Shown here piece by piece: positions 1 through 40,174 of a DNA stretch of 40,174 nt. Position numbers and translations under genes: made by a program. Location: IMG/VR virus record IMGVR_UViG_3300006805_000060, positions 1-40,174 of that record, one strand, 5' to 3'. Numbering within the stretch: the first letter of the stretch is position 1; the number at the start of each line of letters is the position of its first letter. The notes below the pieces were generated by a model. The model did no database searches and had not been told where the DNA came from. It saw nothing but the letters and a program-made list of their open reading frames with translations. The DNA is from a virus.

Positions 1-261
1 GCAACAAAACCAAAACGGCATCAACTACATGGATTATCTCCTAGTGAATTCAAGACCATATTAAAACGGCGCGGTTATAAGTTTAAACGTGATTTTATTA
101 AGTATGGTGCGGTGGCAAAGTATAAGAACAGATTATATCGTTTCCGTTGGTATTCTGATGGAGAGTTTTTTGTTGATAAGTCCTGTATTATGTCCGAGTT
201 TGACCGCTGGGCAAATTCAGTGGATGAAGTGAAAACATTTTATAACTGGTTGGAGGCATAA
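1..261 (+). CDS. Unknown protein, 3' part (5' end outside window)
   Basis: The frame is open from the first base and ends in TAA, giving 86 residues of a basic protein rich in Lys, Arg and aromatic residues and ending NWLEA. No domain is recognised. Its stop overlaps the next gene's start as TAATG, so it belongs to the same translationally coupled early operon. The start lies upstream of the window. Confidence 0.75.
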   Translation, partial: ATKPKRHQLHGLSPSEFKTILKRRGYKFKRDFIKYGAVAKYKNRLYRFRWYSDGEFFVDKSCIMSEFDRWANSVDEVKTFYNWLEA

Positions 262-437
262 TGAATATAAAATCAAATGAGATGGCATCCTCTATTAGTC
301 ACGCAGAGGACTGCATTATTGACGTAGAAAACTGGTTGGAGAATAATGGTGAGAATCCAGATTCTATCCGTATGGTTAATATACGCCAAGCATTGGACAT
401 ATTATCGGACATATACCACGACTTATTGGAGGCATAA
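261..437 (+). CDS. Small acidic unknown protein (58 aa)
   Basis: An ATG overlaps the stop of the gene before it (TAATG), and its own stop overlaps the next start in the same way. A GGAG-type ribosome site (ttggaggcat) lies just upstream of the start. The product is acidic, probably helical, and ends DLLEA. The same ttggaggcata end appears in the preceding gene, so the ribosome site of each next gene is embedded in its neighbour's last codons. Function unknown. Confidence 0.7.
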   Translation: MNIKSNEMASSISHAEDCIIDVENWLENNGENPDSIRMVNIRQALDILSDIYHDLLEA

Positions 438-841
438 TGAAAGTTGTTATTAATAAATGTTATGGTGGTTTTGGATTGTCACATGATGCGGTTATGTTAT
501 ATGCCAAGAATAAAGGCATAACATTATATTATGAACACAGTTCGTTATACACCAGTTATTTTCTGTGTCCGGTTGAGGAGTATAGGAGAATTGAAGCAGA
601 GGATAATTTAAAACCAGTTGGACCTAATCGATATGAGAAAACAAATGCTATGTGTTTTTCATACCGTGACATTTTACGAAATGATCCAGTATTGGTTGAA
701 GTGGTTGAAGAACTAGGAGATAATGCCAATGGTAAGCACGCCGAATTAAAGGTGGTTAATATTCCAGACAGCATAGGATTTGAAATTGCTGAATATGATG
801 GTATGGAACATATTGCCGAAATACACCGCACATGGGACTGA
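437..841 (+). CDS. Unknown early-region protein (134 aa)
   Basis: A 134-residue soluble protein starting MKVVINKCYGGFGLSHDAV. The start ATG overlaps the previous stop, with ggagg seven bases upstream. The N-terminal pattern (KCYGGFGLS, then YAKNKGI and HSSLY) resembles small phage proteins of unknown function that I have seen in T4-like genomes. I cannot assign a role. It is the last gene of its unit: a hairpin and a new promoter follow directly. Confidence 0.75.
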   Translation: MKVVINKCYGGFGLSHDAVMLYAKNKGITLYYEHSSLYTSYFLCPVEEYRRIEAEDNLKPVGPNRYEKTNAMCFSYRDILRNDPVLVEVVEELGDNANGKHAELKVVNIPDSIGFEIAEYDGMEHIAEIHRTWD

Positions 842-842
842 G

Positions 843-860
843 TGTTGTAAAAATACAACA
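843..860 (+). repeat. Intergenic hairpin TGTTGT...ACAACA, copy 1
   Basis: A perfect 6-bp inverted repeat (843-848 with 855-860) with an A-rich loop, starting two bases after a stop codon. Six more copies of the TGTTG...CAACA design occur in the window, each just before a promoter. There is no clear U-tract, so it may be a weak terminator, an RNA end-protecting structure or a processing site. Confidence 0.6.
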
Positions 861-880
861 AAAATAGTTGCCACTAACCG

Positions 881-908
881 TTGCCAATAGGAACCTGTTC
901 TGTATAAT
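881..908 (+). promoter_or_regulatory. Early-type promoter, copy 1 (TTGCCA-N16-TATAAT)
   Basis: TTGCCA at 881-886, a 16-base spacer and TATAAT at 903-908, followed by the conserved tail GGTCTGTATTGAA. The block from -35 to beyond +1 is the same in the copies at 2064 and 2361. It drives the gene at 940. The close sigma70 match suggests use by unmodified host RNA polymerase. Confidence 0.8.
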
Positions 909-939
909 GGTCTGTATTGAATGAGAACAAGGAGAGACC

Positions 940-1164
940 ATGAAATACAAGGACACCGTAGGTTTTGAAATTAAAGTGCTGGATATCGCGTCCAAGTATT
1001 TGGACGGTGGTGAGCGTGCAGAATTCTATAATGGCACGTTGGTTCTGGAATGTGTAGAATCCAATTCTCGTAAGATATTCTCCCAGTTAATGCGGGCTTT
1101 CGATAATAAAGTTAATGTATTCTCAGCGGTATCGGGAACATATTTAATTGATTTTATTGAATAA
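940..1164 (+). CDS. Unknown small protein (74 aa)
   Basis: The start ATG follows a strong ribosome site (aaggagag) and a repeated promoter. The product (MKYKDTVGFEIKVLDIASKY...) looks like a compact alpha/beta protein with alternating hydrophobic residues. It opens a run of five to six tiny genes with overlapping ends. No family is recognised. Confidence 0.7.
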   Translation: MKYKDTVGFEIKVLDIASKYLDGGERAEFYNGTLVLECVESNSRKIFSQLMRAFDNKVNVFSAVSGTYLIDFIE

Positions 1165-1173
1165 GGCAGTATA

Positions 1174-1323
1174 ATGAACAGTTTAAATCGAAAACGGCAG
1201 ATTGCCACAGCATTATACAATGATATGGTTATAATGCAATTGGAAATGATTGACCAAGCGGTAGAATGGTCTGATTTGCGTGATGCAATTGAACTTATTA
1301 ATTATATTAAAGGCCTAAAATGA
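1174..1323 (+). CDS. Small unknown protein (49 aa)
   Basis: ATG at 1174, nine bases after the previous stop, with a stop TGA that overlaps the next ATG (ATGA). The product begins MNSLNRKRQIATALYND and is predicted helical by eye. It is supported mainly by position and by the coupled overlap. Function unknown. Confidence 0.6.
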   Translation: MNSLNRKRQIATALYNDMVIMQLEMIDQAVEWSDLRDAIELINYIKGLK

Positions 1324-1457
1324 TATTGAATTCAGTGGTTCGTGAGGAAATGGTGCAATCTATTCTGGCTAATGATGTATTCGGTGCCCTTTGCATTGAT
1401 TATATGGATATGATGTCCGATGGTGAAGTTGTTACCCTTTATACTAAGGCAAAATAA
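1320..1457 (+). CDS. Small unknown protein (45 aa)
   Basis: The start is embedded in the preceding stop (ATGA) and the stop in the next start (TAATG). It is a short acidic product with several Met and Val residues (MILNSVVREEMVQ...). No motif is visible. Coupling to both neighbours is the main evidence that it is translated. Confidence 0.6.
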   Translation: MILNSVVREEMVQSILANDVFGALCIDYMDMMSDGEVVTLYTKAK

Positions 1458-1765
1458 TGGAAAATAAAATCAATGAGTATCTGGAATATCTGAAGTCAGA
1501 TTATAAAAAATGGGGTGATAATTCTCACACCAGTTCGTCAATGTATATTGAATATTGCAATGGATTATCGGTCAAATATGGCAACAAATATGCCAAAGTA
1601 AGTAATAAAGGTTCGACCCATTCTTTTGTTGTATTAAAAGATAATGGTAAGTTTAAAAAAGGTGATATATTGAAGGCAGCAAGTTTCTCTGCACCCGCAA
1701 CCAATAAGTCGCGTGGTAATGTATTAACCGATGATTATGTTGTTATTTCATGGGCAGGTGCATAA
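1457..1765 (+). CDS. Unknown protein (102 aa)
   Basis: The start overlaps the previous stop (TAATG). The product has a helical N-terminus with Lys and Tyr (MENKINEYLEYLKSDYKKWG), then a Ser/Thr/Gly-rich beta-type part with the segment FKKGDILKAAS. That segment is typical of small proteins carrying out binding rather than catalysis. No family is recognised. The stop overlaps the following tiny membrane gene. Confidence 0.7.
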   Translation: MENKINEYLEYLKSDYKKWGDNSHTSSSMYIEYCNGLSVKYGNKYAKVSNKGSTHSFVVLKDNGKFKKGDILKAASFSAPATNKSRGNVLTDDYVVISWAGA

Positions 1766-1848
1766 TGGTGGGAACAACAATATGTATTATATCCGTTATA
1801 ATTGCGTTTGTTATTGCAATGATTATTTTATTTGAAAATAGATTATGA
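1765..1848 (+). CDS. Tiny single-pass membrane peptide (27 aa)
   Basis: A 27-residue frame coupled at both ends (TAATG before, ATGA after). Residues 3-22 are almost entirely Ile, Val, Ala and Phe, forming one membrane segment, with a short charged tail (FENRL). Phage membrane peptides of this size exist, but no family can be named. Confidence 0.5.
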   Translation: MVGTTICIISVIIAFVIAMIILFENRL

Positions 1849-2054
1849 AAATTACAGAGCAAGACCGGATTAATGAGGCAATATTAACCTTGTGCAGGTC
1901 GGAAGATAATATCAATGTTGTTATTGAAGTATTAAATTACATTGGTCGTCCTAATCTGGCGCAAGAGTTAACCAATGTTAATAATAGTCTTTACCGTGTT
2001 ATTAATATGCTCGATAAAAAAGAAATTGATGTGTTGCCAGAAAACAACACTTGA
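1845..2054 (+). CDS. Unknown acidic protein (69 aa)
   Basis: The start overlaps the previous stop as ATGA. It is an acidic, helical product (MKITEQDRINEAILTLCRSED...), possibly two amphipathic helices. Its last codons lie inside the hairpin that precedes the next promoter. No function is recognised. Confidence 0.65.
   Translation: MKITEQDRINEAILTLCRSEDNINVVIEVLNYIGRPNLAQELTNVNNSLYRVINMLDKKEIDVLPENNT
2031..2050 (+). repeat. Intergenic hairpin GTGTTG...CAACAC, copy 2
   Basis: A perfect 6-bp inverted repeat (2031-2036 with 2045-2050), loop CCAGAAAA. It overlaps the end of the coding region before it and is followed 13 bases later by a promoter of the repeated type. Confidence 0.6.
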
Positions 2055-2063
2055 AATTGATTG

Positions 2064-2091
2064 TTGCCAATAGGAACCTGTTCTGTATAAT
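2064..2091 (+). promoter_or_regulatory. Early-type promoter, copy 2
   Basis: TTGCCA at 2064-2069, 16 bases, TATAAT at 2086-2091. It is identical to copy 1 from the -35 through the transcribed leader and most of the ribosome site, so leader as well as promoter was duplicated. It drives the gene at 2123. Confidence 0.8.
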
Positions 2092-2122
2092 GGTCTGTAT
2101 TGAATGAGAACAAGGAGACAAT

Positions 2123-2335
2123 ATGAAAATTCGAGTGATTGTGAACGGTATTTCTTTTTATACAACTAAAAAGGCATTGAAGTCTGGAACGGTTGGAGAT
2201 GACACCAACGTTAATTGTGCTGTCAGTATCGCATACAATGATATGGTGGCAGGTGGATACGCTGGAATAGCGACCACGACCCGCCATTATGATTATAAGA
2301 TGAAACAGCACGTTTATCAGGTTCAAATTTCATAG
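2123..2335 (+). CDS. Unknown small protein (70 aa)
   Basis: A single-gene unit between two copies of the promoter cassette, with ribosome site aaggaga ahead of the ATG. The product begins MKIRVIVNGISFYTTKKA, which suggests a small beta-rich fold, and contains a Gly/Ala-rich middle. No family is recognised. Confidence 0.7.
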   Translation: MKIRVIVNGISFYTTKKALKSGTVGDDTNVNCAVSIAYNDMVAGGYAGIATTTRHYDYKMKQHVYQVQIS

Positions 2336-2353
2336 TGTTGTTTTTCTGCAACA
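2336..2353 (+). repeat. Intergenic hairpin TGTTG...CAACA, copy 3
   Basis: A 5-bp inverted repeat (2336-2340 with 2349-2353) with a T-rich loop, starting right after the stop TAG. It precedes the third identical promoter. Confidence 0.55.
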
Positions 2354-2360
2354 AAGATTG

Positions 2361-2388
2361 TTGCCAATAGGAACCTGTTCTGTATAAT
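2361..2388 (+). promoter_or_regulatory. Early-type promoter, copy 3
   Basis: TTGCCA at 2361-2366, 16-base spacer, TATAAT at 2383-2388, same sequence as copies 1 and 2 through TGTATTGAAT. The leader then changes to CGATAAA, a leader shared with the copy at 4639. It drives the genes from 2421. Confidence 0.8.
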
Positions 2389-2420
2389 GGTCTGTATTGA
2401 ATCGATAAAGAAAGCAAATT

Positions 2421-2609
2421 GTGAAACTGACCAATGCTAAGCGCGATAAGTTGCAAGAATTGTATGCTGAACGTGTACTTGATGATATGGATGTAACCTC
2501 TGTATTCCAGTTTGCTTATGAGCAGATTCTGGAAAATATGGATAATCTTCCTCAAGATGAGTTTATCGAAAAAGTAAAGTTGTTTCACCCCGACCTGTTG
2601 GAGGAATAA
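2421..2609 (+). CDS. Unknown small protein, GTG start (62 aa)
   Basis: The first plausible start after the promoter is GTG at 2421, giving a product beginning (M)KLTNAKRDKLQELYAE. It is acidic and helical. The stop overlaps the next ATG (TAATG), and a ggagg element just upstream of that stop serves the following gene. No function is recognised. Confidence 0.65.
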   Translation: MKLTNAKRDKLQELYAERVLDDMDVTSVFQFAYEQILENMDNLPQDEFIEKVKLFHPDLLEE

Positions 2610-2761
2610 TGTATCGTTGCATATGTGATAATGGTGATAAGTCTATTCTATTGGATTGCATTGATGATGCCATTGAATGGGGTTATGAATCAAATATGGA
2701 TTTTATTATCGTGGATGCAAAAGGCGATGAAGTCTGTATTTCAAATGATTATGCAGTATAA
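2609..2761 (+). CDS. Small acidic unknown protein (50 aa)
   Basis: ATG overlapping the previous stop with ttggagg upstream. The product is acidic with four Cys residues (MYRCICDNGD... DCIDD... EVCISN), not spaced as a classical zinc site. Evidence is coupling and the good ribosome site. Function unknown. Confidence 0.6.
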   Translation: MYRCICDNGDKSILLDCIDDAIEWGYESNMDFIIVDAKGDEVCISNDYAV

Positions 2762-2777
2762 CATAAAGGATTAAAAA

Positions 2778-2957
2778 ATGCAAGTACAAATTACAATTAA
2801 TGTTACTGGTAGTAAATCGGATATTGAGGACATTGTTTTCGGTTTGAGTGAGTATGTGGAAGAAAAGCAAAACGAAATTGATTGTTTCCAGAATGAATTG
2901 GATTATATTGATATTGATGTAGTTCGCATCAAAGCTTACAACCCTACCACTTACTAA
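2778..2957 (+). CDS. Small unknown protein (59 aa)
   Basis: ATG preceded by aaagga at a suitable distance. The beginning MQVQITINVTG is a clear beta strand followed by an acidic helix, suggesting a small folded domain. The gene lies in a run of similar small genes transcribed from the promoter at 2361. No family is recognised. Confidence 0.6.
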   Translation: MQVQITINVTGSKSDIEDIVFGLSEYVEEKQNEIDCFQNELDYIDIDVVRIKAYNPTTY

Positions 2958-2970
2958 TAAAGGATATAAT

Positions 2971-3156
2971 ATGCGCGGAGATTTTGCTTGGGCTTACATG
3001 ATTGCTATTCTGCAAGGCAACAAATATGAACCTATTACCGCCCTCCGTATCGCGGATGAGTTGGTTTCAGGCATCGGTACGGTTACTGGTCGTCGGCAAT
3101 ACCTTAAACTGTCCGAACGCCTTAGCAAGACCAATGAGGCAGCAGAATTCGCGTAA
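2971..3156 (+). CDS. Unknown small protein (61 aa)
   Basis: ATG after a aaagga ribosome site. The product begins MRGDFAWAYMIAILQGN and is mostly helical. It is the last gene before a diverged copy of the promoter cassette. Codon use is slightly more GC-rich than its neighbours. Function unknown. Confidence 0.65.
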   Translation: MRGDFAWAYMIAILQGNKYEPITALRIADELVSGIGTVTGRRQYLKLSERLSKTNEAAEFA

Positions 3157-3173
3157 ATAACCAGCGATAGTGC

Positions 3174-3201
3174 TTGCCAACTACACCAGGACCTGTAAAA
3201 T
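3174..3201 (+). promoter_or_regulatory. Diverged early-type promoter (TTGCCA-N16-TAAAAT)
   Basis: TTGCCA at 3174-3179, 16 bases, TAAAAT at 3196-3201, followed by GGTC. It keeps the CCTGTA(T/A)AATGGTC core of the other copies but lacks the upstream hairpin. The core can be read as a GACC...GGTC dyad. It drives the gene at 3257. Confidence 0.65.
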
Positions 3202-3256
3202 GGTCGGTGTAGTGTTTTGATGATGATTATATTATAAATTGATTAGGAGCTATATT

Positions 3257-3760
3257 ATGGAATTCAATACCAATAAACCTGAAGTTACCTCAATGTATCT
3301 GGTTAATCGTGGCAAACAAGGCAACTATTATCGCCACTATAATGCAGAGACCGGCACGTGGTCACTGACTGGTGCATCCTTTCAAGAAGCCGTGGATAAT
3401 ATTGGTGTGCCCTCACCAATTGGTTTCTTCCCATGGGCAGGTCCTCTAACTGGTCCACTATTCAAAGAAAATGTGGAAATTGTTAATGAGACTGAAGTAA
3501 AAGAAAAATCTAAACGTGTCAAGGTTGCTAAAGTTAAAACGGCTAAAGTAAAAGTGGCATTATCCACTGGTACTAAAGTTAAAACACCTAAAACGGCTAA
3601 AACAAAACTTGCTGATGGCACTATTTTCTTCCGTGAAGATCGCCAGAAGTTTGTGGTTATTGTTGATGGCAAGCAACCATGTGCTCGTCCTACTGCTGAT
3701 GGTTGCATTAAATGGCTTGCAAAGGCATTCCCTTCAATTGCACCTATCATTACGGAGTAA
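3257..3760 (+). CDS. Unknown protein with Lys/Val/Thr-rich linker (167 aa)
   Basis: I chose ATG 3257 because aggag sits nine bases upstream; a TTG 18 bases earlier lacks this. Two folded parts, residues 1-75 and about 118-167, are joined by a strongly basic linker made of short repeats of the type KVAKVKTAKVKV and KTPKTAKTK, reminiscent of histone H1-like tails. The N-terminal part holds GNYYRHYNAETGTWS and the C-terminal part FREDRQKFVVIVDGK, which look like small repeat-type beta modules. A nucleic-acid-binding role is inference from the linker alone. Confidence 0.75.
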   Translation: MEFNTNKPEVTSMYLVNRGKQGNYYRHYNAETGTWSLTGASFQEAVDNIGVPSPIGFFPWAGPLTGPLFKENVEIVNETEVKEKSKRVKVAKVKTAKVKVALSTGTKVKTPKTAKTKLADGTIFFREDRQKFVVIVDGKQPCARPTADGCIKWLAKAFPSIAPIITE

Positions 3761-3766
3761 TTAATA

Positions 3767-3952
3767 ATGGATGATAGTAAAGTTCCATTTTTTATGGGTA
3801 TGATTGTTGCGTTTATTATTGTATTATTCGCTTCAATCATTTTTCCAAGTGAACAGATTAAACTGTATAAGGAAGCTATTTTTGAATGTGAAAAGACATT
3901 ACCACGGAATCAGCATTGCGTAGTCGTTGCTGTACCTGTTGATAAAAACTAA
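3767..3952 (+). CDS. Small membrane protein (61 aa)
   Basis: Starts six bases after the previous stop. A membrane segment spans about residues 8-27 (MGMIVAFIIVLFASIIF). The remainder is a soluble tail with two Cys residues and a hydrophobic end (CVVVAVPVDKN). Probably an inner-membrane protein with the tail outside or inside; topology cannot be settled. No family is recognised. Confidence 0.6.
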   Translation: MDDSKVPFFMGMIVAFIIVLFASIIFPSEQIKLYKEAIFECEKTLPRNQHCVVVAVPVDKN

Positions 3953-3965
3953 TAAGGATATTAAT

Positions 3966-4160
3966 ATGCGTAAAAAAGTCAATTTAACTCTGTTGCCTTA
4001 TCTGTTACTGATTACAGTAGTATTCGGTGCCATTATAGGATGGGTATTGAATATCGTTGTTATTTTCCATGCTGATTTTAGTCATATTACTGGTGCATTA
4101 GTATTGCGTATTATTGGTGTATTTGTTGCACCTATTGGTTCTGTTATGGGTTGGTTGTAA
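3966..4160 (+). CDS. Small two-pass membrane protein (64 aa)
   Basis: Start at 3966, preceded by ataagga; frames extending upstream overlap the preceding gene and lack a ribosome site. Basic N-terminus (MRKKVN), then two hydrophobic segments at about residues 9-31 and 40-62. Inner-membrane location is likely. The stop overlaps the next ATG as TAATG. Confidence 0.6.
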   Translation: MRKKVNLTLLPYLLLITVVFGAIIGWVLNIVVIFHADFSHITGALVLRIIGVFVAPIGSVMGWL

Positions 4161-4336
4161 TGCCAATATATGCTTTGATTATATGGACAGTGGTTTCTAC
4201 GGGTTCTTATAATCGATCACATTATGATTGGAGACCTATTGCCTCATTTAAAGGTGAGTCATTATGTAAAGAAGGCGCCCGTAAACTGGGAATTGATATT
4301 AATCGTTATCGATGTATTAGATTGGAAACTCAATGA
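4160..4336 (+). CDS. Small unknown protein with hydrophobic N-terminus (58 aa)
   Basis: ATG overlaps the previous stop. Residues 3-15 are hydrophobic (IYALIIWTVVS), followed by a polar part with GESLCKEGARKLGI. The arrangement resembles small phage membrane-anchored or exported proteins with a short signal-like start. Function unknown. Confidence 0.55.
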   Translation: MPIYALIIWTVVSTGSYNRSHYDWRPIASFKGESLCKEGARKLGIDINRYRCIRLETQ

Positions 4337-4575
4337 AAACAAATGATATTAAAAAAGGTATGCGTATTCAAATGGCAAACGGATGGAAAGGCACCATGAT
4401 GGATAATGCCAAGGGCAATACTCGCATGGCAGAGATTGAAGGGTTTGAAACGGAGATTGGTTCTGTTTATTCTCATGATATTATGTGGGTTGTGGTAGAT
4501 AATAAGGCAGTAAAGGTTGAGCATACTGATAAACAGTTGCAATTGAAAGAACAAATTAATCTTATGTTTCATTAA
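4333..4575 (+). CDS. Unknown small beta-type protein (80 aa)
   Basis: Start overlaps the previous stop by four bases (ATGA). The product, beginning MKTNDIKKGMRIQMANGWKG, has the look of a small SH3-like beta barrel (KKGMRIQM, GTMMDN, TRMAEIEG), a fold common in small phage proteins. The helical tail ends LKEQINLMFH. The fold is inference from the strand pattern. Confidence 0.65.
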   Translation: MKTNDIKKGMRIQMANGWKGTMMDNAKGNTRMAEIEGFETEIGSVYSHDIMWVVVDNKAVKVEHTDKQLQLKEQINLMFH

Positions 4576-4614
4576 AATTTAAGAATAAAAAGATAAGAAA
4601 TAAGAATAAAAGTC

Positions 4615-4632
4615 TGTTGTTTTTTGGCAACA
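4615..4632 (+). repeat. Intergenic hairpin TGTTG...CAACA, copy 4
   Basis: A 5-bp inverted repeat (4615-4619 with 4628-4632) with loop TTTTTTGG or similar, followed seven bases later by a promoter. Same design as the other copies. Confidence 0.55.
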
Positions 4633-4638
4633 CCACGG

Positions 4639-4666
4639 TTGACAATAAGAATCCACACTGTATAAT
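4639..4666 (+). promoter_or_regulatory. Early-type promoter, copy with consensus -35 (TTGACA)
   Basis: TTGACA at 4639-4644, 16-base spacer, TATAAT at 4661-4666, then GGTCTGTATTGAATCGATAAA. It is the only copy of the series with a consensus -35 and drives the ATPase gene at 4701. Confidence 0.8.
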
Positions 4667-4700
4667 GGTCTGTATTGAATCGATAAACAAGGAGAAATAT

Positions 4701-5540
4701 ATGCCCCGTGGCGTACCTAAAGCAGGTTTCCGTAAGACCAAAAACCAATTGAGTGGTCCTGTTACTCTTATTAAGAACAAAGAACCAGTACCTGTGGTTG
4801 AGTCCCGATTCTCTATTAATGAGCGATTCGGGTTCGTGTCTGATATGGTGCAGATGCTCGCAAAAGGCGACCAAGCGTCTGTGGTCGTTACAGGACCTGG
4901 TGGTCTAGGTAAGTCCCACACCGTCACCAAGGCACTGGTCGCCTCTGGTTTGACCGATGTTTCATTGGTCGAGGATATGGAAGTAGGTGATGCAGTTAAT
5001 ACTAAGAAAACCTTCCGTTCCATTAAGGGTTATTCTACTCCAAAAGGTCTGTACAGGACTTTATATGAAAACCGCAATTCAGTTATCGTGTTTGATGATT
5101 GCGATTCAGTATTAAAGGATGCAGTATCTCTTAATCTGTTAAAAGGTGCTCTTGATTCCTATTCACGCCGTATTATCTCATGGCGTGCTGATTTTAAAGA
5201 TGATGAATTGCCGCAGTCATTTGAATTTAAAGGTCGAGTTGTTTTTATCTCGAATATGTCATCCAATCAATTGGATCAAGCAATTCTGACCCGTTCAATG
5301 GCTGTTGACCTGTCAATGACCACTAAACAGAAAATTGAGCGTATGTGGTTTCTGTTAGACCAAAAAGAATTTATGCCTGAGTTTACAGAAGCACAGAAGG
5401 TAGATGCTATGGTGTTGATTGAGAACCTGCAAGATGAAGTTAAAGAATTGTCCTTGCGTACATTAATTCAGGTAACAAAGATCCGCAAGAGTGCAGGTAA
5501 AAACTGGAAGAATCTTGCTGAGTACACCATTGTTGGTTAA
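4701..5540 (+). CDS. AAA-type P-loop ATPase (279 aa)
   Basis: Start chosen at 4701, which has aaggaga upstream and lies after the promoter; a longer frame would begin inside the hairpin/promoter. Walker A is GPGGLGKS at about residues 65-72 and Walker B VIVFDDCD at about 128-135. A sensor-1-like VVFISNMSSN segment and a C-terminal helical lid follow. The short Lys/Arg-rich N-terminus (MPRGVPKAGFRKTK) could bind nucleic acid. The arrangement fits a small DNA-handling AAA+ protein of the kind common in large phages. The substrate is unknown. It is the only sizeable gene of its transcription unit besides the phosphatase that follows. Confidence 0.88.
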   Translation: MPRGVPKAGFRKTKNQLSGPVTLIKNKEPVPVVESRFSINERFGFVSDMVQMLAKGDQASVVVTGPGGLGKSHTVTKALVASGLTDVSLVEDMEVGDAVNTKKTFRSIKGYSTPKGLYRTLYENRNSVIVFDDCDSVLKDAVSLNLLKGALDSYSRRIISWRADFKDDELPQSFEFKGRVVFISNMSSNQLDQAILTRSMAVDLSMTTKQKIERMWFLLDQKEFMPEFTEAQKVDAMVLIENLQDEVKELSLRTLIQVTKIRKSAGKNWKNLAEYTIVG

Positions 5541-5579
5541 TCAGGTAAACAGTTTTTTAAAATAGTCAGGTAAAATATT

Positions 5580-6065
5580 ATGACAAGATGGATTGAAAAT
5601 GTAAGCAGAGATGATGTGCGCCATGGTTGGCATACAGAGATGGGTATAAATTCCATGTTAATCCAGATTGGTGACCCTGCAAACATTTTCCCTAAACCAG
5701 AAAAACATTTTAAAGAGGTTCACCAATTCGAATTTCTGGATGCGGAAGATGGTGACAATTTTGATGATGATGCCAAAATCTCCGATGAGCAAGCACAACA
5801 ATTGGTTAGATTGCTGCAGCGAGCTCGAGATAATTCAATGAATGTTTTGGTGCATTGCCATGCAGGCATTTGCCGGTCTGGTGCTGTGGTTGAAGTTGGT
5901 ACAATCCTTGGGTTTACACCCACGGAAAGATTTCGCTTGCCTAATCTACGAGTAAAGCATAAAATGATGAAGGCATTGGGATTGACCTATGATGCCAATG
6001 AAAAATCAGAGGCAGTCAATGGAACAACCACTGCTTCTGGTTTAATATTACCTAATTGGAAATGA
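5580..6065 (+). CDS. Cysteine-based protein phosphatase, dual-specificity-like (161 aa)
   Basis: The signature H-C-x2-G-x2-R-S appears as HCHAGICRS at residues 92-100: Cys93 would form the phosphocysteine and Arg99 bind phosphate. An acidic stretch at 54-65 (DAEDGDNFDDDAK) can supply the general acid. Length and layout fit the small dual-specificity/tyrosine phosphatase family, which removes phosphate from Tyr/Ser/Thr or from RNA or lipid substrates. The gene begins 39 bases after the ATPase, with CAGG as a weak ribosome site. A 9-bp direct repeat (TCAGGTAAA at 5541 and 5566) lies in the gap. The target in the infected cell is unknown. Confidence 0.85.
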   Translation: MTRWIENVSRDDVRHGWHTEMGINSMLIQIGDPANIFPKPEKHFKEVHQFEFLDAEDGDNFDDDAKISDEQAQQLVRLLQRARDNSMNVLVHCHAGICRSGAVVEVGTILGFTPTERFRLPNLRVKHKMMKALGLTYDANEKSEAVNGTTTASGLILPNWK

Positions 6066-6066
6066 T

Positions 6067-6195
6067 ATGTTATTTTATCTTATTGGTCTAATACAAGGCC
6101 TCACGATTGGTTACCTGTGGTTTGCACCAGAAGATGAATTTAAACGTGGCTTCATTGATGGACTCACCATGAAATTTATATGGGGTAAAAAATGA
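6067..6195 (+). CDS. Tiny membrane-anchored protein (42 aa)
   Basis: ATG one base after the phosphatase stop; its own stop overlaps the next ATG (ATGA). Residues 2-18 are hydrophobic (LFYLIGLIQGLTIGYLWF), then a polar tail ending WGKK. It is probably an inner-membrane peptide. Support comes from coupling on both sides. Confidence 0.5.
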   Translation: MLFYLIGLIQGLTIGYLWFAPEDEFKRGFIDGLTMKFIWGKK

Positions 6196-6374
6196 CGAAT
6201 AAATTTGCATTGAATAAAATGTTGATGGCAATGTTAGGGTCACAGGACTTTGTTGATCGTTGGTGGCAAAGTCAAAATGTGGCCTTTGATATGAAAACTC
6301 CGGATGATGTGTACCTGTCTGGTTTAGAAGGACGCCGCAAAATTACTAGTTACATCATTTCGTTCTTGGATTAA
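6192..6374 (+). CDS. Small unknown protein (60 aa)
   Basis: Start overlaps the previous stop, with ggggtaaa as a modest ribosome site. The product begins MTNKFALNKMLMAMLGS and contains DRWWQSQNVAF. It resembles short phage proteins of the MazG/ligand-accessory type only in size; no family can be named. Confidence 0.55.
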   Translation: MTNKFALNKMLMAMLGSQDFVDRWWQSQNVAFDMKTPDDVYLSGLEGRRKITSYIISFLD

Positions 6375-6376
6375 GA

Positions 6377-6565
6377 ATGGCCACAGAACCAAAAAAGAAA
6401 AGAGTTAAAAAAATAGAAGAACCAGAAATGAAGTTCTTTACTTGCGCTGGTTGCAACCAAAAAAAGTTTGATTGGAACGAACAATGCACGGGTGTAATAT
6501 CAACAAAATGCCTATGGTGTACCAAATATCCAAAACCAAAAAAACGGGTAATAAAAGATGAATGA
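6377..6565 (+). CDS. Small zinc-ribbon protein (62 aa)
   Basis: Two Cys pairs, CAGC at about residues 23-26 and CLWC at 45-48, with another Cys at 37, flanked by strongly basic ends (EPKKKRVKKIEE and KPKKRVIKDE). This fits a zinc-ribbon or zinc-knuckle protein that binds nucleic acid or RNA polymerase. Phage zinc ribbons often act in transcription control, but that is inference. It overlaps the next gene by eight bases. Confidence 0.65.
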   Translation: MATEPKKKRVKKIEEPEMKFFTCAGCNQKKFDWNEQCTGVISTKCLWCTKYPKPKKRVIKDE

Positions 6566-6812
6566 ACGAATCAAACAACTTGCCATTGCATCACAACTGG
6601 TTTATAATGATGGTGACCAATTACTGACTGGTTGGATGGATCATGTTGATTTGACGGAGTACTTAGAAGAATATGCTAAATTGATTGTGTTAGAATGTTG
6701 TTCCGTTATTGAAAAAGAAGGATTAAATTTAGTTCCTGGTTTTCTGGTACGTTTAACTGTACACACTGAAATTGATTTGATTAAAAAACATTTTGGAATA
6801 AAAAATGATTGA
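6558..6812 (+). CDS. Conserved small phage protein, MNERIKxLA family (84 aa)
   Basis: Begins MNERIKQLA and carries EYAKLIVLECCSVIE and a C-terminal KKHFGI. This pattern (MNERI..LA...A, then FAxLIVxEC, then HFG) is a widespread small protein of phages and of unknown function. A second copy with the same start is encoded at 7282, so the two are paralogues. It overlaps both neighbours. Confidence 0.75.
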   Translation: MNERIKQLAIASQLVYNDGDQLLTGWMDHVDLTEYLEEYAKLIVLECCSVIEKEGLNLVPGFLVRLTVHTEIDLIKKHFGIKND

Positions 6813-6978
6813 AATGCGATGGTTAGTTACAGATTCTGATAAACCTAAACTACAATACCGCCAGCAAGTGGACACCACTGTTCGTGCCGGTATGTGGCCA
6901 TATGACCTAACACAAAAAACTGCAAATATGCAATGGTCGGACTGGCGAGATGTGCCATTTGTTGCAGAGCACCAATGA
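6805..6978 (+). CDS. Small conserved phage protein, Trp/Tyr-rich (57 aa)
   Basis: ATG seven bases inside the preceding gene and a stop that overlaps the next ATG. The layout MRWLV...LQYRQ...AGMWP...WSDWRDVP is one I recognise in many phage proteins of unknown function (RWLV...LQYR...W.dVP). Likely a small beta protein. No biochemical role is known to me. Confidence 0.65.
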   Translation: MIEMRWLVTDSDKPKLQYRQQVDTTVRAGMWPYDLTQKTANMQWSDWRDVPFVAEHQ

Positions 6979-7298
6979 GTATCTTAATGGATTTGTTGAC
7001 TGAAGAAACTGTTGATGTTAAATCAAAGATTCGCCAGCGTAGATCACAAATGCTTATCCATTCTTGCCTCTATTATGAAATGGATGAGTCCATTGTTTCT
7101 GACCACGAATGGCAAGAATGGGCAGATGAACTAGAACAATTACAAACAAATAATCCAGAGCAGTGCAAGATTGACTTTTTTGATTTTGAATTCAGAGATT
7201 GGACCGGTGCAACAGGCAACCATTTACCTTTGCGTGACCCATGGGTTTCTGCAAAGGCAAAACAAATATTGAGAATACACAATGAACGAACGAATTAA
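6975..7298 (+). CDS. Protein resembling the Ia domain of NAD-dependent DNA ligase (107 aa)
   Basis: Start at 6975 overlaps the previous stop (ATGA). Residues about 18-50 (IRQRRSQMLIHSCLYYEMDE, then SIVSDHEWQEWADEL) match the pattern of the N-terminal NMN-binding Ia domain of bacterial LigA (LxxxYYxxdxpxISDxEYDxLxxEL). The adenylation domain is absent. Such stand-alone Ia-like proteins occur in many phages; their function is unknown. The last 17 bases overlap the gene at 7282. Confidence 0.65.
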   Translation: MSILMDLLTEETVDVKSKIRQRRSQMLIHSCLYYEMDESIVSDHEWQEWADELEQLQTNNPEQCKIDFFDFEFRDWTGATGNHLPLRDPWVSAKAKQILRIHNERTN

Positions 7299-7647
7299 AC
7301 AACTTGCTATTTCAACGGGCATTTACGATTCCTTATGTGATCCATATGATAGACATAACACAGGCAATCCTGTTGGTAGTATAATAGATGACTTGGAAAA
7401 GTTCGCCGAGTTGATTGTGAAAGAAAGTGCGTTGACTGCTGCATTAATGGAACATAAAGGTCGAAAAAACATTGGTGCTGCCATATTAGATAGGTTTGAA
7501 ATTCCCAATAATTCGAATGTTATGTCTGGCGCAGAACAAATGTCTGATGGTGGTTATGAATTGTCCACCAAAGAAAAATATGATAAAGCAGTTAAACAGC
7601 GAGAAGAATCATTGAGGAATCGTAGTACATATTTTGGAATTGACTGA
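7282..7647 (+). CDS. Second MNERIKxLA-family protein (121 aa)
   Basis: A longer paralogue of the protein at 6558: same start MNERIKQLA, then LEKFAELIVKESALTA. The C-terminal extension (MSGAEQMSDGGYELSTKEKYD) is not shared. The reading frame starts inside the preceding gene, so the ribosome site and first codons are shared. It probably arose by duplication within the operon. Function unknown. Confidence 0.75.
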   Translation: MNERIKQLAISTGIYDSLCDPYDRHNTGNPVGSIIDDLEKFAELIVKESALTAALMEHKGRKNIGAAILDRFEIPNNSNVMSGAEQMSDGGYELSTKEKYDKAVKQREESLRNRSTYFGID

Positions 7648-7802
7648 TGAAAGGTCCACGAGAGTTGAAGAACTATGTGGCTCGATATAAAAAACAGTTG
7701 AAGGCTTGTCACTGGGATGACCTGATGATATTCAAACTAGAACGCTGCAAGAAATGGTTCAAACGCAATAAGAAGATTGATGGAAAAGATTATGACGCCT
7801 GA
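7647..7802 (+). CDS. Small basic protein (51 aa)
   Basis: ATG overlapping the preceding stop. Strongly basic (about a third Lys/Arg) with a helical pattern (LKNYVARYKKQLKA, FKLERCKKWFKRNKK). It could bind nucleic acid, but nothing more can be said. It overlaps the next gene by 11 bases. Confidence 0.55.
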   Translation: MKGPRELKNYVARYKKQLKACHWDDLMIFKLERCKKWFKRNKKIDGKDYDA

Positions 7803-7914
7803 ATTTATTGAACGAGTTAAACGAGATTACGCAGCGGAGAAATCCACGCTGGATTGGGATAGTTATCTGGCTGGTTATCTGGCATGTTTAAAAAGATTTG
7901 GGGGTAAGCAATGA
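7792..7914 (+). CDS. Tiny unknown protein (40 aa)
   Basis: A 40-residue frame overlapping both neighbours. The product begins MTPEFIERVKRDYAAEKS and contains SYLAGYLACLKRFGG, a helix-turn pattern seen in very small phage proteins. Supported by coupled start and stop positions only. Confidence 0.5.
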   Translation: MTPEFIERVKRDYAAEKSTLDWDSYLAGYLACLKRFGGKQ

Positions 7915-8342
7915 CTAAAAAATTTGTTCGACCAACCAAAGAAGAATCAGAAGCAAGACTGGCTGCTGATATTGCACAGAGTAAGAAAATATATGATGCC
8001 TTTATAAACCATGATATGTTGGATGAAGAAGGATATCCAACTGATGAAGCAATGCATATCATTGAATCGTGGCACTGGACTGATCCAAAAGGTTGGTTTG
8101 ATTTTATTGGTAATATCTGGCATCTTAAATCATGGGGTTGGGGTGAAGGTGAAACTGACCATGAATACAGAAAAGATGAGAAGGTTTATCGGTATGATAT
8201 CTCTACTGCTGGCTGGTCAGGCAATGAGACTATCATTCGGTATATGAAAAGAAATGAAATGATGTGGCAACTTAATTGGGTACAATCACGCCGTGGTGGT
8301 CATTACATTTTCGAACTACATAACTTTGAGGATGATGAATAA
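7911..8342 (+). CDS. Unknown Trp-rich protein (143 aa)
   Basis: Start overlaps the previous stop, with gggggtaagc upstream. An N-terminal helix is followed by a Trp-rich region (ESWHWTDPKGWFDFIG, LKSWGWGEGE) and a mixed segment with RGGHYIFELH. I have seen this type in Caudovirales genomes as hypothetical proteins. No catalytic motif is visible. Confidence 0.7.
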   Translation: MTKKFVRPTKEESEARLAADIAQSKKIYDAFINHDMLDEEGYPTDEAMHIIESWHWTDPKGWFDFIGNIWHLKSWGWGEGETDHEYRKDEKVYRYDISTAGWSGNETIIRYMKRNEMMWQLNWVQSRRGGHYIFELHNFEDDE

Positions 8343-8458
8343 TGGGTGATATTCTAGTTATAATGATGTTAGTATTCTTATTTTATGGTGAACCTGATGT
8401 ATGGGATAAGTTACATGATCGTGCGATGGCTTCGGCCAGTGTTGAATGTAGTAAATAA
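8342..8458 (+). CDS. Tiny membrane peptide (38 aa)
   Basis: TAATG-coupled to the previous gene. Residues 4-15 (ILVIMMLVFLFY) form a short membrane segment, followed by a polar tail with one Cys. A real product is plausible given coupling and spacing to the next ribosome site. Confidence 0.45.
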   Translation: MGDILVIMMLVFLFYGEPDVWDKLHDRAMASASVECSK

Positions 8459-8474
8459 TTTAAAAGGAAAAGAA

Positions 8475-8711
8475 ATGACTGTTGATACACCTGAACTGAC
8501 TATGCAAAAACTACTTGATGATTTTTGTTATGTGACATATTGTAAAGCAAATGGTAAACCATATAAAGATTCGATGGCATATTGCCGAATTCTTGACCGT
8601 GGATATGAACTACATAATTTTAAAGAAGTGCAAGGTAAACACCGCAAAGCACAAATGGATGTTGTTATTTGTGAGGCACTATATCCGGAGTTGAAAAACA
8701 AAAATATTTAA
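8475..8711 (+). CDS. Unknown small protein (78 aa)
   Basis: ATG 8475 is preceded by aaagga; the longer in-frame extension overlaps the upstream gene and is not needed. The product has an acidic N-terminus, three Cys residues and a basic patch (GKHRKAQMD). No family is recognised. Confidence 0.6.
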   Translation: MTVDTPELTMQKLLDDFCYVTYCKANGKPYKDSMAYCRILDRGYELHNFKEVQGKHRKAQMDVVICEALYPELKNKNI

Positions 8712-8722
8712 CAGGAGATTTT

Positions 8723-8992
8723 ATGAGCACAGAAGAAGATAAAGAACGGCATTCTAAACGGTTACTCCAAAAAGAAAACCATATTAATCGTCAAATGAAA
8801 ATAAGAAAGGCTCATAAGTTTACACAAGACATTAACAATGAAATTCCACATAAGTATCACAAAGTAAGCGGTACAACCTGTGGGATTTCCAATTGTGTAA
8901 TGTGTGGTAATCCAAGAAAAACTTGGAATGAAAGTACAATCCAAGAAAAAAGTTTCGACCAAACCAAACAATGGGTGGAAGAAGAAATTTAA
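8723..8992 (+). CDS. Cys-motif protein, C-x4-C-x2-CGNPRK type (89 aa)
   Basis: Begins with a basic helical stretch (ERHSKRLLQKENHINRQ) and ends in CGISNCVMCGNPRKTWN followed by a helical STIQEKSF. The Cys-rich 'CxMCGNPRK...T.QE' ending is a recurring module in small bacterial and phage proteins of unknown function, probably a metal site. Ribosome site caggag lies upstream. It is the last gene of the long unit that starts at 4701. Confidence 0.7.
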   Translation: MSTEEDKERHSKRLLQKENHINRQMKIRKAHKFTQDINNEIPHKYHKVSGTTCGISNCVMCGNPRKTWNESTIQEKSFDQTKQWVEEEI

Positions 8993-8993
8993 C

Positions 8994-9011
8994 TGTTGTT
9001 TTCTGGCAACA
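8994..9011 (+). repeat. Intergenic hairpin TGTTG...CAACA, copy 5
   Basis: A 5-bp inverted repeat (8994-8998 with 9007-9011) starting two bases after a stop codon and preceding the promoter at 9018. The segment TGTTGTTTT(C/T)TGGCAACACCA is almost the same as at 4615, except that I give only positions for the full copy. Confidence 0.55.
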
Positions 9012-9017
9012 CCATAG

Positions 9018-9045
9018 TTGCCAAATGCCACGACACCTGTATAAT
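9018..9045 (+). promoter_or_regulatory. Early-type promoter, copy 5
   Basis: TTGCCA at 9018-9023, 16 bases, TATAAT at 9040-9045, then GGTCTCTATTGAATTGATAAGGAG. The spacer differs from copies 1-3 but the CCTGTATAATGGT core is kept. It drives the single gene at 9078. Confidence 0.78.
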
Positions 9046-9077
9046 GGTCTCTATTGAATTGATAAGGAGACAACAGG

Positions 9078-9275
9078 ATGTCGTGGAATCTCGAAGGTAA
9101 AAAAGTTTCTGGTAAGTATCTGGATGAATTCCCGTTCACTGGAACAGTCACCTCCACCCGCATTAAGTTTGGTGGTAAAGTCAGTAATACAATACAATTG
9201 GACACTCCCCTGGTGGTTTATGGTGCAGACCGTGACGTTATCCTCATGGATTCCGATGAACTGGTCATGTTGTAG
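9078..9275 (+). CDS. Small beta-type protein (65 aa)
   Basis: A single-gene unit between two promoter cassettes, with aaggag upstream of the ATG. MSWNLEGKKVSGKYLDEFPF then GTVTSTRIKFGG suggests a small five-stranded beta barrel of the SH3/Sm-like type, as in the protein at 4333. The pattern is what supports the fold; function unknown. Confidence 0.65.
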   Translation: MSWNLEGKKVSGKYLDEFPFTGTVTSTRIKFGGKVSNTIQLDTPLVVYGADRDVILMDSDELVML

Positions 9276-9285
9276 AAAAACAACA
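9268..9285 (+). repeat. Intergenic hairpin TGTTG...CAACA, copy 6
   Basis: A 5-bp inverted repeat (9268-9272 with 9281-9285), loop TAGAAAAA, overlapping the end of the gene before it. It precedes the rIIA promoter. Confidence 0.55.
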
Positions 9286-9290
9286 CATGG

Positions 9291-9318
9291 TTGCCATTTG
9301 CCACAATGCCTGTATAAT
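9291..9318 (+). promoter_or_regulatory. Early-type promoter, copy 6 (rIIA promoter)
   Basis: TTGCCA at 9291-9296, 16-base spacer, TATAAT at 9313-9318, then GGTTTGTATTGATTGATGAGGAG. The element places rIIA, rIIB and the downstream ATPase under the same kind of promoter as the small early genes. Confidence 0.8.
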
Positions 9319-9349
9319 GGTTTGTATTGATTGATGAGGAGACTATATT

Positions 9350-11548
9350 ATGATTCTGAATAACACCCCGCAAAACGAAGCAGTACTGTCCAATGTAGGT
9401 CAAATTGGCGAATTCAAAATCCGCAATTCTGCGAAGGCTTTTAACATTCTATCCAGTGGTCTTTATGCAAATAAGATTCGCGCTGTGATTCGAGAATTGT
9501 CCTGTAATGCTGTTGACAGTCATGCTGCTGCAGGTAACATGGATACACCTTTTACTGTTCACCTGCCAACCACACTAGAACCATGGTTCTCGGTGCGGGA
9601 CTTTGGTACGGGTCTGAACCACGATCAGGTAACAAATATTTACACCACTTATTTTGAATCTACTAAAACTAATTCCAATGATTTCATTGGTGCTCTTGGT
9701 CTTGGTTCAAAATCTCCATTCTCTTATACTGATAACTTTACTGTTACTGCTATTCAAGATGGCGTAGAGCGTATTTACTCCGCATTTATTAATGATGAGG
9801 GTGTTCCTTCTATTGTTAAGATGGGTGAAGAACCTACTGTAAATGAAAATGGTGTGGAGATTAAATTCTCTGTGAATGAACGATATGATTTTAATAAATT
9901 CATTCAAGAAGCACAGGTTGTTTACCAGTATTTCGCATTGAAGCCTACTGTTACTGGTGTAACCCATTTTGAATTTACCGAAGTGCAATACGAATTCAAG
10001 GATATTATTCCTGGTGTTCATTCTCGTGCTACTGACTTTAGTAGAACCCCATCTGTTGCTGTCATGGGTAACATTGCATATCCAATTAATATTCCTGCAT
10101 CTAATACTGAATTGGGTAATCTCCGTTCATTGTTAGACTGTAACCTTGTAATGTACTTTGGTATTGGTGAGTTGGACTTTCAGGCATCACGCGAAGGCCT
10201 ATCATATATTCCACAAACAATTGAATCAATTAAACGCAAACTGGAAACAGTGAATGGTCAATTGACTGTTCGTTTGGCTGAAGAAACAAATAAGATTGCC
10301 AATAAGTGGGAACGATCCATATTCCTGTATGAAAAAGCACGAACTGATTTGTGGAAAAATTCTGTGCTTCAGTATGTGAAAGATACGGCATTTGAATTGG
10401 TTGAATTGACCAGTACGGGTTATTCAACTAGTCGTTATCGTTTTGATTTGATTTGTTCTGACCTTGCAAGTCAATTCAATGTCAGATTGCGTGGGTTTGG
10501 TATTCATCGTGGATCAACTACTTGTTCCATGATTAAGTCTGACCATAAGAATTTTGGTTTGCTTGATGAAAATGGTTATAGTGTTCGTCAGGAATATATT
10601 ACTCTGCCTGTTGATCTATCTGTTAGTTTGGTTATCAATGATACCAAGGTTGGTGTAACAGAACGTGCCAAGTACCATTGGAGAAATAAGACTAGTAATA
10701 ACAAATATTCAGAGAACATTTTTATTGTTGATGCTGCGGATAAATCAAAACCCATTAAGGTTAAAGAATTCTTGGAATCAATTGGTAATCCACCAGAAAC
10801 AAATATTGTTCTTGCTACTACGTTGGATGCAAAGGATCGTGTATCATCAGGTAAAGGTTTAGGTAAAAATATTTCATTGCTTCTGATGGAAGAACGAGGT
10901 GGACCTAGGCATCACTCTAGTTCGACCGAGTTGGTATGGCGCGAAGCACCCAATCTAGATGAATTGGATGATACAAAAACATATTACTATATTCCGCTTT
11001 CTGGTTTTGTTCCTGAGTTTACAACACGAAGCAGTATTTCTGCACAAGAGGTTGTTAAGTTTATGAATATGTCTGATATTCCTGAACTGAATATAGATGT
11101 TTATGGTGTTCGTAAAACAAATATTGAAACAATTAAGAAGATGCCGAACTGGAAGAACCTTGAGGACTATCTATTGTCACTGATGGATAAACTTCAGGAT
11201 ATTGAACAGATTGCTTCTTCTCTTAATGCTATTGATAAGAATGCCGTTTCTATGTTCGATTTTTCGGTAATCTCTAAACAGATTAATGCGAAAAGTCCTA
11301 TGGCAATCCTTATGAAGAAATTCAATAACTTGCCAAGAGTTGGTAATTGGCGTACAATACACCATCTGGTATCTATGTTTGTGAAAGAACGCAAGGTTTA
11401 TACTACCGACCTCGCAAAAGAGTTTAATGACGAGTTTACAAAAATGAATGAACGATATCCATTGATTGATGTATTGGATAAGTATCGTGCATCGAGTTAT
11501 GATGTTTCAAATTATATTAATTTAGTTGACCAAGTGAAAGGCATTTAA
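9350..11548 (+). CDS. rIIA: RIIA-like protein with GHKL ATPase domain (732 aa)
   Basis: Full-length relative of T4 RIIA, a membrane-associated protein that affects lysis timing and exclusion by prophages. The N-terminal GHKL/HSP90-type ATP site is clear: N-box IRELSCNAVDS at about 47-57, G1 DFGTG at 84-88 and G2 GALGLGSKS at 114-122. T4 RIIA is about 725 residues, so length is right. The remaining two thirds is a mixed helical region with no other motif. It is followed after one base by rIIB, the classic neighbour. Start at 9350 is set by gaggag ahead of the ATG. Confidence 0.93.
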   Translation: MILNNTPQNEAVLSNVGQIGEFKIRNSAKAFNILSSGLYANKIRAVIRELSCNAVDSHAAAGNMDTPFTVHLPTTLEPWFSVRDFGTGLNHDQVTNIYTTYFESTKTNSNDFIGALGLGSKSPFSYTDNFTVTAIQDGVERIYSAFINDEGVPSIVKMGEEPTVNENGVEIKFSVNERYDFNKFIQEAQVVYQYFALKPTVTGVTHFEFTEVQYEFKDIIPGVHSRATDFSRTPSVAVMGNIAYPINIPASNTELGNLRSLLDCNLVMYFGIGELDFQASREGLSYIPQTIESIKRKLETVNGQLTVRLAEETNKIANKWERSIFLYEKARTDLWKNSVLQYVKDTAFELVELTSTGYSTSRYRFDLICSDLASQFNVRLRGFGIHRGSTTCSMIKSDHKNFGLLDENGYSVRQEYITLPVDLSVSLVINDTKVGVTERAKYHWRNKTSNNKYSENIFIVDAADKSKPIKVKEFLESIGNPPETNIVLATTLDAKDRVSSGKGLGKNISLLLMEERGGPRHHSSSTELVWREAPNLDELDDTKTYYYIPLSGFVPEFTTRSSISAQEVVKFMNMSDIPELNIDVYGVRKTNIETIKKMPNWKNLEDYLLSLMDKLQDIEQIASSLNAIDKNAVSMFDFSVISKQINAKSPMAILMKKFNNLPRVGNWRTIHHLVSMFVKERKVYTTDLAKEFNDEFTKMNERYPLIDVLDKYRASSYDVSNYINLVDQVKGI

Positions 11549-11549
11549 A

Positions 11550-12317
11550 ATGTTCCCATATCTTATACAAGGTAATAATATTGTTGTGGTTATCAATAAC
11601 AAACCACACACTATTAGCAAGACTCATATCACCTATGAGAAAGTAAAAGAAGCAATCAAAGCAAATGATTGGCTGACTGTTCAAGACATTATCGAACCAA
11701 AGAAAATGGTTCTGAATTATGGCAAAGGCAATGTATCAATTCAAGGTGAAAAACTGTTCTGGAAAGGTGAGGAATTGCATAACGCAATTGCTACTCGCAT
11801 GATCCAGATGTTGCAAGATGATTTCCCTATTGAACCACTGGTTCTGTTTATGGAAAATCTGATGAACAACCCATCTTATCGTGCAGTAAAAGAATTGTAT
11901 GGTTTCTTGGAAAAGAATAACCTGCCAATTACTCCGGATGGTTGTTTCCTTGCGTACAAAAAAGTGCGTGATGATTACCTCGATTGCCATAGTGGCACCA
12001 TGGATAACTCTGTTGGTTCTATTGTTTCGATGGAACGTAATCAGGTCAATGATGATAAGAACCAAACCTGTTCTTCTGGTTTGCATTTCTGCTCAGAAGG
12101 TTATCTGCGCCATTTTGGTGGTGAACGTATTATGATTCTGAAGATTAATCCGCGTGATGTGGTTAGTATTCCTACCGATTATGATGACTCAAAAGGTCGT
12201 GCGTGTATGTATGAGGTTGTTGGTGAAGTTGGTGTTAGTTCTGAATCAGTGGAACAAACCTTTACTCTACCAGTTCAGGATTACACTGTTGACTTTCGTG
12301 CTGCTGACGAAATCTAA
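11550..12317 (+). CDS. rIIB: RIIB-like protein (255 aa)
   Basis: Partner of RIIA, one base downstream. The middle holds the pattern GFLEKNNLPITPDGCFLAYKKV followed by DCHSGTMDNSVG and CSSGLHFCSEGYL, which is characteristic of RIIB proteins of T4-like phages. Length (255) is a little below T4's 312, with a shorter N-terminus. It has the same rapid-lysis/exclusion context as RIIA; the molecular role is not known. No strong ribosome site is visible, so translation may be coupled to rIIA. Confidence 0.92.
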   Translation: MFPYLIQGNNIVVVINNKPHTISKTHITYEKVKEAIKANDWLTVQDIIEPKKMVLNYGKGNVSIQGEKLFWKGEELHNAIATRMIQMLQDDFPIEPLVLFMENLMNNPSYRAVKELYGFLEKNNLPITPDGCFLAYKKVRDDYLDCHSGTMDNSVGSIVSMERNQVNDDKNQTCSSGLHFCSEGYLRHFGGERIMILKINPRDVVSIPTDYDDSKGRACMYEVVGEVGVSSESVEQTFTLPVQDYTVDFRAADEI

Positions 12318-12328
12318 TAGGAAATAAA

Positions 12329-13477
12329 ATGAGTTATAATAAAAACCAAAAGGCCTTTATCGAGGCTGCCGAATCTATTTTTGGTATTGGTTCTATTCTC
12401 ACTCGTGATGGGATCCAGCACGTTGTTGAAACTAGCGGCGTGCCGTTTCCTTACTGGTTTGTTACCAAGTCCGAATATCGTGATGGTCGAGGTCAATATA
12501 AGTTGCCCGACATTGGTACAATCCAAAAGGGTGTATTACAAGAAAAGGAACCTGAAATGGAAGTGGCATTGTCTGCTCAAGTGTTAACCTTCAAGCAACC
12601 AAAACTTGAGGATGAATCTGATGTATCTATACCTGAAAAGTATCCTGATTATGTGCCATTTGGTTTTTATAAAGACCTAACTGATGTTATTAAATCAAAT
12701 GCTTTTTACCCTGTGTTCATTACTGGACTATCTGGTAATGGTAAGACACTTATGGTTGAACAATCATGTGCAACCCTAGGTCGTGAATGTATCCGTGTTA
12801 ATATCTCCATTGAGACTGATGAAAGTGATCTGCTTGGCGGACCTACTCTAGTTAATGGTAATGTGGTCAATCGTGATGGTCCTGTTATTACTGCCATGAA
12901 ACGTGGTGCAGTATTGCTGATTGATGAAGTTGACCGTGGTTCTAATAAGTTGATGTGTCTGCAAGGTATTCTTGAGGGCAAACCTTATTACAACAAAAAG
13001 AATGGTGAACTAGTACATCCAAAAAATGGTTTCACTATCATTGCAACAGCAAACACCAAAGGTCGTGGTTCAGAAGAAGGACGTTATCTATCGCAGATTC
13101 TTGATGATGCTTTCCTTGAACGTTTCCCGATTACTGTTGAACAAGAATATCCTGACGTTAAGACAGAGAAGAAGATTCTTTCACCTCTGATTGACGATAA
13201 AGAATTTGTGGATAACCTCGTACAATGGGCAGATGTGGTTCGCCAGTCATTTGACCAGGGTGCCACTGATGAAATTATTTCTACGCGTCGTCTGGTGCAT
13301 ATTGTCAAGGCATTTAAAATCTTTGGTGATCGCATGAAGGCAATTGAATTGTGCGTAAACCGATTTGATACAGAAACCAAATTAGCATTCTTGGACCTGT
13401 ACTCAAAAGTGGATGCTAAAGTAGAAGCACCACAAGCAAAACCAGTAGCACCAAGTTACGAAGAAATTCCATTTTAA
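12329..13477 (+). CDS. CobS/MoxR-like AAA+ ATPase (382 aa)
   Basis: Walker A GLSGNGKT at 133-140 and Walker B AVLLIDEVDR at about 194-203, then sensor-1-like TIIATANT and an arginine-finger region (DDAFLERFPI). The family is the MoxR/CobS group, present in many T4-like and cyanophage genomes and often named cobaltochelatase subunit CobS, although no CobT partner is visible here. A chaperone or remodelling role is more likely than cobalt insertion. It is twelve bases after rIIB with aggaaat as ribosome site. The N-terminal 120 residues are phage-specific. Confidence 0.9.
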   Translation: MSYNKNQKAFIEAAESIFGIGSILTRDGIQHVVETSGVPFPYWFVTKSEYRDGRGQYKLPDIGTIQKGVLQEKEPEMEVALSAQVLTFKQPKLEDESDVSIPEKYPDYVPFGFYKDLTDVIKSNAFYPVFITGLSGNGKTLMVEQSCATLGRECIRVNISIETDESDLLGGPTLVNGNVVNRDGPVITAMKRGAVLLIDEVDRGSNKLMCLQGILEGKPYYNKKNGELVHPKNGFTIIATANTKGRGSEEGRYLSQILDDAFLERFPITVEQEYPDVKTEKKILSPLIDDKEFVDNLVQWADVVRQSFDQGATDEIISTRRLVHIVKAFKIFGDRMKAIELCVNRFDTETKLAFLDLYSKVDAKVEAPQAKPVAPSYEEIPF

Positions 13478-13501
13478 TTTATGAGGAAATATATTTATAT
13501 T

Positions 13502-13834
13502 ATGAATAATACAGTACGCAAGGGCAAACAAAATCGCCACGAAAAAATCACCGTAACCATGTTGTCAGGCAAACCAGTTTCGCCTGATGAAATTAAATCA
13601 TGTTTTACTGGCACAGACCAAGAATCGGTTATGTATCGATTGTCTACCAACATCTACAACATTCGCCTTGATGGTGGTATCGTCAAAGTCATTAAAGAAG
13701 GTCGTAAGGTCACTGGATATCAATTGGTGAATAATACAGAGTTTGATAAGAATGGTCGATATGTTGGTCCAGTTGTCACACAAGTACCTGTGTCTGTTCC
13801 AGATGTTACACCTGAGGTGGAATCGGTTGAATAA
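13502..13834 (+). CDS. Unknown protein (110 aa)
   Basis: Two starts are possible: ATG 13481, close to the previous stop but with no ribosome site, and ATG 13502, 14 bases after gagga. I prefer 13502, since it gives a normal polar N-terminus (MNNTVRKGKQNRHEK). The protein has a winged-helix-like layout: helices around SPDEIKSCF and ESVMYRLSTNIYNIR, then a beta hairpin IVKVIKEGRKVTGYQLV. A DNA-binding role is inference. The tail is Val/Pro-rich and acidic. Confidence 0.65.
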   Translation: MNNTVRKGKQNRHEKITVTMLSGKPVSPDEIKSCFTGTDQESVMYRLSTNIYNIRLDGGIVKVIKEGRKVTGYQLVNNTEFDKNGRYVGPVVTQVPVSVPDVTPEVESVE

Positions 13835-14048
13835 ACGAGACAGAGACAATACAAGATTTCTAATATCGTCCGATTTAACTGCGCTTGCTGCATGGATTGA
13901 CCAAGCAACTAATGAGGATATTAAATATGCCCTCGAATTGACAAACACAGTACGATCAGAAATAGAAATCCATGAAATGGATCTTCAAGATGAAATTGAA
14001 GATTTCACTGAAGCAAAATTACTTATTGATAGGATTAAAAATGTTTAG
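13827..14048 (+). CDS. Small acidic protein, probable TTG start (73 aa)
   Basis: The frame has no ATG near the end of the gene before it. A TTG at 13827 has gaggtgg at an ideal distance (13814-13820) and gives (M)NKRDRDNTRFLIS. The product is acidic and helical (EIHEMDLQDEIEDFTEAKLLID), possibly coiled coil. The last eight bases overlap the next gene. Function unknown. Confidence 0.55.
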   Translation: MNKRDRDNTRFLISSDLTALAAWIDQATNEDIKYALELTNTVRSEIEIHEMDLQDEIEDFTEAKLLIDRIKNV

Positions 14049-14226
14049 AAAATTTATTGATTGGATGAACGAAAACAATTCACAAGTTTCTTGGTTCTTT
14101 ATTGGTTATTTTATCTGTGATGGATTGAACTCACTGCTGAGGGCTGAATATGTATGGGCTGTGTGGTCATTGTGCTTGGTATTGATGAATTATGTTTGTC
14201 GTAAACCTTGGCCAAACCTGGATTAA
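14041..14226 (+). CDS. Small membrane protein (61 aa)
   Basis: ATG at 14041 inside the end of the previous gene. Two hydrophobic segments, about residues 16-31 (VSWFFIGYFICDGLNSLL) and 37-51 (YVWAVWSLCLVLMNYV), suggest a helical hairpin in the inner membrane. Basic ends. It closes the rII transcription unit: hairpin copy 7 and a promoter follow. Confidence 0.6.
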   Translation: MFRKFIDWMNENNSQVSWFFIGYFICDGLNSLLRAEYVWAVWSLCLVLMNYVCRKPWPNLD

Positions 14227-14244
14227 TGTTGTAATAAAACAACA
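14227..14244 (+). repeat. Intergenic hairpin TGTTGT...ACAACA, copy 7
   Basis: A 6-bp inverted repeat (14227-14232 with 14239-14244), loop AATAAA, immediately after a stop codon and five bases before the promoter. Closest in form to copy 1. Confidence 0.6.
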
Positions 14245-14248
14245 ATGG

Positions 14249-14276
14249 TTGCCATTACTGGTGGCCGTGATATAAT
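14249..14276 (+). promoter_or_regulatory. Early-type promoter, copy 7
   Basis: TTGCCA at 14249-14254, 16-base spacer, TATAAT at 14271-14276, then GGTCATATAAACTG. The spacer lacks the CCTGT core of other copies but the hairpin-plus-promoter arrangement is the same. It drives the gene at 14305 and probably the long run beyond it. Confidence 0.75.
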
Positions 14277-14304
14277 GGTCATATAAACTGTTAAAGGAGA
14301 TAGT

Positions 14305-14766
14305 ATGGCAACCCGTTCAGCAATTGGCATAGTTCGCGATGGTGGTATTGAAGGTATATATTGTCATTGGGATGGTTATCCGCAACACCATGGTCACATC
14401 CTGTTGAATTACTACAATCAAGAAAAGACCAATCAATTGATGAAACATGGTTCACTTTCAGTACTAGGACCAAACATTGGTGTCAAACATGCCTTTAGCA
14501 ATCCTCATCCTTGGAATAGTGCCGCCTATCTTGCCGAAGAATCATTACAGGAAAACTCCTGTACATTTTATGGACGTGATCGCGGTGACAAAGAAACCGA
14601 ATCGAAAATTTTTAATGATGTTTCAGAATTTATAGATTATTATAGGAGTTCTGGTGCAGAATATTCTTATTTGATGAAGGATGGTGAATGGTATTTACTA
14701 CACAATCCAGAAGAATTGATTCCACTGAATAAAATTGTTCCTAATGTGAAAGATGATTTGAAATGA
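14305..14766 (+). CDS. Conserved protein with YCHWDGYP motif (153 aa)
   Basis: MATRSAIGIVRDGGIEGIY then YCHWDGYPQHHG, later LGPNIG and a C-terminal EYSYLMKDGEWYLL. I recognise this layout (SARSxIxxxxxDG...YCHWDGYxxxxG...HGDxSxLG) from a widespread family in phages and plasmids. Its function is unknown; conserved His and Asp residues could make a metal site but this is not shown. Ribosome site aaaggag. The stop overlaps the lipoprotein start (ATGA). Confidence 0.75.
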   Translation: MATRSAIGIVRDGGIEGIYCHWDGYPQHHGHILLNYYNQEKTNQLMKHGSLSVLGPNIGVKHAFSNPHPWNSAAYLAEESLQENSCTFYGRDRGDKETESKIFNDVSEFIDYYRSSGAEYSYLMKDGEWYLLHNPEELIPLNKIVPNVKDDLK

Positions 14767-15047
14767 AAACACTAATTATATTTTTTATTGTTGTATCGCT
14801 GGTTGGTTGTTCTTCGACTAAATTGGATGTTAAACCCGAAGATAAACAAACCAATGTTCTACTTGGTCCCAAAATTGCAGGTTATAAACAAGTAGAATAT
14901 ATGAACCGCAATGAGGTAATTCAAGCAACTAAAGAATGTATTAATGCTAGGTTGCATCCTGTGGTACAATATGTGACACAGAAAACAGAATTTGGCAATG
15001 TGATGTTGCCAGCTGTAGTTAATTGCGAAGTCTATACAAAACCTTAA
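14763..15047 (+). CDS. Small lipoprotein (94 aa)
   Basis: A signal peptide with lipobox LVGC: basic start MK, hydrophobic TLIIFFIVVS, then LVGC, with SSTK after the Cys. Signal peptidase II would leave lipid-modified Cys16 anchored in the envelope. The mature part holds ECINARLHPVVQYVTQK and ends PAVVNCEVYTKP, a pattern seen in hypothetical proteins of cyanophage-like genomes. It may act as an outer-membrane lysis or exclusion protein, but there is no direct evidence. Confidence 0.75.
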   Translation: MKTLIIFFIVVSLVGCSSTKLDVKPEDKQTNVLLGPKIAGYKQVEYMNRNEVIQATKECINARLHPVVQYVTQKTEFGNVMLPAVVNCEVYTKP

Positions 15048-15057
15048 AGGTGTTTAA

Positions 15058-15438
15058 ATGTATTCATATGTCGTGGAAACATTAGGTCTATCTCAGCACT
15101 CACTCGAAATAATGGTGTTGTCTGCTATTGGCATCGGCCTTCTTGGTATTGTATTTGTTTTATTTTGGAAACAAATTGCTGTAGGTTCTCTAGGTTTGGT
15201 TTGTATGGTTGTATTGGCGAATCATAAACCACCAGAAGTTATTACACCTGTACCCACAGCTGTTTCTGTTGAAGTAACACCCGTGACAAATAATGTAACC
15301 AATTCAGAAAATACAGAATTCATGGAAGATTGTTTAAGTTTAACTGATTATACAGATAAACAATGTGATGATATTTGGAATAAACGCAATAAAGAAGAAA
15401 CTGTTGTTGATAATGAAAACAAATTGATTGGAGAATAA
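15058..15438 (+). CDS. Membrane protein (126 aa)
   Basis: Two adjacent hydrophobic segments, about residues 16-37 (IMVLSAIGIGLLGIVFVLFW) and 40-55 (IAVGSLGLVCMVVLA), are followed by a Pro/Val/Thr-rich stretch and an acidic tail with Cys residues (EDCLSLTDYTDKQCDDIW). This suggests an inner-membrane hairpin with a periplasmic or cytoplasmic tail. The neighbour upstream is a lipoprotein, so the pair may act together in the envelope; that is only positional. Confidence 0.65.
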   Translation: MYSYVVETLGLSQHSLEIMVLSAIGIGLLGIVFVLFWKQIAVGSLGLVCMVVLANHKPPEVITPVPTAVSVEVTPVTNNVTNSENTEFMEDCLSLTDYTDKQCDDIWNKRNKEETVVDNENKLIGE

Positions 15439-15439
15439 T

Positions 15440-15778
15440 ATGTTAGAATTGTATAGAGGTTTGATTGATATTGTTGTGTCGAATTGCCGTGTATTGGAAT
15501 CAGATTTGATTCAACATATTCGCCGTGATGTAACGACCAAAACTATTGCACCTAACACATTTGGTGTTTGTGGTTTTTGGAATTTGATGCTAGAGATTGT
15601 TTTTGTGATGTTTGCTAAGACAACATTCGTTCTTGGTATTACATTAACCAGTATTCTAGCAATCGCATTTTTCCCATTGAATGCTTTCATTCGTGCTTGT
15701 GCTACTGTGTTCCGTACAGGTTCAGGTGATAGTTATATCATACCACTTGAAAAAGAAACGAAAACAAAGGTGAAGTAA
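15440..15778 (+). CDS. Membrane protein (112 aa)
   Basis: ATG at 15440 with ggag upstream; an in-frame TTG 12 bases earlier is less likely. A soluble N-terminal part (about 45 residues) is followed by a long hydrophobic region, about 46-85 (MLEIVFVMFAKTTFVLGITL then SILAIAFFPL), and a polar end. Probably two membrane passes. The stop overlaps the next ATG (TAATG). Function unknown. Confidence 0.65.
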   Translation: MLELYRGLIDIVVSNCRVLESDLIQHIRRDVTTKTIAPNTFGVCGFWNLMLEIVFVMFAKTTFVLGITLTSILAIAFFPLNAFIRACATVFRTGSGDSYIIPLEKETKTKVK

Positions 15779-16353
15779 TGTCTGATTTATTTACACCTTT
15801 GGAAGTAGCTAACATTGTAAAAGCAAAAGTATTAATGAAGATTAAGGCTGAAGAATTTCTTAATCTGTTGGGTAAAGGTGCTAGTCATGCACAAACAAAG
15901 GTACAAGATTATTTGTTTTTTTCTGGTGGTGCAATTGCATCAAGTCTGCAAGGAAAATATCCAAAAGATTATGACCTATATTGTAAGACTGCCGAGTTTA
16001 ATAGTGTGATTTCAGAATATCTGAAAAATTATCACGATGATGATATTAAAGATGTGGCTGAACACTATCGTGATTTCGTTGGCAAAGATGGTAAGATGGT
16101 TACAGAAAATGCCATTACAATGAATAGTAATATACAGATAATTCTGAAACATTCTGGTGAACCAAAACAAGTACGAGAGACATTTGATTTTGTTCACTGT
16201 ATGCCATACTATGATTTTGGAACAGACAAACTATATATTTCCAGAGATCAATATGATTTATGTGTGAAAAAGAAATTGAAAGTTAATAATCGATCTGTGG
16301 TGACAGCAGCTCGTACCGATAAGTTTCTTCAGCGTGGTTATTCATGGCTATGA
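15778..16353 (+). CDS. Nucleotidyltransferase-fold protein (191 aa)
   Basis: The segment FFSGGAIASSLQ (residues 47-58) followed by KDYDLYC (63-69) is the GG/GS...DxD signature of the polymerase-beta superfamily, here with Asp64 and Asp66 as metal ligands. In related phage proteins the pattern is SGGxIxS...DyDlyf. A third acidic residue would be expected on a later strand (candidates around ENAITM or ETFDFVHC). The transferred group and target are unknown; transfer of a nucleotide to RNA, protein or small molecule is possible. Confidence 0.65.
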   Translation: MSDLFTPLEVANIVKAKVLMKIKAEEFLNLLGKGASHAQTKVQDYLFFSGGAIASSLQGKYPKDYDLYCKTAEFNSVISEYLKNYHDDDIKDVAEHYRDFVGKDGKMVTENAITMNSNIQIILKHSGEPKQVRETFDFVHCMPYYDFGTDKLYISRDQYDLCVKKKLKVNNRSVVTAARTDKFLQRGYSWL

Positions 16354-16709
16354 TTAATCCATGGAGTGTTAATGGTATGATACAAGATGATTATGCCAAT
16401 AGTATGCCAGCGATGCCACCGGTTGTTGACCATATTATCAATGGTAAAATGTTGGTTGCTTCATATTCAATCATGGAATATAAATTTAGTGATCGTATAC
16501 ACACTGTTGGCCAGAAACAGACTGAAGATGAGATTAAAGATGAATTGGTGATGTTGTTGGTGAATGAAATGAAGAAATCAAACTTTATTGAATACACACG
16601 ACAAATAGATATGTCATCAGATGCGGTTAATTTCAAAGCAAGAATATTTGTGACACCTAACGATCAGGTAAAAGTTATAAGAGAAATGGAACAGAGGAAA
16701 ACAAAATGA
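16344..16709 (+). CDS. Unknown conserved phage protein (121 aa)
   Basis: Starts inside the end of the previous gene (ATG 16344, alternative ATG 16350). A Pro/Met-rich beginning (MAMINPWSVNGM, MPAMPPVV) precedes an alpha/beta part with EIKDELVMLLVNEM and FKARIFVTPNDQV. It resembles small T4-like proteins of unknown role. The stop overlaps the phosphoesterase start. Confidence 0.6.
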   Translation: MAMINPWSVNGMIQDDYANSMPAMPPVVDHIINGKMLVASYSIMEYKFSDRIHTVGQKQTEDEIKDELVMLLVNEMKKSNFIEYTRQIDMSSDAVNFKARIFVTPNDQVKVIREMEQRKTK

Positions 16710-17641
16710 AAATTGCAGTGTGTTCGGACATCCACCTTGAATTTGGTGACCTTGATTTGCACAATACAGAGAATGCCGATGTGCTGATTCTTGGTGGTGA
16801 TATTTTTGTCGCTAACGACCTTGTAAGTCTTGAAGATTCCATTGAAACTGCAAAACTGGTACCAACACGAGCTCGTTTTCGTGCAGAGAAATTTTTTGAT
16901 TTTGTAAAACGTTGTAGTGATCGGTTCCCTAAAGTAATTTTGATTGCTGGTAATCATGAACACTATCATGGTGAGTTTCAGGATACATATAAAACAATCA
17001 AAAAATCCTTTAAAGAATTTACCAATGTGTATGTTTTGGATAAAGAATCGGTAGAACTCAATGGCACCATTTTTGTTGGTGGTACATTGTGGACTGATAT
17101 GAACAAAGAAGATCCAATGACCATTCATGCAATTTCTGGTATGATGAACGACTTCAATTGTGTGACAAATGGCATAACACACCGTAAAGTGCCTCTGTAT
17201 AAAAAAGATGCATCAGGTGAATATATCATTGACGATAATCGTATTGGTTACATCATAGATGGTTTTAAAATGAAAGAAGAACCTGCCAGATTTACTCCTA
17301 ACCATGCGGTGGAAGATCACAAACAATTTCTTCAATATTTGAAACTAGTAATGGAAAATAACACAGATAAAAAACCTGTTGTTGTTTGTTCTCACCATGC
17401 ACCAAGTCGTAGAAGTACACATCCAAAGTATGCAGGACAAACACTAATGAATGGTGGGTATAGTTCTGAATTGGATGAGTTTATTATGGATAGACCAGAT
17501 ATCAAACTATGGACTCATGGTCACACACACGAACCTTTTGATTATATGGTTGGTGATACTCGTATCGTTTGCAATCCGCGTGGTTATATAAACCATGAAA
17601 AGAGTGCAGATTATTTTGAGTTAAAATTTGTTGAAATTTAA
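16706..17641 (+). CDS. Calcineurin-like metallophosphoesterase (311 aa)
   Basis: All signature blocks of the family are present: SDIHLE (Asp8, His10), GGD (about 30-32), GNHE (82-85), SHH in VVVCSHHAPS, and GHTH (272-275). These bind two metal ions that hydrolyse phosphodiesters or phosphomonoesters. The DNA-repair Mre11/SbcD partner features are absent, and length suits a stand-alone enzyme. Related proteins occur in many T4-like phages. The substrate is unknown. The gene overlaps the previous stop (ATGA) and is followed after nine bases by rubrerythrin with a strong aaggagat site. Confidence 0.9.
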   Translation: MKIAVCSDIHLEFGDLDLHNTENADVLILGGDIFVANDLVSLEDSIETAKLVPTRARFRAEKFFDFVKRCSDRFPKVILIAGNHEHYHGEFQDTYKTIKKSFKEFTNVYVLDKESVELNGTIFVGGTLWTDMNKEDPMTIHAISGMMNDFNCVTNGITHRKVPLYKKDASGEYIIDDNRIGYIIDGFKMKEEPARFTPNHAVEDHKQFLQYLKLVMENNTDKKPVVVCSHHAPSRRSTHPKYAGQTLMNGGYSSELDEFIMDRPDIKLWTHGHTHEPFDYMVGDTRIVCNPRGYINHEKSADYFELKFVEI

Positions 17642-17650
17642 GGAGATAAA

Positions 17651-18103
17651 ATGAGTGTTACAATTAAGAATTTAGAAGCAGCATTTGCTGGTGAGAGTCA
17701 AGCACACACCAAATACCGTTATTTTGCTAAGATGGCAAGAGCACAAGGATTTGAAGATGTTGCAAAACATTTTGAACATACAGCAGAACAAGAGTTACTT
17801 CATGCGTGGGGTCATTTGGAATTGCTGATTGGTAAACCAGATGTTAAACAGTGCCTTGAAATGGCCATTGAAGGTGAGACACACGAGTTCACTACAATGT
17901 ATCCTACAATGCAATCAGAAGCAATTGCAGAAGGTGATGAATTTGCTGCGAAAGAAGCAGCAGATCAAATTGCAGAAAGTAAAGAACACGCAGAACAATT
18001 TGCGGCAATTCTTGTTAAGGCAGAAAAACGTTTTAATGCTTTGAAGAAAGTAGAACAACGTCATGCAGAAGCTTACACAAAAGTATTGGAGAATGTAAAA
18101 TGA
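17651..18103 (+). CDS. Rubrerythrin lacking the rubredoxin domain (150 aa)
   Basis: A four-helix ferritin-like diiron protein. The N-terminal half matches rubrerythrin well: FAGESQAHTKYRYFAKMA, then EHTAEQELLHA with an ExxH pair. The second half has EGETHEFTTMYPTM and EAIAEGDEFAAKEAA. The last ligand pair is odd: the sequence reads AESKEHAEQF where the family has ExxH, so the Glu sits one residue further from the His. Classic rubrerythrins reduce peroxide with electrons from a C-terminal rubredoxin domain. Here that domain is missing but encoded separately by the overlapping next gene. A role in peroxide protection during infection is inference. Confidence 0.9.
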   Translation: MSVTIKNLEAAFAGESQAHTKYRYFAKMARAQGFEDVAKHFEHTAEQELLHAWGHLELLIGKPDVKQCLEMAIEGETHEFTTMYPTMQSEAIAEGDEFAAKEAADQIAESKEHAEQFAAILVKAEKRFNALKKVEQRHAEAYTKVLENVK

Positions 18104-18234
18104 GTGAAACACATGTGTGTGTAGTATGTGGTCATGAACATGATGATCTAGTAGAAGGTGCATGGGGTACATTACCCGATGATTTTACTTGTCCTGAATG
18201 TGGTTGTGGTAAAGAAGAATACGAGTCAATTTAA
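18100..18234 (+). CDS. Rubredoxin-like protein (44 aa)
   Basis: ATG overlaps the rubrerythrin stop as ATGA, so both are translated together. The two Cys pairs are CVVCGH at residues 7-12 and CPECGCGK at 31-38, with GTLPDDFTC before the second pair. This matches the rubredoxin pattern CxxCG...PxDwxCPxCGxxK, where four Cys hold one iron. The protein is shorter than free-standing rubredoxins (about 53 residues) because of a shorter middle loop, close to the size of the domain at the end of ordinary rubrerythrins. It most likely passes electrons to the neighbouring rubrerythrin. Confidence 0.88.
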   Translation: MSETHVCVVCGHEHDDLVEGAWGTLPDDFTCPECGCGKEEYESI

Positions 18235-18584
18235 TGTCCAAAAAATTATATCTTGTTGAAACTGTTTCCACATTCCGTATTCGCTATGTGGTTGAAGCAA
18301 AAGAAGAAGGTCATGCTGAAGATGAAGTCACTATGTCCGATGCAGACTTTTATGAATTCTCACAGAAACATATTGATGAATCGATTACATCAACCCGTGA
18401 ATTAAGTAGAATTGAATATCTTGATCTTTTTGATAAAGACAATGAGTATCTTGCTAAATGGGACGATGAATCTAAAATGAAGTTCATCAATAAAATTGAT
18501 TATGATGAAGATGATGGTAACGTAAATCTTCCTCCTACTGAATGTGAGTTTGAAGAAATCGTAACAACATTAAATCAACTATGA
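18234..18584 (+). CDS. Unknown acidic protein (116 aa)
   Basis: Start overlaps the rubredoxin stop (TAATG) and stop overlaps the epimerase start (ATGA). Begins MSKKLYLVETVSTFRIRYVVE, a pair of beta strands, then is strongly acidic (KEEGHAEDEV, DYDEDDGNV). Similar acidic small proteins (LYLVExxSxFRxRYvvea...A..) occur in cyanophage-like genomes without known function. Confidence 0.7.
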   Translation: MSKKLYLVETVSTFRIRYVVEAKEEGHAEDEVTMSDADFYEFSQKHIDESITSTRELSRIEYLDLFDKDNEYLAKWDDESKMKFINKIDYDEDDGNVNLPPTECEFEEIVTTLNQL

Positions 18585-19429
18585 AGAAAATCTTTATAAC
18601 TGGCATCAATGGTTATATTGGTCAACACCTCTACCATCTGTTAAAGGATGAGTATGAGGTGTTTGGCTTGGATATTACACCTGTTAATGATGATAATCTT
18701 TTTCAGTCAGACATTCGTCATTGGATACCAGAATATATATTTTCTTTGGCTGATATGCCAATTGAATTTGATGCAGTCATTCATTTGGCTGCATTGATTC
18801 GTGTAAGTGAATCAGTAGTAAAACCCATTGAGTATTATGAAACTAATATTATGGGCACTATCAATGCACTAAGTTGCATCAAGACAAAAAACTTCATTCT
18901 CGCATCTACTGGTGCAGCAGAAAACCCAATTAATCCTTATAGTATCTCGAAGTTGGCCGCAGAAGGTATTGTTAAACAGTATTGCAAGAGTAAAGATATT
19001 GACTATACTATTTTTAGATTCTATAATGTGATTGGATCAAACGGATTCTTACCAACCAATGTTGATGGTTTGATGTATAACCTAATCAAGGCAAAAGAAA
19101 CAGGTGAGTTTAATTTGTTTGGTCACCAATATGACACAGAAGATGGTACAGCAATTCGAGACTATATTCATGTGATGGAAATCTGCCATGCAATTAAATT
19201 GGCAATTGAAACTCCTGCAAACTCTGAGGTAGAAAACCTGGGTACAGGCGTAGGACATTCTGTATTCGATATTGTTAATCGTTTTACGATTGTAAACAAT
19301 TGTGATATTCAGGTAAACTTTAAACCTGCTCGGGCAGGTGACTTACCTGCAACAGTATTAAAAAATGTCTCGCCATACATGAAAAAATATTATACAATAG
19401 ACGAAATGTTACGATTGGAGAATATATGA
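18581..19429 (+). CDS. NAD-dependent sugar epimerase/dehydratase (282 aa)
   Basis: A short-chain Rossmann enzyme of the GalE type. The NAD-binding TGINGYIGQH is at residues 7-16, and the catalytic Tyr120 and Lys124 lie in YSISK after a Ser/Thr at 109-110. Substrate-side motifs include RDYIHV and ENLGTGVGHSV. It is about 50 residues shorter than UDP-glucose 4-epimerase, but complete. It could change a nucleotide sugar for glycosylation of phage DNA, virion or host surface; no glycosyltransferase is visible in the window. Overlaps both neighbours by four bases. Confidence 0.88.
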   Translation: MKKIFITGINGYIGQHLYHLLKDEYEVFGLDITPVNDDNLFQSDIRHWIPEYIFSLADMPIEFDAVIHLAALIRVSESVVKPIEYYETNIMGTINALSCIKTKNFILASTGAAENPINPYSISKLAAEGIVKQYCKSKDIDYTIFRFYNVIGSNGFLPTNVDGLMYNLIKAKETGEFNLFGHQYDTEDGTAIRDYIHVMEICHAIKLAIETPANSEVENLGTGVGHSVFDIVNRFTIVNNCDIQVNFKPARAGDLPATVLKNVSPYMKKYYTIDEMLRLENI

Positions 19430-20112
19430 AAGTGAATATTGGACCTTATACAACCTGGATAGGACCGTATCAGATTGCGGAAAAGATACTATTCTGGATG
19501 GACAAAAACAATGATGACCGAGTTCATAACTTTGGTCGTTGGTTGTCTGGTGGTAAAGATAAAGATTCTCTGTTGATGAAATTGTGTTCTTGGATTGAAT
19601 CTAAGAAAAAACGCAAGATCAAAGTGCATATTGATGGTTATGATGTGTGGAGCATGGACAGTACACTATCTATTATCATTCTACCTATGTTGGAGAAATT
19701 GCGTGAGGCGAAACATGGTTCACCAATGGTTGATGCAGAAGATGTTCCGGAATACCTTCGAATGACTGGTCATGAAGATTGGTCTCAACAACAACAATTT
19801 AAATTTGATGACCAAGAACAATACGAAAAAGATTCTTGGGAAATTAATATGCATCGATGGGATTGGGTGATTGATGAGATGATTTGGACATTCAAACAAT
19901 TACAACCAGATTATGATTGGGAAGAAATATATCGTAGTGGTGTAATGGATATTGCTTGGCTACCAGATTCAATCAATTCAGATTACAAGATCATGAGTCA
20001 TGGACCCAACCATACATATAAAATTGATGAGGAAGGTACAAGAAAACATCAAGAACGTATCAACAATGGTCTAAGACTATTTGGTAAATATTTTCAGAAC
20101 CTTTGGGACTAA
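19426..20112 (+). CDS. Conserved T4-like phage protein (228 aa)
   Basis: Contains IDGYDVWSMDSTLSIIILPM followed by EAKHGSPMVDAEDVPE, a block I recognise from many T4-like and cyanophage proteins of unknown function (hNYDTWSMDxTLaxIIxPMLxxLKxxKHGSPxVDxeDVP). The N-terminal IGPYTTWIGPYQIAE and C-terminal helices (NNGLRLFGKYFQNLWD) are also typical. Conservation suggests an important role but none is known. Start overlaps the epimerase stop (ATGA). Confidence 0.8.
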   Translation: MKVNIGPYTTWIGPYQIAEKILFWMDKNNDDRVHNFGRWLSGGKDKDSLLMKLCSWIESKKKRKIKVHIDGYDVWSMDSTLSIIILPMLEKLREAKHGSPMVDAEDVPEYLRMTGHEDWSQQQQFKFDDQEQYEKDSWEINMHRWDWVIDEMIWTFKQLQPDYDWEEIYRSGVMDIAWLPDSINSDYKIMSHGPNHTYKIDEEGTRKHQERINNGLRLFGKYFQNLWD

Positions 20113-20114
20113 TT

Positions 20115-20282
20115 ATGGCAAAATTTAAACAAGTAAAACTCACATTCACCGCAGAAATTATGATGAATACTAATGACACATTGGATGTTGAAGCATTGCA
20201 GACTGAATTGATTGATGCACTAGACACAGTAAACAACAATCAATTTCTTGTAGCAGAAGAACAACTTATTATTAAAGGTTAA
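20115..20282 (+). CDS. Small unknown protein (55 aa)
   Basis: ATG two bases after the preceding stop. Begins MAKFKQVKLTFTAEIMM, a beta strand, then a helix (DVEALQTELIDALD) and a final strand (QLIIKG): a plausible small alpha/beta protein. No family is recognised. Confidence 0.6.
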   Translation: MAKFKQVKLTFTAEIMMNTNDTLDVEALQTELIDALDTVNNNQFLVAEEQLIIKG

Positions 20283-20284
20283 TT

Positions 20285-20758
20285 ATGGCATTGAAACATC
20301 ATGCAGAACGTGAATTAGACATTATTGGAATGACAGAAGATTCTGAAGAAATGGATGGTGCAATGCGTAAACACATCCTTCATATGATTGATGAATTTTC
20401 TAAAGAAGGACATTCTGGATTCTCCGCATCATATGCTATTAGTATCTTATCTAAACTTATGAAATATGAACCATTGACGCCACTAACAGGTGAAGATAGT
20501 GAATGGATGGAAATTGCAAAAGAACAGACAGGTTCTAATCAAGGCACATTATATCAAAATAACCGTGCAAGTCATGTATTCAAAGATGATAACGGTGCTT
20601 ATGACATTCAAGGTAAAGTATTTGTTGAATGGCGACAAGACAAAGAAACGGGTGAAGATTATTCTTCATCATATACAAGCAAAGATTCTCGTGTGCCTGT
20701 AACCTTCCCATACACACCACACACCGATTATATTAATAAAGGTTTCGTAGAAGAATGA
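20285..20758 (+). CDS. Conserved phage protein (157 aa)
   Basis: Starts two bases after the previous stop. The first part MALKHHAERELDIIGM and the block MIDEFSKEGHSGFSASYAIS followed by KLMKYEPLTPLTGEDSEW is found widely in large phages (HAE.EL...G...GHSG.SA......L....PL.PLTG...EW). No biochemical role is established to my knowledge. It belongs to the same coupled run as its neighbours. Confidence 0.78.
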   Translation: MALKHHAERELDIIGMTEDSEEMDGAMRKHILHMIDEFSKEGHSGFSASYAISILSKLMKYEPLTPLTGEDSEWMEIAKEQTGSNQGTLYQNNRASHVFKDDNGAYDIQGKVFVEWRQDKETGEDYSSSYTSKDSRVPVTFPYTPHTDYINKGFVEE

Positions 20759-21000
20759 TTTCTCTCATACATTTTATAAGTTCTTCCAAACTACTCAAAG
20801 AGTCCGAAAAGACGGTCTTGATGTTGGGTGGTGAAGATGAAGCACCTGAGATGGTGCGAGCACAACGGGACTTCTATCGTTTAGAAGTTGATTATTATCG
20901 GACAGAAGCAATCAAATTTGGTTTCTTTTGTGCCGGTGTTGTATTATGTGCATACCCAATTTATTTGTTATGGAGATCATTTAATGGCATACTTGCTTAA
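20755..21000 (+). CDS. Membrane protein with C-terminal anchor (81 aa)
   Basis: Start overlaps the previous stop (ATGA). An acidic, helical N-terminal part is followed by a membrane segment near the C-terminus (about residues 57-75, FGFFCAGVVLCAYPIYLLW). The last 17 bases overlap the next gene. Function unknown. Confidence 0.6.
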   Translation: MISLIHFISSSKLLKESEKTVLMLGGEDEAPEMVRAQRDFYRLEVDYYRTEAIKFGFFCAGVVLCAYPIYLLWRSFNGILA

Positions 21001-21247
21001 AAACATTTTTGTATGGTTAAAAACTAATAGCCTAAGTATTATAGCTAATGGTGCAATGTTCGCATTGGTCTTATTGTTAATAGTGCCTATGCTTACATTT
21101 AAAAAACCAGAAGTTGAATTGAAAGACTTCAAAGATGGCATACAGAATCATTTGACTTGGTCAATTAAGAATGAATGCTTTTTTGTTAAACCACACACAG
21201 ATACCACCGTGTATCTGATCCGTGTACCTGATTGTGATAGAAAATAA
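20984..21247 (+). CDS. Small membrane protein (87 aa)
   Basis: ATG 20984 has ggag eight bases upstream; longer frames run into the previous gene. One membrane segment at about residues 17-38 (SIIANGAMFALVLLLIVPML), then an acidic soluble part ending VRVPDCDRK-like. Likely inner membrane with the tail in the periplasm. No family is recognised. Confidence 0.6.
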   Translation: MAYLLKNIFVWLKTNSLSIIANGAMFALVLLLIVPMLTFKKPEVELKDFKDGIQNHLTWSIKNECFFVKPHTDTTVYLIRVPDCDRK

Positions 21248-21256
21248 GGAGAAGTT

Positions 21257-21550
21257 ATGAGTTTATTTGTTGAAGTTACCTCGATTGAAAAACAATGTAA
21301 GGTTATTGTTAATATGGAACACATTGTAGAGATTGCACCTCTTTCTACTGGTGGTTGTGCATTATTTACTATTGATAGTGCTGGTGTTGGCGCAAAAGCA
21401 TCCATGCGAGTGTCGGATGATTATAGTCAATTTGTACAGTTTGCTGTACAACCAGTATCTGTGGATGATATTGCCAAACGTTTCCCTAAAGTTACAACTG
21501 AATCTGACCCAAAAATAAAAGTATCAAAAACAGAAATTCCTAAACTGTAA
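21257..21550 (+). CDS. Small protein resembling flagellar/FlbD-type or LytTR-size phage proteins (97 aa), function unknown
   Basis: Begins MSLFVEVTSIEKQCKVIVNMEHIVEIAP, a pattern (F(I/V)xVT...kxxVNxxxIxxIxP) also found in a common class of small phage and bacterial proteins with an all-beta start. The rest is mixed with a basic tail. Function unknown. Ribosome site aaggag. The stop overlaps the next ATG (TAATG). Confidence 0.6.
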   Translation: MSLFVEVTSIEKQCKVIVNMEHIVEIAPLSTGGCALFTIDSAGVGAKASMRVSDDYSQFVQFAVQPVSVDDIAKRFPKVTTESDPKIKVSKTEIPKL

Positions 21551-21837
21551 TGTTTGATATATTGGTTGGCATTTTTTCATGGATTAAAAGTGATTATAAA
21601 ACGAATTCGTTCAGGTTCTGTGTCGAAATCTTGGCATGGGCAATCAGTGTTGGATGTTCAATTACTATGGCACTTACTGTACCAAACCCGCCTCTGTTGG
21701 TACTCTATCCTATTTGGATTTCTGGTTGTGCCTTGTACGCTTGGGCTGCTTACACTAGGAAGTCATTTGGTATGATTGCCAATTATTTACTTTTAGTCAC
21801 TATTGATACCGTAGGACTCCTGCGAATGCTTGGTTGA
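21550..21837 (+). CDS. Membrane protein (95 aa)
   Basis: Three hydrophobic segments, about residues 25-44, 50-66 and 74-91, with FCVEILAWAISVGCSITMAL, LLVLYPIWISGCALYAWAAY and IANYLLLVTIDTVGLLRML. This resembles the small polytopic proteins conserved in T4-like phages. The -35 of the next promoter overlaps its stop codon. Confidence 0.65.
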   Translation: MFDILVGIFSWIKSDYKTNSFRFCVEILAWAISVGCSITMALTVPNPPLLVLYPIWISGCALYAWAAYTRKSFGMIANYLLLVTIDTVGLLRMLG

Positions 21838-21862
21838 CATTTAACTGTGGTCATGTTATAAT
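21834..21862 (+). promoter_or_regulatory. Consensus sigma70 promoter (TTGACA-N17-TATAAT)
   Basis: TTGACA at 21834-21839, 17-base spacer, TATAAT at 21857-21862. Both hexamers and spacing match the consensus. It differs from the repeated early cassette (no hairpin, TTGACA, 17-base spacer), so it may belong to another class. It drives the gene at 21891. The expected start of transcription near 21869 leaves only a very short leader. Confidence 0.82.
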
Positions 21863-21890
21863 TGTATCTCTTATATTATGAAAGTTTCTC

Positions 21891-22490
21891 GTGAACATCT
21901 TTTATCTTGACAATGACCCAGTTAAATGTGCAGAAATGCATAACGATAAACACTGTATCAAAATGATTTTGGAATATGCTCAACTCCTTTCCACTGCTCA
22001 TCGCGTTCTTGATGGCGTTTCCACTGTCGGGCTTACTAGCACCGGCCGGAAAAAAACTTCCTACGTCCTCTCCGATGCTCGGGATGCCATTCTTTATTCT
22101 GCTACTCACATTAATCATCCGTCTGCAATTTGGGTAAGACAATCAGATAAAAATTATGACTGGTTGTTTTCTCTGTTTCAGTCATTGATGGATGAATACA
22201 CATATCGTTATGGTAAGACTCATGCCTGTTCTAAACTTGAAATGTTTCTTGATAGAATACCAAACAATATTCCACAAAAGCCTTTCAATGAACCAACACC
22301 TGCAATGCCACCAGAAATAAAAATTCCAGTGGCCGGTCCTCGTGGACAATTGTATTATGATTCAATTGCTTCGTATAAAAATTACTATATACAAAGTAAA
22401 GCACATCTTGCAAGTTGGAAAGGTAAAACCAATTCTCGTCCAGTTCCGCAATGGTTTCAAACTGGATTAGAAAAACTAGCAGTAATTTAA
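21891..22490 (+). CDS. Conserved phage protein, FYLDxDPxKCAxxHxDKH family (199 aa)
   Basis: GTG start at 21891 gives (M)NIFYLDNDPVKCAEMHNDKH. The pattern FYLDxDPxxAAxxHxxKHxVKMILExAQLLxTAH followed by NHPSxxWxRxSxxNYxWL is widespread in T4-like phages and some bacteria, with conserved His, Asp and Trp. Its function is not known to me. No ribosome site precedes GTG. An overlapping 10-codon frame (ATG 21878 to TGA 21910) lies between the promoter and this start and could couple translation. Confidence 0.78.
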   Translation: MNIFYLDNDPVKCAEMHNDKHCIKMILEYAQLLSTAHRVLDGVSTVGLTSTGRKKTSYVLSDARDAILYSATHINHPSAIWVRQSDKNYDWLFSLFQSLMDEYTYRYGKTHACSKLEMFLDRIPNNIPQKPFNEPTPAMPPEIKIPVAGPRGQLYYDSIASYKNYYIQSKAHLASWKGKTNSRPVPQWFQTGLEKLAVI

Positions 22491-22516
22491 CTTGAACTTT
22501 ATTAATAAGGAAACAC

Positions 22517-23095
22517 ATGAAATTTGTAAAAATCTTGGCAGTTGCAGCACTATTGGTATCTAGTTCTTCGTTCGCACAGAACACTGGCTATACTACGTTT
22601 GAATTCTCACAAGAAACTAAACGTGCAGACGACTCAGATAAACTTAAAGGTGGTCTAGTTGTTGGTATCAAAACACCACAAGGTCAAGACTACAGCATTA
22701 AAGCAGAATCTAGTCAAACTCGCGTTGGTGAAGGTTCGATTTCAACAGGACTAGAAGTTCGTGCAAAGCAAAACTTTTCAGATGTTGGTCTTGGTATTAA
22801 ACCATACCTTGGTGTTCGTCTAGGCGAGAAAATGGAAAGCGATAAACATTTCAGTCACTATGCAGTTGATACTGGTGTGAAGTTTCCAATCGTTGGTGCA
22901 TTGAGCGGCGATGTTGGTGTTCGTTATCGTAACGCCTTTAATACTGCAAATGCATTCCAAAGTACCCGATACCATGTTATCGCTTCATACGCAGTAACCA
23001 AGACTGATTCAGTTGCTGTTCGTTACAGCCAAGCATATGGTGATGTTGCAGAAGAAAAAGATGCATGGCGTTTGAGTTACACACATAGTTTCTAA
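22517..23095 (+). CDS. Exported beta-barrel-like outer-membrane protein (192 aa)
   Basis: A signal peptide MKFVKILAVAALLVSSSSFA with cleavage after SFA. The mature part has alternating strands ending in a terminal aromatic (WRLSYTHSF), as in outer-membrane barrels, which need a C-terminal Phe. Segments such as GLVVGIKTPQG, GLGIKPYLGVRLG and VGVRYRNAF fit an eight-stranded porin-like or OmpA/OmpX-like barrel. A phage-made outer-membrane protein could alter adsorption, as known for some phage porins. It is transcribed with the gene at 21891 and followed by a strong terminator. Confidence 0.8.
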   Translation: MKFVKILAVAALLVSSSSFAQNTGYTTFEFSQETKRADDSDKLKGGLVVGIKTPQGQDYSIKAESSQTRVGEGSISTGLEVRAKQNFSDVGLGIKPYLGVRLGEKMESDKHFSHYAVDTGVKFPIVGALSGDVGVRYRNAFNTANAFQSTRYHVIASYAVTKTDSVAVRYSQAYGDVAEEKDAWRLSYTHSF

Positions 23096-23113
23096 TTTTA
23101 AAGTATAAAGAAG

Positions 23114-23138
23114 AACTCTCCTTCATGGAGAGTTTTTC
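23114..23138 (+). terminator. Rho-independent terminator
   Basis: Stem AACTCTCC (23114-23121) with GGAGAGTT (23127-23134), loop TTCAT, followed by more T residues (TTT). It ends the unit that starts at the promoter at 21834. Confidence 0.85.
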
Positions 23139-23164
23139 ACTTGTTGATTACATAAAGAAATAAC

Positions 23165-23443
23165 ATGCCGACATACCAATTTAAAAATTCAAAAACGGAT
23201 GAAATTGAAGAACATCGTATGAGTTATACTGTGCTCGATGAATTCAAGACAGAAAATCCACATTTGACTATACATATTAGTGCTGAAAATATACCTATTC
23301 TTGGTGATGCCACAAGAATGAGTATTCCTGGTCACGGACAGCCACATGCAGCATTCGAGACTGGAGTAATCCAGCGAATGAAGGAGACCATTCCTGGTAA
23401 TACCATGTCTGGTCATAAAACGAAAGCACCAAGGGAATGGTAA
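23165..23443 (+). CDS. Small conserved T4-like protein (92 aa)
   Basis: MPTYQFKNSKTDEIEEHRMSY then DEFKTENPHL matches a conserved small protein of T4-like phages and cyanophages (MPTYxFxNtxTgEixEhxMsyxxLdeFkxxNPHL). The beginning resembles the FmdB zinc-ribbon pattern but the Cys residues are gone. The C-terminus has a conserved basic stretch (MSGHKTKAPREW). Function unknown. Confidence 0.75.
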   Translation: MPTYQFKNSKTDEIEEHRMSYTVLDEFKTENPHLTIHISAENIPILGDATRMSIPGHGQPHAAFETGVIQRMKETIPGNTMSGHKTKAPREW

Positions 23444-23485
23444 AACAAATTCCAATTTTGTTACAACAATGTAAAGGCGGACTTA

Positions 23486-24187
23486 ATGGCATCCAAAGCA
23501 AAAAAATCTCCAGCAGAAGAAGCAAGCAAACAGCACTTCTCACTCAAAACAATAAAGCCATTAACCAAAAATCAAGAGAAAACATTTGATGAATATGACA
23601 CAGGAAATCATCTAGTCTTATCTGGTTCTGCGGGTTCAGGTAAATCATTTCTTGCATTGTATTTAAGTCTACGAGAAATCTTAGCAAAAGGTTCGTATTA
23701 TAATAAGGTAATTATTATTCGTTCGGCTGTTCCTTCTAGAGATTTGGGTTTTGTTCCTGGTACATTGGAAGAAAAATCAAAAATTTACCAAGAACCGTAT
23801 ATGAATATTGTAAATGAGTTGGTTGGACGTGGTGATGCTTGGCACTTTTTGATGCATAAAGAAATTATTGAATTTCAGACCACCAGTTTCTTGCGAGGTC
23901 TTACTTTCCGTGATTGTATCATTGTTTTTGATGAGTTTCAATCAGCAACATTTCATGAAATAGATTCAGTTTTAACTAGAGTTGGTGATAATTGTCGGTT
24001 TATTCTTTGTGGAGATCATGCACAAAATGACTTGAATAATAAAAAAGAAAAGTCTGGTTTTCATGATGCCATAAATATAGTAACTAAGATCCCTAGTGTT
24101 AGTCAAATTAATTTTACCATTGACGATGTAGTTAGATCGGGCTTTGTTAAAGAGTATTTGATTGCAAAAGAGAAACAGGGTCTATAA
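23486..24187 (+). CDS. phoH: PhoH-like ATPase (233 aa)
   Basis: Walker A GSAGSGKS at 47-54, Walker B CIIVFDEFQ at about 144-152 and a final ILCGDHAQND (about 175-184). The block LTKNQ then VLSGSAGSGKSFL is the PhoH/NTPase layout, and the protein is of ordinary length for phage PhoH. PhoH proteins are RNA/DNA-dependent ATPases common in marine and freshwater phages; their role in infection is not settled. Ribosome site aaaggcgga. No phosphate-type regulatory box was seen. Confidence 0.92.
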   Translation: MASKAKKSPAEEASKQHFSLKTIKPLTKNQEKTFDEYDTGNHLVLSGSAGSGKSFLALYLSLREILAKGSYYNKVIIIRSAVPSRDLGFVPGTLEEKSKIYQEPYMNIVNELVGRGDAWHFLMHKEIIEFQTTSFLRGLTFRDCIIVFDEFQSATFHEIDSVLTRVGDNCRFILCGDHAQNDLNNKKEKSGFHDAINIVTKIPSVSQINFTIDDVVRSGFVKEYLIAKEKQGL

Positions 24188-24211
24188 TTTACTGCATCAT
24201 TACCAAAATAA

Positions 24212-25078
24212 ATGACTATACCAACAAATAATGTAAGTTTTTCACAAATACAATCTGAGTGGGGTGGATCTGATCCCATCTCACTCGGTGAGTATTATAT
24301 AAATGCTGGAATTATACCGGCAAATTATTATACAGCAGATAAAATACCACCACTTGGAACAGATATTCAAGTAAGTGACTTTGAAAATACATCATCAGAA
24401 TTTGTTGGGTCACAAATCACACCTTTTTTTTGGAATAATAGAGCATCACTTATTCGAGGATTGGGTGGAAATAACGCAGCAGTTTGGTTGGGAGACTCAT
24501 ATACGGTGGGTGGTCCAGCGCAACGATATGTTGGCACACAAGGTGCTTCATGGGCTTTTGCAAATTCAACACTGACGCAATATAGCAAAACTGCAACAAT
24601 GGTTTCGTGGGCAGTCGGCAGCAGTCCCACAATATATGCACAAACTAGTAATCCATTAGCTAATGTTTTATATGGTCCTAGCAACCTCGGGCCAGCTTCC
24701 TTACATGTGAGTATTATTCCAAATTTTGTTGATTTAATCACATCAAATTATATTGCATGGTCACGCAGTGGTGGAAATAGTGGTTCATGGGCTGGTTGTT
24801 TTATACTACCTGGTGCATGGCAAGTAAAAGTCGATAAACTTGGTGTTACTGCTGGTGATATTTTAGCACCAGGTGAAATAAGCATCATTTTTAGACCATC
24901 TGCTGGTGACGGTCCAGGTCATGTTCCGGGTTCAGGAATATCAACATCTATTGCTTGGACGAGTTGGTGGTATAATTCTTATGGTTTTCAAATGAATGTA
25001 AATACGACCAATGCAAATCTATTTCAAGGCACATCTTTGGACACAGGATATAGATTTGTTAAATTCTATAAACCATAA
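24212..25078 (+). CDS. Virion or tail-fibre-like protein (288 aa)
   Basis: Begins MTIPTNNVSFSQIQSEWGG then ISLGEYY, a module (xVsxxxIqxEfGGsxPISLxEYY) at the start of many virion proteins of T4-like phages, followed by the short I.VSDF motif. The remainder is Gly/Ser/Trp-rich, beta-type, with ASWAF, WAVGSS and WTSWWYNSYG, as in receptor-binding tips. Codon use appears less phage-typical than neighbours. No ribosome site was seen before ATG 24212. Confidence 0.7.
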   Translation: MTIPTNNVSFSQIQSEWGGSDPISLGEYYINAGIIPANYYTADKIPPLGTDIQVSDFENTSSEFVGSQITPFFWNNRASLIRGLGGNNAAVWLGDSYTVGGPAQRYVGTQGASWAFANSTLTQYSKTATMVSWAVGSSPTIYAQTSNPLANVLYGPSNLGPASLHVSIIPNFVDLITSNYIAWSRSGGNSGSWAGCFILPGAWQVKVDKLGVTAGDILAPGEISIIFRPSAGDGPGHVPGSGISTSIAWTSWWYNSYGFQMNVNTTNANLFQGTSLDTGYRFVKFYKP

Positions 25079-25085
25079 GGACAAA

Positions 25086-25307
25086 ATGGATAATTTTAAA
25101 ATAATTTGCAAAAATAAAAACAGAACATTAAAAATTGAATATGTAACATATGCTGAGGCAGATATAACAATTCCATTAGATAAAAATAGTGTTGAGTTGC
25201 GCGGAGAAGCGTTACGAAAATATATCAATGAATATATAATATCTCAATTGCCAGATGTTGAACGTGTCGAACCAGATTTGGAATTGGCTGAAAAATTAGG
25301 ACTATAA
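25086..25307 (+). CDS. Small unknown protein (73 aa)
   Basis: ATG at 25086 after aagga; the upstream frame lies in the previous gene. The product begins MDNFKIICKNKNRTLKIEY and has a helix around GEALRKYINEYIISQ. It lies between virion-type genes, so it could be an assembly factor; no motif supports this. Confidence 0.6.
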   Translation: MDNFKIICKNKNRTLKIEYVTYAEADITIPLDKNSVELRGEALRKYINEYIISQLPDVERVEPDLELAEKLGL

Positions 25308-25310
25308 ATT

Positions 25311-25532
25311 ATGAAAAAAACGAACACCTATGTAATACTAAAAACGGTATTGTATAGAACAATTTCTGTTAGTTTGAATTGGTTGGTATTGTATTTACTT
25401 ACGGGCAGTGCATCCAAATCATCACAATATGCAATTTATTTGTTTATTTTACATACAGTATTGTATATGGCATATGAAAGAATAGTTACCATATATGAGG
25501 AAAAGCACATTTATGGTGTTAAAGATGAGTAA
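25311..25532 (+). CDS. Small membrane protein, DUF2061-like (73 aa)
   Basis: Begins MKKTNTYVILKTVLYRTISVSL and holds two hydrophobic helices, about 8-29 and 40-55, with LLTGSASKSS between them and a C-terminal YERIVTIYEE. The layout K.xxxxxxRxxxxxxxx...YLLTGS...H..xYxxYER fits the small two-helix DUF2061 family. Its function is unknown. It overlaps the next gene by eight bases. Confidence 0.6.
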   Translation: MKKTNTYVILKTVLYRTISVSLNWLVLYLLTGSASKSSQYAIYLFILHTVLYMAYERIVTIYEEKHIYGVKDE

Positions 25533-26079
25533 TATGGTCGATGGAGTGCATTATAAATTTTTGAATTATCCGAAACTGCCTGATGAATTGGAACAACTGT
25601 GTTTGGACCAACTAAACAAACCAGAATTTTTCATATTTGATTTGAGTAAAAATGAAATCATCACACGAAAAGTTATAATAGACGGCGAAGTTGTTGTAAA
25701 AAAACAATGCACATTTGAAGTTTTTTCTGCACCAACAGAAGTAATTGATTGGTTATTGTCAAACAAAATAATTGATAGTATTGATACAGAAGTTGTAGTA
25801 CAAAGAAGTTATAATGGCACTGCATTATTTCCACATACAGATAATCCGGAAAATTATAACAACAACCTTACCAATTTACACAAACGAACAACTGCATTAA
25901 ATTATTTGTTGTCAGAATCTGGTCCAACAACATGTTTTTATAACACAAATAATCTGAATGATATATTGGAGTCAGTATTAATACCAAAAAGTGTATGGCA
26001 CACATTAAATGTCAATCATCTACACGGTGTAGAGAATATAGAATTTGATAGAATAAGTTTAAGTATTACACTAAATTGA
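25525..26079 (+). CDS. 2OG-Fe(II) oxygenase-like protein (184 aa)
   Basis: The double-stranded beta-helix motifs are recognisable: HTD at residues 104-106 (FPHTDNP) gives the first His and Asp, and His167 with Arg176 (HLHGVENIEFDRISLSI) gives the distal His and the 2-oxoglutarate-binding Arg. TALNYLLSESGPTT lies between, as in this superfamily. Such enzymes hydroxylate proteins, nucleic acids or small molecules. Phages carry several; the substrate cannot be read from sequence. It lies among virion genes and just before the accessory block, so it may act on either. ATG 25525 is chosen because it overlaps the previous stop. Confidence 0.65.
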   Translation: MSNMVDGVHYKFLNYPKLPDELEQLCLDQLNKPEFFIFDLSKNEIITRKVIIDGEVVVKKQCTFEVFSAPTEVIDWLLSNKIIDSIDTEVVVQRSYNGTALFPHTDNPENYNNNLTNLHKRTTALNYLLSESGPTTCFYNTNNLNDILESVLIPKSVWHTLNVNHLHGVENIEFDRISLSITLN

Positions 26080-26090
26080 GGAATAAAATT

Positions 26091-26774
26091 ATGCAAGAAA
26101 ATAAACAAATGATTACACTAGATCCAACCGATTTAAAAAGTGTTGAAACAATTATCTCGAAAATTGAAGATAGTTATTTTGAAATTCCTTTTGGTAACAC
26201 AGCATTTCAAACCAAGGCGTTTGTTGTTGCAGCATCAATTACACCAGAAAGAGCTTATCGAGCGGTTGGATTGCAATTGATGTCTATTTTATCGAGTTTG
26301 AGAATGACTATCATAGACAAAAAAATTGCAAAAGTTAAACTAGAACAAAAGAGGGAAAAATTAAAAAGTCCCGATTTAGATAAATTTGAGAAAGAGATTT
26401 TAGAACTCGAAATTTTAATGGAAACATCAGGTCATCGACATGGCGAAAAACTCATAAATGACTCACTTCAAGAATTTAATGTATTATATGCAGAATTCAT
26501 GAAGTTACCTAAGTTTACACGTGAACAGTTTGAAAGTGCAGAAGAAAATTACTTCTCACAATCATTAGACCGCCAAGCAAGAGGCATTTCGGGTGCGGTA
26601 GAATCTCTGATAAATATGCATGATGATATGCCAGCCTTGGCATCATATAAAGAAAATGTGAAATTGATTGAAAACCTAGATACACAGACGCTAAAGAATT
26701 TGCGTCTGAATATGGACAATCAAATGAGTCGAGTTATAGAAAAAGAACAGTTGAAACTCTCAACCAAAACATAA
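26091..26774 (+). CDS. Helical/coiled-coil protein (227 aa)
   Basis: ATG 26091 preceded by tgagga; the frame upstream has only TTG. The protein is helix-rich with a long heptad stretch (DKKIAKVKLEQKREKLKSP then KEILELEILME). The C-terminal part has NLRLNMDNQMSRVIEKEQLKL. A structural or chaperone role for the adjacent virion gene is possible. No family is recognised. Confidence 0.65.
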   Translation: MQENKQMITLDPTDLKSVETIISKIEDSYFEIPFGNTAFQTKAFVVAASITPERAYRAVGLQLMSILSSLRMTIIDKKIAKVKLEQKREKLKSPDLDKFEKEILELEILMETSGHRHGEKLINDSLQEFNVLYAEFMKLPKFTREQFESAEENYFSQSLDRQARGISGAVESLINMHDDMPALASYKENVKLIENLDTQTLKNLRLNMDNQMSRVIEKEQLKLSTKT

Positions 26775-26785
26775 AGAAAAAATAA

Positions 26786-27922
26786 ATGCCATTAAATTCA
26801 TCTGGCCCGTTAAGTATGGGTGGTCCCGTAGCCGGACAATCGATTGATCTTGAATTGGGTCGAGCAGCCAGTACTCAAATTGGTCTTGATGAAACACCAG
26901 TTCGTACATTGGCTGGAGTTCTTTCTGGAACTATTGGATTGTCAAATTTTTATGGCAAAGCTAATGCTTTAGATTATGGATTTCTTGGGTCTGGAGGAAT
27001 CGATCCACAGTCTGTTAATAAAATAACATATTCAACAAATACATATGCAAATTCAGGACTTACGTCAAAGATCGAGCTGTACGGTGTGGCTACAGTGTCA
27101 TCACGTGACGTAGCATTATGGTGCGGTGCCGTATCCAGTAGCGGTAACACTAAAAGTTCAGAATTATATGGTATTTCGTTAATTACATCCACATTTATCG
27201 ATCCTGCTCAAACATTACCTTATATTATTGCTTTTTCGGGAGGATTGTCGTATTTAGATATTTCTGGTTATTCATTTGGTGGCATGTATTCAAACGTGCA
27301 ACGCACCGCTACGGCACGTATTGATTTTTCGAGTTATACATCCATAAATTTAGGCAACTATTCCATAACTAATAGTTTTGGAAGGGATCCGTGTTGTTTT
27401 CACACCAATAATTATGGATATGCAACATTGGGTGGACTGAATCAGGGTACGGCAGCAGCCACAGCTTCAGGCAAATTTTCTTTTTCGACTGAAACTTGGG
27501 CAAATGTGTCATCTGGTGGTTTCCCAACACAAAATACTACAAATATTTATTATGATCGAATTCGTTGTTCCTCAATGTCCAAAACTTCGGCTTATGGAAT
27601 GGCGCAATACAACTATTATACAGGTTCACAACCATATCAACTATTGAATTATTCTGCAAAATTTTCATTTAGTACAGAAACATACACAAATCCTTTTACT
27701 CCGGCATATGTGCCTGCTGGCCAAGGAATTAGTACACCAACTCGCGGTTATTTTGGTAATGGCCAAGGCCAAGGTAACAGCGATGCGCCACCCAATAGCG
27801 TATCCGCCATCATGTTAATATATGCAACAGACACAATAGCAACAACATCAATGTACCAAGCCTCAACCCAGACGTATTTTCAGACCGGTTCAGGCATGAG
27901 TCAGAATATATCCTTAATTTAA
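26786..27922 (+). CDS. Virion protein / putative tail-fibre adhesin (378 aa)
   Basis: The N-terminal 60 residues (LNSSGPLSMGGPVAGQSI, LELGRAASTQIGLDE, then IGLSNFYGKA) are the 'xxGPISxGGxTxGxSIxxElGxxxxxxISLxxxxVRxLxGVxSGxIxxSNxYGK' module that opens many phage structural proteins. The rest is Gly/Ser/Thr/Tyr-rich and repetitive beta: FSTETWANV, FSTETYTNPF, FSFSTET recur, suggesting a beta-propeller or solenoid tip. A role in receptor binding or decoration is likely but inferred. Confidence 0.75.
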   Translation: MPLNSSGPLSMGGPVAGQSIDLELGRAASTQIGLDETPVRTLAGVLSGTIGLSNFYGKANALDYGFLGSGGIDPQSVNKITYSTNTYANSGLTSKIELYGVATVSSRDVALWCGAVSSSGNTKSSELYGISLITSTFIDPAQTLPYIIAFSGGLSYLDISGYSFGGMYSNVQRTATARIDFSSYTSINLGNYSITNSFGRDPCCFHTNNYGYATLGGLNQGTAAATASGKFSFSTETWANVSSGGFPTQNTTNIYYDRIRCSSMSKTSAYGMAQYNYYTGSQPYQLLNYSAKFSFSTETYTNPFTPAYVPAGQGISTPTRGYFGNGQGQGNSDAPPNSVSAIMLIYATDTIATTSMYQASTQTYFQTGSGMSQNISLI

Positions 27923-27924
27923 TC

Positions 27925-28164
27925 ATGAACGATTATGCACTTGTTTATTGGGATAAAAATACAAAAAAACCAATAACACATTATTTAAATGAAAACGTAA
28001 CTAATATTTTAGATTTTGCAAATTATGTGGTGCCACAAGGCACCACATTTAATGTGGTACATACGAATGACCTGGCGCACAAAACGATTCCCAAAAAAAT
28101 TGAATTAGCACTCACCGATGGTGAATCCAAGTCTTTGTTTTTTGAATATTTCAAGGCACTATAA
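27925..28164 (+). CDS. Small unknown protein (79 aa)
   Basis: Starts two bases after the fibre-like gene. Soluble alpha/beta product (MNDYALVYWDKNTKKPITHY) with the end DGESKSLFFEYFKAL. As it follows a putative fibre gene directly, a small fibre-assembly chaperone is possible, though nothing in the sequence proves it. The stop overlaps the next ATG (TAATG). Confidence 0.6.
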   Translation: MNDYALVYWDKNTKKPITHYLNENVTNILDFANYVVPQGTTFNVVHTNDLAHKTIPKKIELALTDGESKSLFFEYFKAL

Positions 28165-28748
28165 TGCTTTATGATGTTACACAATTTAAAGATGAAACAG
28201 GAAAAATGCAACATTCTTTGGTGACAAAAGATGTTGTTTTATGCCTTTGTTATCAACCACCAGGTTTACAATACAATCACCCCAATAGAAATTTAGGAAC
28301 TTTCAGTCAAGCAGTTTACGTAGTTTCTGGAGATTATACTTGTAAACCAGCATATCGAGCATCCGGTTTGAATCGAGATACAGTAGAAACTGATATCATG
28401 CATATCAAATCTGGTGATTTTGTGGATCTCGAACATCTACAAAACATCACATTACATGACAAAGCTGGATCTGATGGTGTGATGATGATACATATTAATC
28501 CTATGTCAGGTGAACCCGAATTCAATTTTGAATTTATTGGACCAAATGAATCTAGAAAAATTATTGCAACCGATAAACGTAAAATTGTCTTTTGTTTCAA
28601 AGAAGAAGTCTATGTGAATGGTGTTGAACTGTCGCTTCTCAATAGAATGCGATTAAAATATGATAGTGAAGTAGTAATTGAAACTGGCGTTAATGGTGCC
28701 TGCTTAGTTATGGAGAAACGAATTGCAACAAAACCAATTACCATATAA
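28164..28748 (+). CDS. Cupin-like protein (194 aa)
   Basis: Two beta-sandwich-like halves: AVYVVSGDYTCKPAYRA with HIKSGDFVDLEHL and IVFCFKEEVYVNGVELSLLN with YDSEVVIET. The pattern 'voltage of strands, then Gly, then His/Glu-rich turn' fits a double cupin. Unlike classical cupins the His pair is not HxH, so metal binding is uncertain. It is coupled to the gene before it and overlaps the adenylating enzyme after it by 26 bases, tying it to that operon. Confidence 0.5.
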   Translation: MLYDVTQFKDETGKMQHSLVTKDVVLCLCYQPPGLQYNHPNRNLGTFSQAVYVVSGDYTCKPAYRASGLNRDTVETDIMHIKSGDFVDLEHLQNITLHDKAGSDGVMMIHINPMSGEPEFNFEFIGPNESRKIIATDKRKIVFCFKEEVYVNGVELSLLNRMRLKYDSEVVIETGVNGACLVMEKRIATKPITI

Positions 28749-30240
28749 TTGCCTAACACACTTAGATCAAATCTCTCAACAGTTAGGCACCCAAAATAAA
28801 ATTGCAGTAATCGATAATACAAATTCAATCACATACAGTGAATTGTACACCAAAGCAAAACGTTTTGGTTGTTCACTGTTGAACTGCAATATCAAACATC
28901 AAGAACATATCATAATATGTCTCGAAGATTCTATAGATTTCATTGTTTGTTTTCTGGGTTCAATCTATGCAGGTATAATACCTGTTGTAATTAATCCCAA
29001 TTTATCAAATTCAGAAATTCATCAAATTGTAGTCAAAAGCCCAGCCAACAATGTCATTTGTTCCAAATCTAGGGCCAATGATTTTTGTCAGAAAGAATGG
29101 AATCTGATATTAATTCCTGATGTTATCACTGGCAATTCAGTTGACAGATTCATTGGTCAACAATATAATACAAAAATTGAACCAACTGACACATATGAAA
29201 ATGATGATGCTTTTATTTACTGTACATCTGGTACCACAGGACACATAAAACTGGTGGTACATTCTCAAAAAAGTATTTGTGGCACCGGACTGCAATATGG
29301 TACATCAGTAATATCATTGAATAAAAATGATGTTGTATTTTCTGCTGCGAAACTATCTCATGCATATGGTTTAGGAAATTCCATTTCAATTCCTTTTGTT
29401 CACGGATGTACCGTCGTATTGGAATCAAGTCTGGCCACGCCAGAAACTATAGTAAAACTTATAGAAACCAATAAGGTTACCACTTTCTGTGGAGTACCGA
29501 GACACTTCACCTCTTTATTAAATACATCCAGGCAGTATAGTTTGGATACATTAAAAGTTTGTTTATCCGCAGGAGAATCTTTACCACAAAAAGTAGGTAA
29601 GGACTTTACAAATCGATACAAGTGTGTTATAATCAATGCAATAGGTTCTACAGAAATATTAGGTTTTGCCTTGTCCACAAGATCAGACGACATTGCTTAT
29701 GGTAGTACCGGCACGGTAGTTGATGGTTGTCAAGTGAAATTAATGGACGACTACGGTAATGAAGTGAAACAGGGACAACTAGGTGAATTATTTGTACATA
29801 GTGAGTATTCATCTAAAAAATATTGGAATGATGAAAGTTCAACACAATATACTTTCATCGATGGTTGGATAAAAACTAACGATATGTATATGGTGAATAC
29901 AAATGGTCATTATGTGCATAAAGGTCGAAAAAATGATTGTATGAAAGTTAATGGTTTATATGTTTCATTGACTGGATTAGAAAAAGATTTATATGAGGTG
30001 GATTCGATTTTAGATGCAGCTGTGGTTTTTGTTGAGAATAAATACGGATTGAATAAGATTGAATTGCATATAGTATTAAAAGATAATTTCAATGAGGATA
30101 TAGAATATGCAAACATACAACAACATTTCAACAAACACGAATTGTTATCAAACCGTCCTTTTACCATAAAAATTATAGACGCATTGCCTCGTACACAATC
30201 TGGTAAAATCAAGAAATATGTTTTATTAAATAGAGATTAA
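28723..30240 (+). CDS. Acyl/aryl-AMP-forming ligase, ANL superfamily (505 aa)
   Basis: A complete class I adenylate-forming enzyme. Core motifs: A3 YCTSGTTGHIK at 166-176, A5 GSTE at 308-311, A7-like TND with Asp387, A8 GRKNDCMKVNG at 401-411, and A10 RTQSGKIKK with Lys495. The segment FSAAKLSHAYGLGNS (206-220) is close to the FSAAKLFFAYGLGN block of benzoate-CoA ligases, hinting at an aryl or short carboxylic acid. Such enzymes make an acyl-AMP and pass it to CoA or a carrier; no carrier domain is fused. Start TTG at 28723 is preceded by ggaga at six bases. I do not know T4-like phages with this gene. Confidence 0.9.
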   Translation: MQQNQLPYNCLTHLDQISQQLGTQNKIAVIDNTNSITYSELYTKAKRFGCSLLNCNIKHQEHIIICLEDSIDFIVCFLGSIYAGIIPVVINPNLSNSEIHQIVVKSPANNVICSKSRANDFCQKEWNLILIPDVITGNSVDRFIGQQYNTKIEPTDTYENDDAFIYCTSGTTGHIKLVVHSQKSICGTGLQYGTSVISLNKNDVVFSAAKLSHAYGLGNSISIPFVHGCTVVLESSLATPETIVKLIETNKVTTFCGVPRHFTSLLNTSRQYSLDTLKVCLSAGESLPQKVGKDFTNRYKCVIINAIGSTEILGFALSTRSDDIAYGSTGTVVDGCQVKLMDDYGNEVKQGQLGELFVHSEYSSKKYWNDESSTQYTFIDGWIKTNDMYMVNTNGHYVHKGRKNDCMKVNGLYVSLTGLEKDLYEVDSILDAAVVFVENKYGLNKIELHIVLKDNFNEDIEYANIQQHFNKHELLSNRPFTIKIIDALPRTQSGKIKKYVLLNRD

Positions 30241-30241
30241 G

Positions 30242-31357
30242 ATGAAAATATTCAATCCCGTAATTATGCAACCTGTTGCACAACCATTAAATGCTGCCTT
30301 GCAACTAGCTGGTTTGGTACCAACGGGTGTAGAAGATGCAGATTTTGTATATTTTGGTAAAAATAATAATTATGAATCATATAAGATGTTGCCAGAAAAG
30401 TTCACAAATACTGTTTGTTTAGATTTAATGATTAAGTCTAAATTACCAGAATTGTTTAAAGCTGCCGGAATTAATTATATACAATCGGATGTAATAACCG
30501 ATATTAATGTAATTTTGGACTATCCTAGTGATAATGTTTTTATTAAACCTATTGAAGGTGCTTTATCGCGAACACCATATACATTTGTTTATAAAATATT
30601 TACATCTAAAACAGAACTTCTGAATACTATTGATTTGGAATGTCCAGATTTCTTCTCAATGAATGAATTTGGTGTTATTGAATCATCAAAACATATCATA
30701 CAAAAAGCAATAATGCCTGATAGTGAAGGTTATAACTATCAATATTTTGCGCCGGCATATGTTAATGGCCAAGGACAAATCAAAACAGAAGGCATCGGTG
30801 CTTCAAAATTAAAGTTCAACTCATTAAATGATGTCGATGACAAGACATATCCATTACGGTATTTAAAAGAGTTTAGTGTTAGAAATACCGAAGACCAAAC
30901 CAATAAATTTGATATTTTTGGCCAATTACAAAAACTAGTTGATTTTTATTCAATAAAAAATACACCGATGAACACTCAATGGTTGGTTGACACTGATGGC
31001 CAAGCATACATGATAGATTTTGGTTATAACTATCAAAGAGCCTTGTATTGTAATACGAACTTAATAACCACAGAAATGTTTGCAGATAAGTTGCGTTATG
31101 TGTATGATTTACAACCTGATATAAAGCAGCCATTAACTGGTTGGACTGGCGTATTTGATTTAATGATAACTAGTGATAAGAAAACGCTAATTGAATATGC
31201 AAACTTTTTGGGTATACATGTCGCGGAAACATGGGGATCGGCCACAACAGAAAAATCACTGACTGTGCCATTTGTAATAAGAGGTTATTCAGAAGAAGAA
31301 TGTGTAAATAGAGTACAAACTTTGCGTGATTACATTGAAAAAAACACAAAAATTTAA
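30242..31357 (+). CDS. ATP-grasp-like ligase (371 aa)
   Basis: Two ATP-grasp features: FIKP at about residues 100-103 (the ATP-binding Lys) and, at 245-266, TQWLVDTDGQAYMIDFGYN, the late block with Asp and acid residues that bind Mg-ATP. The remainder fits an alpha/beta ligase, though the N-terminal domain is unlike the common families. ATP-grasp enzymes join a carboxylate to an amine or thiol. It lies one base after the adenylating enzyme, so both probably act on one product, for example activation followed by amide formation. Confidence in the fold is moderate; the substrate is unknown. Confidence 0.6.
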   Translation: MKIFNPVIMQPVAQPLNAALQLAGLVPTGVEDADFVYFGKNNNYESYKMLPEKFTNTVCLDLMIKSKLPELFKAAGINYIQSDVITDINVILDYPSDNVFIKPIEGALSRTPYTFVYKIFTSKTELLNTIDLECPDFFSMNEFGVIESSKHIIQKAIMPDSEGYNYQYFAPAYVNGQGQIKTEGIGASKLKFNSLNDVDDKTYPLRYLKEFSVRNTEDQTNKFDIFGQLQKLVDFYSIKNTPMNTQWLVDTDGQAYMIDFGYNYQRALYCNTNLITTEMFADKLRYVYDLQPDIKQPLTGWTGVFDLMITSDKKTLIEYANFLGIHVAETWGSATTEKSLTVPFVIRGYSEEECVNRVQTLRDYIEKNTKI

Positions 31358-31371
31358 GAGGGAAATTTGAA

Positions 31372-33417
31372 ATGAAGAAACAATTAACAACTTTGTTATT
31401 ACTTTGTCCGATTATGAGTTTTGCTGAGCAAACTTTGGATCCTGTGGTTGTGACTGCCACGAGGTATGAATTGTCAAATTTGGAAACACCGGCCGCGATA
31501 ACAAAAATTACGTTACCGGAGATTGGACTTAAATTCACACCAACAGAATCTTTAAATCGAGTGGTGGGTCTCTCAATTACCGATACTAATGCAACTGATA
31601 TTCGATTAACTACTCGGGGTTTTGGTTCAAGGACACCTTTCGCAACTCGTGGTGTACAAATTTATCGCGATGGCCTTCCTATTACATTTGCTGATGCAAC
31701 TGGCCTAACATCGATTGTTGACATGAACGTGATTAGTAACATCGAAGTATTAAAAGGTCCTTTTAGTAGTATGTACGGCAGTAGTTCTAGTGGTGTCGTG
31801 CAATTCTTCACCGAAGTTCCTTCCAAAGAATCTGAGATTTCCGGTGGAACATTGTTTGGTAGTTTCAACACTCAACAGAACAATATCAAATATTCTGGAA
31901 TATCAGGAAATGTCAAATACTTATTGAATCAATCCAATTACACATCTGATGGGTACAGAGATTTTTCAAAAATTAAACGAGATCAAAGTACGGGCAAATT
32001 ATGGTTCGATATAAATGATTATACACAAATTGAGATTGGTGTGAATTCTTATCGTCAAAATAACCAAGATTATGGTAACGGTAACGGTGGAATTACACTA
32101 TCTCAATTTAGAACTAATCCATATAGCGTGGATGCATCCGTATACAATATTAATAGTTGGAAGTCTATCGATCAACAAGATGCAAATTTAAAAGTCACAC
32201 ACTTAATCAACAAGGATAATTCTTTAGTGTTCGCTGTCTATGGTGGAAATAGAAATCAAGAACAACTCAGTCCAACTACAGAAAGTAATACTCTTTTGAG
32301 AACTTCTAGTGGTCTACTCAAAACATCTAGAGAATTTTGGGGCACAGAAATTAGATTAGATCATTCTGGTATTGTGGTGAACAAAAAATATAATGTATCA
32401 TTTGGTTTAACTGCACAGTCACAAACAGATTCGGTTACAAATGGTAAATGGATGGTTAGTGGTGTACAATTGAACGGTAATACATTAACACGAAGTGTAA
32501 ATCAAAATGCATTAACTATGGGTCAATTTGTGCAAGGTCGTTTATCTGTAAGTGATACCGTCGATTTACATGCCGGTGTTAGAAGAACTACCATGGGTAT
32601 GGATTTTATCGACCACTTGACTGATATTGCTAATGGCGGTAATAACAGTGGAAGTGTAAATTATAATAGTTCAAGTCCATCAATTGGCATTGTTTGGAAA
32701 GCAACACCGAATACCAGTGTTTATTCAAGTTATGCAAAAGGACTTGAGTTACCAACGTTCAATGAAACGCAATTTGCTAGTGCTATATCGACCACAACAC
32801 CAAATACAACATTGCGACCAAGTAAATCCGACAACTTTGAAATTGGTGCAAAATCGTATGTAACAACAAACACATATGTTACGACATCTATTTTTCAATC
32901 AAAAACTAATAATGAGATTGTAATTACACAAAACGCACCAGGTTTCAAAATCTATGGTAATCTAGGTTCAACAACAAGACAAGGTATTGAATTTAGTATC
33001 GACTCCAAATTGCCTCTGGGATTTGGTTTCTATAATGCATTCTCATATACTGAAGCAACATTTGATGATACAGGTAAAACTTTGCCAGCAGTACCAAAAA
33101 CTCTAGCATTTACTGAATTGAGTTGGACCTATGCACCAAAGAACTTCCGTGCATCCATTGAAGCAGTACATGCAGGTAAAGTTTACGGTGAAGTAGACAA
33201 TTCAATTTCTGATGATGGTTATACCATATTCAATCTGAAAACTACACTGAAACAAAAATACAACAAATTGACAGTAACTGAATATTTTGCAGTCAATAAT
33301 ATCAATGACACTGTTTATGTTGCCAACTTGCGTACTGCTGCACAATATGGTCGATATTATGAATCTGGTGTTAAACGCAATGTAATGTTAGGTGTGATGG
33401 CATCTTATGCTTTCTGA
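31372..33417 (+). CDS. TonB-dependent outer-membrane receptor (681 aa)
   Basis: Signal peptide (residues 1-18, cleaved after SFA), TonB box DPVVVTATR (23-31), then the plug domain with TRGFGSRTPFATRGV and KGPFSSMYGSSSSGVVQF, and a barrel of about 500 residues with repeated aromatic/Gly strand ends. It finishes in GVMASYAF, with the terminal Phe needed for barrel insertion. It appears intact and full length. These receptors import siderophores, cobalamin, haem and other scarce ligands with energy from host TonB/ExbBD. A phage copy is rare in my knowledge. Fourteen bases after the ATP-grasp gene. Confidence 0.93.
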   Translation: MKKQLTTLLLLCPIMSFAEQTLDPVVVTATRYELSNLETPAAITKITLPEIGLKFTPTESLNRVVGLSITDTNATDIRLTTRGFGSRTPFATRGVQIYRDGLPITFADATGLTSIVDMNVISNIEVLKGPFSSMYGSSSSGVVQFFTEVPSKESEISGGTLFGSFNTQQNNIKYSGISGNVKYLLNQSNYTSDGYRDFSKIKRDQSTGKLWFDINDYTQIEIGVNSYRQNNQDYGNGNGGITLSQFRTNPYSVDASVYNINSWKSIDQQDANLKVTHLINKDNSLVFAVYGGNRNQEQLSPTTESNTLLRTSSGLLKTSREFWGTEIRLDHSGIVVNKKYNVSFGLTAQSQTDSVTNGKWMVSGVQLNGNTLTRSVNQNALTMGQFVQGRLSVSDTVDLHAGVRRTTMGMDFIDHLTDIANGGNNSGSVNYNSSSPSIGIVWKATPNTSVYSSYAKGLELPTFNETQFASAISTTTPNTTLRPSKSDNFEIGAKSYVTTNTYVTTSIFQSKTNNEIVITQNAPGFKIYGNLGSTTRQGIEFSIDSKLPLGFGFYNAFSYTEATFDDTGKTLPAVPKTLAFTELSWTYAPKNFRASIEAVHAGKVYGEVDNSISDDGYTIFNLKTTLKQKYNKLTVTEYFAVNNINDTVYVANLRTAAQYGRYYESGVKRNVMLGVMASYAF

Positions 33418-33727
33418 TATAAATTTAAATGCCATAGAATTCTGTGTGGGTGTGGTATCAAATAACCACACAGAATTCAGAGTTAAGATTGGCCGAACGC
33501 GCGAGTTGTGTGACTCATCCAAAACATTAATTTTTTATAAAAAATCTCCATATATGTTTGATTGTGCATACAAATCATTAGCATATTTTAAGATAATAAT
33601 ATTAGACACCCTATATAAAAATGAATTAAAAAATTTTGGTGATGATGAATTGCCAGAAAAGGCCGGTCGGTATTTTAATCACCGATTTAATTTAAATTGT
33701 CCAACTATACCTTATACCAAACTATAA
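33407..33727 (+). CDS. Unknown protein (106 aa)
   Basis: Starts inside the last codons of the receptor gene (11-base overlap). Soluble product (LNAIEFCVGVVSNNHTEFRV) with several Cys, Phe and Tyr residues and a basic end. The start overlap and TAATG junction to the next gene tie it to the accessory operon. No family is recognised. Confidence 0.65.
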   Translation: MLSDINLNAIEFCVGVVSNNHTEFRVKIGRTRELCDSSKTLIFYKKSPYMFDCAYKSLAYFKIIILDTLYKNELKNFGDDELPEKAGRYFNHRFNLNCPTIPYTKL

Positions 33728-34068
33728 TGAATTATCCAGAAATATCTTTAGGCATTGTACACAATGTGTGGACTCGACAGATGCATTTCCTAAAAAAAGG
33801 AGATCACGAAACGCAGCATACACACCAATTTGACCATACTACATTGTTAGCTAAAGGTTCTTTAGAGGTTGTGGTTAATGGTAAATCTACCATTTTTAAA
33901 TCTCCACATATGATTTTTATTTCAAAAGACCACGATCATAGTATGACTGCATTAGAAGATGATACAGTGGCATATTGTATTCATGCTATGACTGCTCACG
34001 ATGGCATTAATGAATATACCAAACACGTAGACGACCTTGTTTCTCCTGATATGATACCCAACAAATAA
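33727..34068 (+). CDS. Cupin protein (113 aa)
   Basis: ATG at 33727 overlaps the previous stop; a TTG 30 bases earlier is less likely. Cupin motif 1 is recognisable: GDHETQHTHQFDHTTLLAKG (25-44) with His31, His33 and a third His37 where the family often has Glu. Motif 2 is FISKDHDHSM. A metal-binding single-domain cupin, of the kind found in phages and bacteria as dioxygenase- or isomerase-like enzymes. Substrate unknown. It is the last gene of the block with the receptor. Confidence 0.75.
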   Translation: MNYPEISLGIVHNVWTRQMHFLKKGDHETQHTHQFDHTTLLAKGSLEVVVNGKSTIFKSPHMIFISKDHDHSMTALEDDTVAYCIHAMTAHDGINEYTKHVDDLVSPDMIPNK

Positions 34069-34071
34069 ATT

Positions 34072-34731
34072 ATGTTTAATTATTGTCCACCTAAAGACTT
34101 GCAAGACCTGAAATCGCAAACCTTCCCTGATGGTAAAAGATATTATACACTGGAAGATGGTACTAAGTTGCCCTCTGTTACCACTGTGCTTGGTGCAAAA
34201 AAGAAAGAAGGTATTCTTGCATGGCGTAAACGTGTGGGTGAAGAAGAAGCCAATCGTATCTCCAGACAAGCCACATCACGCGGTACGAACGTTCATACAA
34301 TTTGTGAACACTATCTCAATAACAAACCAGGTTTCTCTAAGGGCATCATGCCTGACGCTGTGGAGATGTTTAAGAGTATTAGACCAACACTAGATAAGAT
34401 TAAAAATATTCATTATCAAGAAGTTGCATTGTGGTCTAAACAATTGGGTCTTGCAGGTCGTGTAGATTGTATTGGTGAATATGATGGTGTGTTATCATCT
34501 ATTGACTTCAAGACATCCAAGAAGATTAAGAAACGTGAAGATATTCTGGATTACTTTTGGCAGACAACCGCGTATGCATTGATGTATGAGGAACTAGTTG
34601 GTGTTCCTATTCATCAATTGGTTGTTATCATGGCAGTAGAGAATGAACAACCATTGGTGTTCATCGAGAAAACTTCAGATCACATTCAAGGTTTGGTTGA
34701 TGCAATTGCATATTACCGAAAGACTGCTTGA
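34072..34731 (+). CDS. PD-(D/E)XK exonuclease, Cas4/RecB/MGME1-like (219 aa)
   Basis: Nuclease core: RVDCIGEYDG (Asp of motif II) followed by SSIDFKTSKK (Asp-x-Lys motif III) at about residues 130-150. A conserved Thr/Ser-rich start (YYTLEDGTKLPSVTTVLGAK) and RGTNVHTICEHYL (motif I His/Glu helix) are typical of single-strand exonucleases in T4-like phages and cyanophages. Probably acts in DNA recombination or maturation. The -35 hexamer of the tmRNA promoter overlaps its stop codon. Confidence 0.82.
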   Translation: MFNYCPPKDLQDLKSQTFPDGKRYYTLEDGTKLPSVTTVLGAKKKEGILAWRKRVGEEEANRISRQATSRGTNVHTICEHYLNNKPGFSKGIMPDAVEMFKSIRPTLDKIKNIHYQEVALWSKQLGLAGRVDCIGEYDGVLSSIDFKTSKKIKKREDILDYFWQTTAYALMYEELVGVPIHQLVVIMAVENEQPLVFIEKTSDHIQGLVDAIAYYRKTA

Positions 34732-34756
34732 CAAAGTAAAATAAATAGAGTATAAT
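34728..34756 (+). promoter_or_regulatory. Consensus sigma70 promoter of the tmRNA gene
   Basis: TTGACA at 34728-34733, a 17-base spacer and TATAAT at 34751-34756: both hexamers and the spacing are consensus. Transcription would start near 34763, about 20-25 bases before the first recognisable tmRNA element. The -35 overlaps the stop codon of the nuclease gene. Confidence 0.9.
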
Positions 34757-34762
34757 GTAAGT

Positions 34763-35090
34763 TATTGTTGTATGAAGTAGAATGAAAGGTGTTCAAGACG
34801 CGGGTTCGATTCCCGCCGGGTCCACCAAAAGCATATTGGGATCAGGTCACGCTAGAGATAATGCTAAGAGACTACTAGCGGTAAATGTTCCTGTTAAAAA
34901 AACAACTAATATGCTTTTGATGGGCTCGACCAGGTTTCGATTGGGCAATAAGTAAAGATATGGACAACACGACACAGAGAGTCGTAAAAAGTAAAAACTA
35001 GTAAATGCAAACGATAACTCGTTCCGCCAAGTAGCCTAAAAACTACTAGCTGAGGTTTCGCAAGGTGTCCTTATCATCCAATCACCTTGC
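34763..35090 (+). ncRNA. ssrA: Circularly permuted (two-piece type) tmRNA precursor
   Basis: Order is acceptor piece, intervening segment, coding piece. Acceptor piece: T arm GCGGG-TTCGATT-CCCGC (34800-34816), acceptor strand CGGGTCC (34817-34823), A73 and encoded CCA (34825-34827). Coding piece: GGGCTCG (34922-34928), which pairs fully with the acceptor strand and gives the G3-U70 wobble that AlaRS reads. GGTTTCGA follows, as in bacterial tmRNA. P2 forms between 34790-34796 and 34941-34947 (7 bp). A small hairpin at 34969-34985 is probably part of PK1. The resume codon GCA is at 35007 and the tag is ANDNSFRQVA with TAA at 35037-35039. An 8-bp hairpin (35060-35067 with 35083-35090) likely marks the 3' end. 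The exact 5' end is unknown; SmpB is not encoded here. Confidence 0.93.
34827..34918 (+). other. Intervening segment of the tmRNA precursor with closing helix
   Basis: The two tmRNA pieces are joined by a segment whose ends, 34827-34837 and 34908-34918, are perfect 11-bp reverse complements. With G34919-C34826 and A34824-U34921 added, the helix stacks on the 7-bp acceptor stem with one C-A mismatch. Inside lies a second hairpin, CGCTAG with CTAGCG (34850-34855 with 34875-34880). Processing would remove about 94 bases to free the CCA end and the 5' end of the coding piece. Confidence 0.85.
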
Positions 35091-35097
35091 ATAAATA
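35090..35097 (+). promoter_or_regulatory. Possible T4-type late promoter element CATAAATA
   Basis: CATAAATA directly after the 3' hairpin of the tmRNA and about 33 bases before the ATG at 35130 resembles the NATAAATA late element of T4-like phages. The position would suit late transcription of the lysis/replication group downstream. A short motif in AT-rich DNA is weak evidence. Confidence 0.35.
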
Positions 35098-35129
35098 CAT
35101 ACACACAACACACACAATTAGGACTTAAA

Positions 35130-35414
35130 ATGTCACAACCCATGTCTCCATTCCAAATAAGATTGGAATTGTTGAAGATGGCCAAAGAATTATTGGTCGA
35201 TGACTTCAACACAAAAAAAGATGTAATTCAAGAAGTCTGGCAAACTCAAGTGGAATCTGCAAAAATTGCAGGTGCAACATCACCTCCACACCCTACATTG
35301 CCACCATATCCCACAGAAGAAGAAATTGTAAAGAAAGCAGAAGCTCTCAATCAATTTGTTTCTCAAACCACTCCACAACCAGAAATAAAGATCACGAAGA
35401 AATCTAATTCGTAA
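35130..35414 (+). CDS. Conserved small T4-like protein (94 aa)
   Basis: MSQPMSPFQIRLELLKMAKELLVDDF is a beginning I recognise from small proteins of T4-like cyanophages (MSxPMTPFQIRLELLKLAKdi...). An N-terminal amphipathic helix is followed by a Pro-rich linker and an acidic/basic end. Function unknown. ATG follows taggac. Confidence 0.7.
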   Translation: MSQPMSPFQIRLELLKMAKELLVDDFNTKKDVIQEVWQTQVESAKIAGATSPPHPTLPPYPTEEEIVKKAEALNQFVSQTTPQPEIKITKKSNS

Positions 35415-35456
35415 TTGGAGAAAAAGAGGTTAACGTATTTTCGTTAGTCTCCAATC
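35415..35456 (+). other. Stem-loop before the hydrolase gene
   Basis: ATTGGAG (35415-35421) pairs with CTCCAAT (35450-35456), with a nested TAACG...CGTTA hairpin around TATTTT. There is no U-tract behind it, so it is more likely an RNA control or stability element than a terminator. The hydrolase ribosome site (aaggaga) follows six bases later. Confidence 0.55.
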
Positions 35457-35469
35457 AACAAGGAGAAGT

Positions 35470-35970
35470 ATGATGAGAATAATCTTATCCAAAGTTTTGG
35501 CCATTGCCCTATTGGTCACATTAATACCATTACACTCACAAGAACAACCACTACCAACTTCAAAACAAGTTTCAGTAGCATTACAGAGGCAGGTATTGTG
35601 TCTTGCTAAAAATATCTACTATGAATCTGCAATGGAATCATACGAAGGTAAACTTGCTGTTGCACAGGTAACAATCAATAGAACTAACAATTCGAATTAT
35701 CCATCAGATTTCTGTTCAGTTGTATATCAGAAAACTGGTTCAACATGCCAATTCTCTTGGACTTGTCTTAAAGACTTGGATATCAAGAACAAATATGCAT
35801 GGGAAGAATGTTTGATGATAGCAAAGATGGCCTTAACCGATAATAGTTTACATGATGAGCTTGCCAATTCTAAGGCTTTGTTTTACCATGCTACATATGT
35901 GCATCCGGGTTGGACTAACACCAAAGTCGTGATGCGAATTGGTAACCATATATTTTATAGAAAATCATAA
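35470..35970 (+). CDS. SleB-like cell-wall hydrolase with signal peptide (166 aa)
   Basis: The hydrolase_2 (SleB) domain is clear: LAKNIYYESAMESYEGKLAV then AQVTINRTNNSNYP and FCSVVYQKTG with TCQFSWTC. Glu in YYE is the catalytic acid. A hydrophobic start (residues 1-24, MMRIILSKVLAIALLVTLIP) directs export by the host, like secreted or SAR endolysins. It is the likely endolysin or a spore-cortex-type peptidoglycan enzyme. No holin gene is certain nearby. ATG 35470 or 35473; both are near an excellent aaggaga. Confidence 0.85.
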   Translation: MMRIILSKVLAIALLVTLIPLHSQEQPLPTSKQVSVALQRQVLCLAKNIYYESAMESYEGKLAVAQVTINRTNNSNYPSDFCSVVYQKTGSTCQFSWTCLKDLDIKNKYAWEECLMIAKMALTDNSLHDELANSKALFYHATYVHPGWTNTKVVMRIGNHIFYRKS

Positions 35971-36191
35971 TGCCTACAAAGAATGAAATTAGTGAATTTA
36001 GTGATACAATTGAGGAAATCACCAGTCGATTGAGATGTACTCGATTGGATGCAATACTTCATCATTGTGAACAGACAGGTATGGAACTTGATGTGGCATC
36101 AACGTTGATTTCTTCTTCATTGAAATGTAAGATCGAAGAAGAATCACAAGAACTGAACCTGTTGAAGAAGAAATCTAGACTGCCGTTTTAA
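35970..36191 (+). CDS. 33: Late transcription co-activator gp33-like (73 aa)
   Basis: The pattern RCTRLDAILHHCEQTGMELD, STLISSSLKCKIEEES and ELNLLKKKSRLPF follows T4 gp33 (MSYLEATTAFLEE...AKFI...IIEKIQSEAIDENLL). T4 gp33 links the sliding clamp to RNA polymerase at late promoters. The product is shorter than T4's 112 residues, as in cyanophage versions. Support is synteny with gp59 and gp32 downstream, as in T4. Overlaps the hydrolase stop (TAATG). Confidence 0.75.
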   Translation: MPTKNEISEFSDTIEEITSRLRCTRLDAILHHCEQTGMELDVASTLISSSLKCKIEEESQELNLLKKKSRLPF

Positions 36192-36193
36192 TC

Positions 36194-36799
36194 ATGGAAG
36201 AAACAACAGGCTTCGCAGCATTTGCCATGTTTCACGCAATGAAATTGCACTTCACTGGTGATTATGATTATGTGAAGTACCATGGCAAGACTAATGTTTC
36301 TAAAGACACCTTTGCAAACAGGAAAGACAAATACACTTTCTACAAATTGTCACGCAAATATAAACTAGATGACCTAAAAGACTTTTATATTGCAAACTTT
36401 TTGGAGAAGGATGTAAGTTGGATCGGTGATATCTCCAGTGTTGAAGGTGAAGAAAACCTCAAGAAGTGGCAGAAGCGTAGTCAGAGTCTATCATATAGAT
36501 TCGAACAGGACGTTATTGGTCTATTAAACAACATCAATTCACCTAATGAGTTGTTGGTTGTAAATGATGGTCAACATCCACTTCTATTGAATGAGGTAAT
36601 GCAAGGTACTATTGCCATTGAAACACTGGTAATAATGAATGATATTATGAACTTCTTTCCTATGTGGAATAAGAAAATCAATGATACGATTATCTGGCCT
36701 GCATTTAAGAAGAAGTGTGAAAAGTACCTGCCGTTCTTACACTATGATAAGAACAAATTTAAAGTTATATTAAAAGAATGTCTGGCAGAGTACGCCTAA
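36194..36799 (+). CDS. 59: Helicase loader gp59 (201 aa)
   Basis: Matches T4 gp59 along its length: YDYVKYHGKTNVSKDTFANR then KDKYTFYKLSRKYKLDDL, and WIGDISS, against YDVIKYNW...QKRRDKYFFQKLSEKYKLKEL and WIGDIS in T4. gp59 loads the gp41 helicase onto gp32-covered forks. Length (T4 217) and place between gp33 and gp32 agree. Starts two bases after gp33. Confidence 0.9.
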   Translation: MEETTGFAAFAMFHAMKLHFTGDYDYVKYHGKTNVSKDTFANRKDKYTFYKLSRKYKLDDLKDFYIANFLEKDVSWIGDISSVEGEENLKKWQKRSQSLSYRFEQDVIGLLNNINSPNELLVVNDGQHPLLLNEVMQGTIAIETLVIMNDIMNFFPMWNKKINDTIIWPAFKKKCEKYLPFLHYDKNKFKVILKECLAEYA

Positions 36800-36804
36800 A
36801 TAAG

Positions 36805-36833
36805 TTGACACAGGTGATTGCTTGTGTTATACT
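36805..36833 (+). promoter_or_regulatory. Sigma70-type promoter of gene 32 (TTGACA-N17-TATACT)
   Basis: TTGACA at 36805-36810, 17-base spacer, TATACT at 36828-36833. It lies five bases after gp59 and gives gene 32 its own leader of about 60 bases. The gene 32 mRNA ends at the terminator at 37838, so it can be made as a separate transcript. Confidence 0.82.
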
Positions 36834-36900
36834 AGTAGTTGATTATGCAATATGTGAAATAATCCGTTTTATATTCCGTTAATACGAAAGGCAACAAATT

Positions 36901-37809
36901 ATGGCAATTGATTTTTCAAAACTCAAAACATCTTCAGGTAATCTGGACAAACTCACCAAAGCAATCGAAGCACTAAACAGTTCTTCAGATAGCAACGACA
37001 GCAAAGAAAAATTCTGGCGTCCCGAAGTAGATAAGTCTGGCAATGGTATGGCAACAATTCGATTCCTCCCTGCACCTGGTGCTGATGGTGACGATGGTCT
37101 GCCTTGGGTTAAAATCTTCTCACATGGTTTCCAAGGTCCAGGTGGATGGTTGATTGATAACTGTCTGACTACCAAGAACCAACAATGTCCAGTATGTGAA
37201 CACAATTCAACATTGTGGAATTCTGGCATCGAAGCAAACAAAGAAATCGTCCGTAAGCAAAAACGTAAACTCAATTACATTGCTAACGTGTACATCGTTT
37301 CTGATCCTAAGCATCCAGAGAATGAAGGCAAAGTATTCTTGTTCAAATTCGGTAAAAAGATTTTCGACAAGATTAACGAAGCAATGAACCCACAGTTCGC
37401 TGATGAAGAAGCAATCAATCCATTTGATATGTGGAAAGGTGCTAACTTCAAACTGAAGATTCGTAAAGTTGAGGGTTATCAGAACTATGATAAGTCTGAA
37501 TTTGAATCTGCATCACCGTTGAATAGTGATGATGACGAACTGGAAGCAATCTGGAAGATGGAACACTCTCTGTCAGACTTGGTTGGCGACAAAGAATTTA
37601 AATCATATGATGACCTGAAAGGTCGTTTGGATAAAGTTCTTGGTTTGAATGGTGCAGTTATTGCACCAAAGACCACTGTCGAACAGATCAAGGAAGATAA
37701 CCGTGTAATCAGAGACAACCCAGCAGCGAAGCCTGTTGTGTCTCGAACACCAGAAGTCACTGAAGAAGATGATGATATGGCATATTTTTCAAAACTTGCT
37801 GAAGAATAA
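36901..37809 (+). CDS. 32: Single-stranded DNA-binding protein gp32 (302 aa)
   Basis: T4 gp32 family. N-terminal basic/acidic domain, then the OB-fold core with FWRPEVDKSGNGMATIRFLP, the zinc-type Cys pair CPVCEHNSTLWNSG, and KKIFDKINEAMNPQF. The C-terminus is acidic (EEDDDMAYFSKLAEE), as needed for partner binding. Length (T4 301) is normal. It has its own promoter and terminator. Coats single-stranded DNA in replication, recombination and repair, and binds gp59 encoded upstream. Confidence 0.95.
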   Translation: MAIDFSKLKTSSGNLDKLTKAIEALNSSSDSNDSKEKFWRPEVDKSGNGMATIRFLPAPGADGDDGLPWVKIFSHGFQGPGGWLIDNCLTTKNQQCPVCEHNSTLWNSGIEANKEIVRKQKRKLNYIANVYIVSDPKHPENEGKVFLFKFGKKIFDKINEAMNPQFADEEAINPFDMWKGANFKLKIRKVEGYQNYDKSEFESASPLNSDDDELEAIWKMEHSLSDLVGDKEFKSYDDLKGRLDKVLGLNGAVIAPKTTVEQIKEDNRVIRDNPAAKPVVSRTPEVTEEDDDMAYFSKLAEE

Positions 37810-37837
37810 ACTATATTACTCATTCAAGTAAGTTTAG

Positions 37838-37862
37838 AACCCCGCCTAGTGCGGGGTTTTTT
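37838..37862 (+). terminator. Rho-independent terminator after gene 32 (possibly bidirectional)
   Basis: A stem AACCCCGC/GCGGGGTT (37838-37845 with 37851-37858), loop CTAGT, then TTTTTT. The 8-bp GC-rich stem and U-tract are consensus. The minus-strand gene ends at 37865, so the same hairpin may also stop transcription from the right. Confidence 0.9.
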
Positions 37863-37864
37863 GT

Positions 37865-39319
37865 TTATACAACTCTAGTTGAATTGACTATCATACGTTG
37901 AAATGTATCATCTTGATTTCTCACAGAAGGCATCGGTGTATTTCTGGTAGGATTATTCTTCTTATTTACTATGTTATTGTTAACAGTATCTTGTTGTGCT
38001 TTCGAAACACTACTATCGAGATTTAATGAAACATTTTCTTTAATCACCGAATTTAACTTCTGACTAAGCGGTGGTGTCGGTATTGATGGTGTTGATCCTG
38101 ATGTGGCCGGCACGGGTGCAATGTTTGGAGTTGTTGATCCACCGGTTACACCAGCTGGTATTGCAGTTGGTGCAGGTTTTGCCGGTGTCATAGACTTAGG
38201 CAAATATTTATTTTGTTCACCCTGTTTTCGTCGACCTTTTATTATGTTGTCTGCTTCAGACGATACTTGGTTGACCAAAGTTTCTGGTGCTTCTTTTTTA
38301 CCATCAGGTGATACATAAATGCGTTCATTAGTTGCCATACCCAGAACCGTCTTTGCGAACTTTCTAGGATAACCTTTTTTGGCCATCAATTGTTCAACTA
38401 ATTCTGTTTTTTCTTTAATAGCTGCATTTTCAGTTACTAAATTTTCTGCATATATTTTATTTTCATCCGCACTTTCTGGCATCTGGCCAGATAAACCAGA
38501 TGTTTGCTCTGATTGTATTCTAACATTCTGTGCCGTTAATGCTTCTTCGCCACCGCGTTCCTTTATAGATTTTACTCTATTTTCTTCCAAGTATTTGTCT
38601 AAAAAATAACCAATGGCTGCAGAACCAAGCACAGCACCAATTATCCATGCAGTTCCTCCAGCAAGTAATTCTATTAACCAACTTCCGGCGGTGGATAATA
38701 AATTCAATATTGGTTTCAATAAATTTTTCATACTCATCAAATCTGAAAGTGTATCAAAAATAGACTGAAAGAAACCTTTACTTTCTGTTTTTCCTTGTAC
38801 TGATGTTGCGGTACCACCACGAATTACACCCAAAGCTGTCAACAATTCTTTGTGTCGTTTGTCGTCCTCAAGTTTTCTTTCTTCTGCAAAGTTACTTTCT
38901 TTTTCTCTGCGTTTCTTATCTTCATCAAATGTTTTTTTCAATAATGAAACTATACTAATCAATACACTTTTCATACCAGAACTTTCTTGTTCTGATGATG
39001 GCAAAGCTGATATCTTTTTATTTTTATCATTTACATATTTCACACGGCCAGCAAAATTCTCAATATCTTTACGACTTCGGCCAGTCAATTTACCTAAAAG
39101 AGCAGGACCAAGTCGAGAACCACCAGTAAGAACTCTAGCAATGTTCAATGGATCAAACTTTTCTTTGATCCCTTTTATTTTGGCTTGTGTCTTTAATGAA
39201 ACCACCTTTTTGATACCAGAAAAAACTCCAGAACCTTGAATGATTTCATCAGACAACAATGATGACAAAGATTGATTTCTTATCAATCTTGCTTTTTGGT
39301 ATGATAGATTATTGTCCAT
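37865..39319 (-). CDS. Virion/tail-associated protein with coiled coil and membrane-like segment (484 aa)
   Basis: First gene of a minus-strand group convergent with gene 32. The N-terminal part contains basic and helical segments (ARLIRNQSLSSLLSDE, then LTGRSRKDIENFAGR), then a coiled coil (DEDKKRREKESNFAEERK). A hydrophobic stretch follows (SWLIELLAGGTAWIIGAVLG, about residue 230), then a Pro/Thr/Ser-rich linker (SGSTPSIPTPPLSQ) and a short tail with NNNIVNKKNN and DDTFQRM. This mix fits a baseplate, tail-tube or ejected protein; no exact family is known to me. The stop lies seven bases past the terminator. Confidence 0.7.
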   Translation of the reverse strand: MDNNLSYQKARLIRNQSLSSLLSDEIIQGSGVFSGIKKVVSLKTQAKIKGIKEKFDPLNIARVLTGGSRLGPALLGKLTGRSRKDIENFAGRVKYVNDKNKKISALPSSEQESSGMKSVLISIVSLLKKTFDEDKKRREKESNFAEERKLEDDKRHKELLTALGVIRGGTATSVQGKTESKGFFQSIFDTLSDLMSMKNLLKPILNLLSTAGSWLIELLAGGTAWIIGAVLGSAAIGYFLDKYLEENRVKSIKERGGEEALTAQNVRIQSEQTSGLSGQMPESADENKIYAENLVTENAAIKEKTELVEQLMAKKGYPRKFAKTVLGMATNERIYVSPDGKKEAPETLVNQVSSEADNIIKGRRKQGEQNKYLPKSMTPAKPAPTAIPAGVTGGSTTPNIAPVPATSGSTPSIPTPPLSQKLNSVIKENVSLNLDSSVSKAQQDTVNNNIVNKKNNPTRNTPMPSVRNQDDTFQRMIVNSTRVV

Positions 39320-40068
39320 TACTTCTGTGCCCTTTGTGCCTTTGTCATAGGATTAGTATCATCCTCTTTTTTAACATTTGTTGGTGCGTTAGTTGTTTGA
39401 CTATTGATTACAGTATTGTTTATTGCAGATTTTTGTTGTTGTGCATTTAATGATTTTTTAGCATCACTTGCAACAATTGAACCTGAATTTATTGTCTGGC
39501 CAGAAGAATTACCACTTGGTATATTTTGTGGTGCAGTTGGTGTAGATTTTAAATTTCTTGCTCTGTCTTTATCAAGAGCTTCACCAATTTTTTCTGGTGA
39601 ATTATGTGCTCTGTTTCCACCAATTCCCGAATATAGTGACTCACCCTTTTTCAAATTTGATTTTGGTAATTTTTCACCAATCGATCCTTTTTTTATATCA
39701 TATGGTACACCAATGGATGAGAATTCTTTGGATAGTTCTAATATGGCCTGATCTCGTGTTACATTATTTCGGCCGTTCAAATAATCATCTACGAGTTTTC
39801 TTTTTGTTTTTATTATACCCTCTGAGAACAAATAATCTTGTGTCTCTGGTGTCAAGTAAGTATTTTTTGGATCTATTTTTAATTTTTTTACCAACTCTAA
39901 CATAGTTGGAGGAATTATTTGATATCGGCCGACGGTGAACACTGTGGTTGGACCACCGGGTTTTAGATTTGGATTACCTTCTGGAAATTGTTTAGTTTTG
40001 GCAGCATGATTCAAATAATCTGATATTGTCCATGTTGAAAAATTAATAGGTTCACTAGCCGGAATCAT
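39319..40068 (-). CDS. Lysozyme/transglycosylase-like virion protein (249 aa from internal ATG; N-terminus uncertain)
   Basis: Lysozyme-like signature: FTVGRYQIIPPTMLELVKKL then YLTPETQDYLFSEGII, as in tail-associated murein hydrolases that open the wall during entry (GxYQfxPxTl...fxpexQDxla). The C-terminal part is a Ser/Asn/Thr-rich linker with a tail resembling that of the gene at 37865 (INNTVINSQTTN, KKEDDT). ATG 40068 gives 249 residues, but the frame continues without a stop to 40162 and that stretch (EYNAYNRGT and GSN) looks like the N-terminal continuation of the same fold. The true start may be at a non-ATG codon or outside. Overlaps the next gene by one base. Confidence 0.7.
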   Translation of the reverse strand: MIPASEPINFSTWTISDYLNHAAKTKQFPEGNPNLKPGGPTTVFTVGRYQIIPPTMLELVKKLKIDPKNTYLTPETQDYLFSEGIIKTKRKLVDDYLNGRNNVTRDQAILELSKEFSSIGVPYDIKKGSIGEKLPKSNLKKGESLYSGIGGNRAHNSPEKIGEALDKDRARNLKSTPTAPQNIPSGNSSGQTINSGSIVASDAKKSLNAQQQKSAINNTVINSQTTNAPTNVKKEDDTNPMTKAQRAQK

Positions 40069-40174
40069 TTTATTATTAATAGTTCCTCTATTATACGCAT
40101 TATATTCATTGCTACCAAAAGATTTACCGGCAGAAGATTTACTTTCAAATAAAGTAATTCTTTATTCGGTACTA

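Follow-up and report, generated by a model that had tools for sequence, protein, structure and literature searches.

A T4-like phage contig on which an erythrin gene runs directly into a small rubredoxin gene raises the question of whether a rubrerythrin gene has been split in a phage or whether two genes were acquired as two genes, and the further question of what the products would do in an infected cell.

Gene anatomy and protein families

The window (the whole stretch of DNA analysed, a 40,174-base virus contig) carries the T4-like genes RIIA, RIIB, SSB, helicase loader, PhoH, and CobS-like ATPase, and is from a T4-like virus of bacteria. The erythrin gene is an open reading frame of 150 aa on the plus strand (17651-18103), and the rubredoxin gene is a short open reading frame of 44 aa on the same strand (18100-18234); exactly as an earlier note on this DNA had it, the two genes share the sequence ATGA (18100-18103, plus strand), a stop/start overlap of the translational-coupling type. 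Direct reading of the plus strand reveals the Shine-Dalgarno-like motif AAGGAG 5' of the erythrin gene (17640-17645) and the Shine-Dalgarno-like motif GGAG within the end of the erythrin gene (18088-18091), 8 nt 5' of the rubredoxin ATG; with a loose pattern, such a motif is found 5' of the rubredoxin in 60/60 relatives. The open reading frame after the rubredoxin gene has its start on the rubredoxin stop, at 18234.

The erythrin matches Pfam family PF02915 (Rubrerythrin) with E=2.9e-16 and 60.5 bits vs. a gathering score of 22.8, and its AlphaFold2 model (pLDDT 95) has the four-helix erythrin fold. Structural comparison of model residues 1-128 with B. pseudomallei rubrerythrin (4di0/8fxd) yields Z 14; rubrerythrins and sulerythrins are close structural neighbours, and ferritins are far below. 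The canonical Glu and His residues of helices 1-3 are all present (E15, E48, H51, E76, and E79), as are the four rubredoxin cysteines (Cys7, Cys10, Cys31, and Cys34), in agreement with the earlier note's claim that, one Glu apart, the putative metal ligands are kept. The protein is not a classical two-domain rubrerythrin: it scores 72 bits against NCBIfam RuberyRbr, for which the cut-off is 200; Pfam finds no C-terminal rubredoxin domain in its 150 aa, as had been claimed; and the rubredoxin, a fused, short-spaced C-terminal domain in classical forms, is a separate gene in another frame. Neither protein has a significant family match in PHROGs. On sequence grounds, the phage erythrin matches the published group 5 'cyanobacterial-type' lineage (Cardenas et al. 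2016, PMC5114695), whose members lack a rubredoxin domain or else carry one with long spacing (27-32) at the C terminus. The phage erythrin has no rubredoxin domain, and its cyanobacterial relatives are fused to one with a spacing of 29; its best bacterial matches are proteobacterial, then cyanobacterial, with a tree in agreement (membership of the bacterial loci compared here being by description, against published group 5); and motifs common to phage, proteobacterial, and cyanobacterial rows are absent from Pelagibacter-type and classical rows.

The rubredoxin matches PF00301 with E=3.6e-6 and 27.3 bits vs. a cut-off of 23, a match that recurs in 60/60 relatives at E<=0.01, and matches PDB rubredoxins down to 5e-8; RUBY_RBDX, the Pfam domain of fused rubrerythrins, reaches only 0.088. 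Phage rubredoxins have two CxxC knuckles, with invariant Cys, Gly, Pro, and Lys residues, and their Cys pairs are separated by 20 (or 17) residues (20 in the window), vs. 29 in bacterial rubredoxins. For each of the 60 phage rubredoxins the top score is against a free proteobacterial rubredoxin, never against a fused form; mean best scores are 122 (free proteobacterial), 68 (cyanobacterial fused), and 57 (classical). These comparisons support assignment of the phage rubredoxin to the free type, not to the C-terminal domain of classical rubrerythrin.

Elsewhere in the window, a complete TonB-dependent outer-membrane receptor, with plug and barrel, is encoded on this T4-like phage contig at 31372-33414 (PHROG 5687; a distant PqqU-like match falls below the cut-off); an AMP-dependent acyl-CoA ligase-like open frame with an SGTTG motif, a weak AMP-binding_C match (8.7e-4), and no obvious ATG start lies at about 28750-30237; and a phage-encoded tmRNA with tag peptide ANDNSFRQVA lies at 34735-35130.

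Pairing across viral contigs and the split-gene question

Relatives of the erythrin are encoded by 406 stretches in IMG/VR. Among the best 80 of the 406, a rubredoxin gene lies downstream of the erythrin gene in 79, mostly in direct overlap; the sole exception (L007) is a sequence that ends 64 bases past the erythrin gene. At one locus (L060) the erythrin frame is cut short at 89 aa, and the rubredoxin is still there. A scan of IMG/VR from the rubredoxin side, with an alignment as query, gave 80 loci, 79 of which have an erythrin gene upstream and the last of which has only 69 bases there. Both genes are present together in every IMG/VR contig examined that has room for them (about 160 contigs by hand count) and are adjacent in nearly all; in L077, L198, L254, and L255 a gap of roughly 140-180 bases separates them. 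The overlap among 60 phage pairs is 1 nt in 46 and 4 nt in 12. The flanks vary, the next commonest neighbour family being present at 33/97 loci. Median dN/dS is 0.15 for the erythrin and 0.24 for the rubredoxin (Nei-Gojobori; estimates rough at high dS), and both genes are under purifying selection. We conclude, from the co-occurrence in all related contigs with room together with the dN/dS medians, that the pair is not a product of chance.

Two neighbouring families recur near the pair (flanks of L002-L081 and L243-L259): one is deaminase-like, judged by eye to be dCMP deaminase, at 33/97 loci, and the other, also judged by eye, is small-heat-shock-like, at 30/97 loci. In a divergent phage branch, erythrin and rubredoxin are separated by a gene that by eye resembles class II aldolase (L243, 1092-2131; L250, 2414-3077).

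The nearest bacterial erythrins are nearly all proteobacterial, at about 60% and up to 64% identity, and include those of Polynucleobacter, Limnohabitans, and their relatives; several come from freshwater genera. A separate, adjoining rubredoxin gene is present at 45/50 proteobacterial loci (among the other five, L085 has only ~150 bases downstream), and in the cyanobacterial relatives (L133-L146, L149, L150, and L153) the erythrin is fused to a long-spaced rubredoxin. In the tree, phage erythrins form one clade (99/86), proteobacterial erythrins another (88/65), and cyanobacterial erythrins a third branch (100/100); phage and proteobacterial sequences together form a 100/100 clade, from which the fused cyanobacterial relatives are distant. 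As far as the tree shows, phages gained the pair a single time; this is likely rather than proven, because the rows are limited to the best matches from the individual scans and rooting is at the midpoint only.

The results argue strongly against the proposal, made in the earlier note, of a split rubrerythrin. Recent mutation of a fused classical rubrerythrin in the phage would account for adjoining, overlapping genes in the order of fused rubrerythrins, but we consider it highly improbable: the reading frames of erythrin and rubredoxin differ in 60/60 pairs, the rubredoxin is of the free type in 60/60, the two-gene state is common to the proteobacterial and all the phage relatives, and classical rubrerythrins lack the second copy of helix 4 described below. 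Since the frames differ, the one point change that had been thought capable of separating the parts could neither join nor separate them. Fused relatives are a distant cyanobacterial clade, in a lineage for which a one-domain ancestor, with fusion in cyanobacteria, has been inferred (Cardenas et al. 2016, PMC5114695). No fused phage homologue was seen among the viral loci examined. A sequencing error separating one frame was ruled out, since relatives share the separate two-gene arrangement. What stands from the earlier note is its other option, that the parts were always distinct, and its description of a phage-borne redox pair, both in keeping with the adjoining genes of the proteobacterial relatives and the free-type rubredoxin. 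Taken jointly with the peroxidase explanation below, inheritance of the pair as two genes from the proteobacterial branch, not by breaking of one gene, is in our judgement probable. The idea of a broken fusion is thereby corrected: the two genes are separate in proteobacteria and fused in cyanobacteria.

Helix 4 and the putative metal site

Helix 4 of classical and aerobic-type erythrins bears the ligand motif ExxH, its Glu 26-27 residues past the M of MYP. Depositors aim at this helix-4 Glu, as the PDB mutant 9onr (E53A E124A) and a mutant sulerythrin entry (E53D:E126D) indicate. In the phage erythrin this ligand register is occupied by S110, preceded by E109, and H113 is in place; the MYP-to-His distance is 30 in 94/95 group-5 rows, as in most classical forms. 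The shifted Glu is not explained by one extra residue inserted into helix 4, since the MYP-to-His spacing is unchanged. A complete ExxH (E135/H138) lies 25 residues beyond this register, and E109, S110, H113, E135, and H138 are invariant in an alignment of 129 phage, 50 proteobacterial, and 17 cyanobacterial rows. The shifted Glu of the earlier note is thus real, at E109/S110, but is not peculiar to the window: it is fixed family-wide, with a complete E135-x-x-H138, absent from the earlier note's account, further on.

The two segments are H4a (codons 97-121; 17939-18013, plus strand), with the invariant motif E109-S110-x-x-H113 at the MYP-to-His spacing, and H4b (codons 122-149; 18014-18097, plus strand), with the canonical motif and a match to classical helix-4 segments. 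Scored against those segments, residues 122-149 of the window erythrin reach 39.5 and residues 97-121 reach 8.2; averages are 36.5 for H4b and 17.3 for H4a, H4b scores higher in 93/93 relatives, and the best scores of shuffled C-termini, used as a control, average 4.6 with a maximum of 18.5. MAFFT, unaided, placed classical helix 4 on H4b. On the simplest reading of these sequences, helix 4 looks tandemly duplicated in the group-5 lineage.

AlphaFold2 predicts a single straight helix comprising residues 97-149, in which H4a lies within the bundle (pLDDT ~98) and H4b has pLDDT ~85, and a second AlphaFold run with bacterial rows again predicts a straight helix 97-149. The structural match to rubrerythrins stops at residue 125-129 in nearly all cases. 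We read the helix limits and the aligned range as suggesting that H4b protrudes from the bundle; the model, being a monomer without metal, is silent on whether H4b serves a partner subunit. As to which copy would bind iron, the AlphaFold monomer favours H4a, which is in the canonical place, and the sequence favours H4b. A tentative reading, which we regard as possible but somewhat doubtful, is that the group-5 di-iron site is built unlike that of every solved rubrerythrin we found, with H4b providing ligands, perhaps to a dimer partner, or with both copies together forming an extra metal site; with the same reserve, the phage form could be a free-standing version of this arrangement that works with a trimmed-down rubredoxin. 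A brief literature search on helix-4 duplication found no description of it. The apparent duplication is a more novel point than the pairing, yet is a property of the whole lineage, phage and bacterial, and the helix-4 motifs raise a metal-site question for a rubrerythrin lineage for which we found no PDB entry.

Proposed function and comparison with known systems

By homology only, the most likely function of the pair is rubredoxin-fed peroxide reduction, and we think it probable that the pair is a phage-held, two-gene group-5 rubrerythrin system that acts as an electron-fed peroxidase. According to this proposal, the two-gene unit would have been taken once from the proteobacterial branch, after which the rubredoxin would have lost a 9-residue loop; erythrin and rubredoxin would be made in step through the stop/start overlap; a host NAD(P)H- or ferredoxin-dependent reductase would reduce the rubredoxin, which would hand single electrons to the erythrin di-iron centre, which would convert H2O2 to water; and peroxide removal would shield either the host cell during infection or metal enzymes that belong to the phage. 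The cyanobacterial rubrerythrin Anabaena RbrA (Alr1174) is an FNR-dependent peroxidase (review PMC6616624), and ferriperoxin, a rubredoxin-less relative, is a peroxidase (PMC3317640). The constancy of the rubredoxin partner suggests that the rubredoxin is the electron donor. In RbrA, electrons from FNR go to the erythrin domain and do not pass through the rubredoxin domain (review PMC6616624), so that flow through the phage rubredoxin is not assured. No reductase gene was identified among the window open reading frames scanned (part of all of them), and a host enzyme must be assumed. The Ser at the helix-4 ligand position (E109-S110) in the whole family counts against the peroxidase proposal.

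Alternative explanations differ in what they assign to each protein. The pair might scavenge or store iron or oxygen in a ferroxidase-like manner, supplying or hiding iron in infection, with the rubredoxin freeing iron by reduction; the ferritin-like fold, and a long helix that could alter the oligomer form, are in line with this, but the nearest characterised relatives are peroxidases and the close structural matches are not ferritins, and we consider storage unlikely. Rubredoxins are able to serve several partners. That capacity, and the aldolase-like gene between the two genes in L243 and L250, would suit a rubredoxin that serves other phage or host enzymes and an erythrin that is merely linked to it; however, an erythrin lies upstream at every rubredoxin-side locus with room, whereas other neighbours vary, and we judge this explanation a little less likely still. 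An unused copy of host genes, carried along and left to drift, would be consistent with the pair's bacterial origin, but purifying selection on both genes, the invariant motifs, and the wide spread make this extremely improbable.

The peroxidase proposal thus describes a probable peroxide-defence unit kept over long evolution by one broad phage clade, always as erythrin plus rubredoxin; such long retention suggests that these viruses are under genuine selection from oxidative stress in infection. The open literature searched (subscription papers and preprints being outside it) contains no report of an erythrin/rubredoxin pair in phages, and viral rubrerythrin has a single-genome mention (PMC10146946). 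The virus-resident clade is new; the two-gene system itself was already known.

Classical rubrerythrins (D. vulgaris 1b71 and P. furiosus 1nnq) share with the phage erythrin the erythrin fold and the helix 1-3 ligand positions, but have a fused short-spaced rubredoxin domain and a single helix 4. Aerobic-type one-domain forms (ferriperoxin, sulerythrin, and B. pseudomallei 4di0), like the phage erythrin, have no rubredoxin domain and provide its best structural match (Z 14), but have a single helix 4. Pelagiphage Mosig (L082, 5986-6411) has an aerobic-type erythrin with a single helix 4, and a search of the surrounding 1-2 kb or so found no rubredoxin; this suggests that phages acquired an erythrin on a separate occasion. 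Anabaena RbrA, in the same group by description only, is one fused protein in which electrons are reported to bypass the rubredoxin domain; the cyanobacterial relatives found here share both helix-4 motifs. Short free PDB rubredoxins (1spw and 6rxn) have, like the phage rubredoxin, two CxxC knuckles, an LPDDW-like stretch, and a shortened loop, but nearly all phage copies have CGH where CGY or CGF is usual. The closest likeness is to proteobacterial group 5 (Cardenas et al. 2016, PMC5114695), where the erythrin likewise lacks a built-in rubredoxin domain, is about 60% identical, and has both helix-4 motifs, and where a free rubredoxin gene adjoins it in the same order. The phage system differs in that its erythrins form a separate clade, its two genes share 1-4 nt, most bacterial ones being tens of nt apart, and its rubredoxin has a loop reduced by 9 residues (Cys pairs separated by 20 residues, vs. 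29).

Follow-up and report, generated by a model that had tools for sequence, protein, structure and literature searches.

The stretch of DNA analysed here (hereafter the window) is the entire IMG/VR record IMGVR_UViG_3300006805_000060 with 40174 bases, which was assigned to a T4-like phage on account of its RIIA, RIIB, PhoH, exonuclease and gp32-type SSB genes. Between a PhoH-like gene (23486-24187) and a phage exonuclease (34072-34731) lies a block of genes, all of them on the plus strand, as are these two. In order of position they encode a 194-aa protein (25495-26079), which resembles 2-oxoglutarate oxygenases by eye only and has no family match, a fibre-like structural protein (26786-27922), likewise named by eye and without family match, a 79-aa protein (27925-28164), a further 194-aa protein without family match (28164-28748), an adenylate-forming (AMP-binding) ligase of 505 aa (28723-30240), a 371-aa protein (30242-31357), a complete TonB-dependent receptor of 681 aa (31372-33417), a 106-aa protein overlapping the receptor stop (33407-33727) and a cupin-like small protein (33697-34068), the start of which is probably at 33728.

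The receptor and related phage copies

The receptor is encoded by a single uninterrupted frame of 681 aa plus stop, with a ribosome-binding-like site (GAGGG) just 5' of it. Both of its domains passed their Pfam thresholds, Plug with 55.2 bits (cut-off 23.9) and TonB_dep_Rec_b-barrel with 140.9 (cut-off 27), and an AlphaFold2 model built from a 31-row alignment (mean pLDDT 82.4, pTM 0.85) found its best structural match by Foldseek in PqqU of E. coli with PQQ (9c4o; TM 0.87/0.90, E 3e-67), FoxA being the next fold outside PqqU/YncD (E 3e-43). Pfam, model and Foldseek therefore agree on the plug plus C-terminal 22-strand barrel that characterises TonB-dependent receptors. The initial annotation had reported an intact receptor of this type on a phage genome, and with the full frame, the Pfam plug and barrel and the model this observation is confirmed. 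The signal peptide (approximately residues 1-18), the TonB box (VVVTAT, residues 25-30) and the terminal aromatic residue (F681) named there were all seen by eye, and the three phage copies, namely those of the window and of the contigs L089 and L006, resemble each other at the protein start, around the TonB box and in the last residue.

These two contigs were retrieved from a collection of viral contigs by alignment-based queries, L006 in the first and L089 in the second scan with the receptor alignment; the receptor as a single-sequence query gave no match in this collection. L006 was recognised as a phage contig by a tail-fibre-assembly protein and a phage glycosyltransferase family. L007 and L008 carry receptor pieces at contig ends, and L007, with an integrase adjoining, looks by eye like a prophage edge and was set aside. 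In the collection named ‘phages’ five records matched, and those examined were not true phage receptors: L003 (CAKLQH020000002.1), labelled as Acinetobacter phage, is bacterial (Acinetobacter) chromosome in the stretch seen, and L005 is just a 1.5-kb wastewater contig. This verdict covers L003 and L005 of the five, among which are also a second MD-2021a record and two SJ46 records.

An exchangeable cassette

L089 is part of a 28167-base contig and has the same gene order as positions 25311-37809 of the window: an unknown, an oxygenase-like, a second unknown and a fibre-like gene, two small genes, the AMP ligase, the 371-aa protein and the receptor, followed by the 106-aa protein, the cupin, the exonuclease and onward to gp32, with some genes extra to the window, e.g., a small outer-membrane-type gene. 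Identity between the two phages is 64% for the receptor, 49% each for the 371-aa and 106-aa proteins, 85% for the cupin-like protein, 74% for the 194-aa protein preceding the ligase, 42% for the 79-aa protein and 34% for the fibre-like protein. For the receptor dN is 0.275 and dS 1.39, that is a dN/dS of about 0.2 from one pair with dS near saturation, which denotes purifying selection; the exonuclease gave similar values (0.207 and 1.72), and ligase (0.293/1.85) and cupin (0.101 and 2.07) were compared in the same way. With dN far below dS, the receptor has been preserved at the protein level ever since the two phages separated, and as a cell-derived gene (see the trees below) under purifying selection, judged from this one pair, it is a candidate auxiliary metabolic gene, which would in addition change host metabolism during infection.

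That the gene is a contaminant or an assembly chimera, a possibility raised in the initial annotation, is contradicted by the independent contig L089, which has the same block with identical gene junctions around the receptor. The related gene set in L006, the purifying selection and the even composition (GC 0.34-0.36 at the receptor gene and 0.30-0.40 across the window, without a compositional jump) speak against it as well, so that its probability is negligible.

The extent of the block follows from the near-identical phages L127 and L128. Their DNA is 84-96% identical to the window in pieces covering 16739-24060 and 34064-40174, with no homology between these points, and their exonuclease protein is 99% identical. 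Both are devoid of the block and have 2.2 kb in its place, which in L127 (7910-9979) encode one 689-aa repeat protein with a match to DUF6242. Positions 24061-34063 (plus strand) are therefore an exchangeable cassette, bordered in or beside phoH upstream and just before the exonuclease start downstream. Other phages have fibre-like and oxygenase-like genes (named by eye) at this site. Of 211 exonuclease relatives in the viral contigs, 80 were retained as loci; a single one of these, L197, contained the receptor, and this is the contig of L089, though many of the 80 are too short upstream to judge its presence, L127 and L128 being loci that span the interval. Taken together, the receptor block is an authentic, selected and swappable phage cassette and not an assembly error.

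PADLOC gave no match for five proteins of the cassette. The T4 late-promoter motif TATAAATA was not enriched (1 observed, 4 expected), and scans for sigma-70 promoters and terminators remained at chance level overall.

Origin and host

A tree was built from 44 receptors, its bootstrap not being fully settled. In it the three phage copies formed one clade (100/100) on a stem of 0.8 changes per site, and the sister group consisted of Methylophilaceae and one more genome (97/93); a larger quick tree, which carries a long-branch warning, agreed on this placement. The phylogeny suggested in the initial annotation for tracing the donor thus led to the PqqU lineage and a sister position to Methylophilaceae, but to no nearer donor in the samples searched: neither the class sample (26/369 genomes matching at E 1e-60 or better) nor the order sample (79/399 at 1e-100 or better) contained a nearer source. 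Receptor relatives at 1e-60 or better occur in 111/187 Methylophilaceae genomes. The loci compared were the best 80 of 572 for genomes in general and the best 30 of the 111 matching genomes for Methylophilaceae, both selected for likeness to the phage proteins, and duplicates (L001, L090-L094) as well as partial sequences (L005, L007, L060) were excluded from the alignment. Methylophilaceae receptors, e.g., that of Methylovorus mays (L009), are the nearest cellular relatives, with at most 39% identity, and lie in another gene neighbourhood.

Directly after the exonuclease the window encodes a phage tmRNA (34714-35099; Rfam RF01850, the permuted model starting at 34766). It is of the permuted betaproteobacterial type, as is that of L089 (9680-10049), with 110 and 125 bits, respectively (cut-off 84), and a betaproteobacterium is the most likely host. 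Since this tmRNA type passed the cut-off in only 1/187 Methylophilaceae genomes, Methylophilaceae are no more than a candidate host family. A 12/12 sigma-70-like promoter was noted at the phage tmRNA (34728-34756).

The binding pocket

PqqU was characterised by a signature of Y99 (or F/W), R304 and R365; three arginines contact the carboxylates of PQQ, and a charge swap at R365 slows PQQ-dependent growth in E. coli (accessible text of PMC12124388). Pocket residues, numbered after E. coli PqqU, were compared in an alignment of 123 cellular relatives, the rows of which were chosen for likeness. R365 is present in 123/123 cellular rows and replaced by V, V and S in window, L089 and L006, where the surrounding stretch is without arginine. 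Q84, also present in all 123 rows, is T in each phage, Q121 (118/123) is L, L and P, and R536 is replaced by F, Y and Y. R304, found in all cellular rows, is retained in all three phages (R294 in the window), as are Q308 and K274, and the aromatic residue at Y99 is kept as F in the window (F90) and in L089 and is V in L006. Hence one of the three PQQ-carboxylate arginines is left. Over the whole protein, 52 of 83 columns conserved to at least 97% in cells were kept and 14 were lost in all three phages. The aligned Methylophilaceae differ from the phages in keeping R365 and Q84 throughout (31/31); at position 274 all 31 have V, although they are the nearest relatives, and the phages share K with most other cells.

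The window receptor reached 325.4 bits (E 7e-97) against NCBIfam NF041535 (PqqU), below the cut-off of 1200, which is evidently strict, since the Methylovorus relative too obtained only 567.2 bits. It resembles PqqU (YncD; 9c4o, 6v81) in fold over the whole length, in plug plus barrel and in R304, Q308 and K274, and differs from the E. coli protein, with about 27-29% identity, in the four changed positions named above, in being phage-borne and in its gene neighbours. With R365 gone and a single carboxylate arginine remaining, it should not be filed as PqqU: judged from its residues, the phage receptor is of the PqqU lineage but is not PqqU by the published signature, and it may bind an acid.

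These substitutions bear on the reading that the phages encode a working PQQ importer, which would supply the cofactor during infection to the quinoprotein dehydrogenases of a host resembling methylotrophs. The nearest family is indeed PqqU, both in NF041535 and in 9c4o, K274 and R304 are retained, and in Methylovorus the receptor relative adjoins TIGR04557 (quinoprotein-associated SoxYZ-like carrier), TIGR04559 (quinoprotein relay metallohydrolase) and a TonB gene, so that a link of the family with PQQ is plausible there. However, the loss of R365 in all three phages, a negative outcome for this reading, and the changes at Q84, Q121 and R536 make it distinctly unlikely.

Distribution of constraint

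Loop, strand and plug segments were set by hand from the AlphaFold2 model. Between window and L089 the outward loops are more conserved than the strands (130/169 against 200/327 identical, P 0.0004), and the plug is identical at only 70/119 positions (58.8%). Among 1135 cellular pairs with a comparable overall identity the lowest plug identity was 67.2%, and in none of them did the plug fall below the strands, unlike in window and L089. Loops at least as conserved as strands are common in cells (654/1135 pairs), a gap of at least 15 points being found in 34, and the comparison of window with L006 shows no difference between loops and strands (P 0.92). Constraint on the outward face is therefore no weaker than in cells, while the plug is freer; as plug identity lies below that of all cellular pairs, constraint on gating looks relaxed. 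This pattern agrees with a binding role and makes transport questionable in spite of the TonB box.

Such a pattern would be expected if display outweighed transport, as in a model of receptor replacement in which the phage barrel displaces or outcompetes the host receptor, for TonB or for assembly, and blocks or alters later adsorption. The porin Lc/NmpC of phage PA-2, which is phage-encoded, would be a precedent for receptor replacement. It also fits that the receptor gene travels in a fibre-type cassette, and that PqqU of E. coli is a phage receptor, which the phage protein SIP-1 is predicted to block (accessible text of PMC12124388). On the other hand, the TonB box is retained, enzymes travel along with the receptor, in L006 together with a permease, and the fibre-like protein is 34% identical between the phages as opposed to 77% in the receptor loops, so fibre and receptor do not co-vary. 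Moreover, SIP-1 and Llp bind their receptor from the periplasmic side and are not receptors themselves (PMC12124388, accessible text). Replacement was therefore considered unlikely, and an exclusion factor of the Llp/SIP-1 type, a periplasmic receptor binder, was dismissed, as the product here is itself a 681-aa receptor. An outer-membrane barrel with conserved outer loops could also serve as a decoy that is released with vesicles or debris and traps phages or bacteriocins, but a decoy would need neither the TonB box nor the enzyme neighbours, both of which are retained, and this use is very improbable.

Genes accompanying the receptor

The gene at 28723-30240 matched the AMP-binding family (Pfam PF00501, 3.6e-67), with benzoate-CoA ligases as the nearest relatives: it obtained 368.5 bits against TIGR02262 (benzoate-CoA ligase; cut-off 375.25) and matched 2v7b with 2e-82. 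With BadA/2v7b it shares the aryl-CoA-ligase family, the adenylation motifs (segments AYGLGN and GSTE) and the C-terminal catalytic lysine motif (PRTxSGKIKK); it differs in scoring just below the TIGR02262 cut-off, in being phage-borne and in its P-loop: neither the window version (TSGTTGHIK) nor that of L089 (TSGTTGQTK) has the proline of the published motif (accessible text of PMC8388817). As benzoate-CoA ligases are its best relatives, its substrate may reasonably be guessed to be an aromatic acid. The ligases of Methylophilaceae reach about 30% at most against the phage ligase. The L089 ligase has 452 aa compared to 505 aa in the window, one part being missing; near this part, inside the window gene, a 12/12 sigma-70-like promoter was noted (29141-29169).

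The initial annotation had spoken of neighbouring ligases in the plural, which holds for this gene; for the adjacent 371-aa protein no family or structure match was found. A Pfam search of three members of its family, carried to E 10, brought up no ATP-grasp domain; in hhalign one of four comparisons with ATP-grasp was collinear but weak (P 0.0033, probability 9.7%), with controls at P 0.45 and 0.73, and a structure prediction reached pLDDT 40. From this resemblance an ATP-grasp-like enzyme is possible, if weakly so. It was found in 0/187 Methylophilaceae and 0/398 phylum-sampled genomes, in a search run without positive control, and in the viral contigs alignment queries matched and the single-sequence query did not. 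As no relative was found outside the phages of window, L089 and L006, any role assigned to it is a guess.

In L006 only three window proteins have relatives, namely the receptor (50% identical), the 371-aa protein (24%, E 7e-17) and the cupin-like protein (39%, E 3e-21), the last of which matched Cupin_2 in the window at 1.7e-4, below cut-off. Adjoining the L006 receptor is TctA, the inner-membrane permease of a tripartite tricarboxylate transporter (E 1.8e-101), and near it are genes for a radical SAM protein and for a protein of 253 aa that looks secreted and matched no family. Neither the window nor the part of L089 obtained yielded a recognisable inner-membrane permease. Sulfotransferase-like and APS-kinase-like genes also lie around receptor and 371-aa protein in L006 (1599-9515).

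Proposed function

The reading preferred here, to which we assign a probability of roughly 0.45, is that the receptor, coupled to TonB, takes up a carboxylic ligand that is not PQQ, or PQQ bound differently, and works with the aryl-CoA-ligase-like enzyme. In the infected cell the phage receptor would be placed in the outer membrane, where, driven by host TonB, it would capture a carboxylic acid distinct from PQQ, or else PQQ in a different pose. The benzoate-CoA-ligase-like enzyme would then adenylate the imported acid, in L006 TctA would move it across the inner membrane, and the phage would thereby gain an uptake route during infection. TctA beside the L006 receptor and the conserved TonB box favour such a nutritional role; against unchanged transport stands the plug, which diverges unusually fast. 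The absent P-loop proline of the ligase in both phages and the permease not recognised in the window or in the L089 part obtained also weigh against this reading. The initial annotation had proposed a superinfection block, a change in nutrient uptake or a decoy as purposes; kinship with PqqU, the altered pocket, the gene set shared with L006 and the exchangeable cassette are additions to it. A wider formulation, which we offer only tentatively and regard as rather doubtful, is that T4-like phages of betaproteobacteria possess an exchangeable acquisition cassette, consisting of a re-tuned receptor, a ligand-activating enzyme, a partner protein, a cupin and, in one lineage, a permease, for a ligand not taken by the host's receptor of the same lineage.

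The position of the block, behind the fibre-like gene in window and L089 and behind the tail-fibre assembly gene in L006, would alternatively suit a cassette in the service of the virion, in which the enzymes modify the fibre-like protein or make its ligand, the latter to be recovered or bound by the receptor. The fibre-like plus oxygenase-like genes (by eye) of other phages at the same site would agree with this. However, the fibre diverges fast and the enzymes do not, and a virion-serving cassette is thus quite improbable.

Phages use TonB receptors as entry doors; here, phages own such a receptor, keep it under selection and give it a binding site that departs from that of its cellular relatives. 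As a kind, phage TonB receptors have already been reported: a SusC-type receptor in marine megaphages (Mar_Mega_1, LR745206) was put forward as an auxiliary metabolic gene that serves the uptake of carbohydrates (accessible text of PMC9723777), and the only strong full-length match to the window receptor in a viral structure library was A0A8D9FQQ5, named SusC, from an uncultured marine phage. The megaphage SusC is likewise a phage-encoded TonB-dependent receptor; the window receptor differs in belonging to the PqqU lineage (12% identity, TM 0.68), in residing in a T4-like phage and not a megaphage, and in its linked ligase and cupin set, none being mentioned for SusC in the accessible text of PMC9723777. 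The PqqU-lineage copy with altered pocket is hence a new variant, and no publication on a phage-borne receptor of the PqqU type was found in a literature search that fell short of most subscription papers. For E. coli PqqU a structure, a growth assay and a phage assay are at hand, which make the ligand and the question of feeding versus guarding directly testable, and the set of receptor, 371-aa protein and cupin marks a protein family worth assaying.

Two further genes of the window may be mentioned. A second outer-membrane-type protein, with signal peptide, small barrel and C-terminal F (by eye), is encoded at 22517-23095 and in L089 at 10053-10619, the L089 copy having a weak match to OMP_b-brl (25.9 bits; cut-off 28.7); relatives occur at differing places in 12 of the 80 kept phage loci (of 211). 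Beside RIIA/RIIB, at 12329-13477, lies an ATPase gene of a PHROG family termed ‘porphyrin biosynthesis’, which is presumably CobS-like.

Follow-up and report, generated by a model that had tools for sequence, protein, structure and literature searches.

The tmRNA gene and its neighbours

The window, the whole stretch of DNA analysed here, is a 40-kb record (40,174 nucleotides) of a virus collection. The genes found around the tmRNA, namely gp32, a helicase loader, RIIA and a T4-like exonuclease, identify the contig as a T4-like virus. The gene order is nuclease (a PD-(D/E)XK exonuclease, phrog_298; 34072..34731, + strand), tmRNA, a 94-aa protein that is conserved in this phage group (35130..35414, +), a cell wall hydrolase, the DNA helicase loader (phrog_269; 36194..36799, +), and the T4-like gp32 ssDNA-binding protein (36901..37809, +). 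The best cultured relatives of this gp32 are cyanophages, at ~55% identity. On the other side of the nuclease, a cargo block at 28164-34068 codes for an AMP-binding ligase, a 371-aa protein without a family match, a TonB-dependent receptor, and a cupin protein; the homology of a close relative, contig L006, to the window stops at ~34060. TonB receptors were found in few phage records, with an identity of just 26-27%. A rubrerythrin-like protein, judged by sequence only, is encoded at 17651-18103.

The only gene that ARAGORN called in the 40 kb of the window is a permuted tmRNA (tmRNA*), placed at 34735-35130 with the tag ANDNSFRQVA*. Two Rfam covariance models matched the same gene over their whole length and above the gathering threshold: RF04321 (tmRNA_permuted) at 34766-35039, with 114.6 bits and E = 8e-22, and RF01850 (beta_tmRNA) at 34714-35099, with 110.1 bits and E = 8e-33. 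Thus, positions 34728-35090 are a complete, circularly permuted tmRNA gene encoded by the phage. A first-pass annotation had placed such a gene at 34763-35090 and had proposed a search with the permuted Rfam models as a check; the claim is borne out by ARAGORN and by both models, and the coordinates are correct for the RNA, with the promoter lying just upstream.

The elements of the gene, all on the + strand, follow one another in the permuted order that the annotation had described. The promoter, for which it had claimed a consensus sequence, is an exact sigma-70 TTGACA-N17-TATAAT at 34728..34756, which lies inside the flank of the beta_tmRNA model and starts within the 3' end of the nuclease gene. 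Exact TTGACA-N16-18-TATAAT sequences occur 4 times in the window, compared with 0.06 expected. The acceptor piece of the tRNA-like domain, placed by Rfam and by pairing, spans 34766..34827. It contains the 5' strand of P2 (34767-34771), the T arm GCGGG-TTCGATT-CCCGC (34800-34816), and the acceptor 3' strand CGGGTCC, with U70 at 34821, followed by the discriminator A, and is closed by an encoded CCA at 34825-34827. An intervening segment of 94 nt (34828..34921) comes next, whose ends pair (AAAGCATATT / AATATGCTT) and whose last bases, GAT, precede G1 at 34922; this segment is expected to be cut out of the precursor. The region 34922..34968 then holds the 5' acceptor strand GGGCTCG, with G3 at 34924, a D-like region, and the P2 3' strand ACAAC (34964-34968). 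All 7 of the 7 acceptor pairs are formed, including the G3-U70 pair (G 34924, T 34821) for alanylation. A short hairpin, CGAC ACAGAGA GTCG, is located at 34970..34984, followed by the tag reading frame at 35007..35039, with the resume codon GCA, the tag ANDNSFRQVA, and the stop TAA. A terminal 8-bp helix (GCAAGGTG / CACCTTGC) at 35060..35090 lies close to the 3' terminus of the mRNA piece. The tags of relatives end in ALAA, RLAA or RIAA, and the AA ending seen in other relatives is absent from the window and from contigs L006 and L094. The strength of RQVA as a degradation signal is therefore uncertain, since it is not the usual ALAA.

Permuted phage tmRNAs are already known, and the window gene adds another. 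The first-pass annotation overstated the rarity of tmRNA in phages. A survey found tmRNA in 402 phage genomes; of its 133 unique tmRNA structures, 53 were of the two-piece form, nearly all of them aquatic (PMC9004378). The tmRNA database holds 79 unique sequences from bacteriophages, counting every form of tmRNA (PMC11915505). The cultured Methylophilales phage Melnitz (MZ577097; PMC9004378) is likewise T4-like and has a permuted ssrA in the same interval between the nuclease and the helicase loader and ssDNA-binding protein. Its order of nuclease, ssrA, gp33, helicase loader, thyX, and ssDNA-binding protein resembles that of the window. However, the Melnitz tmRNA is of the alpha type (RF01849, 106.7 bits), whereas that of the window is of the beta type, and Melnitz has a glutamine riboswitch directly behind ssrA, whereas no riboswitch was detected in the window at the gathering threshold. 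Downstream of ssrA, Melnitz has gp33, but the window has the 94-aa protein, for which no relation to gp33 could be detected; we had considered this protein as a gp33 candidate and rejected it, as it gave no alignment to Melnitz gp33 and no phage hit. With betaproteobacterial tmRNA (RF01850, and the merged model RF04321), the window gene has in common the whole-model match, the promoter flank, the T arm, the acceptor pairs, and the tag layout, but it is phage-borne and its tag ends in RQVA. The closest bacterial gene that we encountered, L101 from a Burkholderiales pond MAG, is 69% identical to the window over the aligned part. A search for the source of the gene in 399 genomes of this order gave mostly matches to tRNA T arms, so neither the host nor the donor could be named from it.

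Conservation among related phages

Relatives were retrieved from IMG/VR via gp32, giving 80 contigs. The comparable set consists of the 35 contigs, including the window, that match both the nuclease and the helicase loader. A permuted tmRNA is present between these two genes in 27 of the 35; the Rfam search gave none in the other 8, and thus the tmRNA is dispensable in some members. Counts from ARAGORN alone are too low because the program overlooks genes whose T loop is of the alpha kind (L006, L017, and L029). One related contig without a tmRNA, L073, has an abiF RNA (Rfam RF03085) at 6452-6488.

The pairing of the helices was compared in 34 sequences, with registers slid by one or two bases as controls. 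In the acceptor stem, 100% of the pairs are kept and individual positions show as many as 4 types of pair, whereas the slid registers give 52-67%; this helix is somewhat favoured because its 5' strand was placed partly via its pairing. The T stem is 96% paired, versus 57-77% in slid registers. The helix formed by the ends of the intervening segment is also 96% paired in its best register and uses as many as 6 types of pair, whereas its slid registers give 34-60%. Pairing was not the basis on which the T stem or the helix of the intervening segment was placed in individual sequences. Furthermore, G1 is preceded by GAT or AAT in all of the 34 sequences, G3-U70 and ACCA are found in every sequence tabulated, and the tag frame is open in all whole copies examined. 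In L057, the acceptor end CCTACACCA was not matched to the 5' strand of the same contig. The ends of the intervening segment are likewise paired in the Burkholderiales gene L101, so this helix is not phage-specific. In L052 (4188-4587), ARAGORN reported an extended tag, VKSKNQVTANDSAYALAA, probably from a misplaced resume codon.

Some relatives have additional material at the locus. In L035 (2174-2926; L140 is the same contig), there are three CCA/intervening-segment units in tandem, one of which has shrunk to a 23-nt acceptor hairpin with G3-U70, GGGCCTG-CAATG-CAGGTCC-ACCA, at 2402-2424. A search of other contigs for similar acceptor-minihelix units gave chance matches only. Decayed, partial second copies of the tmRNA lie near the intact gene in L058 (2066-2168), L075 (1960-2018), and L071 (~380-430). 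The tandem units and decayed copies fit with frequent recombination at the tmRNA locus. A PqqA-like peptide is encoded just 3' of the tmRNA in L006 (from 3129), L094 (from 2511), and L035 (from 3002). Two phage lineages thus have one, and the window has none. Phage PqqA is known from a Lake Baikal methylophage (PMC7678222), and together these observations make a methylotroph host possible.

Apparent exchange of the tRNA-like domain

The nearest relative of the window is L006, whose gp32 protein is 98.7% identical, and the form of tmRNA in L006 is also found in L094, from a second sample. The window shares with both contigs the promoter and the tag, and the mRNA domains are 97% identical over 118 nt. 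By contrast, from ~34764 to ~34966, a block of ~200 bp that comprises the entire tRNA-like domain together with P2 and the intervening segment, the identity between the window and L006 is ~50-80% per 30-base step. The flanks of this block are 90-100% identical in the window and L006/L094, and identity with both resumes at the short hairpin that begins at 34970. The L006/L094 form fits the alphaproteobacterial model RF01849 over its full length, with 58.8 bits, and has the T loop GGCGGTA, in contrast to the form in the window, which matches the beta model; all seven acceptor pairs are intact in both the window and L006. Judged by these matches, the L006 and L094 genes are hybrids of a window-like mRNA domain and an alpha-type tRNA-like domain. 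It appears that the tRNA half has been exchanged between close relatives as one block for that of another bacterial type, while the remainder was kept.

We considered whether the difference between the window and L006 could instead reflect ordinary fast divergence or an assembly chimera. AU tests with trees of the tRNA-like domain, the mRNA domain, and gp32 rejected congruence, but blocks inside gp32 reject each other's trees too, and at such alignment lengths the AU tests do not discriminate. Similarly, the rank correlation of the identities in the tRNA-like and mRNA domains is 0.34, but it is no lower than between gp32 blocks and is uninformative. Both were dropped as proof of mosaicism, and they leave room for divergence; because the gp32 blocks behave alike, the claim of a mosaic stands on the pairwise block patterns only. 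Those patterns make divergence or a chimera improbable. The block has sharp edges between nearly identical flanks, its alternative form occurs in contigs of two samples, and that form matches the alpha and not the beta model. Furthermore, unrelated pairs show the reverse pattern: the tRNA-like domains of L026 and L066 are 100% identical and their mRNA domains 64%, and L014 and L040 have 98% and 58%, respectively. The two halves of the tmRNA differ in identity by up to 0.40, while gp32 blocks of like size differ by ≤0.24.

Because the permutation places both strands of all tRNA-like helices and of P2 in one block, a single replacement would swap a self-consistent domain. The permutation thus plausibly creates a contiguous tRNA-like cassette and thereby permits its exchange. 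We consider it somewhat probable that, in freshwater T4-like phages, the permuted tmRNA evolves by exchange of whole tRNA-like cassettes, of alpha and beta types, onto retained promoters and tag domains, enabled by the permutation into a block of ~200 bp. Such exchange may tune the fit to host SmpB and AlaRS while the phage keeps its own tag. A literature search of incomplete coverage on mosaicism in phage tmRNA led only to the Melnitz paper and turned up no published account of such a swap of the tRNA-like domain.

Proposed function and significance

In bacteria, a tmRNA precursor is processed, charged with alanine, and delivered to the ribosome with SmpB. We propose that the window carries a working permuted ssrA, very probably one that is processed and charged by the host and frees stalled ribosomes during infection. 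A single precursor would be transcribed, probably early, from the gene's own sigma-70 promoter. The acceptor stem of this precursor would be continuous with the helix that closes the intervening segment, giving one long helix from which host RNase P and 3'-processing enzymes would excise the segment. This would leave a two-piece tmRNA, joined by P2 and the acceptor stem, and its charging with alanine via G3-U70 would fall to host AlaRS. No SmpB gene was found in the 10 phage records searched, most of which may be fragments, so host SmpB would be used for delivery to stalled ribosomes, where the tag A-ANDNSFRQVA would be added and might direct proteolysis. The most likely benefit to the phage would be the release of ribosomes stalled on mRNA that is broken or degraded in infection.

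The RNA could also act as a decoy or competitor, depriving the host tmRNA of SmpB, of AlaRS, or of ribosome sites, or its weak tag could spare proteins from proteolysis. Tags that end in V-A, such as the LVA variant, are degradable, which counts against this reading, although the tag of the window lacks the AA ending of relatives other than L006 and L094. A tmRNA of phage DS6A that has no CDS inhibits the endogenous tmRNA in E. coli (cited in PMC11915505), which is a precedent for a decoy. However, a decoy needs no tag, yet the window retains an intact tag frame with its stop, and most relatives have tags of the ALAA type; we regard this role as quite unlikely. That the gene is a functionless fragment captured from a host is highly improbable and largely refuted by conservation, for although bacterial ssrA is a common integration site and fragments of it occur in prophages (PMC9004378), the gene here has all its parts, including the promoter, the tag, and compensated helices, and many T4-like contigs carry it at the same position.

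The working tmRNA that we propose adds a well-supported phage lineage in which a permuted tmRNA at a fixed locus is the rule, with covariation as evidence. As permuted phage tmRNA itself has already been published, the mosaicism is the less expected result. The hybrid genes are natural domain swaps that can be used to ask which half of the tmRNA sets compatibility with the host, and they suggest an evolutionary consequence of the permutation, namely, that it makes the tRNA-like domain a swappable module.
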